This document shows, in pieces, positions 1-64,000 of a DNA stretch of 64,000 nt. Positions within the stretch are counted from its first letter, which is position 1. Each line of letters starts with the position of its first letter. The DNA comes from Gemmatimonadota bacterium (GTDB lineage Bacteria; Gemmatimonadota; Gemmatimonadetes; Gemmatimonadales; Gemmatimonadaceae): the NCBI GenBank assembly GCA_021324775.1, contig JAJPIM010000039.1:1-64000 (forward strand), written 5' to 3'. The position numbers were made by a program, and so were the translations under genes. Below the pieces are notes generated by a model, which was not told the origin of the DNA, searched no databases, and saw nothing but the letters and a program-made list of their open reading frames with translations.

Positions 1-24
1 ATCTCAACGGAGTGACGCGAACCC

Positions 25-480
25 ATGTATGACGAACGGTTTGTGGCGCCTATGCGCCAGGAATTGACCCGCCTCGGGGTCTCGGAGCTGCGGACAGCGG
101 CGGCCGTGGACGATGCGATCAAGAACACGCCCGGCACCACCCTCGTGGTCGTCAACTCAGTGTGCGGCTGCGCCGCGCGCAACGCCCGTCCGGCCGTGGC
201 GAAGGCATTGGCCCATACGGTGCGCCCGGATCACCTGACCACCGTCTTCGCGGGGCAGGACACCGACGCCACGCAGAAGGCGCGGAGCTATTTCACCGGG
301 TACGCACCGTCGTCGCCACAGATCGCGCTCATGCGCGATGGGCGGGTGGTGTTCATGATCGAGCGGTATCAGATCGAAGGGCGTGAGGCGGCCGAGATCG
401 CGCGCGACCTCACCGACGCGTTCGACCGGTATTGCCAGCCGGCAACGACAACTGTGCCGGCGGAGCGGGTGACGGCCTGA
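25..480 (+). CDS. BrxA/BrxB-type bacilliredoxin
   Basis: This 151-aa cytosolic protein matches the BrxA/BrxB (YphP/YqiW) bacilliredoxins, which remove bacillithiol from mixed disulfides. The N-terminus has the family's short helix-strand start. The family CGC active site is at residues 47-49 (VNSVCGCAARNARP), followed by a thioredoxin-like fold with a TGYAPSSPQ stretch near residue 92. The length is normal for the family. It is followed 36 nt later by the response regulator on the same strand. Whether this organism makes bacillithiol cannot be seen here, so the family call is firm and the physiological substrate is inferred. Confidence 0.88.
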   Translation: MYDERFVAPMRQELTRLGVSELRTAAAVDDAIKNTPGTTLVVVNSVCGCAARNARPAVAKALAHTVRPDHLTTVFAGQDTDATQKARSYFTGYAPSSPQIALMRDGRVVFMIERYQIEGREAAEIARDLTDAFDRYCQPATTTVPAERVTA

Positions 481-516
481 CCGCGGCCCGGCAGGCGGCG
501 AGGCGGGAGCGGCGGC

Positions 517-1185
517 ATGCGCGTCCTCGTCGTCGAGGATGATCGGGAGCTCGCCGGAATCCTGGCTCAGGGTTTCGGCGAGCATCACATCGAGACCGTC
601 GTGGCGGAGACCGTGGCCCGTGGCCGAGAGCGGGCCGCGCTCGGGACGTACGATGTGATCGTGCTCGATGTGATGCTGCCGGACGGCGACGGCTTCGGTT
701 TGTGCGCCGCGCTCAGGGCACGCCACATCGCCACGCCGATCCTGATGCTGACCGCGCGTGACGCCGTCGATGACCGCGTCCACGGGCTGGAGGCGGGCGC
801 CGACGACTACCTGGTGAAGCCGTTCGCGTTTCGCGAGCTGCTGGCCCGCGTGCGGGCGCTCGGGCGGCGGCGGCCGGCGATCGCCCCGGAGCAGGTGCGG
901 ATCGCCGATCTCGAAGTCGATCTCGCCGCGCGCCGCGTCGTGCGGGCCGGGCGGCCGATCTCACTCACGGCGCGGGAGTTTGCGCTCCTCGAGTTCTTCG
1001 CGCAGCATGAAGGTACGGTGGCCGACCGTGCCGCGATCGCGGCCCACGTGTGGGACGACAACCATGATCCTTTCACCAACGTGCTCGAAGTCCTGGTCCG
1101 CCGGCTGCGGCGGAAAATCGACGACGAGTTCGAGCCCAAGCTGATTCACACCGTGCGTGGGGCCGGGTATCGTTTTGGACTCTGA
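517..1185 (+). CDS. OmpR/PhoB-family response regulator
   Basis: A 222-aa DNA-binding response regulator. The receiver domain occupies residues 1-115, with acidic residues E7/D8/D9, phospho-acceptor Asp51 (VIVLDVMLPDGDG) and Lys101 in the YLVKPF motif. The C-terminal winged helix (about 127-220) ends with the family's typical VRGAGYRFGL. It precedes a sensor kinase on the same strand, so the two form a two-component pair. The RND efflux operon and beta-propeller gene just downstream are plausible targets, but that is inference from position. Confidence 0.95.
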   Translation: MRVLVVEDDRELAGILAQGFGEHHIETVVAETVARGRERAALGTYDVIVLDVMLPDGDGFGLCAALRARHIATPILMLTARDAVDDRVHGLEAGADDYLVKPFAFRELLARVRALGRRRPAIAPEQVRIADLEVDLAARRVVRAGRPISLTAREFALLEFFAQHEGTVADRAAIAAHVWDDNHDPFTNVLEVLVRRLRRKIDDEFEPKLIHTVRGAGYRFGL

Positions 1186-1324
1186 TCCCGAGGGCGTGCT
1201 GGTCGCCGGCACGGCTGCCGGAGGCGTGACCGAGGGCGCTGCGTCATCGCCCGATCGTCCGCGTGGCGGCGCCACGGACCGGGGCCGCGTGGCCCCGGAG
1301 GGTCTCTCACGGGCTCCCGCGCCG

Positions 1325-2620
1325 GTGACCGTCCGCGCGCTGCGCCGTATCCGGCTGCAACTGACCGCATGGTACGTCGGGACCTTTGCGCTCGTGCTCG
1401 CGGTGCTGGGGATCTCGCTCTTCTCGGTGATCGCGCGGCAACTGGCGCGCGACCTCGATGCATCGCTGCACGCCGCCGCCCGAGCCGTCGCGCAGGCCGC
1501 CCAGATCCGCGAAGTCGAGGCGGTTTCGGCGACGGGCGGGGTCGTGGACGCGGTCGAGGAACTGACCATCCCGGGCCGCGAGCTGTATCTGTTCGACTCG
1601 GCGGGCCGGCCGCTGACGCCGCCTCGGGCCGACCCCCATGTCATCTCGGTGGCGACGCGCGCGGCGGATGCGGGCGTGGCGGACCAGCACTTCAAGCGGC
1701 GGGATCCTGCGGGCGATCGCAACCTGCAGGCGCACGCCGAGCAGTTCACGTTGAAGAGCGGCAAGCGCTACGTCGCGGCGGTGGTGGCGGACCGGGTGGA
1801 ACTCGAGGACCGGTACGCGGCGCTCATCGGCGCGTTCGCGGGGGCGGCCGCCGCGGCGCTGCTGCTGGTCGCCGCGGGCGGCTGGTTCCTGGCGGGAAAG
1901 GCGACGGCGCCGATGGCGCGTACGCTCGCCCACATGCGGCGGTTCATGGCCGATGCCGCTCACGAGCTGCGGACCCCGGTGGCCGTGCTGAGAAGCCGTG
2001 CCGACGTGGCGCTCCAGCGTGAGCGCGATCCCGCGGCGTATGTCGCGGCTCTGTCCGCGATCGGAGTCGAATCGGAGCGCATCGGCGGGATCGTGGATGA
2101 TCTCCTGATGCTCGCGCGGGCGGACGCCGGGGAGCGGCCGCTCGTGAGGCGGCGTCTCTACCTCGATGACATCGTGCTCGAGGCCGTGGCGGGCGTGCGG
2201 GTCCTCGCAGAGCGGCGGGGCGTCGAGCTGGCGGTCTCCGAGTACGAGGAAGCGCCGGTGGATGCCGATCCGGTGCTGCTGCACCAACTGGTGGTGATCG
2301 TGCTGGACAACGCGATCAAGTTCACGCCGTCGGGCGGCCGTGTCTCGCTGCGGGTTCGTGCGGAGGACGGGCGCGCGGTCGTCACCGTGGATGATTCGGG
2401 CGCCGGGATCAGTGCCGCCGAGCTGCCGTTCATCTTCGACCGGTTCTATCGGGGTGTGGATGCACGGTCGCATGGCGAAGGCGCCGGGCTGGGGCTGTCG
2501 ATCGCGCGGTGGATTGCGGACGCGCATCGCGCGACGATCGACGTCGAGTCCACGCGTGGATCGGGCACCCGCGTGACGATCCGATTTCCGGTATCCAGCG
2601 CTCAGCCAGCGAGCCGATAG
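1325..2620 (+). CDS. Sensor histidine kinase, partner of the upstream regulator
   Basis: Membrane sensor kinase. A transmembrane helix (TAWYVGTFALVLAVLGISLF) is followed by a periplasmic segment of about 140 residues and a second helix (GAFAGAAAAALLLVAAGGWF). The H-box AHELRTP carries His213 counted from this start; the N-box (VLDNAIKF), G1 (DDSGAGIS) and G2 (GAGLGLSIARW) are all present. The HAMP linker is very short. The reading frame is open back to a GTG at 1157, overlapping the regulator gene, but the extra 56 residues are low-complexity. GTG at 1226 or, better, 1325 (MTVRALRRIR) gives a normal kinase N-terminus. No strong ribosome binding site decides between them. Confidence 0.9.
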   Translation: MTVRALRRIRLQLTAWYVGTFALVLAVLGISLFSVIARQLARDLDASLHAAARAVAQAAQIREVEAVSATGGVVDAVEELTIPGRELYLFDSAGRPLTPPRADPHVISVATRAADAGVADQHFKRRDPAGDRNLQAHAEQFTLKSGKRYVAAVVADRVELEDRYAALIGAFAGAAAAALLLVAAGGWFLAGKATAPMARTLAHMRRFMADAAHELRTPVAVLRSRADVALQRERDPAAYVAALSAIGVESERIGGIVDDLLMLARADAGERPLVRRRLYLDDIVLEAVAGVRVLAERRGVELAVSEYEEAPVDADPVLLHQLVVIVLDNAIKFTPSGGRVSLRVRAEDGRAVVTVDDSGAGISAAELPFIFDRFYRGVDARSHGEGAGLGLSIARWIADAHRATIDVESTRGSGTRVTIRFPVSSAQPASR

Positions 2621-2684
2621 CGAAACGGCGGGGGCGGGTGCCGGATCGCGGCGCCCCGGACCAGGCCCATCTCCCGCCGTTCGC
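2620..2684. terminator. Possible bidirectional hairpin between convergent genes
   Basis: The kinase gene and the minus-strand beta-propeller gene converge here. GCGAAACGGCGGG at about 2620-2632 pairs with CCCGCCGTTCGC at about 2673-2684 with one mismatch or bulge, leaving a loop of about 40 nt. There is no T-tract on either side, so an intrinsic terminator is only a possibility. Confidence 0.3.
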
Positions 2685-2704
2685 CAGTCAGATCCTGTTG
2701 GCGA

Positions 2705-3751
2705 TCACTTCGCCGGCGCGACCACCAGCAGCGTGAAGCTGCCCGGGATCGGCTTGGGCCGTTCATTGCCCTCAGCGGGCGCGAACTTCGCCGTCACCAG
2801 ATAGATCGTGTGCGTGGCGGGGTCGAGCGCCATGGTGCGGGCGCCGAGCAGCGTCTGGACCGAGCCCAATTCCGTGAACTTGTCGGGCGAGTCCTCGTGG
2901 ACGACCGTGAGTGTGCCATCGCCATTCGAGCTGAACGCGTCGCCCGTTCCGGCGTCGAAGCGATTGGCATCGACGCGTCCGCCGATCGGTACGGTGGTGA
3001 TGACCTTGCCGGCATCGCCATCGGAGATGGCCATGAGCTTGTTGTGGCAGCCGCTGAAGAGCCGGTGATGCGTTGCGTCGATCGCGAGGCCCGACGGGCT
3101 TTCGCAGGGGGCGAGCGGCCACTGGCGGACGACCTTGAGCGACGCGAGATCGATGGCGACGAGGAGGCTCTTGTCCTCCATGTTGGCGTAGACCGTGCCG
3201 CGCCCGTCGGAGACGGCGAATTCCGGCTTGCCGGGGAGCTTCACCGTGCCGACCACCTCTCCCGTCGCGCCATTGACCACCGTCGCGGTGCCCGCATCGC
3301 CGTTCATGCTCACCGCATAGTGCGTTTTGGGATCGTACAGCATGGCGTCGTCGTCCGGATCGGCCTTGGCGGTGCCGATCTGCTTCAACGTCTTCAGATC
3401 GAAGATGTGGATGGCCGAGTCCCCGGCGGCAGTAATGAATCCACGCCCGAGATCGGGGGCGAGGGCGACGCCATGGACGTGAGGCGTGCCGGTGATGTCA
3501 CCGACGAGGGCCCCGGTCTTGGGGTCGATCACGATCACGTGTGTGCCGTGCGTGATGAACAACCGCTGGCCGGCCGGGTCGAACTCCAGGTAGTCCCATC
3601 CACCGTCGCCGGGCAGTGGGATCTGTTTGGCGAGCGCATAGCCCGTGTTCTGCGCTCCTGCTGTGACAGTGACGGCAGCCAGCATCGCGAGTGCCGCGGC
3701 GAGCAGCATGACCGTGTCCCGAATGCGGCCGATAGAGAGGTGAGCGGACAT
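2705..3751 (-). CDS. Exported YncE-like beta-propeller protein
   Basis: A 348-aa protein with an N-terminal signal peptide (hydrophobic stretch about residues 12-30, VMLLAAALAMLAAVTVTAGAQ). It has repeated beta-propeller blades with the pattern VIDPKTGALVGDI, FDLKTLKQIGT and VNGATGEVVGTV, as in YncE or 40-residue YVTN repeat proteins. Such proteins are periplasmic and lack a defined common enzymatic activity. It is divergent from the RND efflux operon, sharing its 5' intergenic region and an inverted repeat. A metal- or redox-related role is possible from context only. Confidence 0.82.
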   Translation of the reverse strand: MSAHLSIGRIRDTVMLLAAALAMLAAVTVTAGAQNTGYALAKQIPLPGDGGWDYLEFDPAGQRLFITHGTHVIVIDPKTGALVGDITGTPHVHGVALAPDLGRGFITAAGDSAIHIFDLKTLKQIGTAKADPDDDAMLYDPKTHYAVSMNGDAGTATVVNGATGEVVGTVKLPGKPEFAVSDGRGTVYANMEDKSLLVAIDLASLKVVRQWPLAPCESPSGLAIDATHHRLFSGCHNKLMAISDGDAGKVITTVPIGGRVDANRFDAGTGDAFSSNGDGTLTVVHEDSPDKFTELGSVQTLLGARTMALDPATHTIYLVTAKFAPAEGNERPKPIPGSFTLLVVAPAK

Positions 3752-3833
3752 ACGTCCCCGAGTCAGAGGTGAGTCACGCGGTCCCGCGCTGAATCGCGCC
3801 TTCGGGGACGAACCTACTCCGCGAATCTGACCG

Positions 3834-3926
3834 CACGATTACAAAAGACACCCGGCGGCGGCCGCCGCCGGATCGTGACACACCTGGGACCCGCCGGGCC
3901 TGGCCGGAGCGCGTCCTGTAATCGTG
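3834..3926. promoter_or_regulatory. 10-bp inverted repeat in divergent promoter region
   Basis: CACGATTACA (3834-3843) and its exact complement TGTAATCGTG (3917-3926) lie 83 bp apart between the divergent beta-propeller gene and the outer-membrane efflux gene. They are among the few AT-containing words in this GC-rich spacer. They could be operator half-sites or a looped operator; the nearby response regulator is a candidate binder. This is inference; only the repeat itself is seen. Confidence 0.35.
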
Positions 3927-3956
3927 GCGACAGCTTATCGCGCTACCGTTTGCGGT

Positions 3957-5258
3957 ATGGGTGCCCGGCGTGGTGGATACATCTCGAAGGGCCGGGCGGC
4001 GAGGCGCGCCCTCATCGTGATGGCGGCGGTCGTCGCGGCGTCGGCGATGGCGGGCGGCGCGAGTCATGCGCAGGGCGCCGCGCAGGGCGTGGCGCCGGGA
4101 GCGCAGCCCATCCTCATGCCGATGACTCGCGCGGCGGCGATCGATGCCGCCGCCAGGCGGGGGTTGCGGGGCGCCTTTGCGCTGCAGGACTCCGTAGCCG
4201 CGCACGCGGATCTGGACGTGGCGCGTGGCTATCCCAACCCGATCGCGCAGTTGACGTATTCGCGAGCCGTGCCGTACTACCACGGCGTCCTGAGCCTACC
4301 GGTCGACTATCCGTGGGTGCGGGGGGCGCGCGTGCATGCGGCGGAACTCGGCCTGCGTGCGGCCTCGTACCACTACGCGTTCGAGCGGGCGCAGACCCGG
4401 TACGACGCGGACACCGCGTACACGCGGGCGCTGGTGGAGGCCGGGCATGCGGCGCTGTCGCACCGGAACGCCGTGGACGCCGACAGCCTGCGCCGGCTGG
4501 CGGTCCTCAGGCGAGAGACCGGCGACGCGAGCGATCTCGACGTCGATCTCGCGACCATCAACGCGGGGCAGGCGGCGAACGTGTCGGCGGCGGATTCCAT
4601 CGCGGCTATCGGCGCGCTGCTCGATCTCCAGTCCGTGCTGGGGCTTCCTTCGGACCGGCCCGCCGTGGTCCTCACGGATTCGCTCGCGATGCCGGGCGAT
4701 CCGGGGGTGGGAGTGCAGGGAGCGGATGGAGCCGAGCCATTGCCGGTTGCGGCGGCCGCGGCGGCGGTCCAGTCGAACGAGTCCGCGCTCACCTTCGCGC
4801 GGCGGTCCGTGCTGGCCCAGCCGTCGATCCAGGCGGGGCTCGAAGGCGGCGATCCGGAACAGCCGTACCTCCTGCCCACGGTGGGACTCTCACTACCGCT
4901 GCCCCTGTTCAACCACGACCACGGTGAGATCGCGCTGGCGACGGCGAACCGCGACCGCGCCAAGCTCGAGCTGGAGCTAGCGCGCCGTGAATCGGCGGCC
5001 GCGATCGCGCGGGCCTCGCGGGAGCTCGATGCGGCGATGACCCGCGCCCGGCGTGACAGCACCCTGCTCGACGCGGCGGACCGCGTTGCGGCGCGGTCCC
5101 TCGTCGCGTTCGCCGAGGGCGCCAGCGGATTGGCCAGCGTGATCGAAGCCCAGCGCAGCGCGCGCGATGCACGGGGGCAGTATCTGGACGATCTCGCGGC
5201 CGCGAACACCGCCGTCGCGACCGTGCGACTGGCCGGACTCACAGCATCGTCGCAATGA
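3957..5258 (+). CDS. TolC-family outer-membrane efflux protein
   Basis: Outer-membrane channel of a tripartite efflux pump. The signal peptide is ALIVMAAVVAASAMAGGASHAQ. Two OEP-type repeats follow, each with long alpha-helical, Ala/Arg-rich segments (for example ELELARRESAAAIARASRELDAAMTRARRD) and the TVGLSLPLPLFNHDHGEIALA strand-turn typical of CzcC/TolC-like proteins. The frame opens at GTG 3924; ATG 3957 is chosen because GTG 3924 overlaps the inverted repeat and neither start has a clear Shine-Dalgarno. The stop overlaps the ATG of the adaptor gene (ATGA), indicating one transcript. Confidence 0.87.
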   Translation: MGARRGGYISKGRAARRALIVMAAVVAASAMAGGASHAQGAAQGVAPGAQPILMPMTRAAAIDAAARRGLRGAFALQDSVAAHADLDVARGYPNPIAQLTYSRAVPYYHGVLSLPVDYPWVRGARVHAAELGLRAASYHYAFERAQTRYDADTAYTRALVEAGHAALSHRNAVDADSLRRLAVLRRETGDASDLDVDLATINAGQAANVSAADSIAAIGALLDLQSVLGLPSDRPAVVLTDSLAMPGDPGVGVQGADGAEPLPVAAAAAAVQSNESALTFARRSVLAQPSIQAGLEGGDPEQPYLLPTVGLSLPLPLFNHDHGEIALATANRDRAKLELELARRESAAAIARASRELDAAMTRARRDSTLLDAADRVAARSLVAFAEGASGLASVIEAQRSARDARGQYLDDLAAANTAVATVRLAGLTASSQ

Positions 5259-6568
5259 CACAGCACACAGCGATCCACGCGCAGGAACCTCCGGCAACGA
5301 CAGATGCGCCCTTCTCGAAGGGCGCCTCCTGCCCTCGACGACTGGCGATGGTGGGACGGCGGGCCCGGACCCCCAACTGCTGCGTGGCGGCCTGGCGGTG
5401 CGCGAGCCGAATTGCCGTCGCGTGCACGTTGGCGATCGCGTTCGTCGCCGGGGCCGGGTGCCGGGGGAAAGGCAGCGCCGCGGCGGCGTCCGATACGACC
5501 GCTGCAGCGGCACCGGCTGCCGCTTCGGCGGGCCATGCGGACGCCGATACGGGAGGCGCGGACAAAGCGCAGGATGCCGCTGGCGGGGGCGATGACGATG
5601 AGGGTGCCGTTCCGCCGGTCGTGGGGGCGCACACCGCCGTGGTGGCGCGGCAGGCGTTCGACGAATCGATCACCGCGATCGGTGTCGTCGCGCCGAGGCC
5701 GGGGCATTACGCGGAACTCGCTCCGGCGGCGGCGGCGCGCGTGGCGCGGATCTTCGTCGCGCCGGGCGATCACGTGAACGCCGGCGATTCGCTCGTCGAG
5801 TTCGAGCGTGCGCCATTCGACGCCGCGGCGGCAAGTGCGGATGCGGCACTCACGATGGCGCAGCACGCGTACGACCGGGCGCAGCGGCTGGCCGCGGCGG
5901 GGATCGCTGCTCGCAAAGACGTCGATCAGGCGGCCGCCGATCTGGCGAGCGCGCGGAGCACCGACGTCGCGGCGCAGCGGGCGCAGCAACTCGCGACGCT
6001 GCGTGCGCCGTTCAGCGGCGTCGTGACGCGGCTCTCCGCCGTCCTCGGCGCGACGGCCGATCCGGGGCAGCCGGTGGCGAGTATTGCCGACCCCAACGCA
6101 TTGGACCTGGTGTTCAGCCTGTCGGCGGGGGAAGCCGCCCGCGTCCGCTCCGGCGCCACGGTGACCCTCACCAGCGGGCAGGGAGTCCACGGTGATGCCC
6201 TCGGGCAGGCGGTCGTGAGCACCGTGGGAGCGGCGCTCGATTCCACGACGCGCACCGTGGCGATTCGGGCGCGGCTCACCCGTCCTGCGCGGGCGCTCCG
6301 CATCGGAGAGACCATCTTCGGCCGCATCGACGTTGGCGTCCGCCGCGACGCGGCGACGGTGCCGGTGCAGGCGCTGGTGCCCGACGGCGACGGACTCAAA
6401 GTGTTCGTGGTGGGGACCGACGGGATCGCGCACGCGCGCGCGGTGGTCGTCGGCGGGCGGACCGAGACGACGGCGGAGATCGTGGACGGCGTGCACCCGG
6501 GCGAGACGGTCGTGACCGACGGCGCCTACGGCGTGGAAGATCGCGCGAAGGTGGTGCCAGTCCGGTGA
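5255..6568 (+). CDS. RND efflux periplasmic adaptor (membrane fusion lipoprotein)
   Basis: Adaptor linking the RND pump to the TolC channel. It has a lipoprotein-type signal (LAIAFVAGAGC, lipid-anchored Cys near residue 68 from this start), an Asp/Ala/Gly-rich linker, a barrel-sandwich half-motif (ARVARIFVAPGDHVNAGDSLVEF), an alpha-hairpin (AQHAYDRAQRLAAAGIAARKDVDQAAADLASARS) and the second lipoyl half (TLRAPFSGVVTRL). ATG 5255 overlaps the preceding stop, which favours coupling. ATG 5348 would remove an odd 31-residue leader containing a 35-bp interspersed repeat and place the signal peptide nearer the start. The end overlaps the pump gene by 4 nt. Confidence 0.87.
   Translation: MTQHTAIHAQEPPATTDAPFSKGASCPRRLAMVGRRARTPNCCVAAWRCASRIAVACTLAIAFVAGAGCRGKGSAAAASDTTAAAAPAAASAGHADADTGGADKAQDAAGGGDDDEGAVPPVVGAHTAVVARQAFDESITAIGVVAPRPGHYAELAPAAAARVARIFVAPGDHVNAGDSLVEFERAPFDAAAASADAALTMAQHAYDRAQRLAAAGIAARKDVDQAAADLASARSTDVAAQRAQQLATLRAPFSGVVTRLSAVLGATADPGQPVASIADPNALDLVFSLSAGEAARVRSGATVTLTSGQGVHGDALGQAVVSTVGAALDSTTRTVAIRARLTRPARALRIGETIFGRIDVGVRRDAATVPVQALVPDGDGLKVFVVGTDGIAHARAVVVGGRTETTAEIVDGVHPGETVVTDGAYGVEDRAKVVPVR
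5312..5346. repeat. 35-bp interspersed repeat, copy 1
   Basis: This begins TTCTCGAAGGGCGCC and ends CCTCGACGACTGGC. It differs at only two positions from 60407-60441, also at a gene junction. The copy includes part of a hairpin GCGCCCTTC-TC-GAAGGGCGC (5306-5325). It ends one base before ATG 5348 of the adaptor. Confidence 0.75.
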
Positions 6569-9500
6569 CACTGTTCGACCATCTGAGCGCGCACCGGCGT
6601 TTCGTCTACCTGATCGTCGCCCTCCTCAGCGCGGCGGGCATCGCGGCCGGCCTGCGACTGCCGTCGGCGATCTATCCCGAGCTGACATTCCCGCGCATCA
6701 CGATCGTGGCGCGCGGCTCCGCGCTTGGCGCGCGGCAGGTCGTGTTCAGCGTCACGCGGCCCATCGAAGAGGCGATCAGCGTGGTGCCCGGGGTCTCCCG
6801 CGTACATTCACGGTCCATCCGCGGGGCGAGTGAGATCACGGTCACGTTCGCGCCGCGCACCGACATGCTGTACGCGCTGCAACTGGTGCAGGCGCGGATC
6901 AACGAAGTTCGCGGCGATCTGCCGGCGGGACTCGACATCCAGGCGGAGCGGCTGACCCCCTCGATATTCCCCATCCTGTCGTACAACCTCGAGGGTGGCG
7001 ACGCAGCCTCGCTGTTCGACATCGCGCGCTACCAGGTGCGTCCCGTGATCTCGCGTGTGCCGGGCGTGGGCCGCGTCGACATCGAAGGCACCGACATCCG
7101 CGAGATCGAGGTCGTGTGCGATCCCGCGCGCCTCGCGTCGCAGGGGCTGTCGTATGACGACGTGGCCGCCGCGATCCGCCAGGCCATCGCCGTGGACGCG
7201 GTCGGGCGCCTCCAGCAGGACTACAAGCAACTGCTGATCGTGACCGACCAGGAAGCGCATACGCCCGAGGACATCGGCAACATCGTCGTCACGACCGCTG
7301 CCGGCTCCGGCGTGCGAGTCCGCGACCTGGGCACCGTCGCTCTGGGAACGGAGGATCACACCCACATCGTGGCGGGCGACGGGCGGCCGGCGGCGCAGAT
7401 CAACATCACGCGGCAACTCGGGGCCAGCACGGTCGCGATCGCCGACAGCGTCGCGGGTGTGATGCGCGCACTCGCGCCGATTCTGCCGCCGGGCGTGCGC
7501 GTGGAGGCCGTCTACGATCAAGCGGCGTTGGTCCGGGATGCGGTCGCGTCGGTGCGGGACGCGATGCTCATCGGAGCGCTGCTCGCGGCCACGGTGCTGC
7601 TTCTGTTCCTGCGCGATGGAGCCATGACGGCGGTGAGTGCGGCGTCGATTCCGCTGACCCTGGCGATCACCGTGTTCGCCATGTGGCTGGCCGGCCAGAC
7701 GTTCAACCTCATGACCCTGGGCGCCCTCGCGATCGCGATCGGGCTGGTGATCGACGATGCGGTGGTGATGACGGAGAACATCGCGCGTCACGTCGCCCTG
7801 ACCGGCGGGGCAGACCGCCATGCGGCGGTCCGGGATGCCGTGCAGGAGCTCATCTGGCCCGTCTGCTCATCGACCATCACCACCGTGGTCGTGTTCCTGC
7901 CGCTGGGGCTTCTGGAGGGCGTAGTGGGGCAATTCTTCATCGCCCTGTCGGTGACGCTCACCATTGCCGTGCTCGTGTCCCTGGGCTTGGCGCTCACCGT
8001 CATCCCGTTGCTGGCCGGGCGCTTCATCGGCGCCGGCGCGGGCGTCGTCCACGATACCGGCGCGATGGCGAGCGAGCGGGATCCCGGCGTTGCGGCGCCC
8101 GGCCTCGTCCAGCGGCCAGGCCTGTTCGCCCGGCTGCTGAGAGCTGCCGGTGCGCTCGCCGACTGGTACGAGCGTACGCTGGCCGTCGTCCTTCACCGTC
8201 CCTGGACCGTCGTGGCCGTGTCCGTCGTACTCATCCTGTCTGGCGCGATCGCACTCCGGTTCGCCGAGACGGGGTTTCTCCCCGAAATGGATGAGGGGGC
8301 GTTCGTGCTCGACTACATCAGCCCCGGGGGGACGGCGCTCGCCGAGACTGACCGCCAGGTGCACGTGATCGAGCGCATTCTGGGCCGCACCCCGGAGATC
8401 GTGGCGACCTCGCGCCGGACGGGCGCCGAGCTGGGATTGTTCGCGACGCAGCAGAACGTCGGGGACATCGTGGCAAGGCTGTCTCCGCGAAGCGAGCGTA
8501 CGCGGGGGATCGAGGAAGTCATGGCCGACGTGCGCTCGCAAGCCGAGCGAGCGGTGCCGCGGCTGCACATCGAGTTCGTACAGATCCTGTCCGACGTGAT
8601 CAACGATCTGGCGGGCGCGTCGCGCCCGGTGGAGATCAAGCTGTTCGGCGAGCAGCTCGTTCAGCTCGAGCAGTACGCCGGCGTGCTGGCTCCGGACCTG
8701 CGGAAAGTGCCCGGCCTGGCGGACCTGTACCCGGGTGTGAGCGATCCGTCGGCCGAGCTGTTGCTGCACATCGATCCGGCGGAGGCGGCCCGAGTGGGTA
8801 TGACCCCGCAGGAAGTCGGCGCCGATGTGAGCGGGTCGATGCTCGGCGTGCCGGCCGGCGAGATCCGGCGCGACGACCGCTCGATCGGCATCCGCGTCCG
8901 GGCGCCGGATTCGGTCCGGTACGATCCGCTGCGACTCGAATCACTCCCCATCATGGGGCAGGGCCGGCGGGCGACACCGCTGAGCGCCCTCGCGACCATC
9001 CGGATGGCCGATTCCCGCGCGGAGCTGACGCGTGAGAACCAGCAGCAGATGATCGCCGTCACGGCCGACGTGGACCAGCGATCGCTGGGCGACGTGATGC
9101 ACGGCGTGCTGGCCGTGCTGAAGGCGCATCCGGCGCCCGCCGGGATCCGCGTCGAGGTCGGGGGGCAGTACGCCGGCCAGCAGGCGGCATTCCGGACGCT
9201 GCTGATCGTGCTGGTGCTGGCCGCCGTGAGCGTCGTGGCGGTGATGGTGGTGCAGTTCGAGTCCTTCGTCGAGCCGCTGGTTGTCGTGCTGGTCGCGCCA
9301 GTGTCGTTCGCGGGCGCGATCGCGCTGCTGCTCATCACGCGCACGCCGCTCAACGTCTCGTCGTTGATGGGGCTCATCCTGCTGGTCGGGCTGATTGTGA
9401 AGAATGGGATCATCCTGCTGGATTTCACCCGGCTGCGGATGCAGCGTGGCGACGTGTCACTGGAGGCAGCGATCCGTGAGGCCGCGCGGATCCGGTTGCG

Positions 9501-9717
9501 GCCCATTCTGATGACGACGCTCTGCACGCTGTTCGGACTGCTGCCGCTCGCGCTCGGCGTCGGCGCCGGCAGTGAACTGCAGCGTCCTCTCGCGCTGGCC
9601 GTGATCGGCGGATTGGCGCTCTCGACGCCGATCACGCTGTTCGTGGTCCCGACACTGGTCCTTGCTCTTCGCGGCGGACGCCCGCACCCCCTTCCAAAAC
9701 TCGTCGTCACGGGATGA
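6565..9717 (+). CDS. RND efflux pump permease (AcrB/CusA superfamily)
   Basis: A 1050-aa inner-membrane proton-driven pump. There are two homologous halves, each with one N-terminal transmembrane helix, a large periplasmic porter/docking region and a cluster of further helices. The TM4 motif LAIAIGLVIDDAVVMTEN has the Asp-Asp pair of multidrug (HAE-1) pumps, while the background resembles CusA/CzcA-like sequences. The substrate is therefore undetermined. The second half has GLIVKNGIILLDFTRLRM and RLRPILMTTLCTLFGLLPLALG. The GTG start overlaps the adaptor's stop. Polypurine repeats follow the tandem stop codons. Confidence 0.93.
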   Translation: MTLFDHLSAHRRFVYLIVALLSAAGIAAGLRLPSAIYPELTFPRITIVARGSALGARQVVFSVTRPIEEAISVVPGVSRVHSRSIRGASEITVTFAPRTDMLYALQLVQARINEVRGDLPAGLDIQAERLTPSIFPILSYNLEGGDAASLFDIARYQVRPVISRVPGVGRVDIEGTDIREIEVVCDPARLASQGLSYDDVAAAIRQAIAVDAVGRLQQDYKQLLIVTDQEAHTPEDIGNIVVTTAAGSGVRVRDLGTVALGTEDHTHIVAGDGRPAAQINITRQLGASTVAIADSVAGVMRALAPILPPGVRVEAVYDQAALVRDAVASVRDAMLIGALLAATVLLLFLRDGAMTAVSAASIPLTLAITVFAMWLAGQTFNLMTLGALAIAIGLVIDDAVVMTENIARHVALTGGADRHAAVRDAVQELIWPVCSSTITTVVVFLPLGLLEGVVGQFFIALSVTLTIAVLVSLGLALTVIPLLAGRFIGAGAGVVHDTGAMASERDPGVAAPGLVQRPGLFARLLRAAGALADWYERTLAVVLHRPWTVVAVSVVLILSGAIALRFAETGFLPEMDEGAFVLDYISPGGTALAETDRQVHVIERILGRTPEIVATSRRTGAELGLFATQQNVGDIVARLSPRSERTRGIEEVMADVRSQAERAVPRLHIEFVQILSDVINDLAGASRPVEIKLFGEQLVQLEQYAGVLAPDLRKVPGLADLYPGVSDPSAELLLHIDPAEAARVGMTPQEVGADVSGSMLGVPAGEIRRDDRSIGIRVRAPDSVRYDPLRLESLPIMGQGRRATPLSALATIRMADSRAELTRENQQQMIAVTADVDQRSLGDVMHGVLAVLKAHPAPAGIRVEVGGQYAGQQAAFRTLLIVLVLAAVSVVAVMVVQFESFVEPLVVVLVAPVSFAGAIALLLITRTPLNVSSLMGLILLVGLIVKNGIILLDFTRLRMQRGDVSLEAAIREAARIRLRPILMTTLCTLFGLLPLALGVGAGSELQRPLALAVIGGLALSTPITLFVVPTLVLALRGGRPHPLPKLVVTG

Positions 9718-9790
9718 TGACGGCCGAGAGAGGAGCAGGGCAGAAACGAGAGAGGAGCAGGGCAGAAAGGAGAGAGGAGATAAAAGGCGT
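9718..9790 (+). repeat. Polypurine tract with a duplicated unit after the pump gene
   Basis: A purine-rich stretch directly after the stop contains the near-identical unit GAGAGGAGCAGGGCAGAAA twice, then GGAGAGAGGAGATAAAAGG. Similar tracts follow the stops at 26357 and 59393. No gene is seen in it. Confidence 0.6.
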
Positions 9791-9849
9791 AACACTCGGG
9801 TAACGTGGTCTGGCTGGTGCGACACAATGCAGTCGAGGAATCCATTTTC

Positions 9850-11436
9850 ATGGGCATGAAGAGCGATATGAGCCGCCGCGAGCTGCTGCGGGCGGCGACC
9901 CGCGCTGCGGGTGGCGTGACATTTCTCGCGATCGTGCCAACCGGGTGGCGGCGGTTTCCGTTCGCGCTGCCGGCCTCAGTGCCTGCTTCTCCGGCGACGG
10001 CACCGCGAGCGCACCTCCGGCCGCTGCTCTTCACCGCGCTCCCCTATATCCAGCCGGGGCCGGCGGGGCGACTGGTGGCCGGGCAGGAATCGCTCGTGGT
10101 CGCCTGGCAAACCGAGGATCGGGCCGCGGAGTTCTCGGTCGAATACGGGGCGACGCGATCGTACGGGCAGAATACGACCGTGTCCATGACCACGCGCGAC
10201 GCCGGCGCCGGCCCCGCGGGCGGCGCACGCCGCAACTATGCGGCGACGATCTCCGGTCTCGCGCTGGGCGCGCGATACCACTACCGCGTCCGGGAGTCCG
10301 GGCGGCCGATCGTCGAGGGGTACGTGACGACACGCCGGCCGCGTGGCGTGGCCACACGCTTCGTCGCGTTCGGGGACAATGCATATGGGTCCGCTGGGCA
10401 GCGTGCGATCGCGTGGTATGCGCACCAGATGCGGCCCGACTTCGTGATGAACACGGGCGACAACGTGTACGAGGGCGGTCTGGACACGGAGTACGCGCGC
10501 TACTTCTTCCCGATCTACAACGCCGACGTCGGGGGCCCGCGGACCGGGGCTCCGCTCCTGCGCTCGGTGCCGTTCTACACCGTGCTCGGGAACCACGACG
10601 TCCACACACCTGACGCCAACGGGCTCCCGGCCGCCAATTTCGACAAGTCGCCGGACGCCCTCGCGTATTACAGCAGCCTCTATCTCCCGCTCACGGGGCC
10701 GGAAGCGCCGCCTCAGGCGACGCCCGTGATCGCGGCGGGCGATGGCGCGGCCGCGTTCGCGAAGTTTCGCGAGTGCGCTGGCCCGCGTTTCCCGCGCATG
10801 GGCAACTATTCGTTCGACTACGGGGACGCGCACTTCCTCTGTCTCGACTCCAACGTGTACGTCGATCCCACCGATGCCGGGTGGCACGATTACATCGAAA
10901 GTGACCTGGCCGCGACCGACGCGACGTGGAAGATCGTCGTGTATCATCATCCGGCATTCAACGCGGGCGACAAGCACTACAAGCACCAACACATGCGGGT
11001 CTTGAGCCCGCTATTCGAGCAGCACGGTGCCGATCTCGTCCTGTCCGGCCACGAGCACATCTACCAGCGGACGCGCCCGTTCACGTTCGTGCCGGCCGGA
11101 CCAGGGCTTGCTGCGGCGCGGGGGAAGTCCGACCGGAGAGTGCCGGGCACCTTCACCGTCGACACCGAGTTCGATGGCCGCACCAAGACCGTTCCTCGCG
11201 GGATCATTTACGTGACCACGGGGGCGGGAGGAAAGGAGTTGTACGATTCCGGCTTCACGAACGATCCGTCGCGATGGGTCCACGAGGAGGACGAGCGCGT
11301 TCCCTACACCGCCCGCATGCTCACCGACCGGCACTCGTTCACCGTGATCGACGTGGATGCGAAGCGCCTGCTACTCCGGCAGATCGATGAGGCCGGACAC
11401 GAGTCCGATCGTATCGTGGTGAGCAAGCCGGCTTGA
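9850..11436 (+). CDS. Tat-exported purple-acid-phosphatase-like metallophosphoesterase
   Basis: Secreted dinuclear-metal phosphoesterase. The N-terminus carries a twin-arginine signal (MSRRELLRAATRAAG then a hydrophobic stretch). A fibronectin-III-like N-terminal domain follows (QTEDRAAEFSVEYG to HYRVRESG). The catalytic domain shows the ordered metal ligands FGDNAYG, NTGDNVY, LGNHD, VYHHPAF and SGHEHIYQR. The family hydrolyses phosphate mono- or diesters; the substrate here is unknown. The frame is open from GTG 9805; ATG 9850, 9856 or 9868 are better starts because they put the twin arginine close to the N-terminus. It is probably a single-gene transcript. Confidence 0.9.
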   Translation: MGMKSDMSRRELLRAATRAAGGVTFLAIVPTGWRRFPFALPASVPASPATAPRAHLRPLLFTALPYIQPGPAGRLVAGQESLVVAWQTEDRAAEFSVEYGATRSYGQNTTVSMTTRDAGAGPAGGARRNYAATISGLALGARYHYRVRESGRPIVEGYVTTRRPRGVATRFVAFGDNAYGSAGQRAIAWYAHQMRPDFVMNTGDNVYEGGLDTEYARYFFPIYNADVGGPRTGAPLLRSVPFYTVLGNHDVHTPDANGLPAANFDKSPDALAYYSSLYLPLTGPEAPPQATPVIAAGDGAAAFAKFRECAGPRFPRMGNYSFDYGDAHFLCLDSNVYVDPTDAGWHDYIESDLAATDATWKIVVYHHPAFNAGDKHYKHQHMRVLSPLFEQHGADLVLSGHEHIYQRTRPFTFVPAGPGLAAARGKSDRRVPGTFTVDTEFDGRTKTVPRGIIYVTTGAGGKELYDSGFTNDPSRWVHEEDERVPYTARMLTDRHSFTVIDVDAKRLLLRQIDEAGHESDRIVVSKPA

Positions 11437-11471
11437 CGTGTGTGCCCGGGGGCATGGCAGGAGCGAACCCA

Positions 11472-11500
11472 TTGCGGGCTGATTTAGGAATACCTAATAT
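11472..11500 (+). promoter_or_regulatory. Sigma-70-like promoter overlapping a small palindrome
   Basis: TTGCGG (11472-11477), a 17-bp spacer and TAATAT (11495-11500) lie 8 bp before the porin ATG. The palindrome TTAGG-AATA-CCTAA (11484-11497) overlaps the -10 element, as an operator would. The AT-rich patch stands out from the surroundings. With so short a spacing the mRNA leader would be very short. Confidence 0.45.
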
Positions 11501-11508
11501 ATCGCACA

Positions 11509-13587
11509 ATGCGAGGCGAAACTCGGATATTGGCAGTCCGTATCCCCGACTTGTGCCAGGCTATTGCCGACCGGTGGCGTTCACGCGAGCCGCTGTCTGA
11601 CGCTGGCCGTGTCCGCACACTCCGGCGGGGGCTGGGGATCGCGGGCCTTTGCGCAATACCGGCCGCTCGAGCGGTCGCCCAAGGCGTGGGGATCGCCGCG
11701 CCCGGGGCGGAGTGGAGTGCCTGGGAGGTGGGCGCTCAGGTGGGTTATAGCCAGGGCGACGTAACCCGAGTCGTGCAGGCTGCCAATCCCACGGGCGCGC
11801 GGGCGACGTTCGGCCGGCCCGATGGAGGTGTTCACATCGGGTACGACCACGTGGGCGGCCCGCATCTGCTGCTCGGCGCTGAGGCCGATGTCTCATTTCC
11901 GTATTTCTACGAGGACGGAGCCGTCGCCTCGCCGTCGCCCGCGCGGTCCGTCGACATGAGCGAAAAGATCGACCTCATCTCGGCGTTGCGTGCCAGGTTC
12001 GGCTACGCTCGGGAGCGGTGGGCGATCTATGGCACCGGGGGGCTTGCCCTGGCCGAGACGCACGTCACGGACGATGCTGCGGCTCTGAGCGCCGGTCAGG
12101 GCCGAGTGCTGCGCTGGCAGCCGGGATGGGTGATGGGAGCGGGGACCGAACTCGCCATCAGTACTGATTGGAAAGCGAGAGTCGAATACGTCTACACGCG
12201 TCTTAGCCCTGCGGCAGTCGCGTTCGCTGGAGGGATGGGGATCAGGTCGGGTGCAGAGCTCAACGGGCTGCGAGTGGGCCTCACGAGAAGCTTTCGGTTT
12301 CGACGTGCACGGGCCGCGAGGGATATCGGCCCTCCGGTTGCGCCAGAGGCTGCGCGATGGACGATGCACGGCCAGGCAACCGCCGTCGAGCAGGGCTATT
12401 TCGGTTTTCGCTCGCCGTATGAAGGGGCGAACAGTCTCACTGGAGCGAGTCAAGTCAAGAATACCGTGAGCGCGACGGCGTTCTTGGGTGTTCGTCTCTG
12501 GGGCGGCGCCGCCGTGTACGCCAATCCGGAGATCGACCAGGGCTTTGGTCTGAACGACACGCACGGTGTGGCCGCCTTCCCGAATGGAGAGGCGCAGAAG
12601 GCCAGCTTCCCTTTACCGCGTTTCGTCCCCGACCGGCTGTTTCTGAAGCAGACATTCGGGCTTGGTGGCGAACGCGAGACGGTCGCCGATGGTCCGAATC
12701 AACTGGCCGAGACGCGCGACGTCTCGCGCGTCACACTCGTCGCCGGCCGGCTCGCCGTGACGGATTACTTCGACAACAACCGCTTCGCAAACGATCCGCG
12801 CATCAACTTCCTCAATTGGAACATCTATGGAGCGGGCGCCTACGACTGGACGATGGACCAACTCAGTTGGACGTGGGGGACGCTCGCCGATCTCAACGAG
12901 AAAACCTGGGCGGTCCGGGCCGGCTACTTCCTGTTGCCGACGGTCTCGAGCACCAACTCGTTCGACATGCACATCCCCGAGCGCGGTGAATACGTGGCGG
13001 AGGGAGAATGGCGCTACGCGCTGGGCGAGCAGCCGGGCGCGCTACGCGCATTCGGCTGGGTGAATCATGGGACGATGGGATCGTACGCGGCCGCTCTCGC
13101 ACTTCCCACGACATCGCCCGGGTATCCAGACATCGCGCTGACACGTTCGGTGCGGACGAATCCCGGGGTGGTGCTCAACGCGGAGCAGGCGATCACCGGG
13201 GACATCGGCCTCTTCTCACGTGCGAGCTGGAGTCCCGGGCGTGTCGAGATCCTCGGCGGGACAGACTGTAGCCAGAGCTGGTCGCTGGGGACCGTGCTTC
13301 AGGGACGCATGTGGGGACGCCCCGCAGATGCGATCGGCCTGAGTGGAGCGATCGGCGGCCTGTCATCGGTGGCGCGAGCGTATTTCGCGGCCGGCGGTCT
13401 CGGAATCCTGATTGGCGATGGGCGACTCGACTACCGGCCCGAAGCTGTGTCCGAGGGTTACTACTCGTTCGCCTTCAGCAGATGGGCGACGCTCAGCTTC
13501 GACTATCAATTCGTCGCTGACCCGGGCTACAACGCTGACCGCGGGCCCGTTTCGATCTTCGCCCTGCGGATGCGAGCTGCGTTCTGA
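11509..13587 (+). CDS. Outer-membrane protein: N-terminal small barrel fused to OprB-type carbohydrate porin
   Basis: A 692-aa exported protein. After a signal-like segment (GLGIAGLCAIPAARAVAQ, about residues 40-57), residues about 65-265 look like an Omp25/31-type 8-stranded barrel: alternating strands, a RFGYARERWAIYGTGGLAL strand, and the terminal aromatic strand ending SFRF. Residues about 280-692 resemble the carbohydrate-selective porin OprB (FLNWNIYGAGAYDWTMD, WAVRAGYFLLPTVSS) and end in the barrel-insertion Phe (MRAAF). The signal peptide begins unusually far from the first ATG, so the true start may lie downstream. Fusions of this type occur in some alphaproteobacteria; the substrate is unknown. 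Confidence 0.72.
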   Translation: MRGETRILAVRIPDLCQAIADRWRSREPLSDAGRVRTLRRGLGIAGLCAIPAARAVAQGVGIAAPGAEWSAWEVGAQVGYSQGDVTRVVQAANPTGARATFGRPDGGVHIGYDHVGGPHLLLGAEADVSFPYFYEDGAVASPSPARSVDMSEKIDLISALRARFGYARERWAIYGTGGLALAETHVTDDAAALSAGQGRVLRWQPGWVMGAGTELAISTDWKARVEYVYTRLSPAAVAFAGGMGIRSGAELNGLRVGLTRSFRFRRARAARDIGPPVAPEAARWTMHGQATAVEQGYFGFRSPYEGANSLTGASQVKNTVSATAFLGVRLWGGAAVYANPEIDQGFGLNDTHGVAAFPNGEAQKASFPLPRFVPDRLFLKQTFGLGGERETVADGPNQLAETRDVSRVTLVAGRLAVTDYFDNNRFANDPRINFLNWNIYGAGAYDWTMDQLSWTWGTLADLNEKTWAVRAGYFLLPTVSSTNSFDMHIPERGEYVAEGEWRYALGEQPGALRAFGWVNHGTMGSYAAALALPTTSPGYPDIALTRSVRTNPGVVLNAEQAITGDIGLFSRASWSPGRVEILGGTDCSQSWSLGTVLQGRMWGRPADAIGLSGAIGGLSSVARAYFAAGGLGILIGDGRLDYRPEAVSEGYYSFAFSRWATLSFDYQFVADPGYNADRGPVSIFALRMRAAF

Positions 13588-13670
13588 CGCCGCGACAGTG
13601 GCGCCCCCGACACCTCGCCGGCATCGGGCCAACGTAGCGTCCGGCCGCGACGAGCTGTAACGTCGGAGGC

Positions 13671-14825
13671 ATGCCGCGGCCAACCCAGCACGAACTGCCC
13701 GATCCCGGAGATCGCCCGCCCGAGATCAACTGGCGGGTCGCGTTCGTGTTGTTCACGCTCGCCGGGCTGCTGCGGTTTCTCTACTTCTATCTCGACGATG
13801 TGACGCGCGGCTTCCCGGGTACGCTCGTTCGCCGTGCGCTCGAGGAATCCACGGGAGCGTACGCGGCATTGCTGCTGTTCCCGCTGATTGTGGTGGTGGA
13901 GCGGCGGTATCCGCTTTCGGCGGGGCGGTGGCGCCGAAGCTGGCCCGTGCACGCGGCCGCCTACGCCGTCTACACCGCTGGGCATACGACGCTGCTGGCG
14001 CTCAGCCGCGCCGCAATCTATCCGCTCATCGGACACGGCCCGTACGACTACGGGCGGATGCCGGTCCGTTATTTCATGGAGTCGGCCGAAGACGTCATCA
14101 CCTACGTCGTCCTGGCTGGCATCCTCACTTTCATGCGCGTGCAGCAGTACCTGCGCGATCGCGAAGTGCGGGCTGCGACGCTCGAACGCGATGCTGCGAA
14201 TGCGCGGCTGGAGGTGCTGAGCCTTCGGCTGCAGCCGCATTTCCTGTTCAACGCGCTCAACACGATCTCGTCCACCGTCTACGACGACCCGGTCGCCGCC
14301 GACGACCTGATCGGACGTCTCGGCGATTTGTTGCGGCGGGCGCTGCGGACGAGTGAGCGGCAGGAAGTGACGCTTGATGAAGAAATCGAGACCCTCCGAG
14401 CCTATCTCTCGTTCGTCGAGGCGCGGTTCGGGGACCGAGTCCACTGTACGCTCGATGCGGCGCCAGCGTGCGCAGCGATGGGGGTGCCGCCGCTCCTCCT
14501 GCAGCCGCTCGTCGAGAACGCCGTCGTGCACGGGGCAGCCGCCGAGTTCGGAAACACGGACATCATGATCCGGATCCGGTGTGATGGCGGAGATCTGGCA
14601 ATTCTCATCGAGAATACCGTGGTGGGCCCCTTACCAGACGCGTGGCGGGCGGGAACGGGTCTCGGGACGACGCGGGACCGGTTGCGGCTGTTGTACGGTG
14701 CGCGGGCCTCGCTGGACGCCATCGCGGCCGATGGCTCGTATCGGGTGACGGTGCGGCTGCCTGCCCGCGCGGTCCCCGCGATCGTGTCCGAGCCCGGTGC
14801 GGAACATGCGCGCGCTGATCGCTGA
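13671..14825 (+). CDS. LytS/YpdA-type sensor histidine kinase
   Basis: A 384-aa membrane kinase of the His_kinase (LytS/AlgZ) class. A good GGAGG ribosome binding site precedes the ATG. There are about four transmembrane segments in residues 20-150. The phospho-acceptor His190 lies in LRLQPHFLFNALNTISS, and the ATPase domain has LLLQPLVENAVVHG and GTGLGTTRDRLRLLYG. The 3' end overlaps the LytTR regulator gene, so the two are co-translated and form a pair. Confidence 0.92.
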   Translation: MPRPTQHELPDPGDRPPEINWRVAFVLFTLAGLLRFLYFYLDDVTRGFPGTLVRRALEESTGAYAALLLFPLIVVVERRYPLSAGRWRRSWPVHAAAYAVYTAGHTTLLALSRAAIYPLIGHGPYDYGRMPVRYFMESAEDVITYVVLAGILTFMRVQQYLRDREVRAATLERDAANARLEVLSLRLQPHFLFNALNTISSTVYDDPVAADDLIGRLGDLLRRALRTSERQEVTLDEEIETLRAYLSFVEARFGDRVHCTLDAAPACAAMGVPPLLLQPLVENAVVHGAAAEFGNTDIMIRIRCDGGDLAILIENTVVGPLPDAWRAGTGLGTTRDRLRLLYGARASLDAIAADGSYRVTVRLPARAVPAIVSEPGAEHARADR

Positions 14826-15567
14826 TGACGAGGCGCCGGCCCGCGCGAAGATCCGCCGCATGCTGGCGGCGGCGGGTGACGTCGAGATCATCGGTGAAGT
14901 GTCGACGGGGCGCGAGGCGATCGCCGCGATCAAGCGTACCGGCCCGGATATCGTTTTTCTCGACATCCAAATGCCCGGACTGGACGGGGTCGGGGTAGCT
15001 GAGGCGCTCGATCGCGACGGCGGCCCGTACGTCGTCTTCGTAAGTGCGCACGCCGACCACGCGATGCGTGCCTTTGAAGTCGGCGCGGTGGATTACCTCT
15101 TGAAGCCGTTCACCCCCGACCGGTTCGATCGCATGCTGGAGCGCGCGCGCGAGCGGATCCGGGGCGACAATGGGGCGGGTCCCCGAGGCGGAGGCGCGCA
15201 GCCACCGGCGGTACAGGGAGGGGGCGCCAAATATCTGCGCCGCATCCTCGTGATCGCGGAGGGCCGAGCGCTGTTTCTGCCGATCGAGCGGATCGATCGT
15301 GCAGAATCGGAGCGCAACTACGTGGTGCTGCACAGTGGTGCCAATCGTCACCGGCTGCGTACGACCATCGGGTCGTTGGCCGAACGGCTGGATCCCGCGC
15401 AGTTCCTGCGCGTTAACCGGTCCCAGATCATCCGGCTGGATGCCATTCGTGAGATGCACGAGTGGTCGCACGGCGATTTCCGCGTCGTGATGCAGGATGG
15501 GACGGAACTGAACTGGAGCCGGCGATACCGGGCGAGCGCGGCGGAGGAATTCGGTCTGGGCGGCTAG
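14806..15567 (+). CDS. LytTR-family response regulator
   Basis: Receiver domain at residues about 1-115 with Asp53 (DIVFLDIQMPGLDG) and the DYLLKPF lysine. After a Gly/Pro linker comes a LytTR DNA-binding domain (about 145-250; IERIDRAESERNYVVLHSG, RVNRSQIIRLDAI). LytTR proteins bind direct repeats upstream of their targets. ATG 14806 is preferred over GTG 14797 in the same frame; both lie inside the end of the kinase gene. Targets cannot be read from this sequence; the PQQ enzyme gene downstream is 115 bp away. Confidence 0.92.
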   Translation: MRALIADDEAPARAKIRRMLAAAGDVEIIGEVSTGREAIAAIKRTGPDIVFLDIQMPGLDGVGVAEALDRDGGPYVVFVSAHADHAMRAFEVGAVDYLLKPFTPDRFDRMLERARERIRGDNGAGPRGGGAQPPAVQGGGAKYLRRILVIAEGRALFLPIERIDRAESERNYVVLHSGANRHRLRTTIGSLAERLDPAQFLRVNRSQIIRLDAIREMHEWSHGDFRVVMQDGTELNWSRRYRASAAEEFGLGG

Positions 15568-15682
15568 CGCGTTCATCCTCGCCGAATCCCGTTGGTCCCG
15601 GTTGTGACCTGCTCGTCCCAGGCGGCTTCGCGGACACCGTCCGGACCCATAGCTTCGAGGCGACCCTCACCAGGACGCGTTC

Positions 15683-17671
15683 GTGGATCCAGTCCGGCTG
15701 CCTCTCGTTGCTCGTTCGCGCCTTCGTGGCGCGATGGGTTTGGTCAGTCTGTTCGTGCTGCCGGTGTGTGGTGCCGGCGCCCAAACCGGGTCCTCCGACG
15801 AGTGGGTCGCGTACGGGCACGACCAGTCCGGCAGCAAGTTCTCGCCGCTCGCGCAGATCACGCGCGGCAACGTCAATACCCTGGCCGTGGCGTGGACGTA
15901 CCGGACCGGCGAGCTAGGTGTTGCGACACAGCAACCTCCCAAGCTCGAGGCGAAGCCGCTCCTGGTGGACGGGACGCTGTATCTCTCCACGCCATTCGGC
16001 CGCGTGGTCGCACTCGATCCGGCGACCGGCGCGGCGCGGTGGACCTTTGACGCACACCTTGATCGGGGTGGCGACTGGGGAGACTTCGCCAACCGGGGTG
16101 TCTCGACGTGGCTCGACCCTGGTGCCGCCCGTGGCGCAGTGTGCCGGCGACGCATCTACCTCGGCACCATCGACGCGCGGATCATCGCGCTCGACGCGGT
16201 GACGGGTGCCGTGTGCCGAGGATTCGGCGACAGCGGGACAGTGAACCTGCGGCGGGGTTTGCACAACGTGCCGTACTATCCTGAGGAGTATGAACTGACA
16301 TCGCCGCCCGCAGTGGTGAACGGCGTGATCGTCGCCGGCTCCGGCGTGGCCGACAACAACCGCCTCAACGCCGCCAGCGGTGAAGTGCGTGCGTACGACG
16401 CGCGGACGGGCGCGCTCCGCTGGAGCTGGGATCCAATCCCGCGCGACTCCGCCGATCCGGCGTGGAGGACTTGGCACGGCCCGATGGCGCACATCACCGG
16501 TGCGGCGAACGCGTGGTCGGTGATCGCCGCAGACTCGGCGCGCGGCCTGGTGTTCGTCCCGACCACGAGTCCCAGTCCGGACTACTACGGCGGCGAGCGC
16601 ACCGGCGACAACCGGTATGCGAACTCGATCGTCGCGCTGCGAGTGTCGTCGGGCGCCGTGGTGTGGTCGTTCCAGACCGTGCATCACGATCTGTGGGATT
16701 ACGACAACGCGTCCCCGCCGGCGCTGGTGACCATCACGCACGACGGCAAGCGCGCCGACGTGGTGCTGCAGGCCACCAAGACCGGCCAACTCTTCGTGCT
16801 GGACCGGGATACGGGAAAGCCGGTCTTTCCCGTCGAAGAGCGGCCAGTGCCCGCGAGCCAGCTCTTCAGCGAGCACGCCTCGCCGACGCAGCCGTTCAAC
16901 ACGGTGATCCCGCCGCTCAGTCCCCAGGGGCTGACTCTCGACGACGTATGGGGGCCGACGCCCGAGATCCGCGAGGCGTGCCTCGCCATGGTGCGGCCCC
17001 TTCGTAACGAGGGGGTGTTCACGCCGCCCAGCCTGCAGGGGACCGTCTCGCGACCCTCCAACATCGGCGGCGCGCAGTGGGGCGGTGTGGCATTCGACCC
17101 GCAGCGAGAGATCGCCGTCGTGCCGGTCAACACGATCGCGGCCCGGGTGCAGCTCATCCCGCTCGACCAGATCGATACGGCCGAAGCGACGAAGAACTCT
17201 TCGCGCCTGGGGGATCAGTACACCCGGATGCACGGCACGCCATACGTGATGCGGCGCAACATGATCAAGACCTCGGACGGAGTCCCGTGCACGAAACCAC
17301 CGTGGGGCTTGCTCGTCGCGATCGATCTCAGGACCGGTGCGCGGGCGTGGAGCGTTCCGCTCGGCGATCCTACGACCCTGCTGCCGGAGCTAGGTGGACT
17401 GTCCGCGGCGCCGCTCGGCACGCCCAACCTCGGTGGTCCGATCGTCACGGCAGGAGGCCTGGTGTTCATCGGCGCGACGTTCGATCACGTCCTGCGGGCG
17501 TTCGACATCGAGACCGGGCGGCAGTTGTGGCAGGGACCGTTGCCGGGTGGCGCGCGTGCGACGCCGATGACGTATCAGGCGGCGGGGCGGCAATACGTCG
17601 TCATTTCCGTCGGCGGCAGCGAGGATTGGGGCAAAGGGGATTACCTCGTCGCGTTTGCGTTGCCAAGGTGA
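15683..17671 (+). CDS. PQQ-dependent dehydrogenase (membrane/periplasmic, beta-propeller)
   Basis: A 662-aa quinoprotein-like enzyme. The signal segment is GLVSLFVLPVCGAGAQ. An eight-bladed propeller carries tryptophan-docking repeats (LVVDGTLYLSTPFGRVVALDPATGAARWTF, IVALRVSSGAVVWSFQTVHHDLWDYDNASPP, LVAIDLRTGARAWSVPLG). HHDLWDYD is typical of membrane glucose/quinate-type dehydrogenases and related enzymes. No cytochrome c CXXCH motif is present, so electrons would pass to a separate acceptor. No PQQ biosynthesis genes are in the window. GTG 15683 or ATG 15734 could be the start. The substrate is undetermined. Confidence 0.88.
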   Translation: MDPVRLPLVARSRLRGAMGLVSLFVLPVCGAGAQTGSSDEWVAYGHDQSGSKFSPLAQITRGNVNTLAVAWTYRTGELGVATQQPPKLEAKPLLVDGTLYLSTPFGRVVALDPATGAARWTFDAHLDRGGDWGDFANRGVSTWLDPGAARGAVCRRRIYLGTIDARIIALDAVTGAVCRGFGDSGTVNLRRGLHNVPYYPEEYELTSPPAVVNGVIVAGSGVADNNRLNAASGEVRAYDARTGALRWSWDPIPRDSADPAWRTWHGPMAHITGAANAWSVIAADSARGLVFVPTTSPSPDYYGGERTGDNRYANSIVALRVSSGAVVWSFQTVHHDLWDYDNASPPALVTITHDGKRADVVLQATKTGQLFVLDRDTGKPVFPVEERPVPASQLFSEHASPTQPFNTVIPPLSPQGLTLDDVWGPTPEIREACLAMVRPLRNEGVFTPPSLQGTVSRPSNIGGAQWGGVAFDPQREIAVVPVNTIAARVQLIPLDQIDTAEATKNSSRLGDQYTRMHGTPYVMRRNMIKTSDGVPCTKPPWGLLVAIDLRTGARAWSVPLGDPTTLLPELGGLSAAPLGTPNLGGPIVTAGGLVFIGATFDHVLRAFDIETGRQLWQGPLPGGARATPMTYQAAGRQYVVISVGGSEDWGKGDYLVAFALPR

Positions 17672-17784
17672 GGGTGTGCCGAAGCACCGGCAATCATGCC
17701 AAGGCGGAAGGGTACCAGGGACGAAATGGTGTGATGCTGATGGTTCTGATGCTGGACCAACCGCGTTGGCTGCCGCATCCGTCT

Positions 17785-17808
17785 GGGGGCCGTTCACGAA
17801 CGGCCCCC
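17785..17808. repeat. Hairpin of the GCATCCGT family, copy 1
   Basis: GGGGGCCGTTC and GAACGGCCCCC form a perfect 11-bp stem with a 2-nt loop, preceded by CCGCATCCGTC at 17773-17783. Related sites with the same GCATCCGT leader lie at 39725 and 47180. Confidence 0.65.
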
Positions 17809-17904
17809 GCTGCGTGGGCCGATGCAATGTGGCGCGCCCGTGGAGTGTCGGCTGACGTCGCGGGGGGCATGACGGGATGGCGACGGTGCGACGATTGCAT
17901 CGAT

Positions 17905-18055
17905 GGGCCGGTCGCGACCGGCCCCTACCAGGGGCGAATGGTGCGGCAGCACCGGCCAGCGTTTGCGGGAACGAAGGTACGGCAGGACCGGCCAGCGTTT
18001 GCAGGGACGAATTGTGCGGCAGGACCGCAGGGTGCGCGGCAGGACCGGCGGCTAT
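17905..18055. repeat. Palindromic repeat plus 36/37-bp tandem units
   Basis: The perfect palindrome GGGCCGGTCGCGACCGGCCC occupies 17905-17924 and is followed by CTACCAGGGGCGAAT. Two tandem units come next (17941-17976 and 17977-18013), sharing CGGCAGSACCGGCCAGCGTTTGC and ending in GRACGAA, then decayed partial units to about 18050. This fills most of the gene-free stretch 17672-18059. No gene is seen there. Confidence 0.75.
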
Positions 18056-18059
18056 TGCG

Positions 18060-19370
18060 TCAGGATGCTTGTCTGATCCAGCGGCCTAGCTCGCGGAGGC
18101 TTGGGCGCTTGCCGTACATGAGGAGGCCCACGCGGTAGAGGCGCGCGGCGATCCAGACCGAGACACCGCAGCCGATGGCGACGCCCAGCAGCGCCGAGAC
18201 GACCTCGTACCATGAAACCTGCGTCACGCTCATCCGGACCGGCATGATGATCGGTGCGGTGAACGGGAACCATGAGGCGCCACGGGCCAGTGTGCTGTTC
18301 GGATCGAGAAGCGCGGGGACTACGAGCACGACCGCGAGGACGACGAGCATTGTCACCGGCAGTGCGGCCTGTGTGGCGTCCTCCTGGTTGGTGACGATCG
18401 CCCCCATCCCCGCGAAGAGCGCGGCGTAGCACAGGAAGCCCAGCACCCAGAACGCGATCAGCGCGAGGATCGAGAGGCCGCTGATCGTGGGAAACGGGAT
18501 CGCTGGAATGTCGAGGTTGAAGAGATGCAGTAGCGGGCCGCGAGTCTTGTAGACCACCGCCGACATCACGACCCACAGCAGGACCTGCGTCACCGCGACG
18601 CTGCTGACGCCGAACACCTTGCCGGCCAACAGCGTGTCGGGTGACACACTCGACACCACGACCTCGGCGACCCGGGATGATTTTTCGTCGACGACGGCCC
18701 GGAGGATCACGTTCCCGTAAAGCACGATCATCGTGTACAGCGTGAACGCGACCAGATAGGCGAAGATCGTGCTGAGCTCCGCGGACCCTCCTCGTCCCTG
18801 ATCGGTGATCCGGTCGGCATTGATCTCGCTTCGCACGTCGGTGAGCGCGCGGATGCGTTGCGGATCGAGTCCGACCGCCTCGAGGCGTTGCGCGAGGATG
18901 CCCCGCCGGACGGCCGCGGTGAGCCGGTTCATGTCCTGCACGCTCGAGGCGTTGCGGCCCGCGTAGTACACCTCAGCGCCGGCCATCGCCGCGCTGTCGA
19001 TGACGAGGTATCCGGTCCACTGATGGTTGACGATCTCCGCGGTCGCGGCATCCTGCGCCGACGTGAGGCCCGCAGACACCACGGGCCGGACTACGGCCGA
19101 CAGCGTGTCGCCGAGGAGGCCGCCATTCAGCACTTTGGCGACGCGGGCGCCGAGGCCCGTGTTCGTCGCATCGAGGATGACGATATGGGAGACATCGGCA
19201 GACGGGTGCGCCTTGCGGGTCAGGATCTGCGGAACCGTGATCACCGACCCGAAGAAGACCGGGCCCGCGACCGTGGCGAAGATGTACCAGCGGGACTGGA
19301 TCCGCTCGAGATACTCGCGGCGGAAGACCGCCCAGAACTTCTGCATTGGGCCAGCGGGGCGCCTACTCAT
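18060..19370 (-). CDS. ABC-2 type permease (NatB-like)
   Basis: A 436-aa membrane component of an ABC exporter. One N-terminal transmembrane helix (RWYIFATVAGPVFFGSVITV) is followed by an extracytoplasmic domain of about 170 residues and then five to six helices. The motif DEKSSRVAEVVVSSVSPDTLLAGKVFGVSSVA is typical of NatB/ABC-2 permeases. The start overlaps the 3' end of the ATPase gene by 8 bp, so the pair is coupled. The substrate is unknown; NatAB in Bacillus exports sodium. Confidence 0.88.
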   Translation of the reverse strand: MSRRPAGPMQKFWAVFRREYLERIQSRWYIFATVAGPVFFGSVITVPQILTRKAHPSADVSHIVILDATNTGLGARVAKVLNGGLLGDTLSAVVRPVVSAGLTSAQDAATAEIVNHQWTGYLVIDSAAMAGAEVYYAGRNASSVQDMNRLTAAVRRGILAQRLEAVGLDPQRIRALTDVRSEINADRITDQGRGGSAELSTIFAYLVAFTLYTMIVLYGNVILRAVVDEKSSRVAEVVVSSVSPDTLLAGKVFGVSSVAVTQVLLWVVMSAVVYKTRGPLLHLFNLDIPAIPFPTISGLSILALIAFWVLGFLCYAALFAGMGAIVTNQEDATQAALPVTMLVVLAVVLVVPALLDPNSTLARGASWFPFTAPIIMPVRMSVTQVSWYEVVSALLGVAIGCGVSVWIAARLYRVGLLMYGKRPSLRELGRWIRQAS

Positions 19371-20325
19371 CGCCGATGACTCCCGGTTCCACGCCGTTGG
19401 CTCCCACGGTCTCGAGGAAGATCTGATGCAGGGAGGACCGGATCAACTCGAACCGCTCGAGCTTTGCGCCCGCCTCGATCAGCCGGCGCAGCAACTCCTG
19501 GGCGTCGGCGCCCGGGGCCAGCTCCACCTCGGCTGACCGGTTCGAGTCATCCGAGCGGAGTACGAGCGCCCGGTCGCGAAGAACCTCGACGACCGCCTGG
19601 GGCGGGTGCACGAGGAATCCGAGCGCGACCGACCGGCCACTGTGTGCATCGCGCACCGCGGTGACCTCGCCGTCGAGCACCTTCTGGCCCTTGGCGATGA
19701 TGCACACCGAATCGCAGAGACGCTCAGCATTGTCCATCAGATGCGTGCTGAAGATGACCGTGCGTCCTCGCGCCCGGAGATCCAGCACGGTGTCCTTGAG
19801 TGCCTGCGCGTTGATCGGATCGAGGCCGCTGAACGGCTCGTCGAGCAATACCAGCTCGGGATCGTGGAGCAACGTTCCGATGAACTGCACCTTCTGCTGC
19901 ATCCCGCGCGAGAGCTCATCGACTTTCGCGTCGCCCCAGTCGCGCTCCGGGGTGATCAGGCCGAACCGGTCGAGCCATTCGTCGATTCGCTTATCCGCCT
20001 GCTTGCCCGGGACGCCCTTGAGCTCCGCCAGGAACCGCAGCACACGGCGCACCTGCATCTTCTTGTAGAGGCCGCGCTCTTCGGGCAAGTAGCCGACGCG
20101 ATCGATGACGCCCGGCGTGCTGTTGGAGGTACCGAGCACGCGGATCTCGCCCTCATCGGGTTCGATCACATTGAGCAGCATCCGGATCGTCGTGGTCTTG
20201 CCCGCGCCGTTGGGTCCGAGCAGGCCGTAGACAGCGCCTGCAGGAACCGTCAGGGACAGGTCGCGGACCGCTACGTGACCATCGAAACGCTTCGTGACGT
20301 GCGTCAGCTCGAGTGCGGCGGGCAT
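19363..20325 (-). CDS. ABC exporter ATP-binding protein (NatA-like)
   Basis: A 320-aa ATPase with Walker A GPNGAGKTTT (about 36-45), Q-loop YLPEERGLYKK, signature LSRGMQQKVQ, Walker B LVLLDEPFSGLD and the switch histidine in STHLMDNAE. The extra C-terminal domain of about 80 residues (DUF4162-like) is typical of ABC-2 exporters. It is the first gene of a two-gene minus-strand operon with the permease. The 330-bp spacer upstream is shared with a divergent importer operon. Confidence 0.92.
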   Translation of the reverse strand: MPAALELTHVTKRFDGHVAVRDLSLTVPAGAVYGLLGPNGAGKTTTIRMLLNVIEPDEGEIRVLGTSNSTPGVIDRVGYLPEERGLYKKMQVRRVLRFLAELKGVPGKQADKRIDEWLDRFGLITPERDWGDAKVDELSRGMQQKVQFIGTLLHDPELVLLDEPFSGLDPINAQALKDTVLDLRARGRTVIFSTHLMDNAERLCDSVCIIAKGQKVLDGEVTAVRDAHSGRSVALGFLVHPPQAVVEVLRDRALVLRSDDSNRSAEVELAPGADAQELLRRLIEAGAKLERFELIRSSLHQIFLETVGANGVEPGVIGDE

Positions 20326-20567
20326 GACTCCCAGTTCGTAAGGCTGCGTTACCGGCAGCCCACGGCGTCATCACTGAGGATGCCGTCCGCGCCTGCTCCG
20401 TGTCTCTTCATTGCCAGTTCAGTGTCCCGTGAATCTACCCGGTCAGGCTCCCCGGCGGGATGCCGCGCGAGTACTGCGGCGTGCGGGCCACAGGTCCCGT
20501 TACAGATGCCAGATGGCCAGACGCTTCCGTGTCCCGATGCCGCCCACCGGCATCTCTCTCGGGCGAT

Positions 20568-20597
20568 TTGGCCCGACGGCCGGGGCGAAGCGATAAT
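20568..20597 (+). promoter_or_regulatory. Candidate promoter for the importer genes
   Basis: TTGGCC (20568-20573), an 18-bp spacer and GATAAT (20592-20597) lie about 60 bp before the GTG of the permease gene. GATAATATG is the only AT-rich run in this spacer. Apart from this, the stretch 20326-20656 holds nothing I can identify: no binding-protein gene and no recognisable riboswitch. Confidence 0.35.
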
Positions 20598-20656
20598 ATG
20601 CGCCATGCCCAGGGACGGCGGAGCCCGTGCGACCCAGCGAGAGCGGATAGTGGCCG

Positions 20657-21454
20657 GTGGCTGACCGCGCGGGGTATCGGATCGCGAGCGTCGTCACGGC
20701 GTTGGGCGCGTCGTTACTGCTGCTGTTCCTCACACTACCCGTCGCCCAACTCGTGGCGGCCGCGGGGCTGCCGGGGCTCGCGCAGCTTGGCCATGACGCC
20801 GAGCTTCGTGATGCGCTGGTCCTGACTGCCGTGACCGCGTCCGCAGCGACGCTCCTCGGTATGATCGGAGGTACGCCGCTGGCGTATCTGCTTGCCAGGC
20901 GCGCATTCCCCGGCCGAGCGGTGGTCGCGGCGGTCCTCGATCTGCCGATCGTGATTCCGCACCCGGTGGCCGGCATCGCGCTACTGCTGGCCCTTGGCCG
21001 CCAGAGCGCGGTGGGTTCCGGACTCCTCGCCCTCGGGCTCCGTCTAACGGGATCGGTGACGGGGATCGTGTGCGCGATGCTGTTCGTCGCTGCACCGCTG
21101 TATCTGAGCGCGGCCAGGGAGGCCTTTGCCCGGGTCGATCCCCGCTACGAGGCCGTCGCCCGGACCCTGGGCGATCCGGCGTGGCGTGCGTTCCGGCGGG
21201 TGACGCTTCCACTGGCTTTTCGAGGGCTCGTCGCGGCAGCGGTCGTGATGTGGGCGCGCGCGATCAGCGAGTTCGGCGCGATCGTGATCCTTACCTACAA
21301 CCCCAAAGTCGCGAGCGTACTCAGTTACGACCGGTTCACCAGCTACGGGCTGCCCGCGGCGCTCCCAGTCGCCGCGGTGCTCGTGATCTTCGCGCTGATT
21401 CCGCTGATCGCGCTGCGCGCGCTGCGTTACGACCGGAGCGCGGCCGGCCTGTGA
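20657..21454 (+). CDS. Molybdate/tungstate-type ABC permease
   Basis: A 265-aa permease with about six transmembrane helices. The EAA-type cytoplasmic loop is EAVARTLGDPAWRAFRRVTLPLAFRGL, and the conserved DLPIVIPHPVAGIALLLALG segment resembles WtpB/ModB/TupB transporters. The start is GTG. The following ATPase gene overlaps its stop (GTGA). A periplasmic binding protein gene would normally accompany these genes but none is visible in the window. The substrate is therefore by family resemblance only; sulfate is an alternative. Confidence 0.85.
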   Translation: MADRAGYRIASVVTALGASLLLLFLTLPVAQLVAAAGLPGLAQLGHDAELRDALVLTAVTASAATLLGMIGGTPLAYLLARRAFPGRAVVAAVLDLPIVIPHPVAGIALLLALGRQSAVGSGLLALGLRLTGSVTGIVCAMLFVAAPLYLSAAREAFARVDPRYEAVARTLGDPAWRAFRRVTLPLAFRGLVAAAVVMWARAISEFGAIVILTYNPKVASVLSYDRFTSYGLPAALPVAAVLVIFALIPLIALRALRYDRSAAGL

Positions 21455-22524
21455 TCACGGTGGCCGGTCTCTCCGCGCGGGCCGGATCGTTCCGGCTCGC
21501 CGACATCACGTTCGAGGTGCCGGACGGCGAGTACGGCATCGTCATCGGGCCAGCGGGCGCGGGCAAGACGACACTACTCGAGGCGATCGGCGGCATCGTC
21601 CCGGTCACCGGCGGGGCTGTCACCCTTGGCGGCCGCAACGTGACCGCACTCCCCCCGGACGCGCGTGGCGTGGGCCTCGTGTACCAGCACGGATATCTCT
21701 TCCCGCATCTGTCGGTCGAAGCGAATATCGCGTACGGGGCGAGCGACGCGGCGATCGGGCGCGAGCTGAGCCGACGGCTCGGCGCGAGTGACCTCTGGGG
21801 GCGCGACGTCCGGTCGCTGAGCGGGGGCGAGCGGCAGCTCGTCGCGCTTGCGCGCGCCCTGGCGCGGCGGCCGGCAGTCCTGCTGCTCGATGAGCCCTTC
21901 AGCGCGCTCGATCCGCGGCGCCGTGCCAGCGTGCGCCGTGAGCTTCGGGCCATGCATCGTGAGGCCGGATTCACCGTCCTACAGGTCACCCATGACTTCG
22001 CGGAGGCGGGACTGCTCGGTGACGTCGCGATCCTGCTCGATGGCGGACGCATGTTGCAAGCCGGCTCGCCGGAGGACGTATTCCGGAAGCCCGCGTCGCC
22101 CTATGTGGCCGAGTTCCTGGGTGCGGAGAACGTCTTCGGCGGAGAGGTGCGCGTCGTGGACGCCGGTCCGGCGGACCGGACCGGCGAAGCTGGCGTGGCG
22201 GACCGGACATTCGAGTTTCGGACCACGCCGGGCGGGTTCACGATGATCGCGGTGGGCGACGCCGTTCCGGGTCCAGCGCACGCGGTGATTCGCGCGGAGG
22301 AGGTGGTGGTGTCGGTGGCGGAGACCGCGTCGTCCGCGCGCAACGTGTATCAGGGGCGGATCGTGGAGATGTCCGCGTCGGGGGCGCTGGTGCGGGTCAC
22401 CATCGATGTCGCCGGAACGCCGCTCGTCGCGGCGCTCACGACCCGTTCGGCGCGGGACCTCGGTCTTGTTGCCGGGATGACCGTCCATGCCTCGTTCAAG
22501 GCGATGGCGGTGCACCTCTGTTAG
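21451..22524 (+). CDS. Molybdate/tungstate-type ABC importer ATPase
   Basis: A 357-aa ATPase. Walker A is GPAGAGKTT, the Q-loop region is GLVYQHGYLFPHLSVEANIAYG, the signature is LSGGERQLVALARALARRP, Walker B is VLLLDEPFSALD and the switch is VTHDF. A C-terminal TOBE-like domain (about 245-357; NVYQGRIVEMSASGALVRVTID) is the type that senses oxyanions in ModC-like proteins. The frame runs open upstream to 21070, but GTG 21451 overlapping the permease stop is clearly the start. Confidence 0.88.
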   Translation: MITVAGLSARAGSFRLADITFEVPDGEYGIVIGPAGAGKTTLLEAIGGIVPVTGGAVTLGGRNVTALPPDARGVGLVYQHGYLFPHLSVEANIAYGASDAAIGRELSRRLGASDLWGRDVRSLSGGERQLVALARALARRPAVLLLDEPFSALDPRRRASVRRELRAMHREAGFTVLQVTHDFAEAGLLGDVAILLDGGRMLQAGSPEDVFRKPASPYVAEFLGAENVFGGEVRVVDAGPADRTGEAGVADRTFEFRTTPGGFTMIAVGDAVPGPAHAVIRAEEVVVSVAETASSARNVYQGRIVEMSASGALVRVTIDVAGTPLVAALTTRSARDLGLVAGMTVHASFKAMAVHLC

Positions 22525-22536
22525 GACCGGGTCGTC

Positions 22537-22698
22537 TCAGGGCAGGATGTTGCGCGCAAACCTGCGCCCGTAGTACGCGCCGAAGCCCGTTGCGATGGTG
22601 CTGATGATGAACGCGGTCATGATCCCCATACCGCTGCCGATCCACCAGCCGATACTACCGGCGATCGTCGCGACGATGCCGGTGATGATCTTCTCCAC
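22537..22698 (-). CDS. Small hydrophobic membrane protein (53 aa)
   Basis: A short gene that begins with GTG and is preceded by CCGGAGGCAAC, a good ribosome binding site. The protein starts MEKIITGIVATIAGSIGWW and ends YYGRRFARNILP. It is hydrophobic almost throughout, with two short membrane spans around a GSGMGIMTAF turn and a basic C-terminus. It ends 12 nt from the stop of the convergent ATPase gene. I recognise the general look of small conserved membrane proteins but no function. The codon pattern and ribosome binding site support it being real. Confidence 0.65.
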   Translation of the reverse strand: MEKIITGIVATIAGSIGWWIGSGMGIMTAFIISTIATGFGAYYGRRFARNILP

Positions 22699-22749
22699 GT
22701 TGCCTCCGGTGACACAGGACAGACGACTGAGCGGCGAGAGGGGTCAGGC

Positions 22750-22816
22750 GGTTGGGGATTGGGGACTGGTGACTGGGGACTGGGGACTGGGCGTTGGGGC
22801 TGGCGGGTGGGGCTGG
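22750..22816 (+). repeat. G-rich heptanucleotide array, copy 1
   Basis: Irregular repeats of GGGGATT/GGGGACT (GGTTGGGGATTGGGGACTGG and onward) between the small minus-strand gene and icmF. They resemble the longer array at 37502. The rest of 22699-22934 holds no gene that I can see. Confidence 0.65.
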
Positions 22817-22934
22817 GAGCAGCGACCTGACCCACTCGTCTCGTTAACTGGGCGGGAGGTTGCCGGGCACGGCTACGGCTTCCCCATGTAACTTTATTAG
22901 CGACCAGAGAGCACCTGAGAGGTGAGGTAGAGTC

Positions 22935-25900
22935 ATGGCTCAAGCGACCGTAGCTCCGCCGGCCCGCCGTCAGGGCAGCCCAATCGCGGCCTCGGATCCG
23001 CGCGGGGCGGAGCCGTACGCCGCGCGGAACAAGATCCGGATCGTCACGGCGGCGGCGCTGTTCGACGGGCACGACGCGGCGATCAACGTCATGCGGCGGA
23101 TCCTGCAGGCGAGCGGCGCCGAAGTCATCCACCTGGGCCATGACCGGTCGGTGGACGAGGTCGTGAACTGCGCGATCCAGGAAGACGCGAACGCGATCGC
23201 GATGACCTCGTATCAGGGTGGTCACGTCGAGTACCTCAAGTACATGCACGACCGCCTGAAAGAGGCCGGCAGGGAGGAGATCCGGATATTCGCCGGTGGC
23301 GGCGGTGTGATCCTGCCCCAGGAGATCGCCGACCTGCATGCGTACGGCATCGAGCACGTGTACACGCCCGACGATGGCCGCGCGATGGGACTGCAGGGGA
23401 TGATCAACGACCTGCTGCGGCGCAGCGACCGGCCGATTGGCCGCGATGCGGGCCAGGCGGAGCTGGAGGGAGCGAGGCGCCGCGATGCGGGCTCGATCGC
23501 GCGTCTGATCTCGGCAGCCGAGAACTGGCGTGAGGAGCATGCGGCGCTGCTGGACGGGATTCGCGCGGAGGCGGCGCGCAGCAAAGTGCCGGTTCTGGGC
23601 ATCACGGGCACGGGCGGAGCGGGCAAGTCGTCGCTCGTGGACGAGCTGGTACGGCGTTTCCTGATCGACCTGCCGGACCGCACGATCGGCATCCTCTCCG
23701 TCGATCCGACCAAGCGGAAGACTGGTGGCGCGCTGCTCGGCGACCGGATCCGCATGAACTCGATCAACGACCCGCGAGTGTACATGCGGTCACTGGCGAC
23801 CCGGCAGGCGAATCTCGCGCTGTCGGGCCATGTGCGCGACGCCTCGTCGATCCTCAAGGTCGCCGGCTTCGACCTCGTGATCCTCGAGACCTCGGGTATC
23901 GGGCAATCGGATACCGAGATCGTGGACCACTCCGACGTCTCGCTGTACGTGATGACGCCGGACTACGGCGCGCCCACGCAGCTCGAGAAGATCGACATGC
24001 TCGACTTCGCGGACGTGGTGGCACTCAACAAGTTTGACAAGCGCGGCGCGCTCGACGCGCTACGGGATGTGCGGAAGCAGTACCAGCGGAACCACAAGCA
24101 ATTCTCGCGTCCCGTGGAGCAGATGCCGGTGATCGCGACGATCGCGTCGCAATTCAACGACCCCGGGACGACGCGGCTCTACCGGACGCTGATCGACCGG
24201 ATCGCGGAGAAGAGTGGCGCGCACTTCGACACGTCGGTGACGGCCAGCGCGGAAGTGCCCGAGAAGATCCACATCATCCCGCCCGACCGGCAGCGGTATC
24301 TCTCCGAGATCACCGATACGATCCGCCGCTACAACGCCTGGACGGCCCAGCAGAGCACCGTGGCGCAGCAGCTCCAGTCGGTGATCGAAGCCGAGCGTCT
24401 TGCGGAGGGCGATGCGGGCGTGCTGCCGGCGAAGCGGAAGGAGCTGGAGCGGCAGCTCGACGGCGACAACCGGGCGCTGCTCGACCGCTGGGGCGCAACG
24501 CGCGAGAGCTACGAGGGATCGGAGTACGTCTACCACGTACGGGGCAAGCCGATCCGCGTGCCGTTGACGAGCACCACCCTCTCACATCTCGATGTGCCGA
24601 AAGTGGCGCTCCCGACCTATCGGGGGTGGGGCGACATTCTGCGGTGGAGCCTTCAGGAGAACGTCCCGGGCGCGTTTCCGTACACGGCGGGCGTCTTTCC
24701 CTTCAAGCGGGAGGGGGAGGATCCGACGCGGATGTTCGCGGGGGAGGGGGCACCCGAGCGGACGAACCGGCGCTTCCATTACGTATCGGCGGGGCAGCCT
24801 GCGCGGCGGTTGTCGACGGCGTTCGATTCGGTGACGCTGTACGGGAACGATCCCGCGACGCGGCCGGACATCTACGGCAAGATCGGCAACTCCGGCGTGT
24901 CGGTGTGCTGTCTGGACGACGCGAAGAAACTGTATTCGGGATTCGATCTCGCGGACCCGAAGACGTCAGTGTCGATGACGATCAACGGGCCGGCGCCGAT
25001 CCTGACGGCGTTCTTCATGAACGCGGCGATCGACCAGCAATGCGAACGGTACATCGCCGAGAACGGGCTCACCGACGAGGTGAACGCGGCGATCGATGCG
25101 CGGTTCGCCGCGCTGGGCGTGCCGCGCCCGCGGTATGCAGGTCCGCTTCCCGAAGGCAACGACGGCCTCGGGCTGATGCTCCTCGGCGTCACCGGCGATA
25201 CCGTGCTGCCCCGGGAGGTCTACGAGCGGATCCGGGCGGATACCATCACGAAAGTCCGCGGGACCGTGCAGGCGGACATCCTCAAAGAAGACCAGGCGCA
25301 GAACACCTGCATCTTCTCGACCGAGTTCTCGCTCAAACTGATGGGTGACGTGCAGGAGTACTTCACCCGGCACGACGTGCGGAACTTCTATTCCGTTTCG
25401 ATCTCGGGGTATCACATCGCCGAGGCGGGGGCGACGCCGATCACGCAACTGGCGTTCACGCTGGCGAACGGGTTCACGTACGTCGAGTACTACATCGCGC
25501 GCGGGCTGCCGGTGGACAGCTTCGCCCCGAACCTGTCGTTCTTCTTCTCGAACGGCATCGATCCCGAATACGCGGTGATCGGGCGCGTGGCGCGGCGGAT
25601 CTGGGCCAAGGCACTCAAGCTCAAGTACGGCGCCGGCGCGCGGTCGCAGATGCTCAAGTATCACGTGCAGACCAGCGGCCGCTCGTTGCACGCGCAGGAG
25701 ATCTCGTTCAACGACATCCGGACGACCCTGCAGGCGCTCTACGCCATCTCCGACAACTGCAACTCCCTGCACACGAACGCGTACGATGAGGCCATCACGA
25801 CCCCGACCGAGGAGAGCGTGCGGCGGGCGATGGCAATCCAGCTCATCATCAACCACGAGTACGGACTGTCGAAGAACCAGAATCCGCTGCAGGGGTCGTT

Positions 25901-26357
25901 CATCATCGAGCGGCTGACGGACCTCGTCGAGGACGCCGTGCTCAAGGAGTTCGACCGGATCAGCGACCGCGGCGGCGTGCTGGGCGCCATGGAGACCATG
26001 TACCAGCGCGGCAAGATCCAGGAGGAGTCGCTGGCCTACGAAACGCTCAAGCACACCGGCGAGCTGCCGGTGATCGGCGTCAACACCTTCCTGTCATCGG
26101 AGGGATCACCGACGGTGCTCCCGCGCGAAGTCATCCGGTCGACGGAGGCGGAGAAAGAGGCGCAGATCGCGACCGTAGCGGCGGTGCAGGCGCGGTTCCG
26201 GACCGAGGGGCCGGTGGCGTTGGAGCGGCTGCAGCACGTCGCGCTGCGCAACGGCAATGTGTTCGAAGAGCTGATGGAGACGAGTAAAGTGTGTACCCTC
26301 GGCGATATCGCGCGCGCGTTGTTCGCGACCGGTGGGCAGTACCGGCGGAACATGTAA
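22935..26357 (+). CDS. icmF: Fused isobutyryl-CoA mutase (IcmF)
   Basis: A 1140-aa adenosylcobalamin enzyme interconverting isobutyryl-CoA and n-butyryl-CoA, in the cytosol. Domain order is that of IcmF. The B12-binding domain (about 30-165) has the base-off ligand His46 in LFDGHDAAI. The MeaI-type GTPase chaperone (about 200-430) has P-loop GTGGAGKSS and NKFD. A linker follows, then the mutase TIM barrel (about 550-1140) with [20 protein letters not shown] and [22 protein letters not shown]. The FPFKR context distinguishes IcmF from methylmalonyl-CoA mutase. It implies branched-chain or fatty-acid metabolism and access to B12. It appears monocistronic. Confidence 0.95.
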
Positions 26358-26373
26358 CGCGCCGGAGGCGCGA

Positions 26374-26448
26374 GAGGGGAGAGGGGAGAGAGGAGAAAAG
26401 AGAAAAGGCTGCGGCAATCCGTCGGCGCGGGTCGCGACCGGCCCCTAC
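26374..26448. repeat. Polypurine tract and decayed palindromic element
   Basis: After the icmF stop and a short CGCGCC-GGA-GGCGCG hairpin (26358-26372) comes a GA-rich tract (GAGGGGAGAGGGGAGAGAGG and onward, to about 26410). A decayed copy of the palindromic repeat follows: GGGTCGCGACCGGCCCCTAC at about 26429-26448. Its end overlaps the stop codon of the minus-strand sufU gene. Confidence 0.6.
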
Positions 26449-26909
26449 TGGGGACGCAATGCGTCGGCCAAGGCCTTCCAGGCTAATAGGGCGCACGGAA
26501 TTCGGGCCGGCACGCGGGATAGCGTCGCGAATGCCTGCAGCGGGCCCAGGGTCTCGTCGTGAGTGGCGGCTGCGTCGCCCCGGAGCAGGTCGGCGAATCG
26601 GTCGGTGAGTGCCGCGATCTCGGTGGCCGTGCGGCCGCGGGCGAGATCTGTCATCATCGACGCCGACGCCTGCGAGATCGAGCAGCCGTCACTGGTAAAG
26701 CGAATGTCGCGGACACGGACGTCCGGGCCTGTGCGGTCGAGCGTGACCGTGACGGTCGCTTCCTCGCCGCAGAGCGGGTTGCGCGTGGTGACGGTGGCAT
26801 CGGCGGCTGCGAGAGTGCCCTTGCCGTGCGGGTGCCGATAGTGCGCGAGGATCTGCTCCTGGTACAGCGCTTCGAGCGCCGCCGATCCGGCGGGGTGAGT
26901 GGCCGTCAC
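26445..26909 (-). CDS. sufU: SufU-like Fe-S assembly protein, divergent paralogue
   Basis: About 154 aa, last gene of the suf operon. It has the three cysteines of SufU/IscU-type proteins: NPLCGEE (about Cys47), DGCSISQAS (about Cys72) and IPCALLAWKAL near the C-terminus. The usual Asp two residues after the first Cys is Glu here, unlike in the upstream paralogue. SufU binds zinc and accepts sulfur from SufS. The frame is open far upstream but the earlier residues are out of register with sufS. GTG 26909 or TTG 26915 is the start, 24-30 nt after the sufS stop. Confidence 0.87.
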   Translation of the reverse strand: MTATHPAGSAALEALYQEQILAHYRHPHGKGTLAAADATVTTRNPLCGEEATVTVTLDRTGPDVRVRDIRFTSDGCSISQASASMMTDLARGRTATEIAALTDRFADLLRGDAAATHDETLGPLQAFATLSRVPARIPCALLAWKALADALRPQ

Positions 26910-26938
26910 GCTCAATGCGCCGCGGTCCGCGCGTCCGC

Positions 26939-28204
26939 TCAGCGGCTCGCGGTAGCGGGCCGCGCCGGCGTCCCAGGCGAGACCACTCGCGGTCCGTGAA
27001 AGAGGGTCTGAGCCGATCGCACTCCGCTCACCAGTGCATCCACGTCGGCGGCGTCGTTGTAGACGAAGAACGACGCGCGGGCCGTCGCGCTCACGCCCAG
27101 GCGGCGGAGCAGCGGCTGCGCGCAGTGGTGGCCCGCGCGGACGCAGACGCCTTCCTGGTCCAGGATCGTGGCGAGATCGTGCGCGTGGATGCCGTCCACG
27201 GTGAAACTCACGACACCGCTGCGCCGGGTGGCATCCGGCCCATAGAGCCGCACGCCGGGTAGTGCGCCCAGCCGCTCGATCGCCATCGCGGTGAGCGTCT
27301 GCTCGTGCCGGCGCACCTCGGTCATGCCGATCGACGTGAGATAGCGGACCGCGGCCGCGAGGGCGACGGCGCCGCCCACATTCGGTGTGCCCGCCTCGAA
27401 CTTGTGCGGGAGCACATTCCAACTCGTGCGCTCGTCGCCGACGACTTCGATCATGTCGCCGCCCATCTGGTAAGGCGGCATCGCCTCCAGGATCTCACGG
27501 CGTCCGATCAGGCCGCCGATGCCGGTCGGCGCGCCCATCTTGTGTCCGCTGAAGGCGTAGAAATCGACATCCAGCGCCTCGATGTCGACAGCCATGTGCG
27601 GCGCACTCTGCGCGCCATCCACGACCACGAGCGCACCAACCGACCGCGCGATCGCCGCGACCTCGCCGAGCGGCGTGATCGTGCCGAGGGCGTTGGAGAC
27701 GTGGGCGACGGCCACCACCTTCGTGCGCGGCGTGACGGCGTGGCGCAGCAGATCGATGTCCACCCGTCCGTCCGGCGTGAGCTCGACGATCCGGAACGCC
27801 GCGCCGCGGGCGAGCGCGAGCTGCTGCCAGGGGACGAAATTGGCGTGGTGCTCGAGGCGTGTCACCACGATCTCGTCGCCCGGGCGGACATTGTGCATGC
27901 CCCAGGCGGTCGCGACGAGATTGAGGGACTCCGTCGTGCCGCGGGTGAATATCAGGCACGCGGCGTCCCGGAGACCGAAGAACCGCGCGACCCCGGTGCG
28001 TGCGTCGTGATAGCACTCGGTGGCCCGGGCAGAGAGCGCGTACGCGCCGCGATGCGGATTCGCGTAACTCGTCTCGTAGAACTCGCGCTCGGCGTCGAGG
28101 ACGACCGCGGGCTTCTGCGCGGTCGCGGCCGAGTCCAGGTAGTGGAGCCCGGGCTGCCGGACGAGGAGGGGGAAGTCGGCGCGACGAGTCATGACTGTCG
28201 TCAT
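26939..28204 (-). CDS. sufS: SufS cysteine desulfurase
   Basis: A PLP-dependent enzyme that takes sulfur from cysteine for Fe-S clusters. It shows LHYLDSAATAQKP at the N-terminus, the PLP lysine in AFSGHKMGAPTGIGGLIG, and the persulfide cysteine in VRAGHHCAQPLL near the C-terminus, the class II (SufS) arrangement. ATG 28204 overlaps the Rieske stop (ATGA). The longer open frame upstream is discarded because it runs into the Rieske gene. Confidence 0.95.
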   Translation of the reverse strand: MTTVMTRRADFPLLVRQPGLHYLDSAATAQKPAVVLDAEREFYETSYANPHRGAYALSARATECYHDARTGVARFFGLRDAACLIFTRGTTESLNLVATAWGMHNVRPGDEIVVTRLEHHANFVPWQQLALARGAAFRIVELTPDGRVDIDLLRHAVTPRTKVVAVAHVSNALGTITPLGEVAAIARSVGALVVVDGAQSAPHMAVDIEALDVDFYAFSGHKMGAPTGIGGLIGRREILEAMPPYQMGGDMIEVVGDERTSWNVLPHKFEAGTPNVGGAVALAAAVRYLTSIGMTEVRRHEQTLTAMAIERLGALPGVRLYGPDATRRSGVVSFTVDGIHAHDLATILDQEGVCVRAGHHCAQPLLRRLGVSATARASFFVYNDAADVDALVSGVRSAQTLFHGPRVVSPGTPARPATASR

Positions 28205-28536
28205 GGTGATGGCAGGCGAGGGCCGAGCAGGATCGCATCCCCTTCGATGCGCACGGCGAATGCGGGGACTGGCTCGACCGCGGGCAGGCCGCGAACCGCG
28301 CCCGTGTGGCTGTCGAAACGGGCCCCGTGCCAGACGCATTCAATCGTGCCATCGTCCAGCACCTCACCCGCGGAGAGCGCGTACTCCTGGTGGGAGCAGC
28401 GGTCGAGGAGCGCGCCGATCTCGCCGCCGGCATTCACCAGCACGACCTGCTCACCATTCGGCGCACGGACACTGAGGAGTCCTCCGGGCGGAACATCGGC
28501 GAGCGTGGCCACTGGTGTGAAGTCCCCGTCCGTCAC
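28201..28536 (-). CDS. Rieske [2Fe-2S] ferredoxin in the suf operon
   Basis: A 111-aa single-domain Rieske protein. Ligands are Cys47 and His49 (DRCSHQEY) and Cys67 and His70 (CVWHGARFD), with the rest matching ferredoxin components of non-heme iron oxygenases. GTG 28536 overlaps the sufU stop and its own stop overlaps sufS ATG, so it is tightly coupled. Rieske proteins also occur in suf operons of actinobacteria. Its role there is not settled; electron supply to assembly is a guess. Confidence 0.92.
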   Translation of the reverse strand: MTDGDFTPVATLADVPPGGLLSVRAPNGEQVVLVNAGGEIGALLDRCSHQEYALSAGEVLDDGTIECVWHGARFDSHTGAVRGLPAVEPVPAFAVRIEGDAILLGPRLPSP

Positions 28537-29003
28537 GGCGAGACGCGGGCGTCCGGGACGCCGGCGTCCGGCGCACCAGCGATCGCGGCGTGCAACGCGT
28601 GCCAGGCCAGCGTCGCGCATTTGACGCGGATCGGGAACCGTGAGACCCCCGAGAGCGCGGCGAGCCGGCCCATCGCGCCATCGGACGGCGGCGGCGCGGG
28701 GACCTGGCCTGTGACGACGGCCCGGAACTGATCGGCGAGTGTGGTGACTTCGGCGGCCGTCTTCCCTTTGACCGCCGTCGTCATGAGCGACGCCGACGCC
28801 TTGGAGATCGCGCAGCCGGTCCCGACGAAATGGACATCGGCAACGCGCTCGCCCTCCATCCGGACCCAGACCGTGACCTCATCCCCGCAGAGCGGGTTGC
28901 GGCCCTCGGCGTGTCCCGTGGCGTCCGCCAGGGGCCCGTAGTTGCGAGGGGCGCGATTATGGTCGAGGATGACACTCTGGTACAACTCGCGGAGGTCGCT
29001 CAT
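28533..29003 (-). CDS. sufU: SufU Fe-S assembly protein, canonical paralogue
   Basis: A 156-aa SufU with Cys39 and Asp41 in NPLCGDE, Cys64 in GTGCAISKAS, and Cys129 in VKCATLAWHAL, spaced as in Bacillus SufU. The start MSDLRELYQSVILDHNRAPRN is the family's standard N-terminus. It lies 48 nt after sufD and overlaps the Rieske gene by 4 nt. It is a paralogue of the operon's last gene. Confidence 0.93.
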   Translation of the reverse strand: MSDLRELYQSVILDHNRAPRNYGPLADATGHAEGRNPLCGDEVTVWVRMEGERVADVHFVGTGCAISKASASLMTTAVKGKTAAEVTTLADQFRAVVTGQVPAPPPSDGAMGRLAALSGVSRFPIRVKCATLAWHALHAAIAGAPDAGVPDARVSP

Positions 29004-29051
29004 GGGCGGATGCTCACCGGAGCGTTGGTGCCGGCCGGCCGAGCGAGACCG

Positions 29052-30367
29052 CTACCCGACACTCGCCGGCATCGGGCCCACGAACCGTTCGCGGGCGAGC
29101 GCCTCCAGCCCGGCGCGTACCGTGAGATCATCGATTCGCTGCACCACGTCGGCCGCAAAGGCGTACGTGAGGAGCGTCTTCGCCTCCTCGAGCGCGAGGC
29201 CGCGGCTCCGGAGGTAGAAGAGCGCCACCTCGTCGAGCTGTCCGACGGTCGCGCCGTGCGTGCACTTCACGTCGTCGGCGAAGATCTCGAGCTGCGGCTT
29301 GGTATCGACGTGGGCATCGGGGGAGAGCAGCAGGTTGTTGTTGGTCTGTTTGCCGTCCGTCTTCTGCGCCTCGGGGTGCACGTAGACCTTCCCGTTGAAC
29401 ACCGCATGCGCCGCACCGTCGAGCACACCCTTGTAGACCTCGTGGCTCGTGCAGTTGGGTGCGATGTGCTCGATGCGCGTCTGGTGATCCAGGTGCTGCG
29501 ATCCGTCGGCCATGTACAGGCCGTTGAGCGTGACCTCCGCCCCCGGCTCGGCGAGCGCCGTGTAGATGTTCATGCGCGACAGCGCCCCGCCCGTGGCGAA
29601 CGAGAACGACGTGTACCGCGAGTGCCGGGCCTGGTGGGCCTGCGTCGTGCCGACGTGGAACGCGCGCTCGCTTTCGCGCTGCATCCGGAGATGCGTGATG
29701 TGGGCATTCTCCGCGACCGCGACCTCGGTGACCGGATTCGTGAAATACACCGGGTCCCCGACGGCCGCGTAGCTCTCGACGATCGTGGCCTGCGCGTTGC
29801 GGCCCGTGACGATGAGATTACGCGGGTGCGAAACGCCGCTCGCGGCGCCGGCATCGGTCACGAACAGCAGGTGGATCGGGTACTCGACGATCGCGTTCGC
29901 CGGGATGTGCACGAACGCCCCGTCCACGAACAGCGCGGTATTGAGCGCCACAAATGCGTCGTGGCCGAGTGCGGCGAGCGAGCCGAGCCGCTCGCGGACG
30001 AGGGGGACGTCATCGCGGAGCGCGGCGGCCAGGCTGCGGACCTCGACGCCCCGGGGGAGCGTGCCCGCGGACGACAGCTCCGGGGTGTAGCGTCCGTTGA
30101 CGAACACCAACTGCGTCCAGCCCGTCTGTCCGAAGCTGAGCGCGTCGAGATCGGCCAAGTCCACGTCGCCTCCGCCCGCCATCGGCGCGAACTCCGCGCC
30201 GGCGATCGGCGCGACACTCGTGAAGTGCCAGTCCTCGTCGTGCGTGGTGGGGAACCCGCGCTCGCGGAACCGTTCGATCGCGGCGCGCCGGACCGGGAGG
30301 AGCCAGGCCGGATTGCGTCCGTGGTCCCTGGTGAACGCCGAGTACGCGTCTACGTACGACTGGACCG

Positions 30368-30371
<4 letters not shown>
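29052..30371 (-). CDS. sufD: SufD, scaffold subunit
   Basis: A 439-aa subunit of the SufBCD scaffold. It has the beta-helix core with ITHLRMQRESERAFHVGTTQAHQAR, LNGLYMADGSQHLDHQTRIEH and CKGV-like segments (SHEVYKGVLDGAAHAVFNGKVYVHPEAQKTDGKQ), then SPDAHVDTKPQLEIFADDVKCTHGATVG, which carries the conserved His. The start ATG overlaps the sufC stop by 4 nt. It is ordinary in length and sequence. Confidence 0.95.
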
Positions 30372-31152
<781 letters not shown>

Positions 31153-31153
<1 letters not shown>

Positions 31154-32589
31154 CAGCCGACGCTGCCTTCGAGCGTGATCCCCAGCAACTGTTGCGCTTC
31201 GAGGGCGAACTCCATCGGCAGGTTCTGGAAGACCTCCTTGCAGAACCCGCTCACGATCAGCGAAATGGCGTGCTCGGCGCTGAGCCCGCGCTGCTTGCAG
31301 TAGAAAATCTGGTCCTCTCCGATCTTGGACGTGGAGGCCTCGTGTTCGACGACCGAGGAGTTGTTGCCGACCTCGATGTACGGGAACGTGTGTGCACCGC
31401 ACTGGTTGCCGATCAGCATCGAATCGCACTGCGTGTAGTTTCGCGCACCTTCCGCCTTGCGCAGGACCTTGACCTGGCCGCGATAGCTGTTGTTGCCGCG
31501 GCCGGCCGAGATGCCTTTGGAGATGATCGTGGACTTCGTGTCGCGGCCCATGTGGATCATCTTCGTGCCGGTGTCGGCCTGCTGGCGATTGTTGACGACG
31601 GCGACCGAGTAGAACTCGCCGGTCGAGTGATCGCCCTGCAGAATCACGCTGGGATACTTCCACGTGATGGCGGAGCCCGTCTCGACCTGAGTCCAGGAGA
31701 TCTTGGAGCGGACGCCCGCGGCCTTGCCGCGCTTGGTGACGAAGTTGTAGATGCCGCCTTTGCCTTCGCTGTCGCCCGCGTACCAATTCTGCACGGTCGA
31801 GTACTTGATCGACGCGTGGTCGAGCGCCACCAGCTCGACGACGGCTGCGTGGAGCTGATTGGTGTCGCGGCGCGGGGCGGTGCATCCCTCGAGGTAGCTG
31901 ACCGACGCGCCCTCGTCGGCGATGATGAGCGTGCGCTCGAACTGGCCGGTGTCCGCGGAGTTGATCCGGAAGTACGTGGAGAGCTCCATCGGGCATTGCA
32001 CGCCCTTGGGGACGTAGCAGAACGACCCATCGCTGAATACGGCGGCGTTGAGGGCGGCGAAGAAATTGTCGCTGTACGGGACGACCGACCCCAGATATTT
32101 CTGCACGAGCTCGGGGTGTTCCTGCACGGCCTCACCGAACGAGCAGAAGATGATGCCGAGCTTCGCGAGCTCGGTCTTCATCGTCGTGCCGACCGAGACG
32201 CTGTCGAAGATCGCATCCACGGCGACGCCGGAAATGCGCTTCTGCTCGGTGAGCGAGATGCCGAGGCGCTCGTACGTGCGCAGGAGCTCGGGATCGACTT
32301 CGTCGAGGCTGCCGAGGGTCTTCGCCGACTTGGGCGCGGAGTAGTAGCTGGCGCTCTGGTAGTCGATCGCCGGGTACGTGACGTTGGACCAGTGCGGCTC
32401 TTTCATCGTGAGCCAGCGGCGGTAGGCGCGGAGGCGCCATTCGAGGAGAAACGCGGGCTCGCGCTTCTTGGCCGAGATCTGCCGGACCGTCTCTTCGGAG
32501 AGACCGCGTGGCAGCGTATCGGCCTCGACATCCGTGACGAATCCGTATTGGTAGTCACGGTTGACCAGGTTCTCGATTGCTGTGCTCAT
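31153..32589 (-). CDS. sufB: SufB, scaffold subunit
   Basis: A 478-aa subunit on which clusters are built. Typical segments are [31 protein letters not shown]-like sequence, [41 protein letters not shown] and [23 protein letters not shown] with the conserved Cys/Glu region. It is the first gene of a seven-gene minus-strand operon with a good promoter upstream. No SufR/IscR regulator gene is in the window. Confidence 0.97.
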
Positions 32590-32756
32590 CCCGACTCCAT
32601 GTCCGGCCGACGCGCGTCAGATTGTGCGAGGGGTGTGTCCCAGGGCTCGCCGTGCGGGCCGCACAGTGCGAGCCGCACCCGTGGCGCGGTCCCTGGTCCG
32701 ACGGCGTTGTGGTGCGGAATGCCAGCCAAAATGCGCCGCGGCCTCTAAGGAAGCGA

Positions 32757-32785
32757 ATCCTAAGTGAATTTGTCGGCATTGTCAA
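32757..32785 (-). promoter_or_regulatory. Promoter of the suf operon
   Basis: Read on the minus strand: TTGACA (32785-32780), a 17-bp spacer and TAGGAT (32762-32757), a near-consensus vegetative promoter 168 bp before the sufB ATG. A partial inverted repeat (CTAAGGA...TCCTAAG at about 32744-32764) overlaps the -10 side and could be an operator. The rest of 32590-32970 holds no gene I can support. Confidence 0.65.
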
Positions 32786-32970
32786 TCGAAAGCGGCAGGC
32801 GTATACCAGAGTGTAAGCGATTATGCGACAAGTGTTTGAAGCGTTAGGAAAAAACGGGCGGCTGCCCGATTGGCAGGCTCGAGCGTGAATATTTCGAGCG
32901 GCTTCCGGAGTGGCGAACACGTGGGTTGGCGACGGTGCCAAAAGCCGGCCGGGATCGTCGAACTCATGCG

Positions 32971-33927
32971 ATGGCCTATGTCGAGTTCGAGGGGGACGTG
33001 CGCCCGCTGGGACCTGGCGTGCTCACGATCGGGAGTGCGCCTGGAGCTGGCTGGCGCATCCTGGGGCGCGGGCTCGACCCCGTGCATCTGCTGCTGTCGG
33101 CGGAGACAGGCGGCCGCGCGCTGCTGATCCGTGGCGCGGCCGGATCGGCCATGCGCGTCAACGGCGTCGAGCTGACCGTGCCGCGGGCGCTGTTGTCATT
33201 CGGCGATCGTGTGCAGGCCGGATCGGCGGAGCTGCGCTACCGGCGCATGCCATCCGGGCCGGAGACTTCGCCCGACGCGTATCTGCGAGACACCCGCCAC
33301 GGGCGGCTGTACCGGTTGCACGACCGGAATACCATCGGCCGGGATCCCGGGAGCACCGTCGTGGTGCAGGAGCCGGACGTCTCCCGGGTGCACGCGCATC
33401 TCGTGCAGGGCGGTGAGTCGTACGTGATCGTGCCGCATCCCGCGTGCGTGATGTCGCTCAACGGCAAGCGGCTGCTCGTGCCCACCGGATTGCAGGAGGG
33501 CGACGAGATCGCGATCGGCCGCACCCTGCTCCGGTTCACGACCGTCCTTCCCTCGGGCGCGAAAGTGGCCCCGGAGCCGGCGGCGCGGGCGGACAAGGCG
33601 GGACGCGAGGCCCGTGCGGCGACGACATTCATGGGCACGATCGAGGCCCGCGATCAGCGCTCGCGGGTGACGCACCGCCGGATCATGCGGATGACGACGA
33701 TCGCTCTGATCGCACTCGCGATGGCTGCGGTGGCGCTCACCGTGTACGCCGACGTGCACAATCCGGCCCGTGGGGCCATCCGCACACTGCGCCCGGGACG
33801 CCGACCGGCAGGGAGTGCATCGAGCAGCGGCGCGAGTAGCGCGAGCAGCTCGCCTAGTGGTGAGGCGAGCCTCGCAGCATCCAGAGGGCGGCCAGCACCA
33901 CCACCGCCACCAGTATCGCGGCCGTAA
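32971..33927 (+). CDS. FHA-domain membrane protein A
   Basis: About 318 aa. Residues 1-85 form a weak FHA-like fold (VLTIGSAPGAGWRIL). Residues about 100-185 form a clear FHA domain, with NTIGRDPGSTVVVQEPDVSRVHAHL giving the phospho-threonine-binding Arg/Ser/His signature. One transmembrane helix (TTIALIALAMAAVALTVYA) and a Ser/Pro-rich tail follow. FHA domains bind phosphothreonine peptides. ATG 32971 is preferred over upstream GTG-type starts in the frame. The last 74 bp overlap the end of the convergent FHA gene. No Ser/Thr kinase gene is present nearby. Confidence 0.8.
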   Translation: MAYVEFEGDVRPLGPGVLTIGSAPGAGWRILGRGLDPVHLLLSAETGGRALLIRGAAGSAMRVNGVELTVPRALLSFGDRVQAGSAELRYRRMPSGPETSPDAYLRDTRHGRLYRLHDRNTIGRDPGSTVVVQEPDVSRVHAHLVQGGESYVIVPHPACVMSLNGKRLLVPTGLQEGDEIAIGRTLLRFTTVLPSGAKVAPEPAARADKAGREARAATTFMGTIEARDQRSRVTHRRIMRMTTIALIALAMAAVALTVYADVHNPARGAIRTLRPGRRPAGSASSSGASSASSSPSGEASLAASRGRPAPPPPPVSRP

Positions 33928-34810
33928 TGGCGATCAGCCGTCCGCGCCGAGCGGCGCGCGGCTCGATCGGGGGCGGGACGGTGTTGGGCTCGTCCGAGCG
34001 GTAGATGGGCGTCGGTTGGTGGGCGCGGGGACCGGGCGCGACGTCCCTGGGTGCGACGACGCGTGTGCCGGGCGGTGGCGTGGTGGTGAATCGCAGCGAC
34101 GAGCCGCCGATGCGGATCGTGTCGCCCTCGGCCAGCGCGCGGGGTGTGCGTCCGGCGGGTGTGTCGTTGAGCGTCGAGCCGTTGGTGCCCATCGAGCGGA
34201 AGACAAATGCGCCAGTCGGAGCGCGGTGGACGTCGGCGTGGAAGCGTGATGTCGCGGCGTCCTTGAGCACGATCTGGTTGACCGCGTCGCGGCCGATGCC
34301 GACGATGTCGTCGCCGAGGGGGTAGGCGAGCGAGGTGGTGACATCGACGAGGTACGCGCGGGCGGCGGGGGGCGTGGTGGCGGCGGTGCGCGGCGTGTCG
34401 GACGCGGGAACTGCCACAGAAGCCGCCGCGGGAGAGGTGACAGGAGCGGCGACAGGAACCGCGGATGCGGGGGGTGGCGTTGATGGTTCGGTCTGCACCG
34501 GGACCGGAACGGCGATGCGCGGGCCCGGTGCATCGAGGCGCGCGAGGTAGACGAAGATGCCGGCGCCCGCGATGATCTCATCGCCGTGCTCGAGCGGGTG
34601 AGGGCCCGAGAGCGGTGTGCCGTTGACTTCGACCGGCTGCGCGCCGTAGGCGGACAGGACCGCGTGGCCATCGCCGCCGACCGAGACGGTGAAGTGTCGC
34701 GGTGCGAGATTGATCGTCTGCAGGCGCCAGCCGGCTTGGCTGCCGGCGCCGACCATCGTTTCGCCGGCCGTCAACTCGCGAGTGACCCCGTCGTGCTCGA
34801 GAAAAGGCAT
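33854..34810 (-). CDS. FHA-domain membrane protein B
   Basis: About 318 aa. It has an N-terminal FHA-like domain (about 1-95; ELTAGETMVGAGSQAGWRL, PLEHGDEIIAGAGIFVYL) and a Pro/Ala-rich linker. A second, canonical FHA domain follows (about 165-255; IVGIGRDAVNQIVLKDAATSRFHADVH, TNGSTLND). It ends with a C-terminal transmembrane helix (LIAITAAILVAVVVLAALWML). It is similar in plan to protein A, with which it converges and overlaps. ATG 34810 has AGGTG upstream; GTG 34822 in the same frame is less likely. Confidence 0.8.
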   Translation of the reverse strand: MPFLEHDGVTRELTAGETMVGAGSQAGWRLQTINLAPRHFTVSVGGDGHAVLSAYGAQPVEVNGTPLSGPHPLEHGDEIIAGAGIFVYLARLDAPGPRIAVPVPVQTEPSTPPPASAVPVAAPVTSPAAASVAVPASDTPRTAATTPPAARAYLVDVTTSLAYPLGDDIVGIGRDAVNQIVLKDAATSRFHADVHRAPTGAFVFRSMGTNGSTLNDTPAGRTPRALAEGDTIRIGGSSLRFTTTPPPGTRVVAPRDVAPGPRAHQPTPIYRSDEPNTVPPPIEPRAARRGRLIAITAAILVAVVVLAALWMLRGSPHH

Positions 34811-34813
34811 ATT

Positions 34814-34824
34814 AGGTGACACCT
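34814..34824. promoter_or_regulatory. Palindrome providing Shine-Dalgarno AGGTG on both strands
   Basis: AGGTG-A-CACCT lies between the divergent start codons at 34810 (minus) and 34825 (plus), which are only 14 bp apart. Each strand reads AGGTG 6 to 9 nt before its own ATG. This supports both start choices. It means that the two mRNA leaders must overlap each other. Confidence 0.7.
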
Positions 34825-36060
34825 ATGCGAGTCTTGGCCACCGCGCGCGCGTCATTGCGCCGCGCGCCGCGGGCACACGGTCCCCGACAGCGCTCCTTCA
34901 CCAGACTGGCCGGCAGTCTCACCCTCGTGGCAGTGGTGTGTGGCGGTGCGCTGGCCTGTCCTGACCGCCGGGCCGCTTCCACCCCACAGGACGATACCAC
35001 TGCGGCGGCCGCGGACAGCGCCGGCCGTACCTCCAGCGACACGATCCTCGCGCCGACTGACCGCGCGGTGGCTGCGGCGGCGACTGCCGCCGTCGCGCCG
35101 CCACCGCCCGCACCGCCGCCACGCGTGCTTTCCCCCCTCGCCGACACGATCGCCCAGTATCTGGTATTCGCGCCGACAGTGCAAACATGGTTTCTCGCGG
35201 CGAAGCGGGGCAAGAGACTCCTCGTGGATATCGGGCGGGTCGACACCGACGTCCGGCACGACCACCACCGGGCGCTCGCCTTCGCGGAAGCCGTCGATGC
35301 ACTGACGCCGGTCCCCAAGGGATCCCGCCTGCGGCTGTTCGGCCAGTGGGGAGCGGATACCGTGGCGGTGACCGGGTTCGGCGACTGGAACGGCCGCATC
35401 GTCGCGACCATCAAAGTCCCGCCGCACCTCGATTCGCTCGTGCGGGCGGCGCCTGCGGCGTTCGCGGCGGCCGAGCGGGTGGATACGACGGCGCGGGCGG
35501 ACAGTGCGGTGGTGGACTCGACGCCCCGGGGCGACTCCCTGCGCGCCGCCGACAGTACACGCCGGGCGGACAGCGCGCGGCATGCCGACAGCGTCAGAGC
35601 CGACCGCGACAGTTGCCTGGCCGACAGCATTCCGGCGGCGCTGCTCGCGCGCGCGGCCCTCGTCCGGGACTCGATCGAGCTCTGGCTTCGCAGCCAGCCG
35701 CCGCCGCCGTACGACCGGCTCCTCGCGACCGAGAAAGCGCAATCCTCGCAGGTGGCCGGGTGCTTCGGCGGCGGCAACCGCCTGGCGCTGGCGGTGGATC
35801 TCCGGGCCGGCGCGAACGAATGGGTCAAGGAGCGCGCGGTCCTGATCGATACCGCGGGGCGGGTGACGACGCTGCGGATCGACGACTATCGGTTCAAGGG
35901 CCACGATTTCCTGACCACGCTCGATCCGAACGGAGCGGGGATCGACGGGATCGTGGCCAAGGGAGTGACCGAGGCGTCGGGCGCGACGGTGATCCTGGCC
36001 CTCGGTCCCCACAACCGGGCTGCGCGGTGGGTGAGCGGGTTCGCGTGGGAGTCCCGGTAA
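34825..36060 (+). CDS. Putative lipoprotein of unknown function
   Basis: A 411-aa protein that I do not recognise. After a basic N-region comes a hydrophobic stretch ending GGALACPD, a possible but non-canonical lipobox. An Ala/Pro/Thr-rich linker leads to a first globular segment (about 105-210; [28 protein letters not shown]). A strongly charged Asp/Ser/Arg/Ala low-complexity region follows (about 215-260, with repeats like [11 protein letters not shown]). The C-terminal domain has [21 protein letters not shown]. It is head-to-head with FHA protein B. The only functional hint is co-location with the FHA proteins. Confidence 0.6.
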
Positions 36061-36145
36061 GCGGCCAATAGCCGGCACCGCTGGGACGAGCCACCTGGGA
36101 GGCGCTTACCGGCCGCCGGCGACTTCCGGCGTTAATTTGTTCCTC

Positions 36146-37501
36146 ATGGAATCCCGGACGCAGATGGCCGCGGCCCGCCGCGGCGAGATCACGGCCGCCA
36201 TGGCGGTCGTCGCCGCGCGCGAGCAACTCGCGCCGGATCTGGTGCAGGCTGAAGTCGCGCGTGGCCGGCTCATCATTCCCGCCAACATCCATCATCTCGC
36301 GGGTGCGCTCGAGCCAATGGCGATCGGCAAAGTCGCGCGCGTGAAGATCAACGCCAATATCGGCACCTCGGCCGTCACATCGGATCTGGCCGAAGAAGTC
36401 GCCAAGCTGCAACTGGCGGTGCGCTACGGTGCCGACACCGTCATGGACCTCTCGACCGGCCATGACATCGATGCGGTGCGCGAGGCGATCATCGCGGCGT
36501 CGACGGTTCCGATCGGGACGGTACCGATCTATCAGGCCGTGCTGATGGGCAAGGAGCTGGAAGAGCTCACGGCCAACGACCTCCTGGACGTGATCGAGCA
36601 TCAGGCGCGGCAGGGCGTCGACTATATGACCCTGCACGCGGGGATCCTCCTCGAGCACCTGCCGCTCGTGTACGGCCGCGTGACCGGGATCGTGAGCCGC
36701 GGCGGCTCGCTGCACGCGGTGTGGATGATGCACCACCGCCGCCAGAACCCGCTCTACGAGCGCTACGATGACGTCCTCGACATCCTCCGCCACTACGACG
36801 TCACGATCTCCCTCGGCGACTCACTCCGGCCCGGCTGTCTCCACGACGCGAGCGACCGCGCGCAGTTCGCGGAGCTGGACACCCTCGGTGAGCTGACCCG
36901 CCGTGCGTGGGCGCGCGATGTCCAGGTGATGGTCGAGGGGCCGGGGCACATCCCGATGCAGCAGATCGAGATGAACGTGAAGCGGATGAAAGACGTCTGC
37001 AGCGAGGCGCCGTTCTACACACTGGGGCCGCTCGTCGTGGACATCTCCCCGGGGTACGACCACATCTCGAGCGCGATCGGCGCGGCGATGATCGGCTGGT
37101 ACGGCGCGGACATGCTGTGCTACGTGACACCGAAGGAGCATCTCGGGCTCCCCAACGCCGAGGACGTGCGGCAAGGCGTGATCGCGTACAAGATCGCGGC
37201 GCACGCGGCGGACATCGCGCGGGGCCGGTCCGGTGCGCGGGATCGCGACGACGCGCTGTCACGCGCGCGGTATGCGTTCGACTGGAACGAGCAGTTCCGG
37301 TTGTCGCTCGATCCCGAACGGGCGCGCGAGTTTCACGACGAGACGCTGCCCGCGGAGTACTTCAAGAGCGCGGAGTTCTGCGCGATGTGCGGGCCCAAGT
37401 TCTGTTCCATGCATCACTCGCGGACGATCGATGAAGGGATCGCGGCGATGGCGCGTGAGGCAGGGCTGGTGGGGGAACAGCTGGCGTCGGTGGAGGGGTA
37501 G
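36146..37501 (+). CDS. thiC: ThiC phosphomethylpyrimidine synthase, short form
   Basis: A radical-SAM enzyme making the thiamine pyrimidine HMP-P from aminoimidazole ribotide. The protein of about 451 aa lacks the extra N-terminal domain of the E. coli type. It shows [66 protein letters not shown] and the C-terminal cluster motif [15 protein letters not shown] 36146 is chosen over TTG 36137; neither has a clear ribosome binding site. The leader (36061-36145) shows no THI-box, so thiamine riboswitch control is not apparent. Its TAG stop runs directly into a heptanucleotide array. Confidence 0.95.
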
Positions 37502-37616
37502 GGATTAGGGATTAGGGATTAGGGATTGGGGATTGGGGATTGGGGACTGGGGACTGGGGACTGGGGACTGGGGACTGGGGACTGGGGACTGGGGACGGGG
37601 GACTGGGGGTTGGCGA
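37502..37616 (+). repeat. G-rich heptanucleotide tandem array, copy 2
   Basis: About sixteen heptamers that drift along the array: GGGATTA four times, then GGGGATT, then GGGGACT many times, ending GGGGACGGGGGACTGGGGG. The array fills the space between the convergent thiC and TMTC-like genes. The same words occur at 22750 and 47098. It resembles the short tandemly repeated repetitive sequences known from cyanobacteria, and could form G-quadruplexes. Confidence 0.85.
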
Positions 37617-37622
37617 AGGTTG

Positions 37623-39617
37623 CTAGCGGGCTTTTGCCAGCGAGGCTTCGCGGCTCGCGCCGATCGTGTCGCCCGTCGAGGCCAGCATCGCGGCGTAGCT
37701 GCGGTGGAGTGCGCGGTTGCGCGGGTGGTCCGAGAGGCCCAGCCGAAATGCGATCATGGCGTCGCGGACGTCGTCGATTTGTTGGGCCGCCTGGGTCAGC
37801 ACCATGAGTGCGTCCACCGAATCGCGCTGCATCATGTAGGCTGACCGGGCCCAGGCGATCGTGCCTCGGTAGTCGCGCGCGGCGTAGCGCACCCATGCGC
37901 GGCGTATCGCGTCCGCGTACGGGCTCGGATCCACGAGGCGCGCGCTGTCGAGCAACCCGCTCGCCTCGGCGTCGCGGCCGTGCGCGGCCAGCAGCGCCGC
38001 CGGGGCCTGATAGAGCAGGGGCGCAACCGGGTACAATGTGCGCGCGATCGCGTACTCCTGCACCGCACCGTCGAGATTACCCAGGCGGTACATGACGTCG
38101 GCCGCGCGCTCGTGCACACGGTAGGATTCCGGCTCGCCCGCGAGCGATGCGACCAGCATCGTCTTGTCGTTGCGCCAGACCGGCGTACGGGTCCACGTGC
38201 GTGCAGCCAGCAGGATGATCGCGACCACGAGGATGCCGGCCGGCAGCCGGCCATTGGCAGCCGGGCGGGCCGCGGACACCCTGCTGCCGTCCGAGAAACG
38301 GTGTGGGGTGACGACGCCCGAGACACGGCCGGGTGCAGCGCCGCGTGAGAAACCACGTTGTGTGGCCCCGCCGGCGAAACTGCCGGCTGCGGCGTCCGCC
38401 ATACGTTCGATGGCGCGCATTGCCGTCTGGCGTCTGTCCGCGAAGAAATCCCACGAGCACGCCACCAGGACCGCGAGGCCCAAACTCGGCAAGTACAGCG
38501 TGCGCTCCGCGACCATCACGCCGGACGCGAAGAACACGTTGGCCACCGGGGCGATCGTGCACGCGAAAGCGAGCACCGCGAACGCCACCGGCGGCGCGCG
38601 TCTCCACGCGCGGATCGTGACGATCACGGCGGCGATCACAATGACGATGCCCGCGAGTACGCCGATCGTGGGTTGCTGCACCACCTCGACCGAGCGTGGC
38701 ATGTAGTCCACGTGAAGCTGAAGCGGCACCAGCAGCAGACGCACATACTCCGGGACAATCCGTGCCACCGTGAGCAGCCGTTCGCCGGCGCTCGCGTGCA
38801 TCCATGGCTCCGCCACGCGCACGAGCGGCATGTCGCGAAAGAGGCGGGCGAGGATCGCGGCGTATGCGGCGGTGACAGCGGCGTAGCCGGCGTACAAAGG
38901 CCACCGCGCGACCAGATCAGCGGGAAGCGAGGTGCGGTGCTGCTTCCGCGGTGCCGGCTCGCGCTGCCACACGGCCAGAGGACCCGGCAGCAGGAGATCC
39001 GACGCCAGGGCGAGACCGATGAACGTGATCCCACTCTCCTTGGCGAAGAGCGCGGCAGCGTAGCAGGGCACCGCGATCCAGACGCGGCGCCGGTGGGCGA
39101 GCAGTGCGGCCAGAGTAAAGGCCGCGCAGATGACGTCAGCCCGGCCCACCAGGTTCGACACCGCCTCCACGTGCACCGGATGCACCGCGAATACGAGCGC
39201 GCCGGCGAGCGCGCCCGATCGCGATGTGAGATCCGCGAGGACCCGCCAGACGAGCAGGCAGGCCGCGACGTGCCACAGAACATTGGCCGCGTGAAGCCAC
39301 GCCGCGTTTCCACCCGAGACGACCCAATCGAGCGCGAACGTCGCCATCGTCAGCGGGCGGTACTGGCCGGCGCCGGTGGCTTCCGGCCAGTACGAGTGCG
39401 CGAACGCCTGCCACGTGCCGGCGAGGTGGTGGATCAGAGGGTTGTTCAGGACGACATCGTTGTCGTCGAGGGCAAACCGATTGGCGAGGGCGTTCGCGTA
39501 AACGAAGGCCGCCACGAGCACCACGACCAGGGCGTCCCGGCCGTGCCATTCCAAGTCCGGCCCGCGGCGAGGGGCTGAGCCGGTCTGGGCATCGCCATCA
39601 GTAGTCGTGAAAGCCAT
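37623..39617 (-). CDS. TMTC-like polytopic membrane protein with TPR tail
   Basis: A 664-aa protein with about ten transmembrane helices followed by C-terminal tetratricopeptide-like repeats (about 505-660; VMYRLGNLDGAVQEYAIA, AWVRYAARDYRGTIAWARSAY). The first loop reads FALDDNDVVLNNPLIH, followed by QYRPLTMATFALDW, HPVHVEAVSNLVGRADV and FAKESGITF. These are hallmarks of the DUF1736/TMTC and related GT-C families, some of which O-mannosylate proteins. The acceptor and sugar donor are unknown. It converges with thiC and has no obvious operon partner. Confidence 0.82.
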   Translation of the reverse strand: MAFTTTDGDAQTGSAPRRGPDLEWHGRDALVVVLVAAFVYANALANRFALDDNDVVLNNPLIHHLAGTWQAFAHSYWPEATGAGQYRPLTMATFALDWVVSGGNAAWLHAANVLWHVAACLLVWRVLADLTSRSGALAGALVFAVHPVHVEAVSNLVGRADVICAAFTLAALLAHRRRVWIAVPCYAAALFAKESGITFIGLALASDLLLPGPLAVWQREPAPRKQHRTSLPADLVARWPLYAGYAAVTAAYAAILARLFRDMPLVRVAEPWMHASAGERLLTVARIVPEYVRLLLVPLQLHVDYMPRSVEVVQQPTIGVLAGIVIVIAAVIVTIRAWRRAPPVAFAVLAFACTIAPVANVFFASGVMVAERTLYLPSLGLAVLVACSWDFFADRRQTAMRAIERMADAAAGSFAGGATQRGFSRGAAPGRVSGVVTPHRFSDGSRVSAARPAANGRLPAGILVVAIILLAARTWTRTPVWRNDKTMLVASLAGEPESYRVHERAADVMYRLGNLDGAVQEYAIARTLYPVAPLLYQAPAALLAAHGRDAEASGLLDSARLVDPSPYADAIRRAWVRYAARDYRGTIAWARSAYMMQRDSVDALMVLTQAAQQIDDVRDAMIAFRLGLSDHPRNRALHRSYAAMLASTGDTIGASREASLAKAR

Positions 39618-39724
39618 CCCGCGCTCGACGCCTCACGGGGGCCGCGAGCAACGGGGTGGGGGTGGGCGGGGCCGCTAGAAAGTAGACGAACAGAAAGTAG
39701 AGAGTAGAATAAACCACATCGGCT

Positions 39725-39758
39725 GCGGCATCCGTTTGGGGGGCGGTTCGGTGCCGCC
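39725..39758. repeat. Hairpin of the GCATCCGT family, copy 2 (decayed)
   Basis: GCGGCATCCGTT (39725-39736) is followed by a weak GGCGG...CCGCC stem (39742-39758). It lies between the TMTC-like and radical SAM genes. No gene is seen in the spacer 39618-39776. Confidence 0.45.
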
Positions 39759-39776
39759 ACGGACAATGCCCATTTG

Positions 39777-40901
39777 CTACGCCGGATGCGCGCGGGGCGG
39801 CTCTTCGAGGGGGAGCGGGAGCTGGCCGTCGTCGGGGGCGGAGGCTCGGGCGCGGTCCTCTTCCGCCCGGCCGCAGCGGATCCCGTGTACGGCGCACAGC
39901 TGGCGCACCACGCGGTGCAGGCCCTCGCGGTATCGGGCGCCTGCGTCGTGGCTTCCGGCGTAGGCGACGCGGTAGCGGGCCGCGAGGTGGGGAAACTCCG
40001 CCTCGATGAAGGGGAGATACCGTTTCCGCGCTTCCGACTGGAGGCGGAGCGCGCCGGCGTTGACGTGCGACGCGCCCGCCGCCGCCACACGCTGGATGAG
40101 GGCGCGGATGCCCGCGGGAGAGTCGGTGATCCCGGGAAGCACGGGCATGATGTTGATGCCGGTGTCGATGCCGGCAGCGGCGAGGCGCGTCAGCGCGCGG
40201 ATCCGCGCGTCCGGCGTCGGCGCGCGCGGTTCGAGGCGCCGAGCGAGGTCGCGGTCGAGCGTGATGAGCGAGAGGTTGACTGTGACGCGCGAGTGGCGGG
40301 CGAGCCGCCGCAGCACGTCGATGTCCCGGGTGATCAGCGCACTCTTCGTGATGATCACCACGCGGAGGCCCGCGTGCTCGGCGAGCGTCTCCAGCACCGA
40401 CCGCGTGAGTCTGAAATGCCGCTCGGCGGGCTGGTACGGATCGGTGGCGGTCCCGATGACGAGCGTTTCGCCGCGCGCCAACTCGGCGTGCCGCGCGCTG
40501 CCGTTGCGGAGAGCGTCGCGGAGCACGTCAGCGACATTGCGCTTCACGAAGATCCGCCGCTCGAACGCCAGCCAGGGCGGCATCGCCGGGACGGGCGGCG
40601 TCCCGTCAGACGCGTCCAGTGCGATCGATTCGGCCGGCTCGCTTGCCGCCGCAGTCCGTTCGCTCAGATAGCGATGCGCGTAGCGGGCGTAGCAGTACGC
40701 GCATCCGAAGGCGCATCCGACGTACGGATTGATCGACCAGTACGGCATGCCCGTCTGTTCGGGGCGGTTGAGCGCGGTGCGCGCGGAGATGCCGACATAC
40801 GCGATGTCGCCTTGCTGGCCGATCGTCGGGAGGACCCGGGGGAGCCGGGCCATCGCGTCGTCGAACAGGGCGGTCTGGCGAACCGGGAGAGAGCGACGCA
40901 C
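39777..40901 (-). CDS. Radical SAM protein (PA0069/Rv2578c type)
   Basis: A 374-aa radical SAM enzyme. The cluster motif is NPYVGCAFGCAYCYARY (CX3CX2C); it is followed by FVKRNVADVLRDAL, LVIGTATDPYQPAE, and RVVIITKSALITRDIDVLRRLA typical of the SplB-like/PA0069 branch. TPR and other extra domains are absent. The family has no established reaction; a DNA-repair-like role has been suggested from similarity to spore photoproduct lyase. The gene appears to be transcribed alone. Confidence 0.9.
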   Translation of the reverse strand: MRRSLPVRQTALFDDAMARLPRVLPTIGQQGDIAYVGISARTALNRPEQTGMPYWSINPYVGCAFGCAYCYARYAHRYLSERTAAASEPAESIALDASDGTPPVPAMPPWLAFERRIFVKRNVADVLRDALRNGSARHAELARGETLVIGTATDPYQPAERHFRLTRSVLETLAEHAGLRVVIITKSALITRDIDVLRRLARHSRVTVNLSLITLDRDLARRLEPRAPTPDARIRALTRLAAAGIDTGINIMPVLPGITDSPAGIRALIQRVAAAGASHVNAGALRLQSEARKRYLPFIEAEFPHLAARYRVAYAGSHDAGARYREGLHRVVRQLCAVHGIRCGRAEEDRARASAPDDGQLPLPLEEPPRAHPA

Positions 40902-41053
40902 GTTTACGGGCCGGTGGAGGGAGCATCCATCTACCGAACAAACACCGAAATACCAAAACTAGCATTTGCCGCCGCCGGCGCAACCGCCTCCCGTGGTTTA
41001 TGGGGGTATTCAGTCTTAGTTCCGCGGTCGGTGGTTTTCCCCTGGAGATGTGC

Positions 41054-41527
41054 GTGATCCGTGAGTTGCGCCGGCTCGCTGGCCGGCAACTTTGCCGTCT
41101 TGTTTACCGTCCCGCCCGGCGGCTGGCTGCAGGCAGCGGGCTCGTGGCCACGTCCGCGGTGCTGGCCGCGTGCGCCTCGAGCGGCGCCTTTCCGGCTCCG
41201 ATCGGTGATCCGGGGAATGTCGTCGCCCATGCGAACGCGATGATCGAAGAGGCATCCGTCGCTGGCGCTGACACACTCGCGCGGGACGTCATGGCCTCGG
41301 CGCGCCAGCATGTCGCCGACGCGCAGATCGAGCTCCGGGACAAGCACACCGCGCGGGCATCGCTGCGCGCGCGGGAAGCGGTCGCCGACGCGACCTACGC
41401 CAAGGCGCTCGCGGACCGGATCATGGCGGAGCGTTCGAGGTCGGCCGAGGAGGCCCTGCTCCAGCAGTTGCCGTTGACGCCTCCGGCGACGCCGGCCAAG
41501 GCTCCGGGGCCTGGGGGGAGCGAGTGA
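41054..41527 (+). CDS. DUF4398-type lipoprotein
   Basis: About 157 aa. A lipoprotein signal ends ATSAVLAACASSG. The mature part is one helical-hairpin domain of the DUF4398 kind (VVAHANAMIEEASVAGADTLARDVMASARQHVADAQ...REAVADATYAKALAD), usually found near OmpA-like or envelope proteins. GTG 41054 has GGAG 6 nt upstream; ATG 41048 and an earlier ATG at 41000 are in the same frame. The end overlaps the next lipoprotein gene (GTGA). Confidence 0.75.
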   Translation: MIRELRRLAGRQLCRLVYRPARRLAAGSGLVATSAVLAACASSGAFPAPIGDPGNVVAHANAMIEEASVAGADTLARDVMASARQHVADAQIELRDKHTARASLRAREAVADATYAKALADRIMAERSRSAEEALLQQLPLTPPATPAKAPGPGGSE

Positions 41528-42111
41528 GCGCGAGGCGGCGGATCCCCGTGCTGCTGGCTATCGCCGTGACCGCCGCGGCGATTGTGGCGTGCGCATCGAC
41601 CCAGAAGCCGGCGGCGCTCACACAGGCGGAGAGCATCTACTCATCGCTCCAGAGTGCGAGAGCGGACCAGCGAGTCGAGGGGGACATGATCCGCACACGC
41701 GCGACGCTCGACACGGCGCAGACTGCGGTGGCCCAGGGGCAGACACAGGAGTATGCCGACGGGATCGCGGCCATCGCGCTCCGTACCGCGCAGACGGCCG
41801 AGGCGCATTTCGCGCGCGTGCTGGCATTGCAGGGGGCGGACAGCTTGCAGAAGCTGCGGCTGTCGCGCCAACTCGCGCTCTCGCAGGCGCGGCAAGCCGT
41901 ACTCGAAGCGAGGCAAGCGGCGCTGGAGCGGCAGGCCGCCGCCGCGAACGCCAGAGCGGATTCGCTGCGCCGGGCGGCGGCACTCGCGGCGGCAGCGGCG
42001 ACGGCCGACAGTGCGGCGCGGGCGGCGGACAGTGGAGTGCAGGACACGGCGGCACCACCCATGGGGGATTCGGTTCCGCGGCCGCCGGCCGACACATCTC
42101 GCCGTCCCTGA
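41524..42111 (+). CDS. Second DUF4398-like helical lipoprotein
   Basis: A 195-aa protein. The signal peptide IAVTAAAIVAC gives a plausible lipid-anchored Cys near residue 20. A long Ala/Gln/Arg-rich coiled-coil-like helix follows (SRQLALSQARQAVLEARQAALERQAAAANARADSL), then a Pro/Asp/Ser-rich tail. The N-terminal half resembles the preceding DUF4398 protein, so the pair may be paralogues. Its GTG overlaps the previous stop. An envelope role is inferred. Confidence 0.72.
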   Translation: MSARRRIPVLLAIAVTAAAIVACASTQKPAALTQAESIYSSLQSARADQRVEGDMIRTRATLDTAQTAVAQGQTQEYADGIAAIALRTAQTAEAHFARVLALQGADSLQKLRLSRQLALSQARQAVLEARQAALERQAAAANARADSLRRAAALAAAAATADSAARAADSGVQDTAAPPMGDSVPRPPADTSRRP

Positions 42112-42152
42112 CCGCACGCCGCAGCGGAGTGGCAGCCGGGGGATATCAGCGC

Positions 42153-43769
42153 GTGACGGCGGGCCGGTTCGGCGCCGCGTTCCTCGTGGGTGCGCTCGCG
42201 TGCGTCATCGTCGCTCTCGCGACCGCGTCCCCGGGGCCGGGACTCGATCCTGATGCCATGTCGTATCTGGGCGCCGCGCAGTCGCTCGTGCGGTACGACG
42301 TGTATCGCGTGCCCACGAGCAGCTGGGCCGCGTCAGACTCCTCCGAGCCGCTCTCGCATTTCCCGCCCGGATTTTCGACCGCGATCGCCGTGCCCGTGAG
42401 CGAGGGACTGTCGCCCGTGCAGAGTGCGCGGCTCCTGATCGTGGTGGCGGCATTCTGCACCTGGGCAGGCATCGTGCTCGTCGTGTCGGCAGCGGCTGGC
42501 ACCGGTGTGGGGGTGATGACGGGCGTCGTGGCGCTCGCGACGCCTGCGCTCCTCAACGTGCATCTGTCGGTGCTGAGCGAGCCGCTGTTCCTGGCGGTGC
42601 TGGTGGCGATCCTCGCCGGCATCGTGGAGATCATCGACCCCGGGCCCCGGCTGCGTGGCCGGCGTGAGTGGCGTGGCGTGTGGGCGGCGTCGTGGACAGG
42701 GCCGTTGTTGCTGGCGGCCGTGATGCTGCGATACGCGGGCGTGGCGCTCGTGGGGGCGGCGGCGATTGCGGCGCTGATCGGGCCAGTGGACCCGCGGCGC
42801 CGGTGGCGGACGAGAATCATCCGCCTTGTGCTCATCTCCGTGCCGGCGGCGTGGGCGCTCTCGGCGTGGCTCGTGCGGTCGGTGCACCTCGCCGGTGCCA
42901 AGAGCGTGCGGGCGCTCGGCCTCTACGGCAATCTGGGCGAGACCGTGCGCGAGGGGTTGGGGACGGCGAGGGACTGGCTGGTGCCGGCCGGCGACGGGCA
43001 GTGGCGCGGTCCCGTCGCGTGGATGCTCGGCGCCGGGGCCGTCATGTTGGCGATCCACGCGTGGCGGCGGCGCCGGCAGGGTGCGGCCGCGGTCGCATGG
43101 CTCCGGCAGAATCCGGAGATCGATGCGCATCGCGCGGCGGTGCTGCTACGCGCCGTGGTGCTCACGGGAGGCGTGTATCTCGCGTTCGTTGCGGTGTCGC
43201 GGGCAGTGGCCGACCCGAGCATCCCATTCGACGAGCGGATCCTGTCGCCGGCGATCCTGCTCGCGGAGATCGGGCTTGGCGTGGCGCTCGCGCTGTGGTG
43301 GCCGGGGCGGGGGCAAGTGGCGCGCGTCGCGGTCGGATTCGTCGTGATGGCGTGGTTCCTCGCATCGGCCGTGACGAGTGCGACCCGGGTGCAGTTGGCG
43401 CTCGGAGACGGCAACGATTTCGCGGGCAGCGACTGGCGCGACTCCCCGACCGTGGCATGGGTGCGGGCGCCGGACGGGGGAGCGAACCGGGTGTTGTACA
43501 CGAACTGGCCGGCGGCGCTGTATTTCAACGCGGGGCGGGCGTCGCACGACGTGCCGGACGTGACCGACGCGCTGACCTTGCGGCGCTTCCGGGACCGGCT
43601 GGCGCGGAGCCATGGCGTGGTGGTGGCGTTCAGCGCGCCGAACTCCGACGTGGCGCCGCCCGATTCGGTGGCGCGGGTGCTGGGGCTCCGGCAGATCGCG
43701 CGGTTCAGCGACGGGTCGGTGTGGGGGCTGGCGCGCGACAGTGCAGTCGTGGGCGCTGGCGTGAAATGA
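42153..43769 (+). CDS. GT-C-like (family 39-like) polytopic membrane protein
   Basis: About 538 aa with roughly ten to eleven transmembrane helices. An acidic first periplasmic loop (GLDPDAMSYLGAAQSL) and SHFPPGFSTAIAVPVS resemble GT-C glycosyltransferases such as ArnT/PMT-like proteins. The C-terminal domain of about 100 residues (RVLYTNWPAALYFNAGRASHDVPDV) is extracytoplasmic. The frame is open from 41589, overlapping the lipoprotein gene. GTG 42153, with GGGGGA upstream, is the best start; GTG 42129 is an alternative. Donor and acceptor are unknown. Confidence 0.72.
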   Translation: MTAGRFGAAFLVGALACVIVALATASPGPGLDPDAMSYLGAAQSLVRYDVYRVPTSSWAASDSSEPLSHFPPGFSTAIAVPVSEGLSPVQSARLLIVVAAFCTWAGIVLVVSAAAGTGVGVMTGVVALATPALLNVHLSVLSEPLFLAVLVAILAGIVEIIDPGPRLRGRREWRGVWAASWTGPLLLAAVMLRYAGVALVGAAAIAALIGPVDPRRRWRTRIIRLVLISVPAAWALSAWLVRSVHLAGAKSVRALGLYGNLGETVREGLGTARDWLVPAGDGQWRGPVAWMLGAGAVMLAIHAWRRRRQGAAAVAWLRQNPEIDAHRAAVLLRAVVLTGGVYLAFVAVSRAVADPSIPFDERILSPAILLAEIGLGVALALWWPGRGQVARVAVGFVVMAWFLASAVTSATRVQLALGDGNDFAGSDWRDSPTVAWVRAPDGGANRVLYTNWPAALYFNAGRASHDVPDVTDALTLRRFRDRLARSHGVVVAFSAPNSDVAPPDSVARVLGLRQIARFSDGSVWGLARDSAVVGAGVK

Positions 43770-43795
43770 AAACGCCGGCCCAGGGGGCCGGCGTT
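43765..43795 (-). terminator. Intrinsic terminator of the yccA-like gene
   Basis: A perfect 11-bp stem (AACGCCGGCCC at 43771-43781, GGGCCGGCGTT at 43785-43795) has a 3-nt loop. Read on the minus strand it is followed by TTTTCATTTC, a good U-rich tail. On the plus strand the tail is not U-rich, so it mainly serves the minus-strand gene ending at 43827; the hairpin may still aid the convergent gene. Confidence 0.8.
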
Positions 43796-43826
43796 CTGGC
43801 TGATGCGGGGAGCCGAGCAGGAACAG

Positions 43827-44504
43827 TTACGAGCGGCGGCCGCCGGCGACGATCCGAAGGATCGCGAGGAAGAGGTTGATCAGCGCCATGTAGATGCTGA
43901 TCGCCGCCTGCACATACTGGTCGGGCCCGAAGACATTGCGGATCTGCCACGTGCGGAAGACCAGCAGGCCGCCGAAGATGAACACCGTCATCGCCGCGAG
44001 CCAGAGATCGACGTGGACGTTCTGGAAGAAGAGGTTGATGACGCTGGCCCCGATCAGGACCCAGAGACCCGTCACGAAGAACCCGCCCCAGGCGCTGAAG
44101 TCACGCCGGCTGACGAATGCGTAGGCGGTGAGGACCCCGAACGTCGAGCCCGTGAGCAGAGCGGCCTCGCTGATCACGCCGGGCTGCGTGCGGTTGAAGA
44201 AATAGAGCAGGGGTGAGAGCCAGAGCCCCATGATGAACGTGAAGAGAAACATGAACCCGACGTTCGCGGGGAACGCGGTGTCCATGCGTCCCGCCATCCA
44301 CAGCGGGGCAAAGACGATCAGGAAGCTGATGAACGGGTGTGCATTGACCGCGTCCATGATCTGGGGCTGCGTGAAGCCGAAGGCGACGCCACCCATCGTG
44401 ACCAGGATGCTGGCGAAGACCAGCAGGTAGGTCCGGCGGATGAGCGTGAGCCGTTCTGCCCCGGTGCGGACGACGGCAGTATTAGCGGCGTACGAGACGC
44501 CCAT
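43827..44504 (-). CDS. Bax-inhibitor-1/YccA family membrane protein
   Basis: A 225-aa protein with seven transmembrane helices. It has the family's conserved patterns FIMGLWLSPLLYFFN and VFGVLTAYAFVSRRDFSAWGGFF, and ends with AISIYMALINLFLAILRIVAGGRRS, which includes the acidic or polar C-terminal helix typical of YccA/YbhL-like proteins. E. coli YccA inhibits FtsH; other members are pH-sensitive calcium leak channels. Single gene with an intrinsic terminator downstream. TATATT at 44537-44542 could be its -10 element. Confidence 0.93.
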   Translation of the reverse strand: MGVSYAANTAVVRTGAERLTLIRRTYLLVFASILVTMGGVAFGFTQPQIMDAVNAHPFISFLIVFAPLWMAGRMDTAFPANVGFMFLFTFIMGLWLSPLLYFFNRTQPGVISEAALLTGSTFGVLTAYAFVSRRDFSAWGGFFVTGLWVLIGASVINLFFQNVHVDLWLAAMTVFIFGGLLVFRTWQIRNVFGPDQYVQAAISIYMALINLFLAILRIVAGGRRS

Positions 44505-44630
44505 AGTCCATTCCTCGAGAGTTAGCGGACGGAGGAAATATAACCGTGCGGAGGGCCGAGGTTCCTCCTGGACGGCTTGCCGGAGTCGTGCGCCAGCCGT
44601 CCTATCGCGTGCTACCGAGCGCTGCGCGGG

Positions 44631-45635
44631 CTAGCGCTTGTGCGGCGTACCCGACCGGAGCTCGATGTCCCCGCTGAACGTAACGACCGTGATCCGGGCG
44701 CCGCCTTTGCCGAGTGTGGCGTCGAGGTGCTGGGCGGCGGGGCCGGATTCGCCCCGGGGCTGGATCGTGATCGGGAAGTCGGACGTGATCTCACCGCTGA
44801 AGGAGTCGAGGGACACCGTGGCGCCGGCATCGGCGGGGAGGTCGATGTGGACATCGCCGGAGTGGGCGTGCAGGTCGTAGGTCCCTGAGGGGTCGAGCGT
44901 CCCGCCGTAGGTCAGGTCGCCGCTCACGCTTTCCATGTGGACGTTCCGGCAGGTGGCCCGGGTGAGGTAGCCGTGTCCGCTGACCGACGTGAACGTGACG
45001 TCTCCGGTAACCGCATCGGCCTCGGCGTCGCCGCTGACCGTGCGCATGTGGAGGTCGCCGCGGACATTGTGGACCGTCATGTTGCCCGAGAGGGATTCCA
45101 GCGTGGCGTTGTGTGCGACATCATCGACGCGGACGTCGCCGCTGACCGAGCGGGCCTCGATCTCGCCGCGGGTGCCCTGGACCTCGAGGTCGCCGGAAAT
45201 GCTGTGGAGGATCACGCGGGTGCCGGCGGGGACCGTGACCGTGTACTCCACATCGTCGTCGCCGTCGTCATCGTCGTTATCGCCGCGCATGTGCCGATGG
45301 CCGCGTGAGTCGAGGACGAGACGGCCGGCCTCGTGCTCGAAATGGACGGGCACGTGGTCGCTCGTCACGTGCACCCGCGCTTCGGGGCGAGTCCAGGCGG
45401 TGACCGTGATCTTGCCGGATATGAGCGAGAGGTCCGCGACACCGCCCGTGGCGGCGAAGGCGATCGTCGTGTCGATCGTCGTGGTCTCGTCCGCATCCAT
45501 GCCGCGGGAGTGTCTGCCGCGGTTCCTGCCGTGCTCGTCGTCCTGCGCGCCGGCACGCGGCGCGATCGCGGCGAGCACCAGAGCGGCGGCGGTCAGAGCT
45601 GGCAGCGTGAAACGCGACATCATGTAGCGCGACAT
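44631..45635 (-). CDS. Exported DUF4097 beta-repeat protein
   Basis: A 334-aa protein with a signal peptide (FTLPALTAAALVLAAIAPRAGAQ), an Asp/Glu/His-rich segment and a repetitive beta-strand solenoid. The SVSGDV/LSGNM/TVSGDA/SVSGHG unit recurs every 18-25 residues, as in DUF4097 proteins (LiaX-like adhesin fold). It lies 28 nt downstream of the anti-sigma gene, so it belongs to the same unit. Such proteins often sense or respond to envelope stress. The target here is unknown. Confidence 0.85.
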   Translation of the reverse strand: MSRYMMSRFTLPALTAAALVLAAIAPRAGAQDDEHGRNRGRHSRGMDADETTTIDTTIAFAATGGVADLSLISGKITVTAWTRPEARVHVTSDHVPVHFEHEAGRLVLDSRGHRHMRGDNDDDDGDDDVEYTVTVPAGTRVILHSISGDLEVQGTRGEIEARSVSGDVRVDDVAHNATLESLSGNMTVHNVRGDLHMRTVSGDAEADAVTGDVTFTSVSGHGYLTRATCRNVHMESVSGDLTYGGTLDPSGTYDLHAHSGDVHIDLPADAGATVSLDSFSGEITSDFPITIQPRGESGPAAQHLDATLGKGGARITVVTFSGDIELRSGTPHKR

Positions 45636-45663
45636 CTTCGGAATCCGTGCTGAGAGTGGTCGG

Positions 45664-46374
45664 TCAAGTGCGAGCGGGGAGCATTGCGACCGTGCGCAGG
45701 AGCTCGAGCTTGGTATTCAGGGACGCGTCCAACTGACTGGCGAGGAACCCATTGGCGGGGTCGCGGGCGAGTGCGGCGCGGCTTTCGGCGATTGCAGTAT
45801 CGATTACGCGGAGGTTCTTCTCGATAATCGCGACCGTTTTGGGGTCGAGCTGGTCGCGCCGTGCGTCGAGGATCTGGCGCATGGCCGAGATCTGCTGGTC
45901 GTAGATGAACTCCGACGTGGGGGCGGCGGCGGGGGTATTGGAGACAGTGGAGAGCCCGGTGCGCGGCGTGGCAGCCGGAGCGGCGGGCGAGCGGGATTGC
46001 GCGGGGGGGTTGCTCCACTGGTGCGTGGCGAGGAGCGTGACGCTGGCGGTGGCGATGATCAGGACTGCGGCGCGGGCGAGTGGCGCGCCGTACCACCGCT
46101 GGCTCAGCCAGCGGGTGGCGAGCGGCCGTCTGGGAGCGATTTCCTGTGGGATCGTCTGGATGCGCGCTTCGATCCCGGCCCAGAGATCGCGGGGCGGGTG
46201 GAGCGCGGGCAGAGCGGCGGCGCGGGCGCGGATGCGTTCCATGTCGCGGACCAGCGCGCGGCAGGATTCGCAGGAGACGATGTGTGCGCGTGCGGCGCCG
46301 TCATCGGCGAGCGTGCCGTCGAGGTAGTCCGGGAGCGTGGCTTCGAACGCCGCGCAGTCACTGGTTGTCGTCAT
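45664..46374 (-). CDS. Anti-sigma factor with zf-HC2 domain
   Basis: A 236-aa membrane anti-sigma factor. The N-terminal zinc-binding domain has HIVSCESC (His-X3-Cys-X2-Cys, about 32-39). One transmembrane helix (AAVLIIATASVTLLAT, about 123-140) leads to an extracytoplasmic C-terminal half with helix-rich DARRDQLDPKTVAIIEKNLRVIDTAIAESRAAL. Its ATG overlaps the sigma gene stop (ATGA), the standard pairing. It would hold the ECF sigma factor inactive until an envelope signal. Confidence 0.9.
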   Translation of the reverse strand: MTTTSDCAAFEATLPDYLDGTLADDGAARAHIVSCESCRALVRDMERIRARAAALPALHPPRDLWAGIEARIQTIPQEIAPRRPLATRWLSQRWYGAPLARAAVLIIATASVTLLATHQWSNPPAQSRSPAAPAATPRTGLSTVSNTPAAAPTSEFIYDQQISAMRQILDARRDQLDPKTVAIIEKNLRVIDTAIAESRAALARDPANGFLASQLDASLNTKLELLRTVAMLPART

Positions 46375-47000
46375 CGGTCGAGCGCCTCTCGTAAGAGCAT
46401 GCGGGCCCGGTGGAGCTGAGCCTTGCTACCGCCTGAAGTGATTCCCAGCATCGTGCCGATTTCCTCGTGGCGATACCCTTCGACATCGTGGAGCACGAAG
46501 ACCCGTTTCGCACCGGGCGGCAGCGACGCGATCGCCTCCTCGATGTCCATCCATTCCCCCGGCGCGAAGTGCGAGGGCGCCATGAGCGTCGCGCCCACAC
46601 TGCCGGCTTCCTCATCGCCTTCGTCTTCCGTCATGCTGATCGTCCGCTTCCTGCGTCCGTCACCCTTGTGCGCATTGAGCACGACATTCACAGCGAGCCG
46701 GTGGAGCCACGTGGCGAAGCTGCTTTCGCCTCGGAACTGCCCCATCTTCGTCCACGCGCGTACGAACGTGTCCTGCGTGAGCTCCTCGGCCTGTGCCGCG
46801 TCCGAGGTCATGCGGACGCAGACGGAGAACACCCGGTCGCAGTGAGCCCGGTACACCCGTTCGAAGGCCGATCGGTCACCGGCGGCCGCGAGCGCGACGT
46901 CGGCTGCGAGTCCGGGGGCATCGGTGCCGCTGGTCTCGTTGGCCGTCGCCTGCGTGCGTTCCGTGGATCGTGAATTGGCGTCAGACGGCGCCACGGCCAT
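46371..47000 (-). CDS. ECF RNA polymerase sigma factor
   Basis: A 209-aa extracytoplasmic-function sigma factor. Sigma2 region: AFERVYRAHCDRVFSVCVRMTSDAAQAEELTQDTFVRAWTKM, then SSFATWLHRLAVNVVLNAHK. Sigma4 region (about 145-205): ASLPPGAKRVFVLHDVEGYRHEEIGTMLGITSGGSKAQLHRAR, with Gly-Ser in the usual Thr-Val position. The N-terminal ~35 residues are unstructured. It heads a sigma, anti-sigma, DUF4097 unit. Confidence 0.94.
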   Translation of the reverse strand: MAVAPSDANSRSTERTQATANETSGTDAPGLAADVALAAAGDRSAFERVYRAHCDRVFSVCVRMTSDAAQAEELTQDTFVRAWTKMGQFRGESSFATWLHRLAVNVVLNAHKGDGRRKRTISMTEDEGDEEAGSVGATLMAPSHFAPGEWMDIEEAIASLPPGAKRVFVLHDVEGYRHEEIGTMLGITSGGSKAQLHRARMLLREALDR

Positions 47001-47097
47001 TCGCAGGAGGGGTCACGGGTCTCGTTGTTGAGATGCCCGGATGAGGCGGATCGTTTGAATTGCGCGGGTTGTGCGCGGGTAGGGGCGGTCAGAGGGG

Positions 47098-47155
47098 AAA
47101 ACTATTGGGATTGGGGGTTGGGGACTGGGTACTGGGACGGGGGACTGGGGCTTGA
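47098..47155 (+). repeat. G-rich heptanucleotide array, copy 3
   Basis: Degenerate GGGATTG/GGGGACT/GGGTACT words (TTGGGATTGGGGGTTGGGGA and onward) upstream of the sigma factor gene. Together with the hairpin at 47180 it occupies much of the gene-free stretch 47001-47310. The ORFs crossing it look like translated repeats, not genes. Confidence 0.6.
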
Positions 47156-47179
47156 GCCGCGCGGCAACTGAGACATACC

Positions 47180-47213
47180 CCGGCATCCGTCGGGCCGGTT
47201 CCCGAACCGCCCC
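47180..47213. repeat. Hairpin of the GCATCCGT family, copy 3
   Basis: CCGGCATCCGTC (47180-47191) is followed by GGGCCGGTTC-CC-GAACCGCCCC (47192-47213), a 10-bp stem with one mismatch. Confidence 0.6.
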
Positions 47214-47310
47214 ACTGCCCTCTACGACTGACTGTTGATTGTGACCGCGGGGATGGCGGAGAAATTGCCTCGGCGACGCCTGGGATCCCGTTCATTTACA
47301 ACTGGCGCCG

Positions 47311-47988
47311 CTAGGCGATCGGCGTCAGCGAGTCGAGGAGGGCCGGGAGGCTGCTGATGTGTTCCAGTAGATGGGCCGGGTGCGCGGATTCCAGGACGGT
47401 GCGGGGATAGAATCCCCAGACGGCGCCGATCGTGATCACACCGGCGGCGTTGCCCGAGCGGATATCGTGCGGGGAGTCGCCGACGAAAACGGCGCCCGCG
47501 ACGGGTGCGTGTAGCTGCTCGAGCGCGCAGCGCACCGGCTCGGGGTCGGGTTTGTGGCGGGTTGTTGATTCCTGTCCGATGATTGCGGCGAAGTATGGGG
47601 CCAGTCCGACGTATTCGATCGTGCGGACGGCCATCTCGTTGGACTTCGACGTGACGACGGCCATCGGGTGGCCGCGCTGGCTCAGCGTGCGCACGGTGTC
47701 TACGACGCCGGAGTAGGCGTGGGTGAGGCGATCGAGGTTGGCGCGCTGGTAGCCGCGGTAGGATTTTTCCAGTGCGCTGACATCTGCCTCGTCTACCGCA
47801 TAGGGACGGAGCTGGGACGAGAGGGGAGTGCCGATTCCGGAGATCCACTCCTCGGTGGTGGGGATGCGTCCCGTCCGTCCCTTGAACGCATGGCGCACCG
47901 ACTCCAATAGCAGCGTGATCGTGTCGACGAGTGTGCCGTCGAGATCGAAGAGCACGGCGCGGCGCGGGGAGTCGGGCATCGCGCTCAC
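47311..47988 (-). CDS. HAD-family phosphatase (phosphoglycolate-phosphatase-like)
   Basis: A 225-aa haloacid dehalogenase hydrolase. Motif I is LFDLDGTLVDT (nucleophile Asp about 15), motif II is AVVTSK, motif III is KPDPEPV and motif IV is FVGDSPHD. The helical cap after motif I is of the Gph/PpaX kind. Such enzymes dephosphorylate phosphoglycolate, pyrophosphate or nucleotides. Its ATG overlaps the stop of the helicase gene by 4 nt, which ties its expression to the methyltransferase/helicase operon. Whether it works with them or is a passenger cannot be told. Confidence 0.9.
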   Translation of the reverse strand: MSAMPDSPRRAVLFDLDGTLVDTITLLLESVRHAFKGRTGRIPTTEEWISGIGTPLSSQLRPYAVDEADVSALEKSYRGYQRANLDRLTHAYSGVVDTVRTLSQRGHPMAVVTSKSNEMAVRTIEYVGLAPYFAAIIGQESTTRHKPDPEPVRCALEQLHAPVAGAVFVGDSPHDIRSGNAAGVITIGAVWGFYPRTVLESAHPAHLLEHISSLPALLDSLTPIA

Positions 47989-50327
47989 AAACTAACGCGC
48001 ACACCGTCCCGCGCTATGTTGTCGCGCTGAAAGAGGATCAGTGCGGAAACGACGATGCCCGCAATGTCGTCGTTGGTGCCGGTGCCGGAGTGGAGGCAGG
48101 CCGCGCGATGGGCGCCGGTCGTATCTCGCGGACCGTAGCTGTCTCCGAACGCCGCGACTGCGAGCAACCAGGCGCGGTCGGACATCTGGCCGTCGGCGAG
48201 CTCGCCCAGCACCCACTCCGCGCCGGCGCCGCAGCGCGTGATGGCGGCGTGGCGGGCGCGGCGGATGAGTGACGAGAGCCGCGGCCGCAGGTGCGGCGGT
48301 GCCTGGCGTGCGATGCTGGCGATGCGGGCGAGCACGCGCCGGCGGGCGCTCGTTCCGGCTACGAGCAGTCCCGCATCATCCGCGGCCCGCCGGCGTCCCG
48401 ACCATTCGCTGATCGCGACGATCGCCGCCCGGCACGCCGACTCATCTAAAGGTGCGGGCCTGCCCTCTGCCCGCGACACCGCATCCGCGACCGCTTCGGG
48501 CGAATCGGTGACTGTGTCGCTCGCGGAGGCCAGGAGCACGGGCCGTCCGTCGCGCACGCATGCAGCCAGCCATCCCGCCGAATCCGAACACACCGCCGCG
48601 CATATGATGCCCGGCTGTCCGCGTACGGTATGCAGGCTGTCGCCGCTCTCCAGCCGCCAGCGCCGTACCACAGCGCGGGCCGTAGCAATGTGTTCCGGCG
48701 GGCTCGGCGCGGTGGGGACGTCGGCGGGGTCTGCCGGCGACACGGCCCCGGGCAGAATCGAGCCTGACACACCAATCGCGCGGCCGGCAGCGTCGAGTTT
48801 CGCGCGCAGGCGCCGCTCGACGCCGAGTAGTGTCTCAGCCGACACCGGTGGCGCAAAGGCGTATACGTGCACACGACGGTGCGACGATCCGAGTCTGGCG
48901 ACGCGACCCACGCGCTGCGCGAGCCGTGCGGGGGTCCATGGCATGTCGAGGTGGACGACGACGGATGCCTCCTGCAGGTTGACTCCCTCACTCAGCAGGT
49001 CAGTCGTGAGCAACAGATCGATTCGCTCGGCGACGTGCGCCGCCGCGGTTCCGGTTCTCGATGCGGCTGGTGCGAACTGGGCCATCACCGCGGCGCGGGT
49101 CATCCGTCCGTTCGCGATCACGGCTCCTCCGGCGCTCAGCACGCACGCGCGTTCGGACGGCGCGAGATATCGGTACAGGGCGCGCACCGTGTCCTCGAAC
49201 GCGGCGAATGCCACGACCTTGGTGCCGGGGTGTGCGCGCATCACCCGCCGGATGTGGTCCGCGCGCTCGGCGTCCGCGTCGGGAGTGGCATTGAGCCGGA
49301 CGAGCAGAGCGCGAACCGCGGCCTCGTGGGCCCGGACCGATTCGAGCAGGGCCGCGGCGTCGGACGATGGCGGGACCAGAAGTTCCGGAAAGGCGAGTTG
49401 GACGGCGCCTTCGCCAAGACACCAGGCTCGCAGGTCGCGGTAGGAGGGATGGCGGCCAGCCGAGAGGGCGGACGCCATCGCGGTTGCGCGTGCCAGCCGC
49501 CGCCGCAGCGCGCCGCGTAGCGCGCCGGTGCTCGACGCCCATTGGCGGATGAGCGCGAAGCTGACGAGGGCCGCGGCGTTGCCGCCGTCTCGCGGGGGCA
49601 CCGCGTCCGGAAGGGCCACCAGCGCGTCCAGCGTCTCGTGGTCGTCACGCAACGCGAGCCGGTGGGGTCCATCCACGGCGGGGACTTGCAATGCGGTACC
49701 GGCGCCGGCGTCCGGTGGCGCGACCATCGACGGCTTGCGGCGGACGACGTATCGTGCGCGCTCGTCGGCGGTGAGCGCTCGCGCGCGGGCACCGAGGAAC
49801 AACTCGAGCACCGCCACGAGATCCTCCGTCCGGTTGTGGACGGGTGTCGCCGATAACAGCAGGATGCGGATGCCGGCGGCGAGGCGGGCGAGTGCGCGAT
49901 ACCGGCGGGTCAGCGGGTTTCGGAAGTGATGGGCTTCATCGACGACGATGAGATCCCATCCGCCCTCGATTCTCGGCGCGGAGTCGCCGCGACTGAGAGC
50001 TTCGGCCGACCACATCGTCACGCGCACCCCCGCGCGGGCCGCGGCTTGCAACCACATGCCACGCAGACCCATCGGCGCGATGACCAGGGGCCGGCGGGCT
50101 TCGCTTGCGAGCGCGAGCGCAACGAACGTCTTCCCGAGTCCCACCTCATCGGCCAGCAGCGCACCGCCGAAGCCGGTGATCAGAGTGCGAATCTCGCGCA
50201 CCGCAGCCATCTGGTGCGGCTGCAGCGACACGGACCCCAACTGAGCCTGCGTGTCGTCCGCATGTTCGAGCCAGCAGCCGGCGACAGCCGCCCGAGCGGC
50301 CGCGGCATCTACTACCTGCAGCGTCAT
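47985..50327 (-). CDS. SNF2/DEAD-type helicase of a methyltransferase operon
   Basis: A 780-aa superfamily 2 helicase or translocase. It has motif I LLADEVGLGKT (about 57-67), motif II VDEAHHFRNP (about 128-132), motif III LLSATPVHN, motif V TDLLSEGVNLQEASVVVHLD and motif VI RLAQRVGRVARLG (about 470). A C-terminal region of about 200 residues (SADDAGLLVAGTSARRRVLARIASIAR) I do not recognise. The plan is like RapA and the DrmD helicase of DISARM. ATG 50327 overlaps the upstream gene stop; the open frame before it is discarded. Translocation along DNA in defence is inferred. Confidence 0.88.
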   Translation of the reverse strand: MTLQVVDAAAARAAVAGCWLEHADDTQAQLGSVSLQPHQMAAVREIRTLITGFGGALLADEVGLGKTFVALALASEARRPLVIAPMGLRGMWLQAAARAGVRVTMWSAEALSRGDSAPRIEGGWDLIVVDEAHHFRNPLTRRYRALARLAAGIRILLLSATPVHNRTEDLVAVLELFLGARARALTADERARYVVRRKPSMVAPPDAGAGTALQVPAVDGPHRLALRDDHETLDALVALPDAVPPRDGGNAAALVSFALIRQWASSTGALRGALRRRLARATAMASALSAGRHPSYRDLRAWCLGEGAVQLAFPELLVPPSSDAAALLESVRAHEAAVRALLVRLNATPDADAERADHIRRVMRAHPGTKVVAFAAFEDTVRALYRYLAPSERACVLSAGGAVIANGRMTRAAVMAQFAPAASRTGTAAAHVAERIDLLLTTDLLSEGVNLQEASVVVHLDMPWTPARLAQRVGRVARLGSSHRRVHVYAFAPPVSAETLLGVERRLRAKLDAAGRAIGVSGSILPGAVSPADPADVPTAPSPPEHIATARAVVRRWRLESGDSLHTVRGQPGIICAAVCSDSAGWLAACVRDGRPVLLASASDTVTDSPEAVADAVSRAEGRPAPLDESACRAAIVAISEWSGRRRAADDAGLLVAGTSARRRVLARIASIARQAPPHLRPRLSSLIRRARHAAITRCGAGAEWVLGELADGQMSDRAWLLAVAAFGDSYGPRDTTGAHRAACLHSGTGTNDDIAGIVVSALILFQRDNIARDGVRVSL

Positions 50328-51388
50328 CCCTCGGGCCACGACACCAGGGGCGCCAACGCCGTGGACGAAAGACCATATGCAGCGGCCACGTTCGCGGACA
50401 ACTCGTCGCTGTCTGGCACTTCTCCGGCGGCGGCGCGCTCGCCGACAGGTCCGAGGACGGCGCGCGCACGGGCCCAGTCGGTGGGGATCGGCAGGAGACT
50501 CACCGTCCAGGCCAGGTATCGGTGGAATCCGCCGCGCGCGGGCTCGGCCAACACGTTGAGCCAACTTGCAGCGACCGTACTATTGATGATGGCGCACAGC
50601 GCGTGCGCATCCATCTCGCCCGGCGCTCGCACCGCGTAGCAACTGTTCAGGGGGACAGTGTTGTCGCCCGCCGGGAGAACCGCCGCCCGCGGCATCCGGC
50701 CGATGTCCGCCCACACGACCCGAGGTTTTTTCGCGGCGGCGCTGTCCGTCCGGAACAGTGCCCACCAGGGTCCGCGTCCGCGCGTGTCACTTCGAGCAGC
50801 CAGCCGGTGGCGCCATGGCGCCAGCCACCGTGCGGCCCCGGGGGGAAGAGCGACCATCGGTGCGGCAGCGCCAGCGCCGTTCTCCTCGTGCGTCCACAGG
50901 ATCATCTCCGGCCCTGCTGCCACGCTCTGGCGTTGGCCAATGGGGTGAACCGCCGGATCGGGCGCCAGTTGCGCCGATGCAGACTGGCGCGTGACGGTCC
51001 AGCGGCCGACGGTCCGGCCGCGCACCACGGGCCGCAGCATGTGTCGCTCGACCAATCCCGTACGAGTGGGAGCACCAGGGCGAGCGCTGTGAACGCGGAC
51101 GAACTCGGCATCCGGTGGGTCGCTCGTATCGAGCGAGACCAGGAACGCTTCATTGCATCCGCATTTCACGCCCAAGAGCGGCGACCCAAAGACGCTTTCG
51201 GACAATGGAGCGCCGGCTGCCGCGAGGGCATCGAAGGCCTGGCGGGTCTCCGGAGGGACGAGGAGCCAAGGGCTCCCGGCTGACGCGTCGAGTGCGAGAG
51301 CCTCGGGCGCCAATTTCCACCGCCGGACGCCGCTGCGAGTGTGGACCGCGGCCGCGATCATCCCCTGCGAGCTGGCCCGTCCAATCAT
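50324..51388 (-). CDS. Separate target-recognition subunit of the methyltransferase
   Basis: A 354-aa protein that looks like the C-terminal specificity part of Eco57I/TaqI-like adenine methyltransferases. GVKCGCNEAFLV matches their G-x-x-x-G-x-N-x-A-F element, and HALCAIINSTVAASWLNVLA resembles the end-domain segment where the enzyme names its last strands. It lies in frame order after the methyltransferase gene, overlapping it by 4 nt (ATGA). It therefore probably represents a split of one ancestral polypeptide. It carries no catalytic motif of its own. Confidence 0.7.
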   Translation of the reverse strand: MIGRASSQGMIAAAVHTRSGVRRWKLAPEALALDASAGSPWLLVPPETRQAFDALAAAGAPLSESVFGSPLLGVKCGCNEAFLVSLDTSDPPDAEFVRVHSARPGAPTRTGLVERHMLRPVVRGRTVGRWTVTRQSASAQLAPDPAVHPIGQRQSVAAGPEMILWTHEENGAGAAAPMVALPPGAARWLAPWRHRLAARSDTRGRGPWWALFRTDSAAAKKPRVVWADIGRMPRAAVLPAGDNTVPLNSCYAVRAPGEMDAHALCAIINSTVAASWLNVLAEPARGGFHRYLAWTVSLLPIPTDWARARAVLGPVGERAAAGEVPDSDELSANVAAAYGLSSTALAPLVSWPEG

Positions 51389-53757
51389 TTGGATGCCCTC
51401 GATCCGGCGACTGCAGCAGCGCCATCATGTCGTGGCACTGCTTTGCGCGCCACGAGCAGCGACGGATAGACGGCCGCGTCAAATGCCGACCGCGCGGCCG
51501 ACCAATCCTCGAGTGCGTGGATGGACGTCTCGCCGGCGAGCAATCGGCGGACGCCGCCACCAGCCAGGCAGCGCCAGAGCTTTGTTGGAAGCAGCAGCGC
51601 GACCACGCCGCCTCGGCACGTCAGCGAGACGGCGCGCTCGACGAACAGGGCGGCGAGATCAACCTGCGCGCCGAACGTGGTCGCCCCGTGACGTGAACGG
51701 CCGCCGGGGATCCACGCGGCGTCGCGGTTGACGCTGAATTCTCGCGAGAGGCGAAGGCGCTCCGTGAGTGGAACGGCGTGGGGCCGAACCCACGGCGGGT
51801 TGCCGAGTACGACGTCGAACCCGCCCGCAGCTTCGGCGTCGGCAAACTGTGCCGCAAACATGAACGGCAGGGCGGCCCCGTCGCGGAGGGCTCGCAGGCG
51901 TGCACGTAACACACGCGCGCGGCGCCGCAACTCGGCTCGCCGTGTGCGATCAGACGGCCCGCGCTGCGCCGGATCTCCGAACAGGTCGCGTCCTCGGGCG
52001 GCGGTTACCGCATCGCATCGCGCCCTGACCACACGCGCCAGATCCCGCTCCACCGCTTCGATCGCCCGCGCCCGCTCCGCGCGCTGGAGTGTGCCGAGCA
52101 ACTCATGCTTGCGCGCGCCAGCCGAGCGGGCGTATCGCTCGCGGAGCGTCGCCAGCCGGTGGGCTGCGCGACTCGTGATGGCGGCGCCATCGGCTCTGGC
52201 CTGAAGAAGACGGTCGCAAAAGGCGCCACCGGCCAGCGCGTCGCCGACGCGCACGTTGTGATCGAGGTTGGGCAGCGGCGACACGTCGGAGGGATCGCAC
52301 TCCGCCGTCTCGATCACCACGGACAGCCAGAGGCGCAACTCACAGAGCCAGACCGCCGTCGGGTTGACGTCGACGCCGAAGATCGAGTGCGTCAGCACCG
52401 CGCGCCGGCGATCGCTCACGGTCCGCTGGTCTCCGGCGGCCGCAGCGATCGCTGCCAGGGCTTCCAGGGCGTAGACGAGGAACGCTCCGGACCCGCAGGC
52501 GGGATCGAGCACTCTCATCTGAGCGATGCGCAGACGCACCGCGTCGCGCACCGAGGGATGGAGCGTCGCGTCAGGCACACCACGAAGCACCGCGCCAGCG
52601 TCGGCGGCCGAGAGGCCGGGCGATGTGAGGGCCTGTACCAACGCCTCTCCTGCGACGCGCTCGACCATCGGCTGCGGCGTGTAGAAGGCCCCGGTCACCC
52701 GGCGTTCGCGTGGTTCCATGAGCGATTCGAAGGCTTTGCCCAGCATCTCCGGGTCGACGGCTGCCTCGGACCACGTGCGACCGTCCTCGCGCGCGGTGAA
52801 CCGGTATCGCTCGAGTACCTCACTGAAGAGCGCACCCAGCGCCTCATCGGTGAATTCGGCGCGGGCCCGCTGTTCCAACACGGCCGGCGCGAACAGCCCG
52901 CCGTTCAGAAATGGAATGCGGCCGAACGCTCGTGCTTTTGGCGCACGGCGGTGTGTGGGTGTGTTCAACGTCCCGAAGAACAGCGGCCGCAGGACGCGCG
53001 CGTGGTATCGGCCGGCTCCGGCCACGCATTCAGCGTAGGTGCGCGCCAGAAACCCCCGGTCGCTGTCGAGCCAACCTTTGGCTTCCAGAAAGGCGAGGAA
53101 CAGCAAGCGAGACGTGCATACCAATGCGAGCGAACGCCGGTGTCCATCCGTGATGCGGCGGGCGGCCGGCGGCACGATCATCGTGTGTGCCAGATGCTCG
53201 ACGGCCCGGTCGAGGGCGCGGTAGAAACGCTGCGTCAGCGAATCACGTCCGAGCACGGCTAACCACCGAGCATGTGTCAGGGTGTCATCAGGTCCAGCCG
53301 CGGCGGCGAGTGCGCAGAGGGTTTCCGCGTCGCTGTCGACGATGTCGTCACGATCCAGCGCGAGAGCTGCGACACGTGGCGGGTGGCGATCGGCCGACCA
53401 CGAGACCAGCGCGAGCGGACGACCGGTGTCGCGGCGCGCCGCGATGCAGAGCCATCCGACGTGTGGTGTGCGACGAGCCATGCGGGCGGCGATCCGTGGC
53501 AGCATCTCGCGGAATGAGCCGCAGCCCGCGGTTCGGCCGATGTCGATCAGCAATGCGCGCAGACAGCCGGGACCACGTGCGACTCGCACGTCTACGGCTG
53601 ATACGTCTCCACCGAGAACGCTCAGGCCGAGGCGGTCACGGTCTGGTGGATCGAGTGGGTGTGGCGGGCCGTCGCATCCGCATGCGGCGGCGAGGCGGGC
53701 TAGGGCATCAGGATCGTCCGCCGCCAAGAGCGTGGCGGCGGCCCGGAGTGTCAGCAT
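51385..53757 (-). CDS. Eco57I-like N6-adenine DNA methyltransferase
   Basis: A 790-aa DNA methyltransferase. The N-terminal ~300 residues are of unassigned type, including LLFLAFLEAKGWLD, which is seen in type IIG/PglX-like enzymes. Then come FYTPQPMVERVAGEAL, motif I VLDPACGSGAFLVYAL (about 413-425, SAM binding) and catalytic motif IV VVLGNPPWVRP (about 648-656). Post-motif segments ERAVSLTCRGGVVALLLPTKLWR follow. I see no PD-(D/E)XK nuclease triad in the N-terminal part. It heads the operon with the recognition, helicase and HAD genes. Its 5' end is repeated in decayed form at 57528. Confidence 0.87.
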   Translation of the reverse strand: MLTLRAAATLLAADDPDALARLAAACGCDGPPHPLDPPDRDRLGLSVLGGDVSAVDVRVARGPGCLRALLIDIGRTAGCGSFREMLPRIAARMARRTPHVGWLCIAARRDTGRPLALVSWSADRHPPRVAALALDRDDIVDSDAETLCALAAAAGPDDTLTHARWLAVLGRDSLTQRFYRALDRAVEHLAHTMIVPPAARRITDGHRRSLALVCTSRLLFLAFLEAKGWLDSDRGFLARTYAECVAGAGRYHARVLRPLFFGTLNTPTHRRAPKARAFGRIPFLNGGLFAPAVLEQRARAEFTDEALGALFSEVLERYRFTAREDGRTWSEAAVDPEMLGKAFESLMEPRERRVTGAFYTPQPMVERVAGEALVQALTSPGLSAADAGAVLRGVPDATLHPSVRDAVRLRIAQMRVLDPACGSGAFLVYALEALAAIAAAAGDQRTVSDRRRAVLTHSIFGVDVNPTAVWLCELRLWLSVVIETAECDPSDVSPLPNLDHNVRVGDALAGGAFCDRLLQARADGAAITSRAAHRLATLRERYARSAGARKHELLGTLQRAERARAIEAVERDLARVVRARCDAVTAARGRDLFGDPAQRGPSDRTRRAELRRRARVLRARLRALRDGAALPFMFAAQFADAEAAGGFDVVLGNPPWVRPHAVPLTERLRLSREFSVNRDAAWIPGGRSRHGATTFGAQVDLAALFVERAVSLTCRGGVVALLLPTKLWRCLAGGGVRRLLAGETSIHALEDWSAARSAFDAAVYPSLLVARKAVPRHDGAAAVAGSRASK

Positions 53758-53890
53758 GACCGAGGATGTCCGCGGAGCGTCGAGGGGGCGTCATCGGATG
53801 AACGCGGCGCGTGCCGAAAAAGGCGGGGCCCGTCAATCACGGTTGGCGGTTACCGGCTCTTACCGGGCCGGTCATGACCGGCCCCTACCA
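53703..53890 (+). repeat. Direct repeat A (methyltransferase 5' end plus leader)
   Basis: GGGCATCAGG at 53703 to CTACCAGGGA at about 53894 aligns with 57524-57714. The first ~105 bp are roughly 75-80% identical by eye. A variable middle follows, then TTGGCGG and the palindrome (53865-53884, GGGCCGGTCATGACCGGCCC) with CTACCAGGGA. The spacer 53758-54041 holds no other gene. Confidence 0.7.
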
Positions 53891-54041
53891 GGGATGTTAG
53901 GGTTCGACCCGGGCTGTTACGGTTGGCCAACAGAGACGCTACGATTCGCCTCGGCTGGCGATGGACCGCGTCCATCGGCTCCGCGTGGGAAAACAACTCG
54001 TGACCGGTGATGGCGGGACGAACAAGACCAGGAGCAACCCG

Positions 54042-55826
54042 GTGAAATACATCTTGTGTGCTCTCGTGCTGGCAGGCACCGCCCAGGCGCAGGACTCCGC
54101 GTACACGCGTACAGAAGCGATGGTGCCGATGCGCGATGGCGTCCGGCTGTTCACGGTGATCCTGTCGCCCCGCCAAGCGACGGGCCCGCAGCCGCTGCTC
54201 ATGACCAGAACGCCCTACGGGGTGGCCGGTCCGGTCGACCTGACGCGCTACGCCGAGCTGGCGGCCGATGGCTACATCTTCGTCTTCCAGGACATCCGCG
54301 GCCGGTACCGGTCGGAGGGTACCTTCGTCATGAACCGCCCGCAGCGGCGCGACGGTTCGGGCACGGACGAGAGCACGGACACGTACGATACGATCGAGTG
54401 GCTGCTCAAGAACGTCCCGAACAACAACGGCCGCGTCGGCATATTCGGCGTGTCGTACCCCGGGTGGCTCACGGCCGTCGCCGGCATCGGTGCCCATCCG
54501 GCACTCAAGGCAATCAGCCCGCAGGCGCCGATGGGCGACACGTGGCTGGGCGACGACTTCTTTCATCAGGGTGCCTTCCGCTTGACCTACGGTCTCGAGT
54601 ACACGTGGGAACTCGAAGCGTCGAAGGACGAGAGCGTGATCCCCTCGCCGGCGCGCTACGACACGTACGAGTGGTACCGATCCTTCCCGACGTTGACCGC
54701 ACTGGCCAACGCGGTTGGCGCCAACGATTGGCCGACGTGGCGGCGGTTCGTCGAACACCCGTCGTACGACTCAGTGTGGAAGAACCGCTCACTCGGTGTC
54801 ACGTTCACCCACGCGACGGTGCCGACGCTCGTCGTGGGCGGCTGGTGGGATCAGGAGGACGAGTTCGGTCCCTTGCTCACCTACCGGACGCTCTCGCGGA
54901 CTGACACCGCCCGCATCGTATCGCTGGTCATGGGGCCATGGTCTCATGGCCAGTGGGCCAATGGCCCAGGAGTGAGGCTCGGCAACGTGCTGTTCGGCGG
55001 ACACTCGACGGGCGCCGAGTTCCGCGCATTGGAGGCGAAATGGTTCGCGCACTGGCTGCACGACGCGCCCGGCGGCACGTTGCCCGCGGCGACCGTGTTC
55101 GATGCCGGTACGAACGAGTGGCGCACGTACGACCGGTGGCCGGCAACCATCACGGCGCGACGTTTCTACTTTCGGGCCGACGGTGTGTTGAGTACGACGG
55201 CCCCAGCGGACGCCGGTGCGGACCAGTACGTGTCGGACCCGGCACATCCGATCCCGTATCGCCCGCGCCCGGTCGAGCGGACGTATTCCGACCACTCACG
55301 GTGGTATCGGTGGGAGACCGAGGATCAGCGGTTCGTCGACGGCCGCCCGGACGTGTTGACCTGGCAGACGGCGCCGCTGACCAGCGATGTGACGATCGCC
55401 GGGAACGTCGTCGCCCATCTGTTCGCGTCGACGACGGGCAGCGATGCGGACTGGGTCGTGAAGCTCATCGACGTCTATCCCGACACGATCGCCAATAACC
55501 CGGAGATGGGTGGGTACGAGCTCATGGTGACCGGGGACATCATGCGCGGCCGGTACCGCGCGAGCCTCGAGCATCCGGCGCCTATTCCACCGAACCAGGT
55601 CGAGCCGTTCACCGTGGACTTGCACCAGCAATCATACACGTTTCGCACCGGGCACCGGATCATGGTGCAGATCCAGAGCACGTGGTTCCCACTGTACGAT
55701 CGCAATCCGCAGACGTTCGTGCCGAACATTTTCCAGGCCCGCGCGTCCGACTATCAGGCGCGCGTGCATTGGATCTATCGCTCGGCACGGTATCCGTCGA
55801 ACGTCGAGATCGACGCAGTTCGATAG
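54042..55826 (+). CDS. Exported CocE/NonD-family hydrolase
   Basis: About 594 aa. Signal peptide VKYILCALVLAGTAQAQ after GTG 54042, which has AGGAG 7 nt upstream; the open frame from 53961 adds only a non-signal leader. The alpha/beta-hydrolase core has FQDIRGRYRSEG and the nucleophile in FGVSYPGWL (about Ser137), with acid and His candidates in GGWWDQEDEF and GPWSHGQWA. A C-terminal beta-sandwich domain as in X-Pro dipeptidyl-peptidase/CocE follows (LTSDVTIAGNVVAHLFASTTGSDADWVVKLIDV). It acts on ester or peptide bonds; the substrate is unknown. Confidence 0.92.
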   Translation: MKYILCALVLAGTAQAQDSAYTRTEAMVPMRDGVRLFTVILSPRQATGPQPLLMTRTPYGVAGPVDLTRYAELAADGYIFVFQDIRGRYRSEGTFVMNRPQRRDGSGTDESTDTYDTIEWLLKNVPNNNGRVGIFGVSYPGWLTAVAGIGAHPALKAISPQAPMGDTWLGDDFFHQGAFRLTYGLEYTWELEASKDESVIPSPARYDTYEWYRSFPTLTALANAVGANDWPTWRRFVEHPSYDSVWKNRSLGVTFTHATVPTLVVGGWWDQEDEFGPLLTYRTLSRTDTARIVSLVMGPWSHGQWANGPGVRLGNVLFGGHSTGAEFRALEAKWFAHWLHDAPGGTLPAATVFDAGTNEWRTYDRWPATITARRFYFRADGVLSTTAPADAGADQYVSDPAHPIPYRPRPVERTYSDHSRWYRWETEDQRFVDGRPDVLTWQTAPLTSDVTIAGNVVAHLFASTTGSDADWVVKLIDVYPDTIANNPEMGGYELMVTGDIMRGRYRASLEHPAPIPPNQVEPFTVDLHQQSYTFRTGHRIMVQIQSTWFPLYDRNPQTFVPNIFQARASDYQARVHWIYRSARYPSNVEIDAVR

Positions 55827-55882
55827 CCGAAGAGCCGTAGCGCAACCGCCGCATGACTCGCTGGCGGTCACTACCTCTTACT

Positions 55883-55910
55883 GGGCCGGTCGCGACCGGC
55901 TCTACCAGGG
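55883..55910. repeat. Palindromic repeat copy near 55.9 kb
   Basis: GGGCCGGTCGCGACCGGCTC (55883-55902, one arm changed at the penultimate base) followed by TACCAGGG. It lies 12 bp before the end of the convergent peptidase gene. Confidence 0.75.
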
Positions 55911-55913
55911 AAG

Positions 55914-57482
55914 TTATTGGCTGCCTCGAGCGGCCCCTGCGGCACCGCTCGCCGAGGTGCCGGCTGTAGGACCCCTCGTTAACCCCGGCTTCAAAGGGCC
56001 CAACAAGTTAGATCGCATTGCCGCGCGCGCGCCGGGCGTCGCGTTCGGATCTCTATCCAGGTATGCCTCGGCGGATAACGGCCAAGCGCGGACACGAACG
56101 CCCGCTTGGCCGAGCAACTCCTCGTAGGGGAGCAAATCGTGACCGGTGATGTAGCGAGGTATGAAGTCAGCGAATTCGCGACCTCCGACCGACACAAATG
56201 CATCGCCCAGGTCGTCGAGCGCGAGCGGTGTTCGGTTCATACCGTTGCGGCGCCAGAGGAGCTGCATGACGTCGTCGATACCACGCCGGTTCGCAGTCGC
56301 GCGCCGCAACATCAGGTCAAGGCAGAGGCCCGCGACCGCGCCGCCATCGTATACACCGAAGCGGTTCGCGGTCTTGTCTTCGCCACCATCATAAAGGCTT
56401 CGGCCGGCAAACAGCGGTGAATACCAGTAATACGAGTATACGCCGATGTGCCGGCTGAGCTTCTCGAGATATTCGGCGTCCGAAATCAGGCCGACCCGCT
56501 GGATGGTCCGGTTGGCGAGATACTCGGTGAACCCCTCAGAAAACCAGCCCATTCGCTCGTGGTCCGCACCGCGAAGCCGCTGGCCTATCCAATAGTGAAG
56601 AAGCTCGTGGGCGATCTTGTTGTTGAAGAGAATGCCCGCGCCGCCGGCGACGCGATGACCAAACGTGATCGTCGCGCTGCTGAAGAATGCCTCGCCATCA
56701 TCGTGGTCCGCGTAGAACATCGTCATCAAGTAGTGACCCTTGCCGGTTTCGGGGAACAGCGCGAAGTACTGCCTGGCGATCTTTGCGAACGCTTCGGTCA
56801 CTGCGAGACTGTCTTTCGCCATCTCCCCGATGAATGCCGCCGTCACCTCGAACTGCCCGAAGGCGGCGTGGGAGGTTGCGAAGCGGCCGGCGACGAGCGA
56901 ATTCACGGCCAGGTCGTGGCGACCCGAAGCCACATACGCCGAAGGGTTGCCGGGAACCTCCAGCCACGGCGTCGCCACTCGCCATCCGCGCGGAAGACGA
57001 ACGGACACGAGACGAGGTGAGTTCGCATCACCCGTGTCTGGCGTGATGAACAACGGCCGAGTCACCAGATAGAGGCTGCGCGCGCCGAGCAGCCCGCCTT
57101 TCTGGTTTCCCGATGGGAATGGCTTCGCTGCGAATGAGTAATCCACCGAATATGTCAGCGTCGCTCTGCCAGCATATCGGTTGGCGAGCAACCAGCCAGT
57201 GGGGGAAACGCTGTCGATGGTCAGTGGGGCACCGGCCGAGTCGGTTGCCCGCAGATCCTGAATCAAAGAGCGCCAGAAACCGGGGTTCTCGGGCGTGTAG
57301 CTCTCGATGAAAGCCCGTCCTCCGACCACGGTGAGCTCTGCGCGAACTCCAACACGGCGCGAGGCAGTGTCGCTGAAATCGAGACTGTAATGGTCCGCCG
57401 TCGCCATTCCTTGCGCCGCGGCGGCCAGCGGGGGAGCGAACGCAAGCAACGCCAGGCACAGGAGACGCACCCGCTTTGCCAT
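55914..57482 (-). CDS. Exported M1/M61-like zinc metallopeptidase
   Basis: A 522-aa protein with signal peptide RLLCLALLAFAPPLAAAAQG. The zinc site is HELLHYW (His about 292 and 296) with the third ligand Glu in WFSEGFTEYLA 20 residues on, one longer than the M1 spacing and closer to M61 glycyl-aminopeptidases. The N-terminal region is a beta-rich domain. The gene looks less GC-rich by eye than its neighbours and sits between the two direct repeats, which hints at separate acquisition. The substrate is unknown. Confidence 0.8.
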   Translation of the reverse strand: MAKRVRLLCLALLAFAPPLAAAAQGMATADHYSLDFSDTASRRVGVRAELTVVGGRAFIESYTPENPGFWRSLIQDLRATDSAGAPLTIDSVSPTGWLLANRYAGRATLTYSVDYSFAAKPFPSGNQKGGLLGARSLYLVTRPLFITPDTGDANSPRLVSVRLPRGWRVATPWLEVPGNPSAYVASGRHDLAVNSLVAGRFATSHAAFGQFEVTAAFIGEMAKDSLAVTEAFAKIARQYFALFPETGKGHYLMTMFYADHDDGEAFFSSATITFGHRVAGGAGILFNNKIAHELLHYWIGQRLRGADHERMGWFSEGFTEYLANRTIQRVGLISDAEYLEKLSRHIGVYSYYWYSPLFAGRSLYDGGEDKTANRFGVYDGGAVAGLCLDLMLRRATANRRGIDDVMQLLWRRNGMNRTPLALDDLGDAFVSVGGREFADFIPRYITGHDLLPYEELLGQAGVRVRAWPLSAEAYLDRDPNATPGARAAMRSNLLGPLKPGLTRGPTAGTSASGAAGAARGSQ

Positions 57483-57523
57483 TCTGCACGTCCGATCGGG
57501 GATCGTTCTGAGACAATCGACCG

Positions 57524-57714
57524 GGCATCAGGGTTTGTCCGCCATCAGTGCCGCGGCCGCACGAAGTGTGAGGATGGCCGAGGACGGCCGGGGTTGCGTC
57601 GAGGTGGAGTCTTCGGATGGACGCGGCCCTATGGGGAGAGCGGGAGGCGGTCGAGGAGGATTGGCGGCAGTCACTGCCACTTAACGGGCCGGTCGCGACC
57701 GGCCCCTACCAGGG
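57524..57714 (+). repeat. Direct repeat B (partner of 53703-53890)
   Basis: Same order as repeat A: methyltransferase 5' fragment, leader with CGAGG/TCTTCGGATG, TTGGCGG, then the palindrome GGGCCGGTCGCGACCGGCCC (57686-57705) and CTACCAGGGA. The spacer 57483-57879 has no intact gene; 57720-57879 holds nothing I recognise. Confidence 0.7.
57528..57575 (-). pseudogene. Dead 5' fragment of a methyltransferase gene
   Basis: Read on the minus strand from 57575 it encodes ILTLRAAAALMADKP and stops. The intact gene at 53757 starts MLTLRAAATLLAADDPDAL. The start codon is ATC rather than ATG and the frame ends in TGA, so it cannot be functional. It is the coding part of direct repeat B. Confidence 0.6.
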
Positions 57715-57879
57715 ACATTGTTGGGCGTCTCGGCCGCCCCCGAACGCGGTGCTCTGGCCATGGAGACCTTACCAGGTGAACATTCGGGAGGAGGACAGTT
57801 TCACGTCCATCTACAAGCCAGTGGGGAGTCCCAGACCATCCACTAGCGAGTCACCCAATCATCCAGTGGCGGGTCGCCA

Positions 57880-58242
57880 ATGGCCGACAAAAGTGGAGCC
57901 GAGCTGATCAGCGAGGCCAGGAAGCGGATCAAGGAGGTCTCGGTCGCCGAGGTGCTCGAGATGCAGGCGCGCGGCGAGCCCGCCGTCTACCTCGATATCC
58001 GCGAGCAGAACGAGTGGAACCTCGGTCACCTGCCCAAAGCCACGTTCCTCCCGCGCGGCGTCATCGAGACGACCGTCGAACAGCGGATTCCTCGCACAGC
58101 CAAGGTCATCATCTACTGTGCGAGCGGGAATCGGTCCGTGCTGGCCGCGGAGACGATGCAACACATGGGATACCACGATGTCGCGTCCATGGCCGGCGGC
58201 ATCCGCAAATGGGCCGACTCCGGCGGCGAGGTCGAGGGATGA
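57880..58242 (+). CDS. Single-domain rhodanese
   Basis: A 120-aa protein with one rhodanese domain. VYLDIREQNEWNLGHLPKA is the conserved N-terminal motif, and the active-site Cys is in IIYCASGNRSVLAAETM (about residue 86). Rhodaneses carry persulfide sulfur. It starts ATGGCCGACAAA after a short spacer and is followed by the NUDIX gene 82 nt on. Its biological partner is not visible. Confidence 0.92.
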   Translation: MADKSGAELISEARKRIKEVSVAEVLEMQARGEPAVYLDIREQNEWNLGHLPKATFLPRGVIETTVEQRIPRTAKVIIYCASGNRSVLAAETMQHMGYHDVASMAGGIRKWADSGGEVEG

Positions 58243-58324
58243 GGACGCGGTCACGCGGCGGCCGTCCCGTTCGTCGCCGCCGGCGCCCGATGGGCGGTCC
58301 ACGCCGGGCCAAACCGTGCGCGCC

Positions 58325-58951
58325 GTGAGCGACGAAGTCACCACGCTGGCGGCGCTGGCCGAGCGCATGCGGAACCGGCCTGTTCAGCCGACTCCGCTCC
58401 CGGAGTCGAGCCACATTGCGGCCGAGGCCTCGGGGACGCCGCGGGCCGCGGTCGTGCTGCTGTTCAAGGAGACGCCGGCCGGGCTCGAGATGCTCCTGAT
58501 CAAACGCGCCGAGCGTGACGACGATCCGTGGAGCGGCCACGTGGCGCTCCCAGGGGGACGGGAGGAGCCGAGCGATGCGTCGCTCCAGAGCACCGCGGTC
58601 CGGGAGACCAGGGAAGAGACCGGCATCGACCTCGAACGCGACGGTGAGATACTTGGCGCCCTCGAACCGCTGCACCCACAGGCCCGGCCAATGGCACTCG
58701 TGGTACAGCCGTTCGTCGCGGTCCTCCGCAAGGAGCTGTCACTCGTCACGAGCGACGAGGTCGCAGAAGCGTTCTGGGTGCCGCTGGCGACGTTCACCGG
58801 ACCCGAGACGGCCACGGAGTCCGACGTCCATGTCAACGGGACCGACATCCGCGTCCCGAGCTTCCGGCACGGACAATACGTGATCTGGGGACTCACCGAG
58901 CGGATCATCCGGCAAATGCTGACGTTGCTCGCGCCAGTCAGCCCGCCGTAA
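58325..58951 (+). CDS. NUDIX hydrolase (CoA-pyrophosphatase-like)
   Basis: A 208-aa NUDIX protein. The segment LLIKRAERDDDPWSGHVALPGGREEPSDAS and the box ending REETGI follow the NudL/CoA-diphosphatase pattern (PGG...D...TAxRExxEEtG), hydrolysing CoA or related pyrophosphates. GTG 58325 (MSDEVTTLAALAERM) is the start; the open frame from 58118 overlaps the rhodanese gene out of frame. The universal stress gene begins 19 nt downstream. Confidence 0.9.
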   Translation: MSDEVTTLAALAERMRNRPVQPTPLPESSHIAAEASGTPRAAVVLLFKETPAGLEMLLIKRAERDDDPWSGHVALPGGREEPSDASLQSTAVRETREETGIDLERDGEILGALEPLHPQARPMALVVQPFVAVLRKELSLVTSDEVAEAFWVPLATFTGPETATESDVHVNGTDIRVPSFRHGQYVIWGLTERIIRQMLTLLAPVSPP

Positions 58952-58970
58952 CGCCAGGCCGGCGGCGTCC

Positions 58971-59393
58971 GTGTACTCGCGCATCCTCATCCCGCTCGAA
59001 CACTCGGCGGCAGACGCCGGCATCATCGAGTATGTGCGGCCCCTCGCCCGGATGTGCGGATCGACACTCGTATTCATCCACGTGGCCGACGGATGGGCGG
59101 CGCGCAACATCAGCCAACTCCAGCTCCGCGAATCGGACGAGATGCGGGATGACCGCGCCTACCTCGAACAAGTCGCGGCCGAGATGGCGGCGGAAGGATT
59201 CCAGACCGAAGCGATCCTCGCGACCGGCGACCCGGGGACCGAGATCGCCCTGGCCGCGACACGCGAGAGCTGCGGGCTCATCGCCATGGCAACGCACGGG
59301 CACAAATTCTTCGCGGATCTGTGGCGGGGAAGCGTCGCGAACGAAGTGCGGCATCGGTCGCTCGTGCCTGTGCTGCTGGTGAGAAAAAAATAG
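58971..59393 (+). CDS. Universal stress protein (UspA family)
   Basis: A 140-aa single Usp domain. It has YSRILIPLEHSAADAGIIEYV at the N-terminus, ATGDPGTEIALAATRESCGLIAMATHGHKFF and the ATP-binding-type C-terminal SVANEVRHRSLVPVLLVRKK. The GTG start follows the NUDIX gene closely, so the two are probably cotranscribed. Its stop runs straight into a polypurine tract that leads to the ABC genes. The ligand is unknown. Confidence 0.92.
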   Translation: MYSRILIPLEHSAADAGIIEYVRPLARMCGSTLVFIHVADGWAARNISQLQLRESDEMRDDRAYLEQVAAEMAAEGFQTEAILATGDPGTEIALAATRESCGLIAMATHGHKFFADLWRGSVANEVRHRSLVPVLLVRKK

Positions 59394-59426
59394 AGGGGAG
59401 AGAGGAGAAAGGAGAAAGGAGAGAAA
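59394..59426 (+). repeat. Polypurine tract after the stress-protein gene
   Basis: GGGGAGAGAGGAGAAAGGAG and onward, then GAGAAAACC, directly after the TAG stop. It is like the tracts at 9718 and 26374. Confidence 0.55.
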
Positions 59427-59458
59427 ACCACAAAAAGACAGTGGTTACCTTTCTCCCA

Positions 59459-60322
59459 ATGCTCTCTCGCTGGGGGTTGGTCGCGCCTCTGATCTGTCTG
59501 GGTGCTCCTGCGATTGGGGGTGCGCAGGCGAACCAAGCGGCGACGAGAAACCAAACTTCGATTGCCATCGATGAGCGGCTCGCGGATGATGCGCATCTCC
59601 GCGTTGGGGACCGGGTAGTTCTGTCCGCGGCCCCGGGGGTGGGTGTGGCCGGGCGGGGCGATACCGCCGTCATTGCCGCCATCACCAAGCAAGATGCCGA
59701 TCCATCCGAGGTCGCACGCGACGACTACGGCATCAGGCTTCATCTCGGCGACCTGCAACGGCTCACGGGCGATCCGGACCGGGTGCACCGGTTCGCCATC
59801 CGTACCGTGGGGGGCCCGGCCACGGACTCCGTGCGGGCCCGCATCAATGATGCAGCCTTCGGCTTCCACGCGTACCGGTCCGCGGATGTCGCCGTCGGAA
59901 CGTCGCGGACGTTCCAGGTGGTGAGCCGGTTCCACCGCGCGATCGCACTCATCACGATCGTGGCCAGCGGGATCTTCCTGCTCTGCATCCTCCTGCTCCG
60001 CGTCGAGGAGCGTCGCCGAGATATCGCGGCGCTGAGGCTCATGGGGATCTCGCGGCGCTCGGTCGTGTGGTCGATCGTCCTCGAGGCAGCGCTCATCTCG
60101 CTCGTGGGCAGCGCGCTCGGCACCGGACTCGGATGGCTGGGATCGGTCCTGATCAACTGGCACTACCGGGGCGTGTACCGCACCCCGCTGGCATTTGCGC
60201 TCGTCACCTCGCACATCGTATTGGTCGCGGTCGTGCTGGCCATCGTGCTCGGCGTCGGTGCCGGCTACCTCGCCTCGACGCGGCTGGTGCGGACGCCGCC
60301 ATTGACGCTGTTCGGCCGATGA
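59459..60322 (+). CDS. Half-length FtsX-type ABC permease (C-terminal half)
   Basis: About 287 aa. The N-terminus is a signal-peptide-like stretch (WGLVAPLICLGAPAIGGAQA) instead of the first FtsX helix. A short extracytoplasmic part (IDERLADDAHLRVGDRVVLSAA) follows, then three helices of the FtsX domain with RVEERRRDIAALRLMGISRRSVV and a final helix (FALVTSHIVLVAVVLAIVLGVGAGYLAS). It thus lacks TM1 and most of the usual periplasmic domain. ATG 59459 or GTG 59441; neither has a Shine-Dalgarno. First gene of the Att-like ABC operon. Confidence 0.8.
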   Translation: MLSRWGLVAPLICLGAPAIGGAQANQAATRNQTSIAIDERLADDAHLRVGDRVVLSAAPGVGVAGRGDTAVIAAITKQDADPSEVARDDYGIRLHLGDLQRLTGDPDRVHRFAIRTVGGPATDSVRARINDAAFGFHAYRSADVAVGTSRTFQVVSRFHRAIALITIVASGIFLLCILLLRVEERRRDIAALRLMGISRRSVVWSIVLEAALISLVGSALGTGLGWLGSVLINWHYRGVYRTPLAFALVTSHIVLVAVVLAIVLGVGAGYLASTRLVRTPPLTLFGR

Positions 60323-60406
60323 GAAGCGCAATGCCGATGACGCGACGGGGATGCGCCGTTGCCCGAACTGGGCGACCTCCGGTTGGCCGAACAGGCCGAC
60401 CTACGG

Positions 60407-60441
60407 TTCTCGAACGGCGCCTGCTGCCCTCGACGACTGGC
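60407..60441. repeat. 35-bp interspersed repeat, copy 2
   Basis: TTCTCGAACGGCGCC...CCTCGACGACTGGC, 33 of 35 positions as at 5312-5346. It lies in the 193-bp spacer before the permease gene at 60516, which holds no other feature I can support. Confidence 0.75.
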
Positions 60442-60515
60442 ATCCGTGCGAGCGACGGACGTCCTGCGGAAAGTCGTTGCCGATCGCGGAGATCGATGAT
60501 CCGGACGCCTTTCAA

Positions 60516-61703
60516 ATGATACGGGCGCTCGCGGCCGCGTCTCTGCGGCGGCATCCCGCGCGCACCGCGCTCGCCATCCTCGGCGTCGCGGTCGCGGGCG
60601 CGCTCCTCCTCGACATGGTGATGCTCGGCAGCGGCATGCGCGAGTCGTTCCGGCGATTCCTGCTCGTGCAGAACTTCCAACTCCGCATCGCACCCAAGGG
60701 CACGCTGCCGATGGACACCGAGGCGACGATCGACAGCGCGAGCGCGATCCTCCGCACCCTCCACACCAACCCCGACATCGTGGCCGTCACGCCCGTACTC
60801 GGCGCCCAGATCCACGTCCTCCAGGGGGCGCGCGCGCTCACCAGCTTCGCCGTCGGGATCGACCAATCCACCGAAGCCGACTACCAACTGGAAACCGGCG
60901 CCAACGTCGCGTTGCCCGACCGGATCGTCGCGAACGCCGCGTTCTTCAAGGTCATGCACGTGGCGATCGGCGACACCGTGGACGCGGTGACCGGATTCGA
61001 TCCGCAACTCCGCACCTATGTGGGCCGGCGGAAACTCGTTCTCGTGGGCCAGGGGCGGTTCTTCTACACGAGCGCCGAGCAGCCAGTCGCAGCGGTGCCG
61101 CTCGCGACGATGCAGGCGATGGGCGGGCCGCAGCGTGCCGACCGGGTGTCGCTGGTGCTGGCGCGGGTCAGGGATAGCGCGAACGCCGACTCCGCCGCCG
61201 CGTGGGTCGATCGCGTGATCCCGCGCGTGACGACCATCTCGACGGATGCCGCACTGCGGCAGGTGGACGAGCGCATGGGATACTTTCGCCAACTGGCGGT
61301 GATCCTTGCCGCGGTCAGCCTCGTGGTCGGGTTCCTCCTCGTCACGACGCTGGTGACTGTCTCGGTGAATGAGCGGCTCGGGGAAATCGCGGTGATGCGC
61401 GCGATCGGCGTGCGGCGCGGACGAATCGTCCAGCAGATCGTGCTCGAAGGCGTGGCGCTATCGCTGATCGGCGCGGCCGGAGGGCTCGCACTCGGACTCG
61501 TCACCGCGCGATACCTGAACGCGATCCTCTCCGATTTCCCGGGGCTGCCCTCGACGTTCCACTTCTTCCTCTTCCAGCCCGTCGCGGCGGTGCGGTCGCT
61601 CGGATTGTTGGTTCTCGCGGGCATACTCGCCGGGGCCTACCCCGCGTGGCGTGCGGCGTCGCTGCCGATCGCCGGGACTCTTCGCCGGGAGGCCATCGCA
61701 TGA
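60516..61703 (+). CDS. Complete FtsX/MacB-type ABC permease
   Basis: A 395-aa permease. TM1 ALAILGVAVAGALLLDMVML is followed by a MacB-like periplasmic domain and three C-terminal helices with NERLGEIAVMRAIGVRRGRIVQQIVLEGVALSLIGAAGG. ATG 60516 is chosen; the open frame from 60351 would translate the 35-bp repeat. Its stop overlaps the ATPase ATG (ATGA). It is a normal LolC/E-MacB superfamily member, moving a lipid, peptide or acting mechanically. Confidence 0.9.
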   Translation: MIRALAAASLRRHPARTALAILGVAVAGALLLDMVMLGSGMRESFRRFLLVQNFQLRIAPKGTLPMDTEATIDSASAILRTLHTNPDIVAVTPVLGAQIHVLQGARALTSFAVGIDQSTEADYQLETGANVALPDRIVANAAFFKVMHVAIGDTVDAVTGFDPQLRTYVGRRKLVLVGQGRFFYTSAEQPVAAVPLATMQAMGGPQRADRVSLVLARVRDSANADSAAAWVDRVIPRVTTISTDAALRQVDERMGYFRQLAVILAAVSLVVGFLLVTTLVTVSVNERLGEIAVMRAIGVRRGRIVQQIVLEGVALSLIGAAGGLALGLVTARYLNAILSDFPGLPSTFHFFLFQPVAAVRSLGLLVLAGILAGAYPAWRAASLPIAGTLRREAIA

Positions 61704-62431
61704 CGGTGACGGACACCCTGCCCGCTCCCGGGCCCAACGCGCGAAAGCCCGAGCCGATCGTGCGAGTGCGCGACGCGTACCGCGACTATCCGATGGGCAA
61801 GGAGACCGTGCACGCCCTCCGCGGGGTCTCGCTCGAGATCGCGCCGTGCGACAACGTGGCTATCGTCGGACCGTCGGGGTGCGGGAAGTCGACCTTGCTG
61901 AATCTCATGGGCGTCGTGGACCGTCCCTCACGCGGCCAAGTCCTGATCGAGGGGCGCGACGCCGGCGCGATGCGCGACCGGGAGGCGACGGAGTTCCGGC
62001 TGCGGCACATCGGGTTCGTGTTCCAGCGGTTCTATCTCATGGCGATGTTGACCGCCCGGGAAAACGTGGAGTTGCCGATGGCGGAGGCCGGGGTGGCGTC
62101 GGCCGAGCGTGCCGCACGCGCGCGAGAGCTGCTCGATTACGTCGGGCTCGGGGCGCGCGAACGGCATCGGCCGGGCGAGTTGTCGGGTGGAGAGCAGCAG
62201 CGCGTGGCGATAGCACGCGCCCTCGCGAACCGGCCGGCTCTTCTGCTGGCCGACGAGCCGACCGGCGAGCTGGATGTGCGGACGGGTGCCGAGATCATCG
62301 ATCTCTTCCGGCGGCTCAATCGGGACGGGACGGCCGTGGTGGTCGTGACGCACGATGCGGAGCTGGCGGCCGCGGCGTGGCGGACGATCCATATGCGCGA
62401 CGGACAGATCGTGTCACAGCCGGCCCGGTAG
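61700..62431 (+). CDS. ABC ATPase of the Att/LolD type
   Basis: A 243-aa ATPase. Walker A is GPSGCGKST, the Q-loop is IGFVFQRFYLMAMLTARENVELP, the signature is LSGGEQQRVAIARALANRP, Walker B is LLLADEPTGELD and the switch is VVVTHD. This is the LolD/MacB/FtsE-like subfamily. It is coupled by ATGA to the permease upstream and followed 5 nt later by the permease-lipocalin fusion, so all three form one transcript. Confidence 0.94.
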   Translation: MTVTDTLPAPGPNARKPEPIVRVRDAYRDYPMGKETVHALRGVSLEIAPCDNVAIVGPSGCGKSTLLNLMGVVDRPSRGQVLIEGRDAGAMRDREATEFRLRHIGFVFQRFYLMAMLTARENVELPMAEAGVASAERAARARELLDYVGLGARERHRPGELSGGEQQRVAIARALANRPALLLADEPTGELDVRTGAEIIDLFRRLNRDGTAVVVVTHDAELAAAAWRTIHMRDGQIVSQPAR

Positions 62432-62436
62432 TTCTC

Positions 62437-63948
62437 GTGTTCTCGCTGCTCGCCCTCCGCAACTTCCTGCACAAGCCTTGGCGCTCGGCGCTGCTCTTCC
62501 TCGGCTTCGGGATGGGAGTGTCGGTGATGATCGTGCTGCTGTCGATCGGCGAGGCGATGGTGACGCAGGCGAAAGACGAGCGGCTGGTCGGCGGCGGTGA
62601 CGTGACGGTGCTGCCGGAGGGCATCGACATCGAGGTGATGAAGACCGGAGGGTTGGGTGGTCTCTACTTCTCGATCGCGAACGCCCGGTGGCTCTATCTC
62701 CAGCTCCTGGCAGCGCCGCGGCTCGCGCGTTCGGTACGGGCGGTTGCGCCGCAGAGCGAGGGGAAGCTGCTCTATCTCACCACTCCTGATGGAGCCGAGC
62801 ACACGGTCCGCGCGAGCGGGGACATTCCGTCGTCGACGGCAGCGGTCGGAGCCACGCCGGGGCTTGCGGCGGGGGAGTGGCGCGACGATTCGGCCGATCG
62901 CCGGTGGACGCGTCCGACGCGCGCCGAGCTGGAGGCGGACATCGATCACTTTCACCTGCCGGCCGCGGGGCTTGCAAACCGGAAGAGCTGGGCCGAGTGG
63001 CACTACTTCAACGTCGTGTCATCGGACCGGCGGCGGTGGGCGTTCATCACGTTCATGCTGGCGGGGGAAGTACCGGACGGCCAGTGGGGCGGGCGTGTGC
63101 TGATCACGACGCATGAGGCGCCTGCGGGCGGCGGTCCGGCACGCGAGCGACGGTTCACGGCGACGGTGCCGCCGGCCGGCATCACGTATTCGACGACGAG
63201 TCCCGATCTCTCGATCGGCACATCGCACGTCACCCTTCTACCGGACGGCCGGTACGCGATCGCGGCGGCGGCGCAGGAGGAGGGCCGACGCCGGGGCCGG
63301 GTGCGGGTTGATCTCGTCGTCGACCCGGTGCCGGGGGCGTACTTCCCGGGGACGGCGATCGAGACCGGCGACTTCGCGTCCGGGTACACGGTGCCGGGGC
63401 TCGAGGCCAACGCCACGGGGACGTTGTGTGTGGATGCGGCGTGTGAGCATCTCGACGGGGTGCAGTCGTACCACGACCACAACTGGGGCGTGTGGAAGGG
63501 AGTGACGTGGGAGTGGGGATCGGCGCGGGCAGGGAGTTACGGGCTCCTCTATGGCCGGGTGCAGCCGCCCGATTCGCTCGGCACCTCCGCGCCGCTGTTC
63601 GTGTATCTGGTGGACACGCTGGGGTTCCGGGCGGTGTTCCGGCCATCAGAGATCGAGTACGACGACGCGCGGGTCATCCGCGCCGGGGGGCGTGAGCTGC
63701 ACGTCCCGGCGAGCGCCGTGATGACCGACATCCGGGGAAGCGATTCGCTGCGGGTGGAGCTAGACGTGGAGGACGCGGTCGCGACCGATACACGCGGGCA
63801 ATTCATCGAGCGGGGCGAGGGGGAGGAGGCCCGGCGGCTGGTTCATCCGTACTTCATACAGATGAAGGGCCGGGCCCGGCTGAGCGGCCGGGTGGGGGGC
63901 GAGCCCATTTCCGGAGAGGGAACGGGTTTCTTTGAGACCTACCGTTAG
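62437..63948 (+). CDS. FtsX-type N-terminal module fused to a CrtC/AttH lipocalin-like domain
   Basis: A 503-aa protein. Residues 1-110 are the start of an FtsX-type permease: FSLLALRNFLHKPWRSALLF, a transmembrane helix (about 15-40) and a MacB-like segment (GGGDVTVLPEGIDIEV). Residues about 165-500 form a secreted beta-barrel domain of the CrtC/AttH (hydroxyneurosporene synthase/DUF2006) type: FHLPAAGLANRKSWAEWHYFNVVS, QSYHDHNWGVWKGVTWEWG (about 341-358). There are no C-terminal helices. GTG 62437 is 5 nt after the ATPase stop; the open frame from 61651 is an overlap artefact. The catalytic or lipid-binding role is unknown. Confidence 0.78.
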   Translation: MFSLLALRNFLHKPWRSALLFLGFGMGVSVMIVLLSIGEAMVTQAKDERLVGGGDVTVLPEGIDIEVMKTGGLGGLYFSIANARWLYLQLLAAPRLARSVRAVAPQSEGKLLYLTTPDGAEHTVRASGDIPSSTAAVGATPGLAAGEWRDDSADRRWTRPTRAELEADIDHFHLPAAGLANRKSWAEWHYFNVVSSDRRRWAFITFMLAGEVPDGQWGGRVLITTHEAPAGGGPARERRFTATVPPAGITYSTTSPDLSIGTSHVTLLPDGRYAIAAAAQEEGRRRGRVRVDLVVDPVPGAYFPGTAIETGDFASGYTVPGLEANATGTLCVDAACEHLDGVQSYHDHNWGVWKGVTWEWGSARAGSYGLLYGRVQPPDSLGTSAPLFVYLVDTLGFRAVFRPSEIEYDDARVIRAGGRELHVPASAVMTDIRGSDSLRVELDVEDAVATDTRGQFIERGEGEEARRLVHPYFIQMKGRARLSGRVGGEPISGEGTGFFETYR

Positions 63949-64000
63949 GGGTCGAGGGGACCGGGGATTGACACCGGTACCGTGGTGCGTCCGATTCACA

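What the first reader, a model, noticed from the sequence alone, without database searches (positions are those of the whole stretch)
47311..53757. Four-gene coupled operon: Eco57I-like methyltransferase, recognition subunit, SNF2 helicase, HAD phosphatase
Seen: four minus-strand genes in a row, each joined by a 4-nt stop/start overlap (51388/51385, 50327/50324, 47988/47985). Known: adenine methyltransferase plus SNF2 helicase occurs in DISARM (DrmMI/DrmD) and partly in BREX (PglX), but the other DISARM genes (drmA-C) or BREX genes (pglZ, brxC) are absent here. No nuclease motif is seen. Inference: a restriction-like or modification-plus-remodelling defence system, with a HAD phosphatase as an unusual coupled member that could act on a nucleotide signal. 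This is my first candidate for an undescribed system.
Basis: partly seen in the sequence, partly recalled or inferred. Interest (0 to 1): 0.8.

Follow-up and report, generated by a model that had tools for sequence, protein, structure and literature searches.

The report
Core DNA methyltransferase with SNF2 motor
Nearly every member of a large order of soil bacteria carries, as an inherited core trait, an adenine DNA-methylating enzyme paired with a DNA-remodelling motor and no recognisable DNA-cutting enzyme, which looks more like a built-in system for marking the chromosome than a mobile antiviral weapon.

Summary
The four coupled minus-strand genes are real, but their reading changes.

Genes 1 and 2 are one protein, a gamma-class (Eco57I/CamA/PglX-like) adenine DNA methyltransferase with its target-recognition domain. 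In this genus it is split by an NTGA overlap; in other intact relatives it is one ORF of about 1,000-1,250 aa.

The methyltransferase is found in 136 of 149 order-wide relatives and the SNF2 helicase in 133. They are adjacent in 121 of 132, and no genome has the helicase alone. Trees and distances follow rpoB: a vertically inherited core trait of Gemmatimonadales, not a patchy defence island.

Catalytic motifs and the recognition domain are conserved under purifying selection. No nuclease motif and no third DISARM, BREX, ARMADA or Hma component was found nearby.

The HAD gene (PpaX/Gph-like) is a looser neighbour and survives where the pair is lost.

Best structural match is CamA, the conserved orphan methyltransferase of C. 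difficile. I infer a core chromosomal methylation system whose SNF2 motor clears proteins for, or responds to, the methyltransferase. A nuclease-less, vertically kept defence pair is the main rival. The pair itself is a known defence kernel; its solitary, order-wide core form is new.

The parts
51385..53757 (-). Adenine DNA methyltransferase, N-terminal ~165-aa domain of unknown fold + helical spacer + gamma-class catalytic domain (motif I DPACGSGAF, motif IV GNPPWVR); 790 aa
   Evidence: ortholog in 136/149 relatives; AF2 model of the fused relative matches CamA, M.BseCI, PglX, MmeI
50324..51388 (-). Target-recognition domain of the same methyltransferase, encoded as a separate 354-aa gene in this genus (4-nt ATGA overlap with the gene before it)
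   Evidence: aligns to the C-terminal ~300 aa of the single-ORF relatives; TaqI_C weak match; NTGA overlap also in the two congeners G001 and G002
47985..50327 (-). SNF2-family (RapA/BrxHII/DrmD/DpdE-like) helicase, 780 aa; Walker A, DEAH, (S/T)ATP and QRxGR motifs conserved
   Evidence: 133/149 relatives; AF2/Foldseek SNF2 remodeller motor
47311..47988 (-). HAD-IA phosphatase, PpaX/phosphoglycolate phosphatase-like; loosely linked neighbour, not an obligate member
51385..51388 (-). ATGA stop/start overlap that splits methyltransferase and recognition domain
50324..50327 (-). ATGA stop/start overlap, recognition domain to helicase
47985..47988 (-). GTGA stop/start overlap, helicase to HAD

Best explanation
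The module is a core chromosomal adenine-methylation system of Gemmatimonadales. A CamA-like gamma-class methyltransferase, split in this genus into catalytic and recognition polypeptides, methylates adenine in a short, probably asymmetric target. A dedicated SNF2 motor works with it. SHOWN: presence across the order at the detection rate of a universal gene, vertical inheritance, pairing, intact catalytic motifs, conserved recognition domain under purifying selection, no nuclease motif found. INFERRED: the motor is recruited to the methyltransferase or its sites and translocates on double-stranded DNA to clear bound proteins, so that sites are methylated after replication, or so that the methylation state is read; in logic this resembles the DDM1/LSH remodeller with a DNA methyltransferase. 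The HAD phosphatase is an operon neighbour with a metabolic role.
For: Methyltransferase in 136/149 order-wide genomes, 64/67 genera; helicase in 133/149. rpoB searched in 78 of these assemblies was found in only 66, a rate not different by Fisher test, p = 0.18. Adjacent and co-directional in 121/132. All 13 genomes without methyltransferase also lack the helicase, none has the helicase alone. Pairwise identity tracks rpoB (Spearman 0.86 and 0.87); methyltransferase and rpoB trees share 35 of 56 splits against 0.23 by chance, and families f1, f2, f3, f9 are each one clade in the methyltransferase tree. All or none by family in a sister order: f9 6/8 with the misses 65% and 83% complete, f7 0/35. 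Recognition domain/catalytic identity ratio within the family 0.66-1.10, 48 near-invariant recognition columns; dN/dS 0.12-0.35 there. Best fold match CamA, Z 25.8 over 491 residues. Flanks are mostly housekeeping genes. No plasmid or phage record covers 80% of the query; the best hits cover about half or less at about 30% identity.
Against: No direct evidence of in vivo methylation by this enzyme or of any physiological role. The nearest helicase families named by the libraries are mostly defence proteins plus RapA. The pair is dispensable: lost in some lineages, more often in small genomes (4/13 against 8/136 at 2.6 Mb or less, p = 0.012). G018 kept the methyltransferase but no helicase was found, so the motor is not strictly needed. 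Hexamer statistics gave no target signature.
Confidence: 0.47

Rival explanations
1. A nuclease-less, two-component defence system kept vertically: the methyltransferase marks self at asymmetric sites and the SNF2 motor acts on unmarked DNA (blocking its replication or transcription), as a stripped-down kernel of ARMADA/DISARM class 1/type-3 BREX/Hma.
For: The same two proteins (PglX-like methyltransferase and BrxHII/RapA-like SNF2 helicase) are shared by ARMADA and DISARM class I and occur with a DUF499 ATPase in the BREX-related/Hma systems. PADLOC best models are type IIG, DrmMI, BrxHI, DrmD, DpdE. Helicase evolves faster than the methyltransferase (37% against 50% identity within families). 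Dispensable in some lineages.
Against: Near-universal vertical distribution, no recognition-domain swapping, dN/dS well below 1, no nuclease or third component found, mostly housekeeping neighbours.
Confidence: 0.33
2. Methylation-linked transcription or repair service: the RapA-like motor acts on stalled RNA polymerase or repair intermediates near methylated sites, with the phosphatase salvaging phosphoglycolate or pyrophosphate.
For: RapA is the best solved relative by sequence; HAD resembles PpaX and phosphoglycolate phosphatase. From general knowledge, gph lies in the E. coli dam operon.
Against: HAD is not obligately linked; no other repair genes were seen to recur nearby; sequence relation to RapA is generic.
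Confidence: 0.1
3. One reading: a four-gene defence system in which the HAD phosphatase handles a nucleotide signal.
For: 4-nt coupling of all four genes in the window and, for the HAD, adjacency within 1 kb downstream of the helicase in 53 of 91 co-contig cases.
Against: HAD often elsewhere and present without the pair in 7 of 13 genomes; no cyclase or sensor gene nearby; HAD matches metabolic phosphatases; in family f9 two HADs overlap an amidohydrolase gene.
Confidence: 0.04
4. A decayed type IIG/IIL restriction-modification enzyme that lost its nuclease, or a chance gene coupling.
For: Type IIG profile is the best PADLOC match (125 bits); an N-terminal domain precedes the spacer where IIG enzymes carry the nuclease.
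Against: Conserved order-wide with purifying selection and no helicase without methyltransferase; decay or chance would not last so long.
Confidence: 0.05

Closest known systems
CamA, orphan CAAAAA methyltransferase of Clostridioides difficile
   Same: Gamma-class adenine methyltransferase, best structural match (Z 25.8, 491 aligned residues); no paired nuclease; universal in its taxon (PMC8187626)
   Different: CamA is about 577 aa with no N-terminal extension of this kind, no helicase partner is described in the passages read, and it is restricted mostly to one species; this one is order-wide with an SNF2 partner
ARMADA (ArmA/ArmB) and DISARM class 1 (DrmD/DrmMI)
   Same: PglX-like methyltransferase plus BrxHII/RapA-like SNF2 helicase encoded together (PMC12458937)
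   Different: No YprA-like/DrmA helicase, DrmB, DrmC or GajB-like gene in the flanks examined; gene order methyltransferase then helicase; vertical core inheritance
Hma / DUF499-centred BREX-related systems and type-3 BREX
   Same: Methyltransferase + SNF2 helicase core (PMC12839542)
   Different: No DUF499/BrxC ATPase or PglZ nearby; no active helicase-nuclease fusion found
Type IIG/IIL enzymes (MmeI) and type ISP (LlaBIII/LlaGI)
   Same: Spacer-methyltransferase-recognition-domain architecture; ISP also couples it to a helicase motor (fold matches Z 18-20)
   Different: No recognisable nuclease; motor is a separate protein rather than fused
DDM1/LSH remodellers with DNA methyltransferases (eukaryotes)
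   Same: An SNF2 motor that serves DNA methylation (analogy only, from general knowledge; DDM1 is among the SNF2 matches)
   Different: No homology claimed for the pairing; different methyltransferases; function here untested

Membership tests
Core orphan adenine methyltransferase (CamA/CcrM/Dam type) | Universally conserved in its taxon and vertically inherited | tested here: met
   136/149 genomes; rpoB-like detection rate; trees congruent
Core orphan adenine methyltransferase (CamA/CcrM/Dam type) | No cognate restriction nuclease | tested here: met
   no nuclease family in the N-terminal part, helicase C-terminal part or neighbours; the rest of the genome was not searched for nucleases
Core orphan adenine methyltransferase (CamA/CcrM/Dam type) | Active adenine methylation of a defined motif with a cellular (non-defence) role | not testable with these tools
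   catalytic motifs conserved; the Gemmatirosa kalamazoonensis methylome contains ATGCAC, RGATCY and CCAGN7TCA but assignment is not proven
Type IIG/IIL restriction-modification | Conserved PD-(D/E)XK catalytic residues in the N-terminal domain | tested here: not met
   no conserved (D/E)xK pattern in 59 orthologs; no relevant Pfam or PDB sequence match to the N-terminal 165 aa
Type IIG/IIL restriction-modification | Nuclease-like fold of the N-terminal domain | tested here: inconclusive
   residues 1-163 lie outside nearly all structural alignments and were barely tested
DISARM class 1 | drmA, drmB, drmC next to drmD and drmMI | tested here: not met
   ten flanking genes of the window without PADLOC match; helicase 114 bits against a DrmD cut-off of 610
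ARMADA | YprA-like helicase in the operon | tested here: inconclusive
   no YprA-type (DrmA) match in the window flanks or in ten flanking proteins of relatives; no ARMADA-specific model held, whole genome not searched
BREX | pglZ and brxC next to pglX | tested here: not met
   no match in flanks; methyltransferase 49 bits against a BREX-2 PglX cut-off of 400
Hma / DUF499 BREX-related | DUF499 ATPase next to methyltransferase and SNF2 helicase | tested here: not met
   no DUF499 protein in the window flanks
Type ISP | Nuclease, helicase, methyltransferase and recognition domain in one polypeptide | tested here: not met
   separate genes, no nuclease recognised

The most novel reading that the evidence does not exclude
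A bacterial counterpart of the remodeller-assisted DNA methylation of eukaryotes (DDM1/LSH with DNA methyltransferase): a dedicated SNF2 remodeller that serves a core, non-defence DNA methyltransferase and thereby shapes the methylation landscape of a whole bacterial order.
Probability: 0.33. Interest if true: 0.85.

Novelty: new variant of a known kind. Interest (0 to 1): 0.6.

Why it matters
Conserved orphan methyltransferases (Dam, CcrM, CamA) set replication timing, cell cycle or development. None of these that I know of has an SNF2 motor as a dedicated partner. Here the protein pair otherwise known from multi-gene defence systems has become, or always was, a vertically inherited core trait of an abundant and poorly understood soil order. 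It offers cultured organisms in which to ask whether the methyltransferase-SNF2 kernel of ARMADA, DISARM and BREX has a chromosomal role of its own, and whether bacteria use remodellers for DNA methylation.

Tried and rejected
Four-gene system: rejected, since gene 2 is a split domain and the HAD is loosely tied. Hidden nuclease in the methyltransferase N-terminus: no relevant Pfam or PDB sequence match and no conserved (D/E)xK, but the fold of residues 1-163 was not tested alone. Hidden nuclease in the helicase C-terminus: no Pfam match, one irrelevant weak PDB match, low-confidence model for residues 522-658. Assigning ATGCAC by elimination in Gemmatirosa kalamazoonensis (G018; chromosome 5,311,527 bp against 5,312 kb reported): family searches found only an HsdM-type and the core methyltransferase, yet three motifs exist, so one enzyme was missed and either ATGCAC or RGATCY could belong here; ATGCAC has the asymmetric form usual for CamA/PglX/MmeI-like enzymes. 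Hexamer depletion as a footprint: ATGCAC unremarkable; CAAGAG depleted (0.43 in family f1) but also in genomes without the gene (0.68-0.69), so probably a codon effect. A first rpoB extraction took wrong ORFs and was redone. Paper searches found no description of this pair in Gemmatimonadota.

Full report
OBSERVATION. The four ORFs and the three 4-nt overlaps are present exactly as described. Pfam gives Eco57I methylase for gene 1, a weak TaqI_C-like recognition domain for gene 2, SNF2/Helicase_C for gene 3 and HAD_2 for gene 4. The window is the start of contig 14 of a 4.19-Mb, 98%-complete assembly; relatives in named collections are Gemmatimonadota.

GENES 1 AND 2 ARE ONE PROTEIN. In the other relatives with an intact locus the methyltransferase is a single ORF of about 1,000-1,250 aa whose C-terminal ~300 aa align with gene 2; a few broken ORFs coincide with contig ends, one in-frame TGA (L013) and the G015 locus. 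In the window genus (G000, G001, G002) the protein is split; NTGA overlaps (ATGA, GTGA, ATGA) occur at the junction in the three species, so translation is probably coupled. The 'recognition subunit' is therefore a genus-level fission of a recognition domain.

DISTRIBUTION. Of 149 relatives across the order, 136 have the methyltransferase (64 of 67 genera) and 133 the helicase (63 of 67). As a yardstick, rpoB searched in 78 of these assemblies was found in 66, a rate not different from that of the methyltransferase (p = 0.18). The pair is adjacent and co-directional in 121 of 132 genomes with both; of the other 11, ten have the two genes on different contigs or strands and one has a 12.6-kb gap. 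All 13 genomes without methyltransferase lack the helicase, and no genome has the helicase alone; gene adjacency in incomplete assemblies inflates the nominal p (3e-16). G018, complete to 100%, kept the methyltransferase without a detectable helicase. In a sister order the gene is all or none by family: family f9 6 of 8 (misses are 65% and 83% complete), family f7 0 of 35. In f9 the pair again overlaps by 4 nt. Some f4 genomes carry it too.

VERTICAL INHERITANCE. For 59 genomes, pairwise identity of the methyltransferase and the helicase tracks rpoB (Spearman 0.86 and 0.87). Methyltransferase and rpoB trees share 35 of 56 splits (shuffled labels: mean 0.23, maximum 2), and families f1, f2, f3 and f9 are single clades in the methyltransferase tree; of 32 strongly supported methyltransferase splits only 4 are contradicted by strong rpoB splits. 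No plasmid or phage record holds a close copy: the best hits cover about half of the query or less at about 30% identity. By contrast, other methyltransferase families are patchy in the same genomes.

FUNCTIONAL STATE. Motif I (DPxxGSGAF) and motif IV (NPPW) are conserved in the 59 methyltransferases, with rare single substitutions, and Walker A, DEAH and QRxGR in the helicases. The recognition domain is nearly as conserved as the catalytic domain (49% against 52-59% identity within the family), its identity ratio to the catalytic domain never falls below 0.66, and 48 of 352 columns are at least 97% conserved. dN/dS is 0.12-0.31 for the catalytic part, 0.12-0.35 for the recognition part and 0.18-0.44 for the helicase (dS is near saturation in the more distant pairs). 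There is no sign of the recognition-domain swapping expected in an arms race; no positive control of a swapping family was run.

STRUCTURE. The AlphaFold2 model of a fused relative (L034, pLDDT 85.6) matches CamA best (Z 25.8 over 491 residues), then M.BseCI, PglX/BrxX, M.TaqI, type ISP enzymes and MmeI. The first ~163 residues are left largely unmatched; they hold no conserved (D/E)xK pattern and match nothing relevant in Pfam or the PDB by sequence, but their fold was not tested alone. The helicase model (pLDDT 71) is an SNF2 remodeller-type motor with a poorly predicted C-terminal part.

HAD. It lies within 1 kb downstream of the helicase in 53 of 91 co-contig cases and within 3.5 kb of either gene in 78 (67 downstream of the helicase, 11 upstream of the methyltransferase), always on the same strand. 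In 12 it is 3.5-30 kb away, and the upstream position marks one clade. It occurs in 7 of 13 genomes without the pair. It resembles PpaX and phosphoglycolate phosphatase. In f9, two of the HADs examined overlap an amidohydrolase gene. It is a recurrent neighbour, not an obligate part.

METHYLATION LEAD. Gemmatirosa kalamazoonensis, which matches G018 by replicon number and chromosome length, methylates adenine in RGATCY, ATGCAC and CCAGN7TCA at more than 99% of sites (PMC3974934). An HsdM-type enzyme in the same genome suits CCAGN7TCA. The core methyltransferase could make ATGCAC (asymmetric, as is usual for this architecture) or RGATCY; elimination is incomplete because one enzyme was not found.

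COMPARISON. The pair of a PglX-like methyltransferase and a BrxHII/RapA-like SNF2 helicase is a known kernel of ARMADA and DISARM class 1 (PMC12458937) and, with a DUF499 ATPase, of the Hma/BREX-related systems (PMC12839542). Their third components are missing from the flanks examined here, and the proteins score far below the equivalog cut-offs of DrmD, DpdE and PglX. In distribution and structure the methyltransferase works like CamA. I therefore call it a new variant of a known kind: a solitary, order-wide methyltransferase-SNF2 pair without a recognisable nuclease.

MECHANISM. Most likely the methyltransferase marks the chromosome at a short asymmetric target and the motor clears or remodels DNA-bound proteins for it, or reads its state. 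The strong rival is a nuclease-less defence kept by descent. Conservation and selection tip me to the first; no experiment separates them yet.

Noticed in passing
window 44631-47000 (-): ECF sigma factor (46371-47000), a probable anti-sigma gene (45664-46374) and DUF4097 protein (44631-45635) downstream of the HAD; homologs of this set recur in about 20-33 of 80 methyltransferase/helicase neighbourhoods.
   Followed up: partly
L059:4982-10109 and L057:4588-10160: Methyltransferase-then-helicase pairs outside named Gemmatimonadota (an uncultured bacterium and a 'Deltaproteobacteria' assembly), 494 and 411 bits to the family profile; the pair may be core in other phyla too.
   Followed up: no
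L046-L055 (Poribacteria, Armatimonadetes): Helicase-then-methyltransferase neighbourhoods whose helicase has an N-terminal stretch that looks phospholipase-D-like (HAK...GSSNFT), probably DISARM- or BREX-related relatives.
   Followed up: no
L234 (G015) 989-18075: About 12 kb lies between methyltransferase and helicase, and the methyltransferase C-terminus is truncated: a possible natural disruption.
   Followed up: no
L217 (G018, probably Gemmatirosa kalamazoonensis): Methyltransferase of 1,251 aa kept, no helicase found in the genome and no HAD in the region: a natural helicase-minus genome with a published methylome.
   Followed up: partly
L221-L224 (family f9): Helicases carry an extra N-terminal region of about 170 aa (tested in L221: no Pfam match); in L221 and L222 an amidohydrolase gene overlaps the HAD start by 4 nt.
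   Followed up: partly
fetched f1 loci, about 1.1 Mb: Hexamer CAAGAG/CTCTTG strongly under-represented (0.43 of expectation) against 0.68-0.69 in genomes without the gene; likely a codon effect, unexplained in part.
   Followed up: partly
G000 contigs C27, C36, C37: The window genome has a second Eco57I-type methyltransferase frame (C27, 943 aa) and D12-type adenine methyltransferase frames (C36, C37).
   Followed up: no
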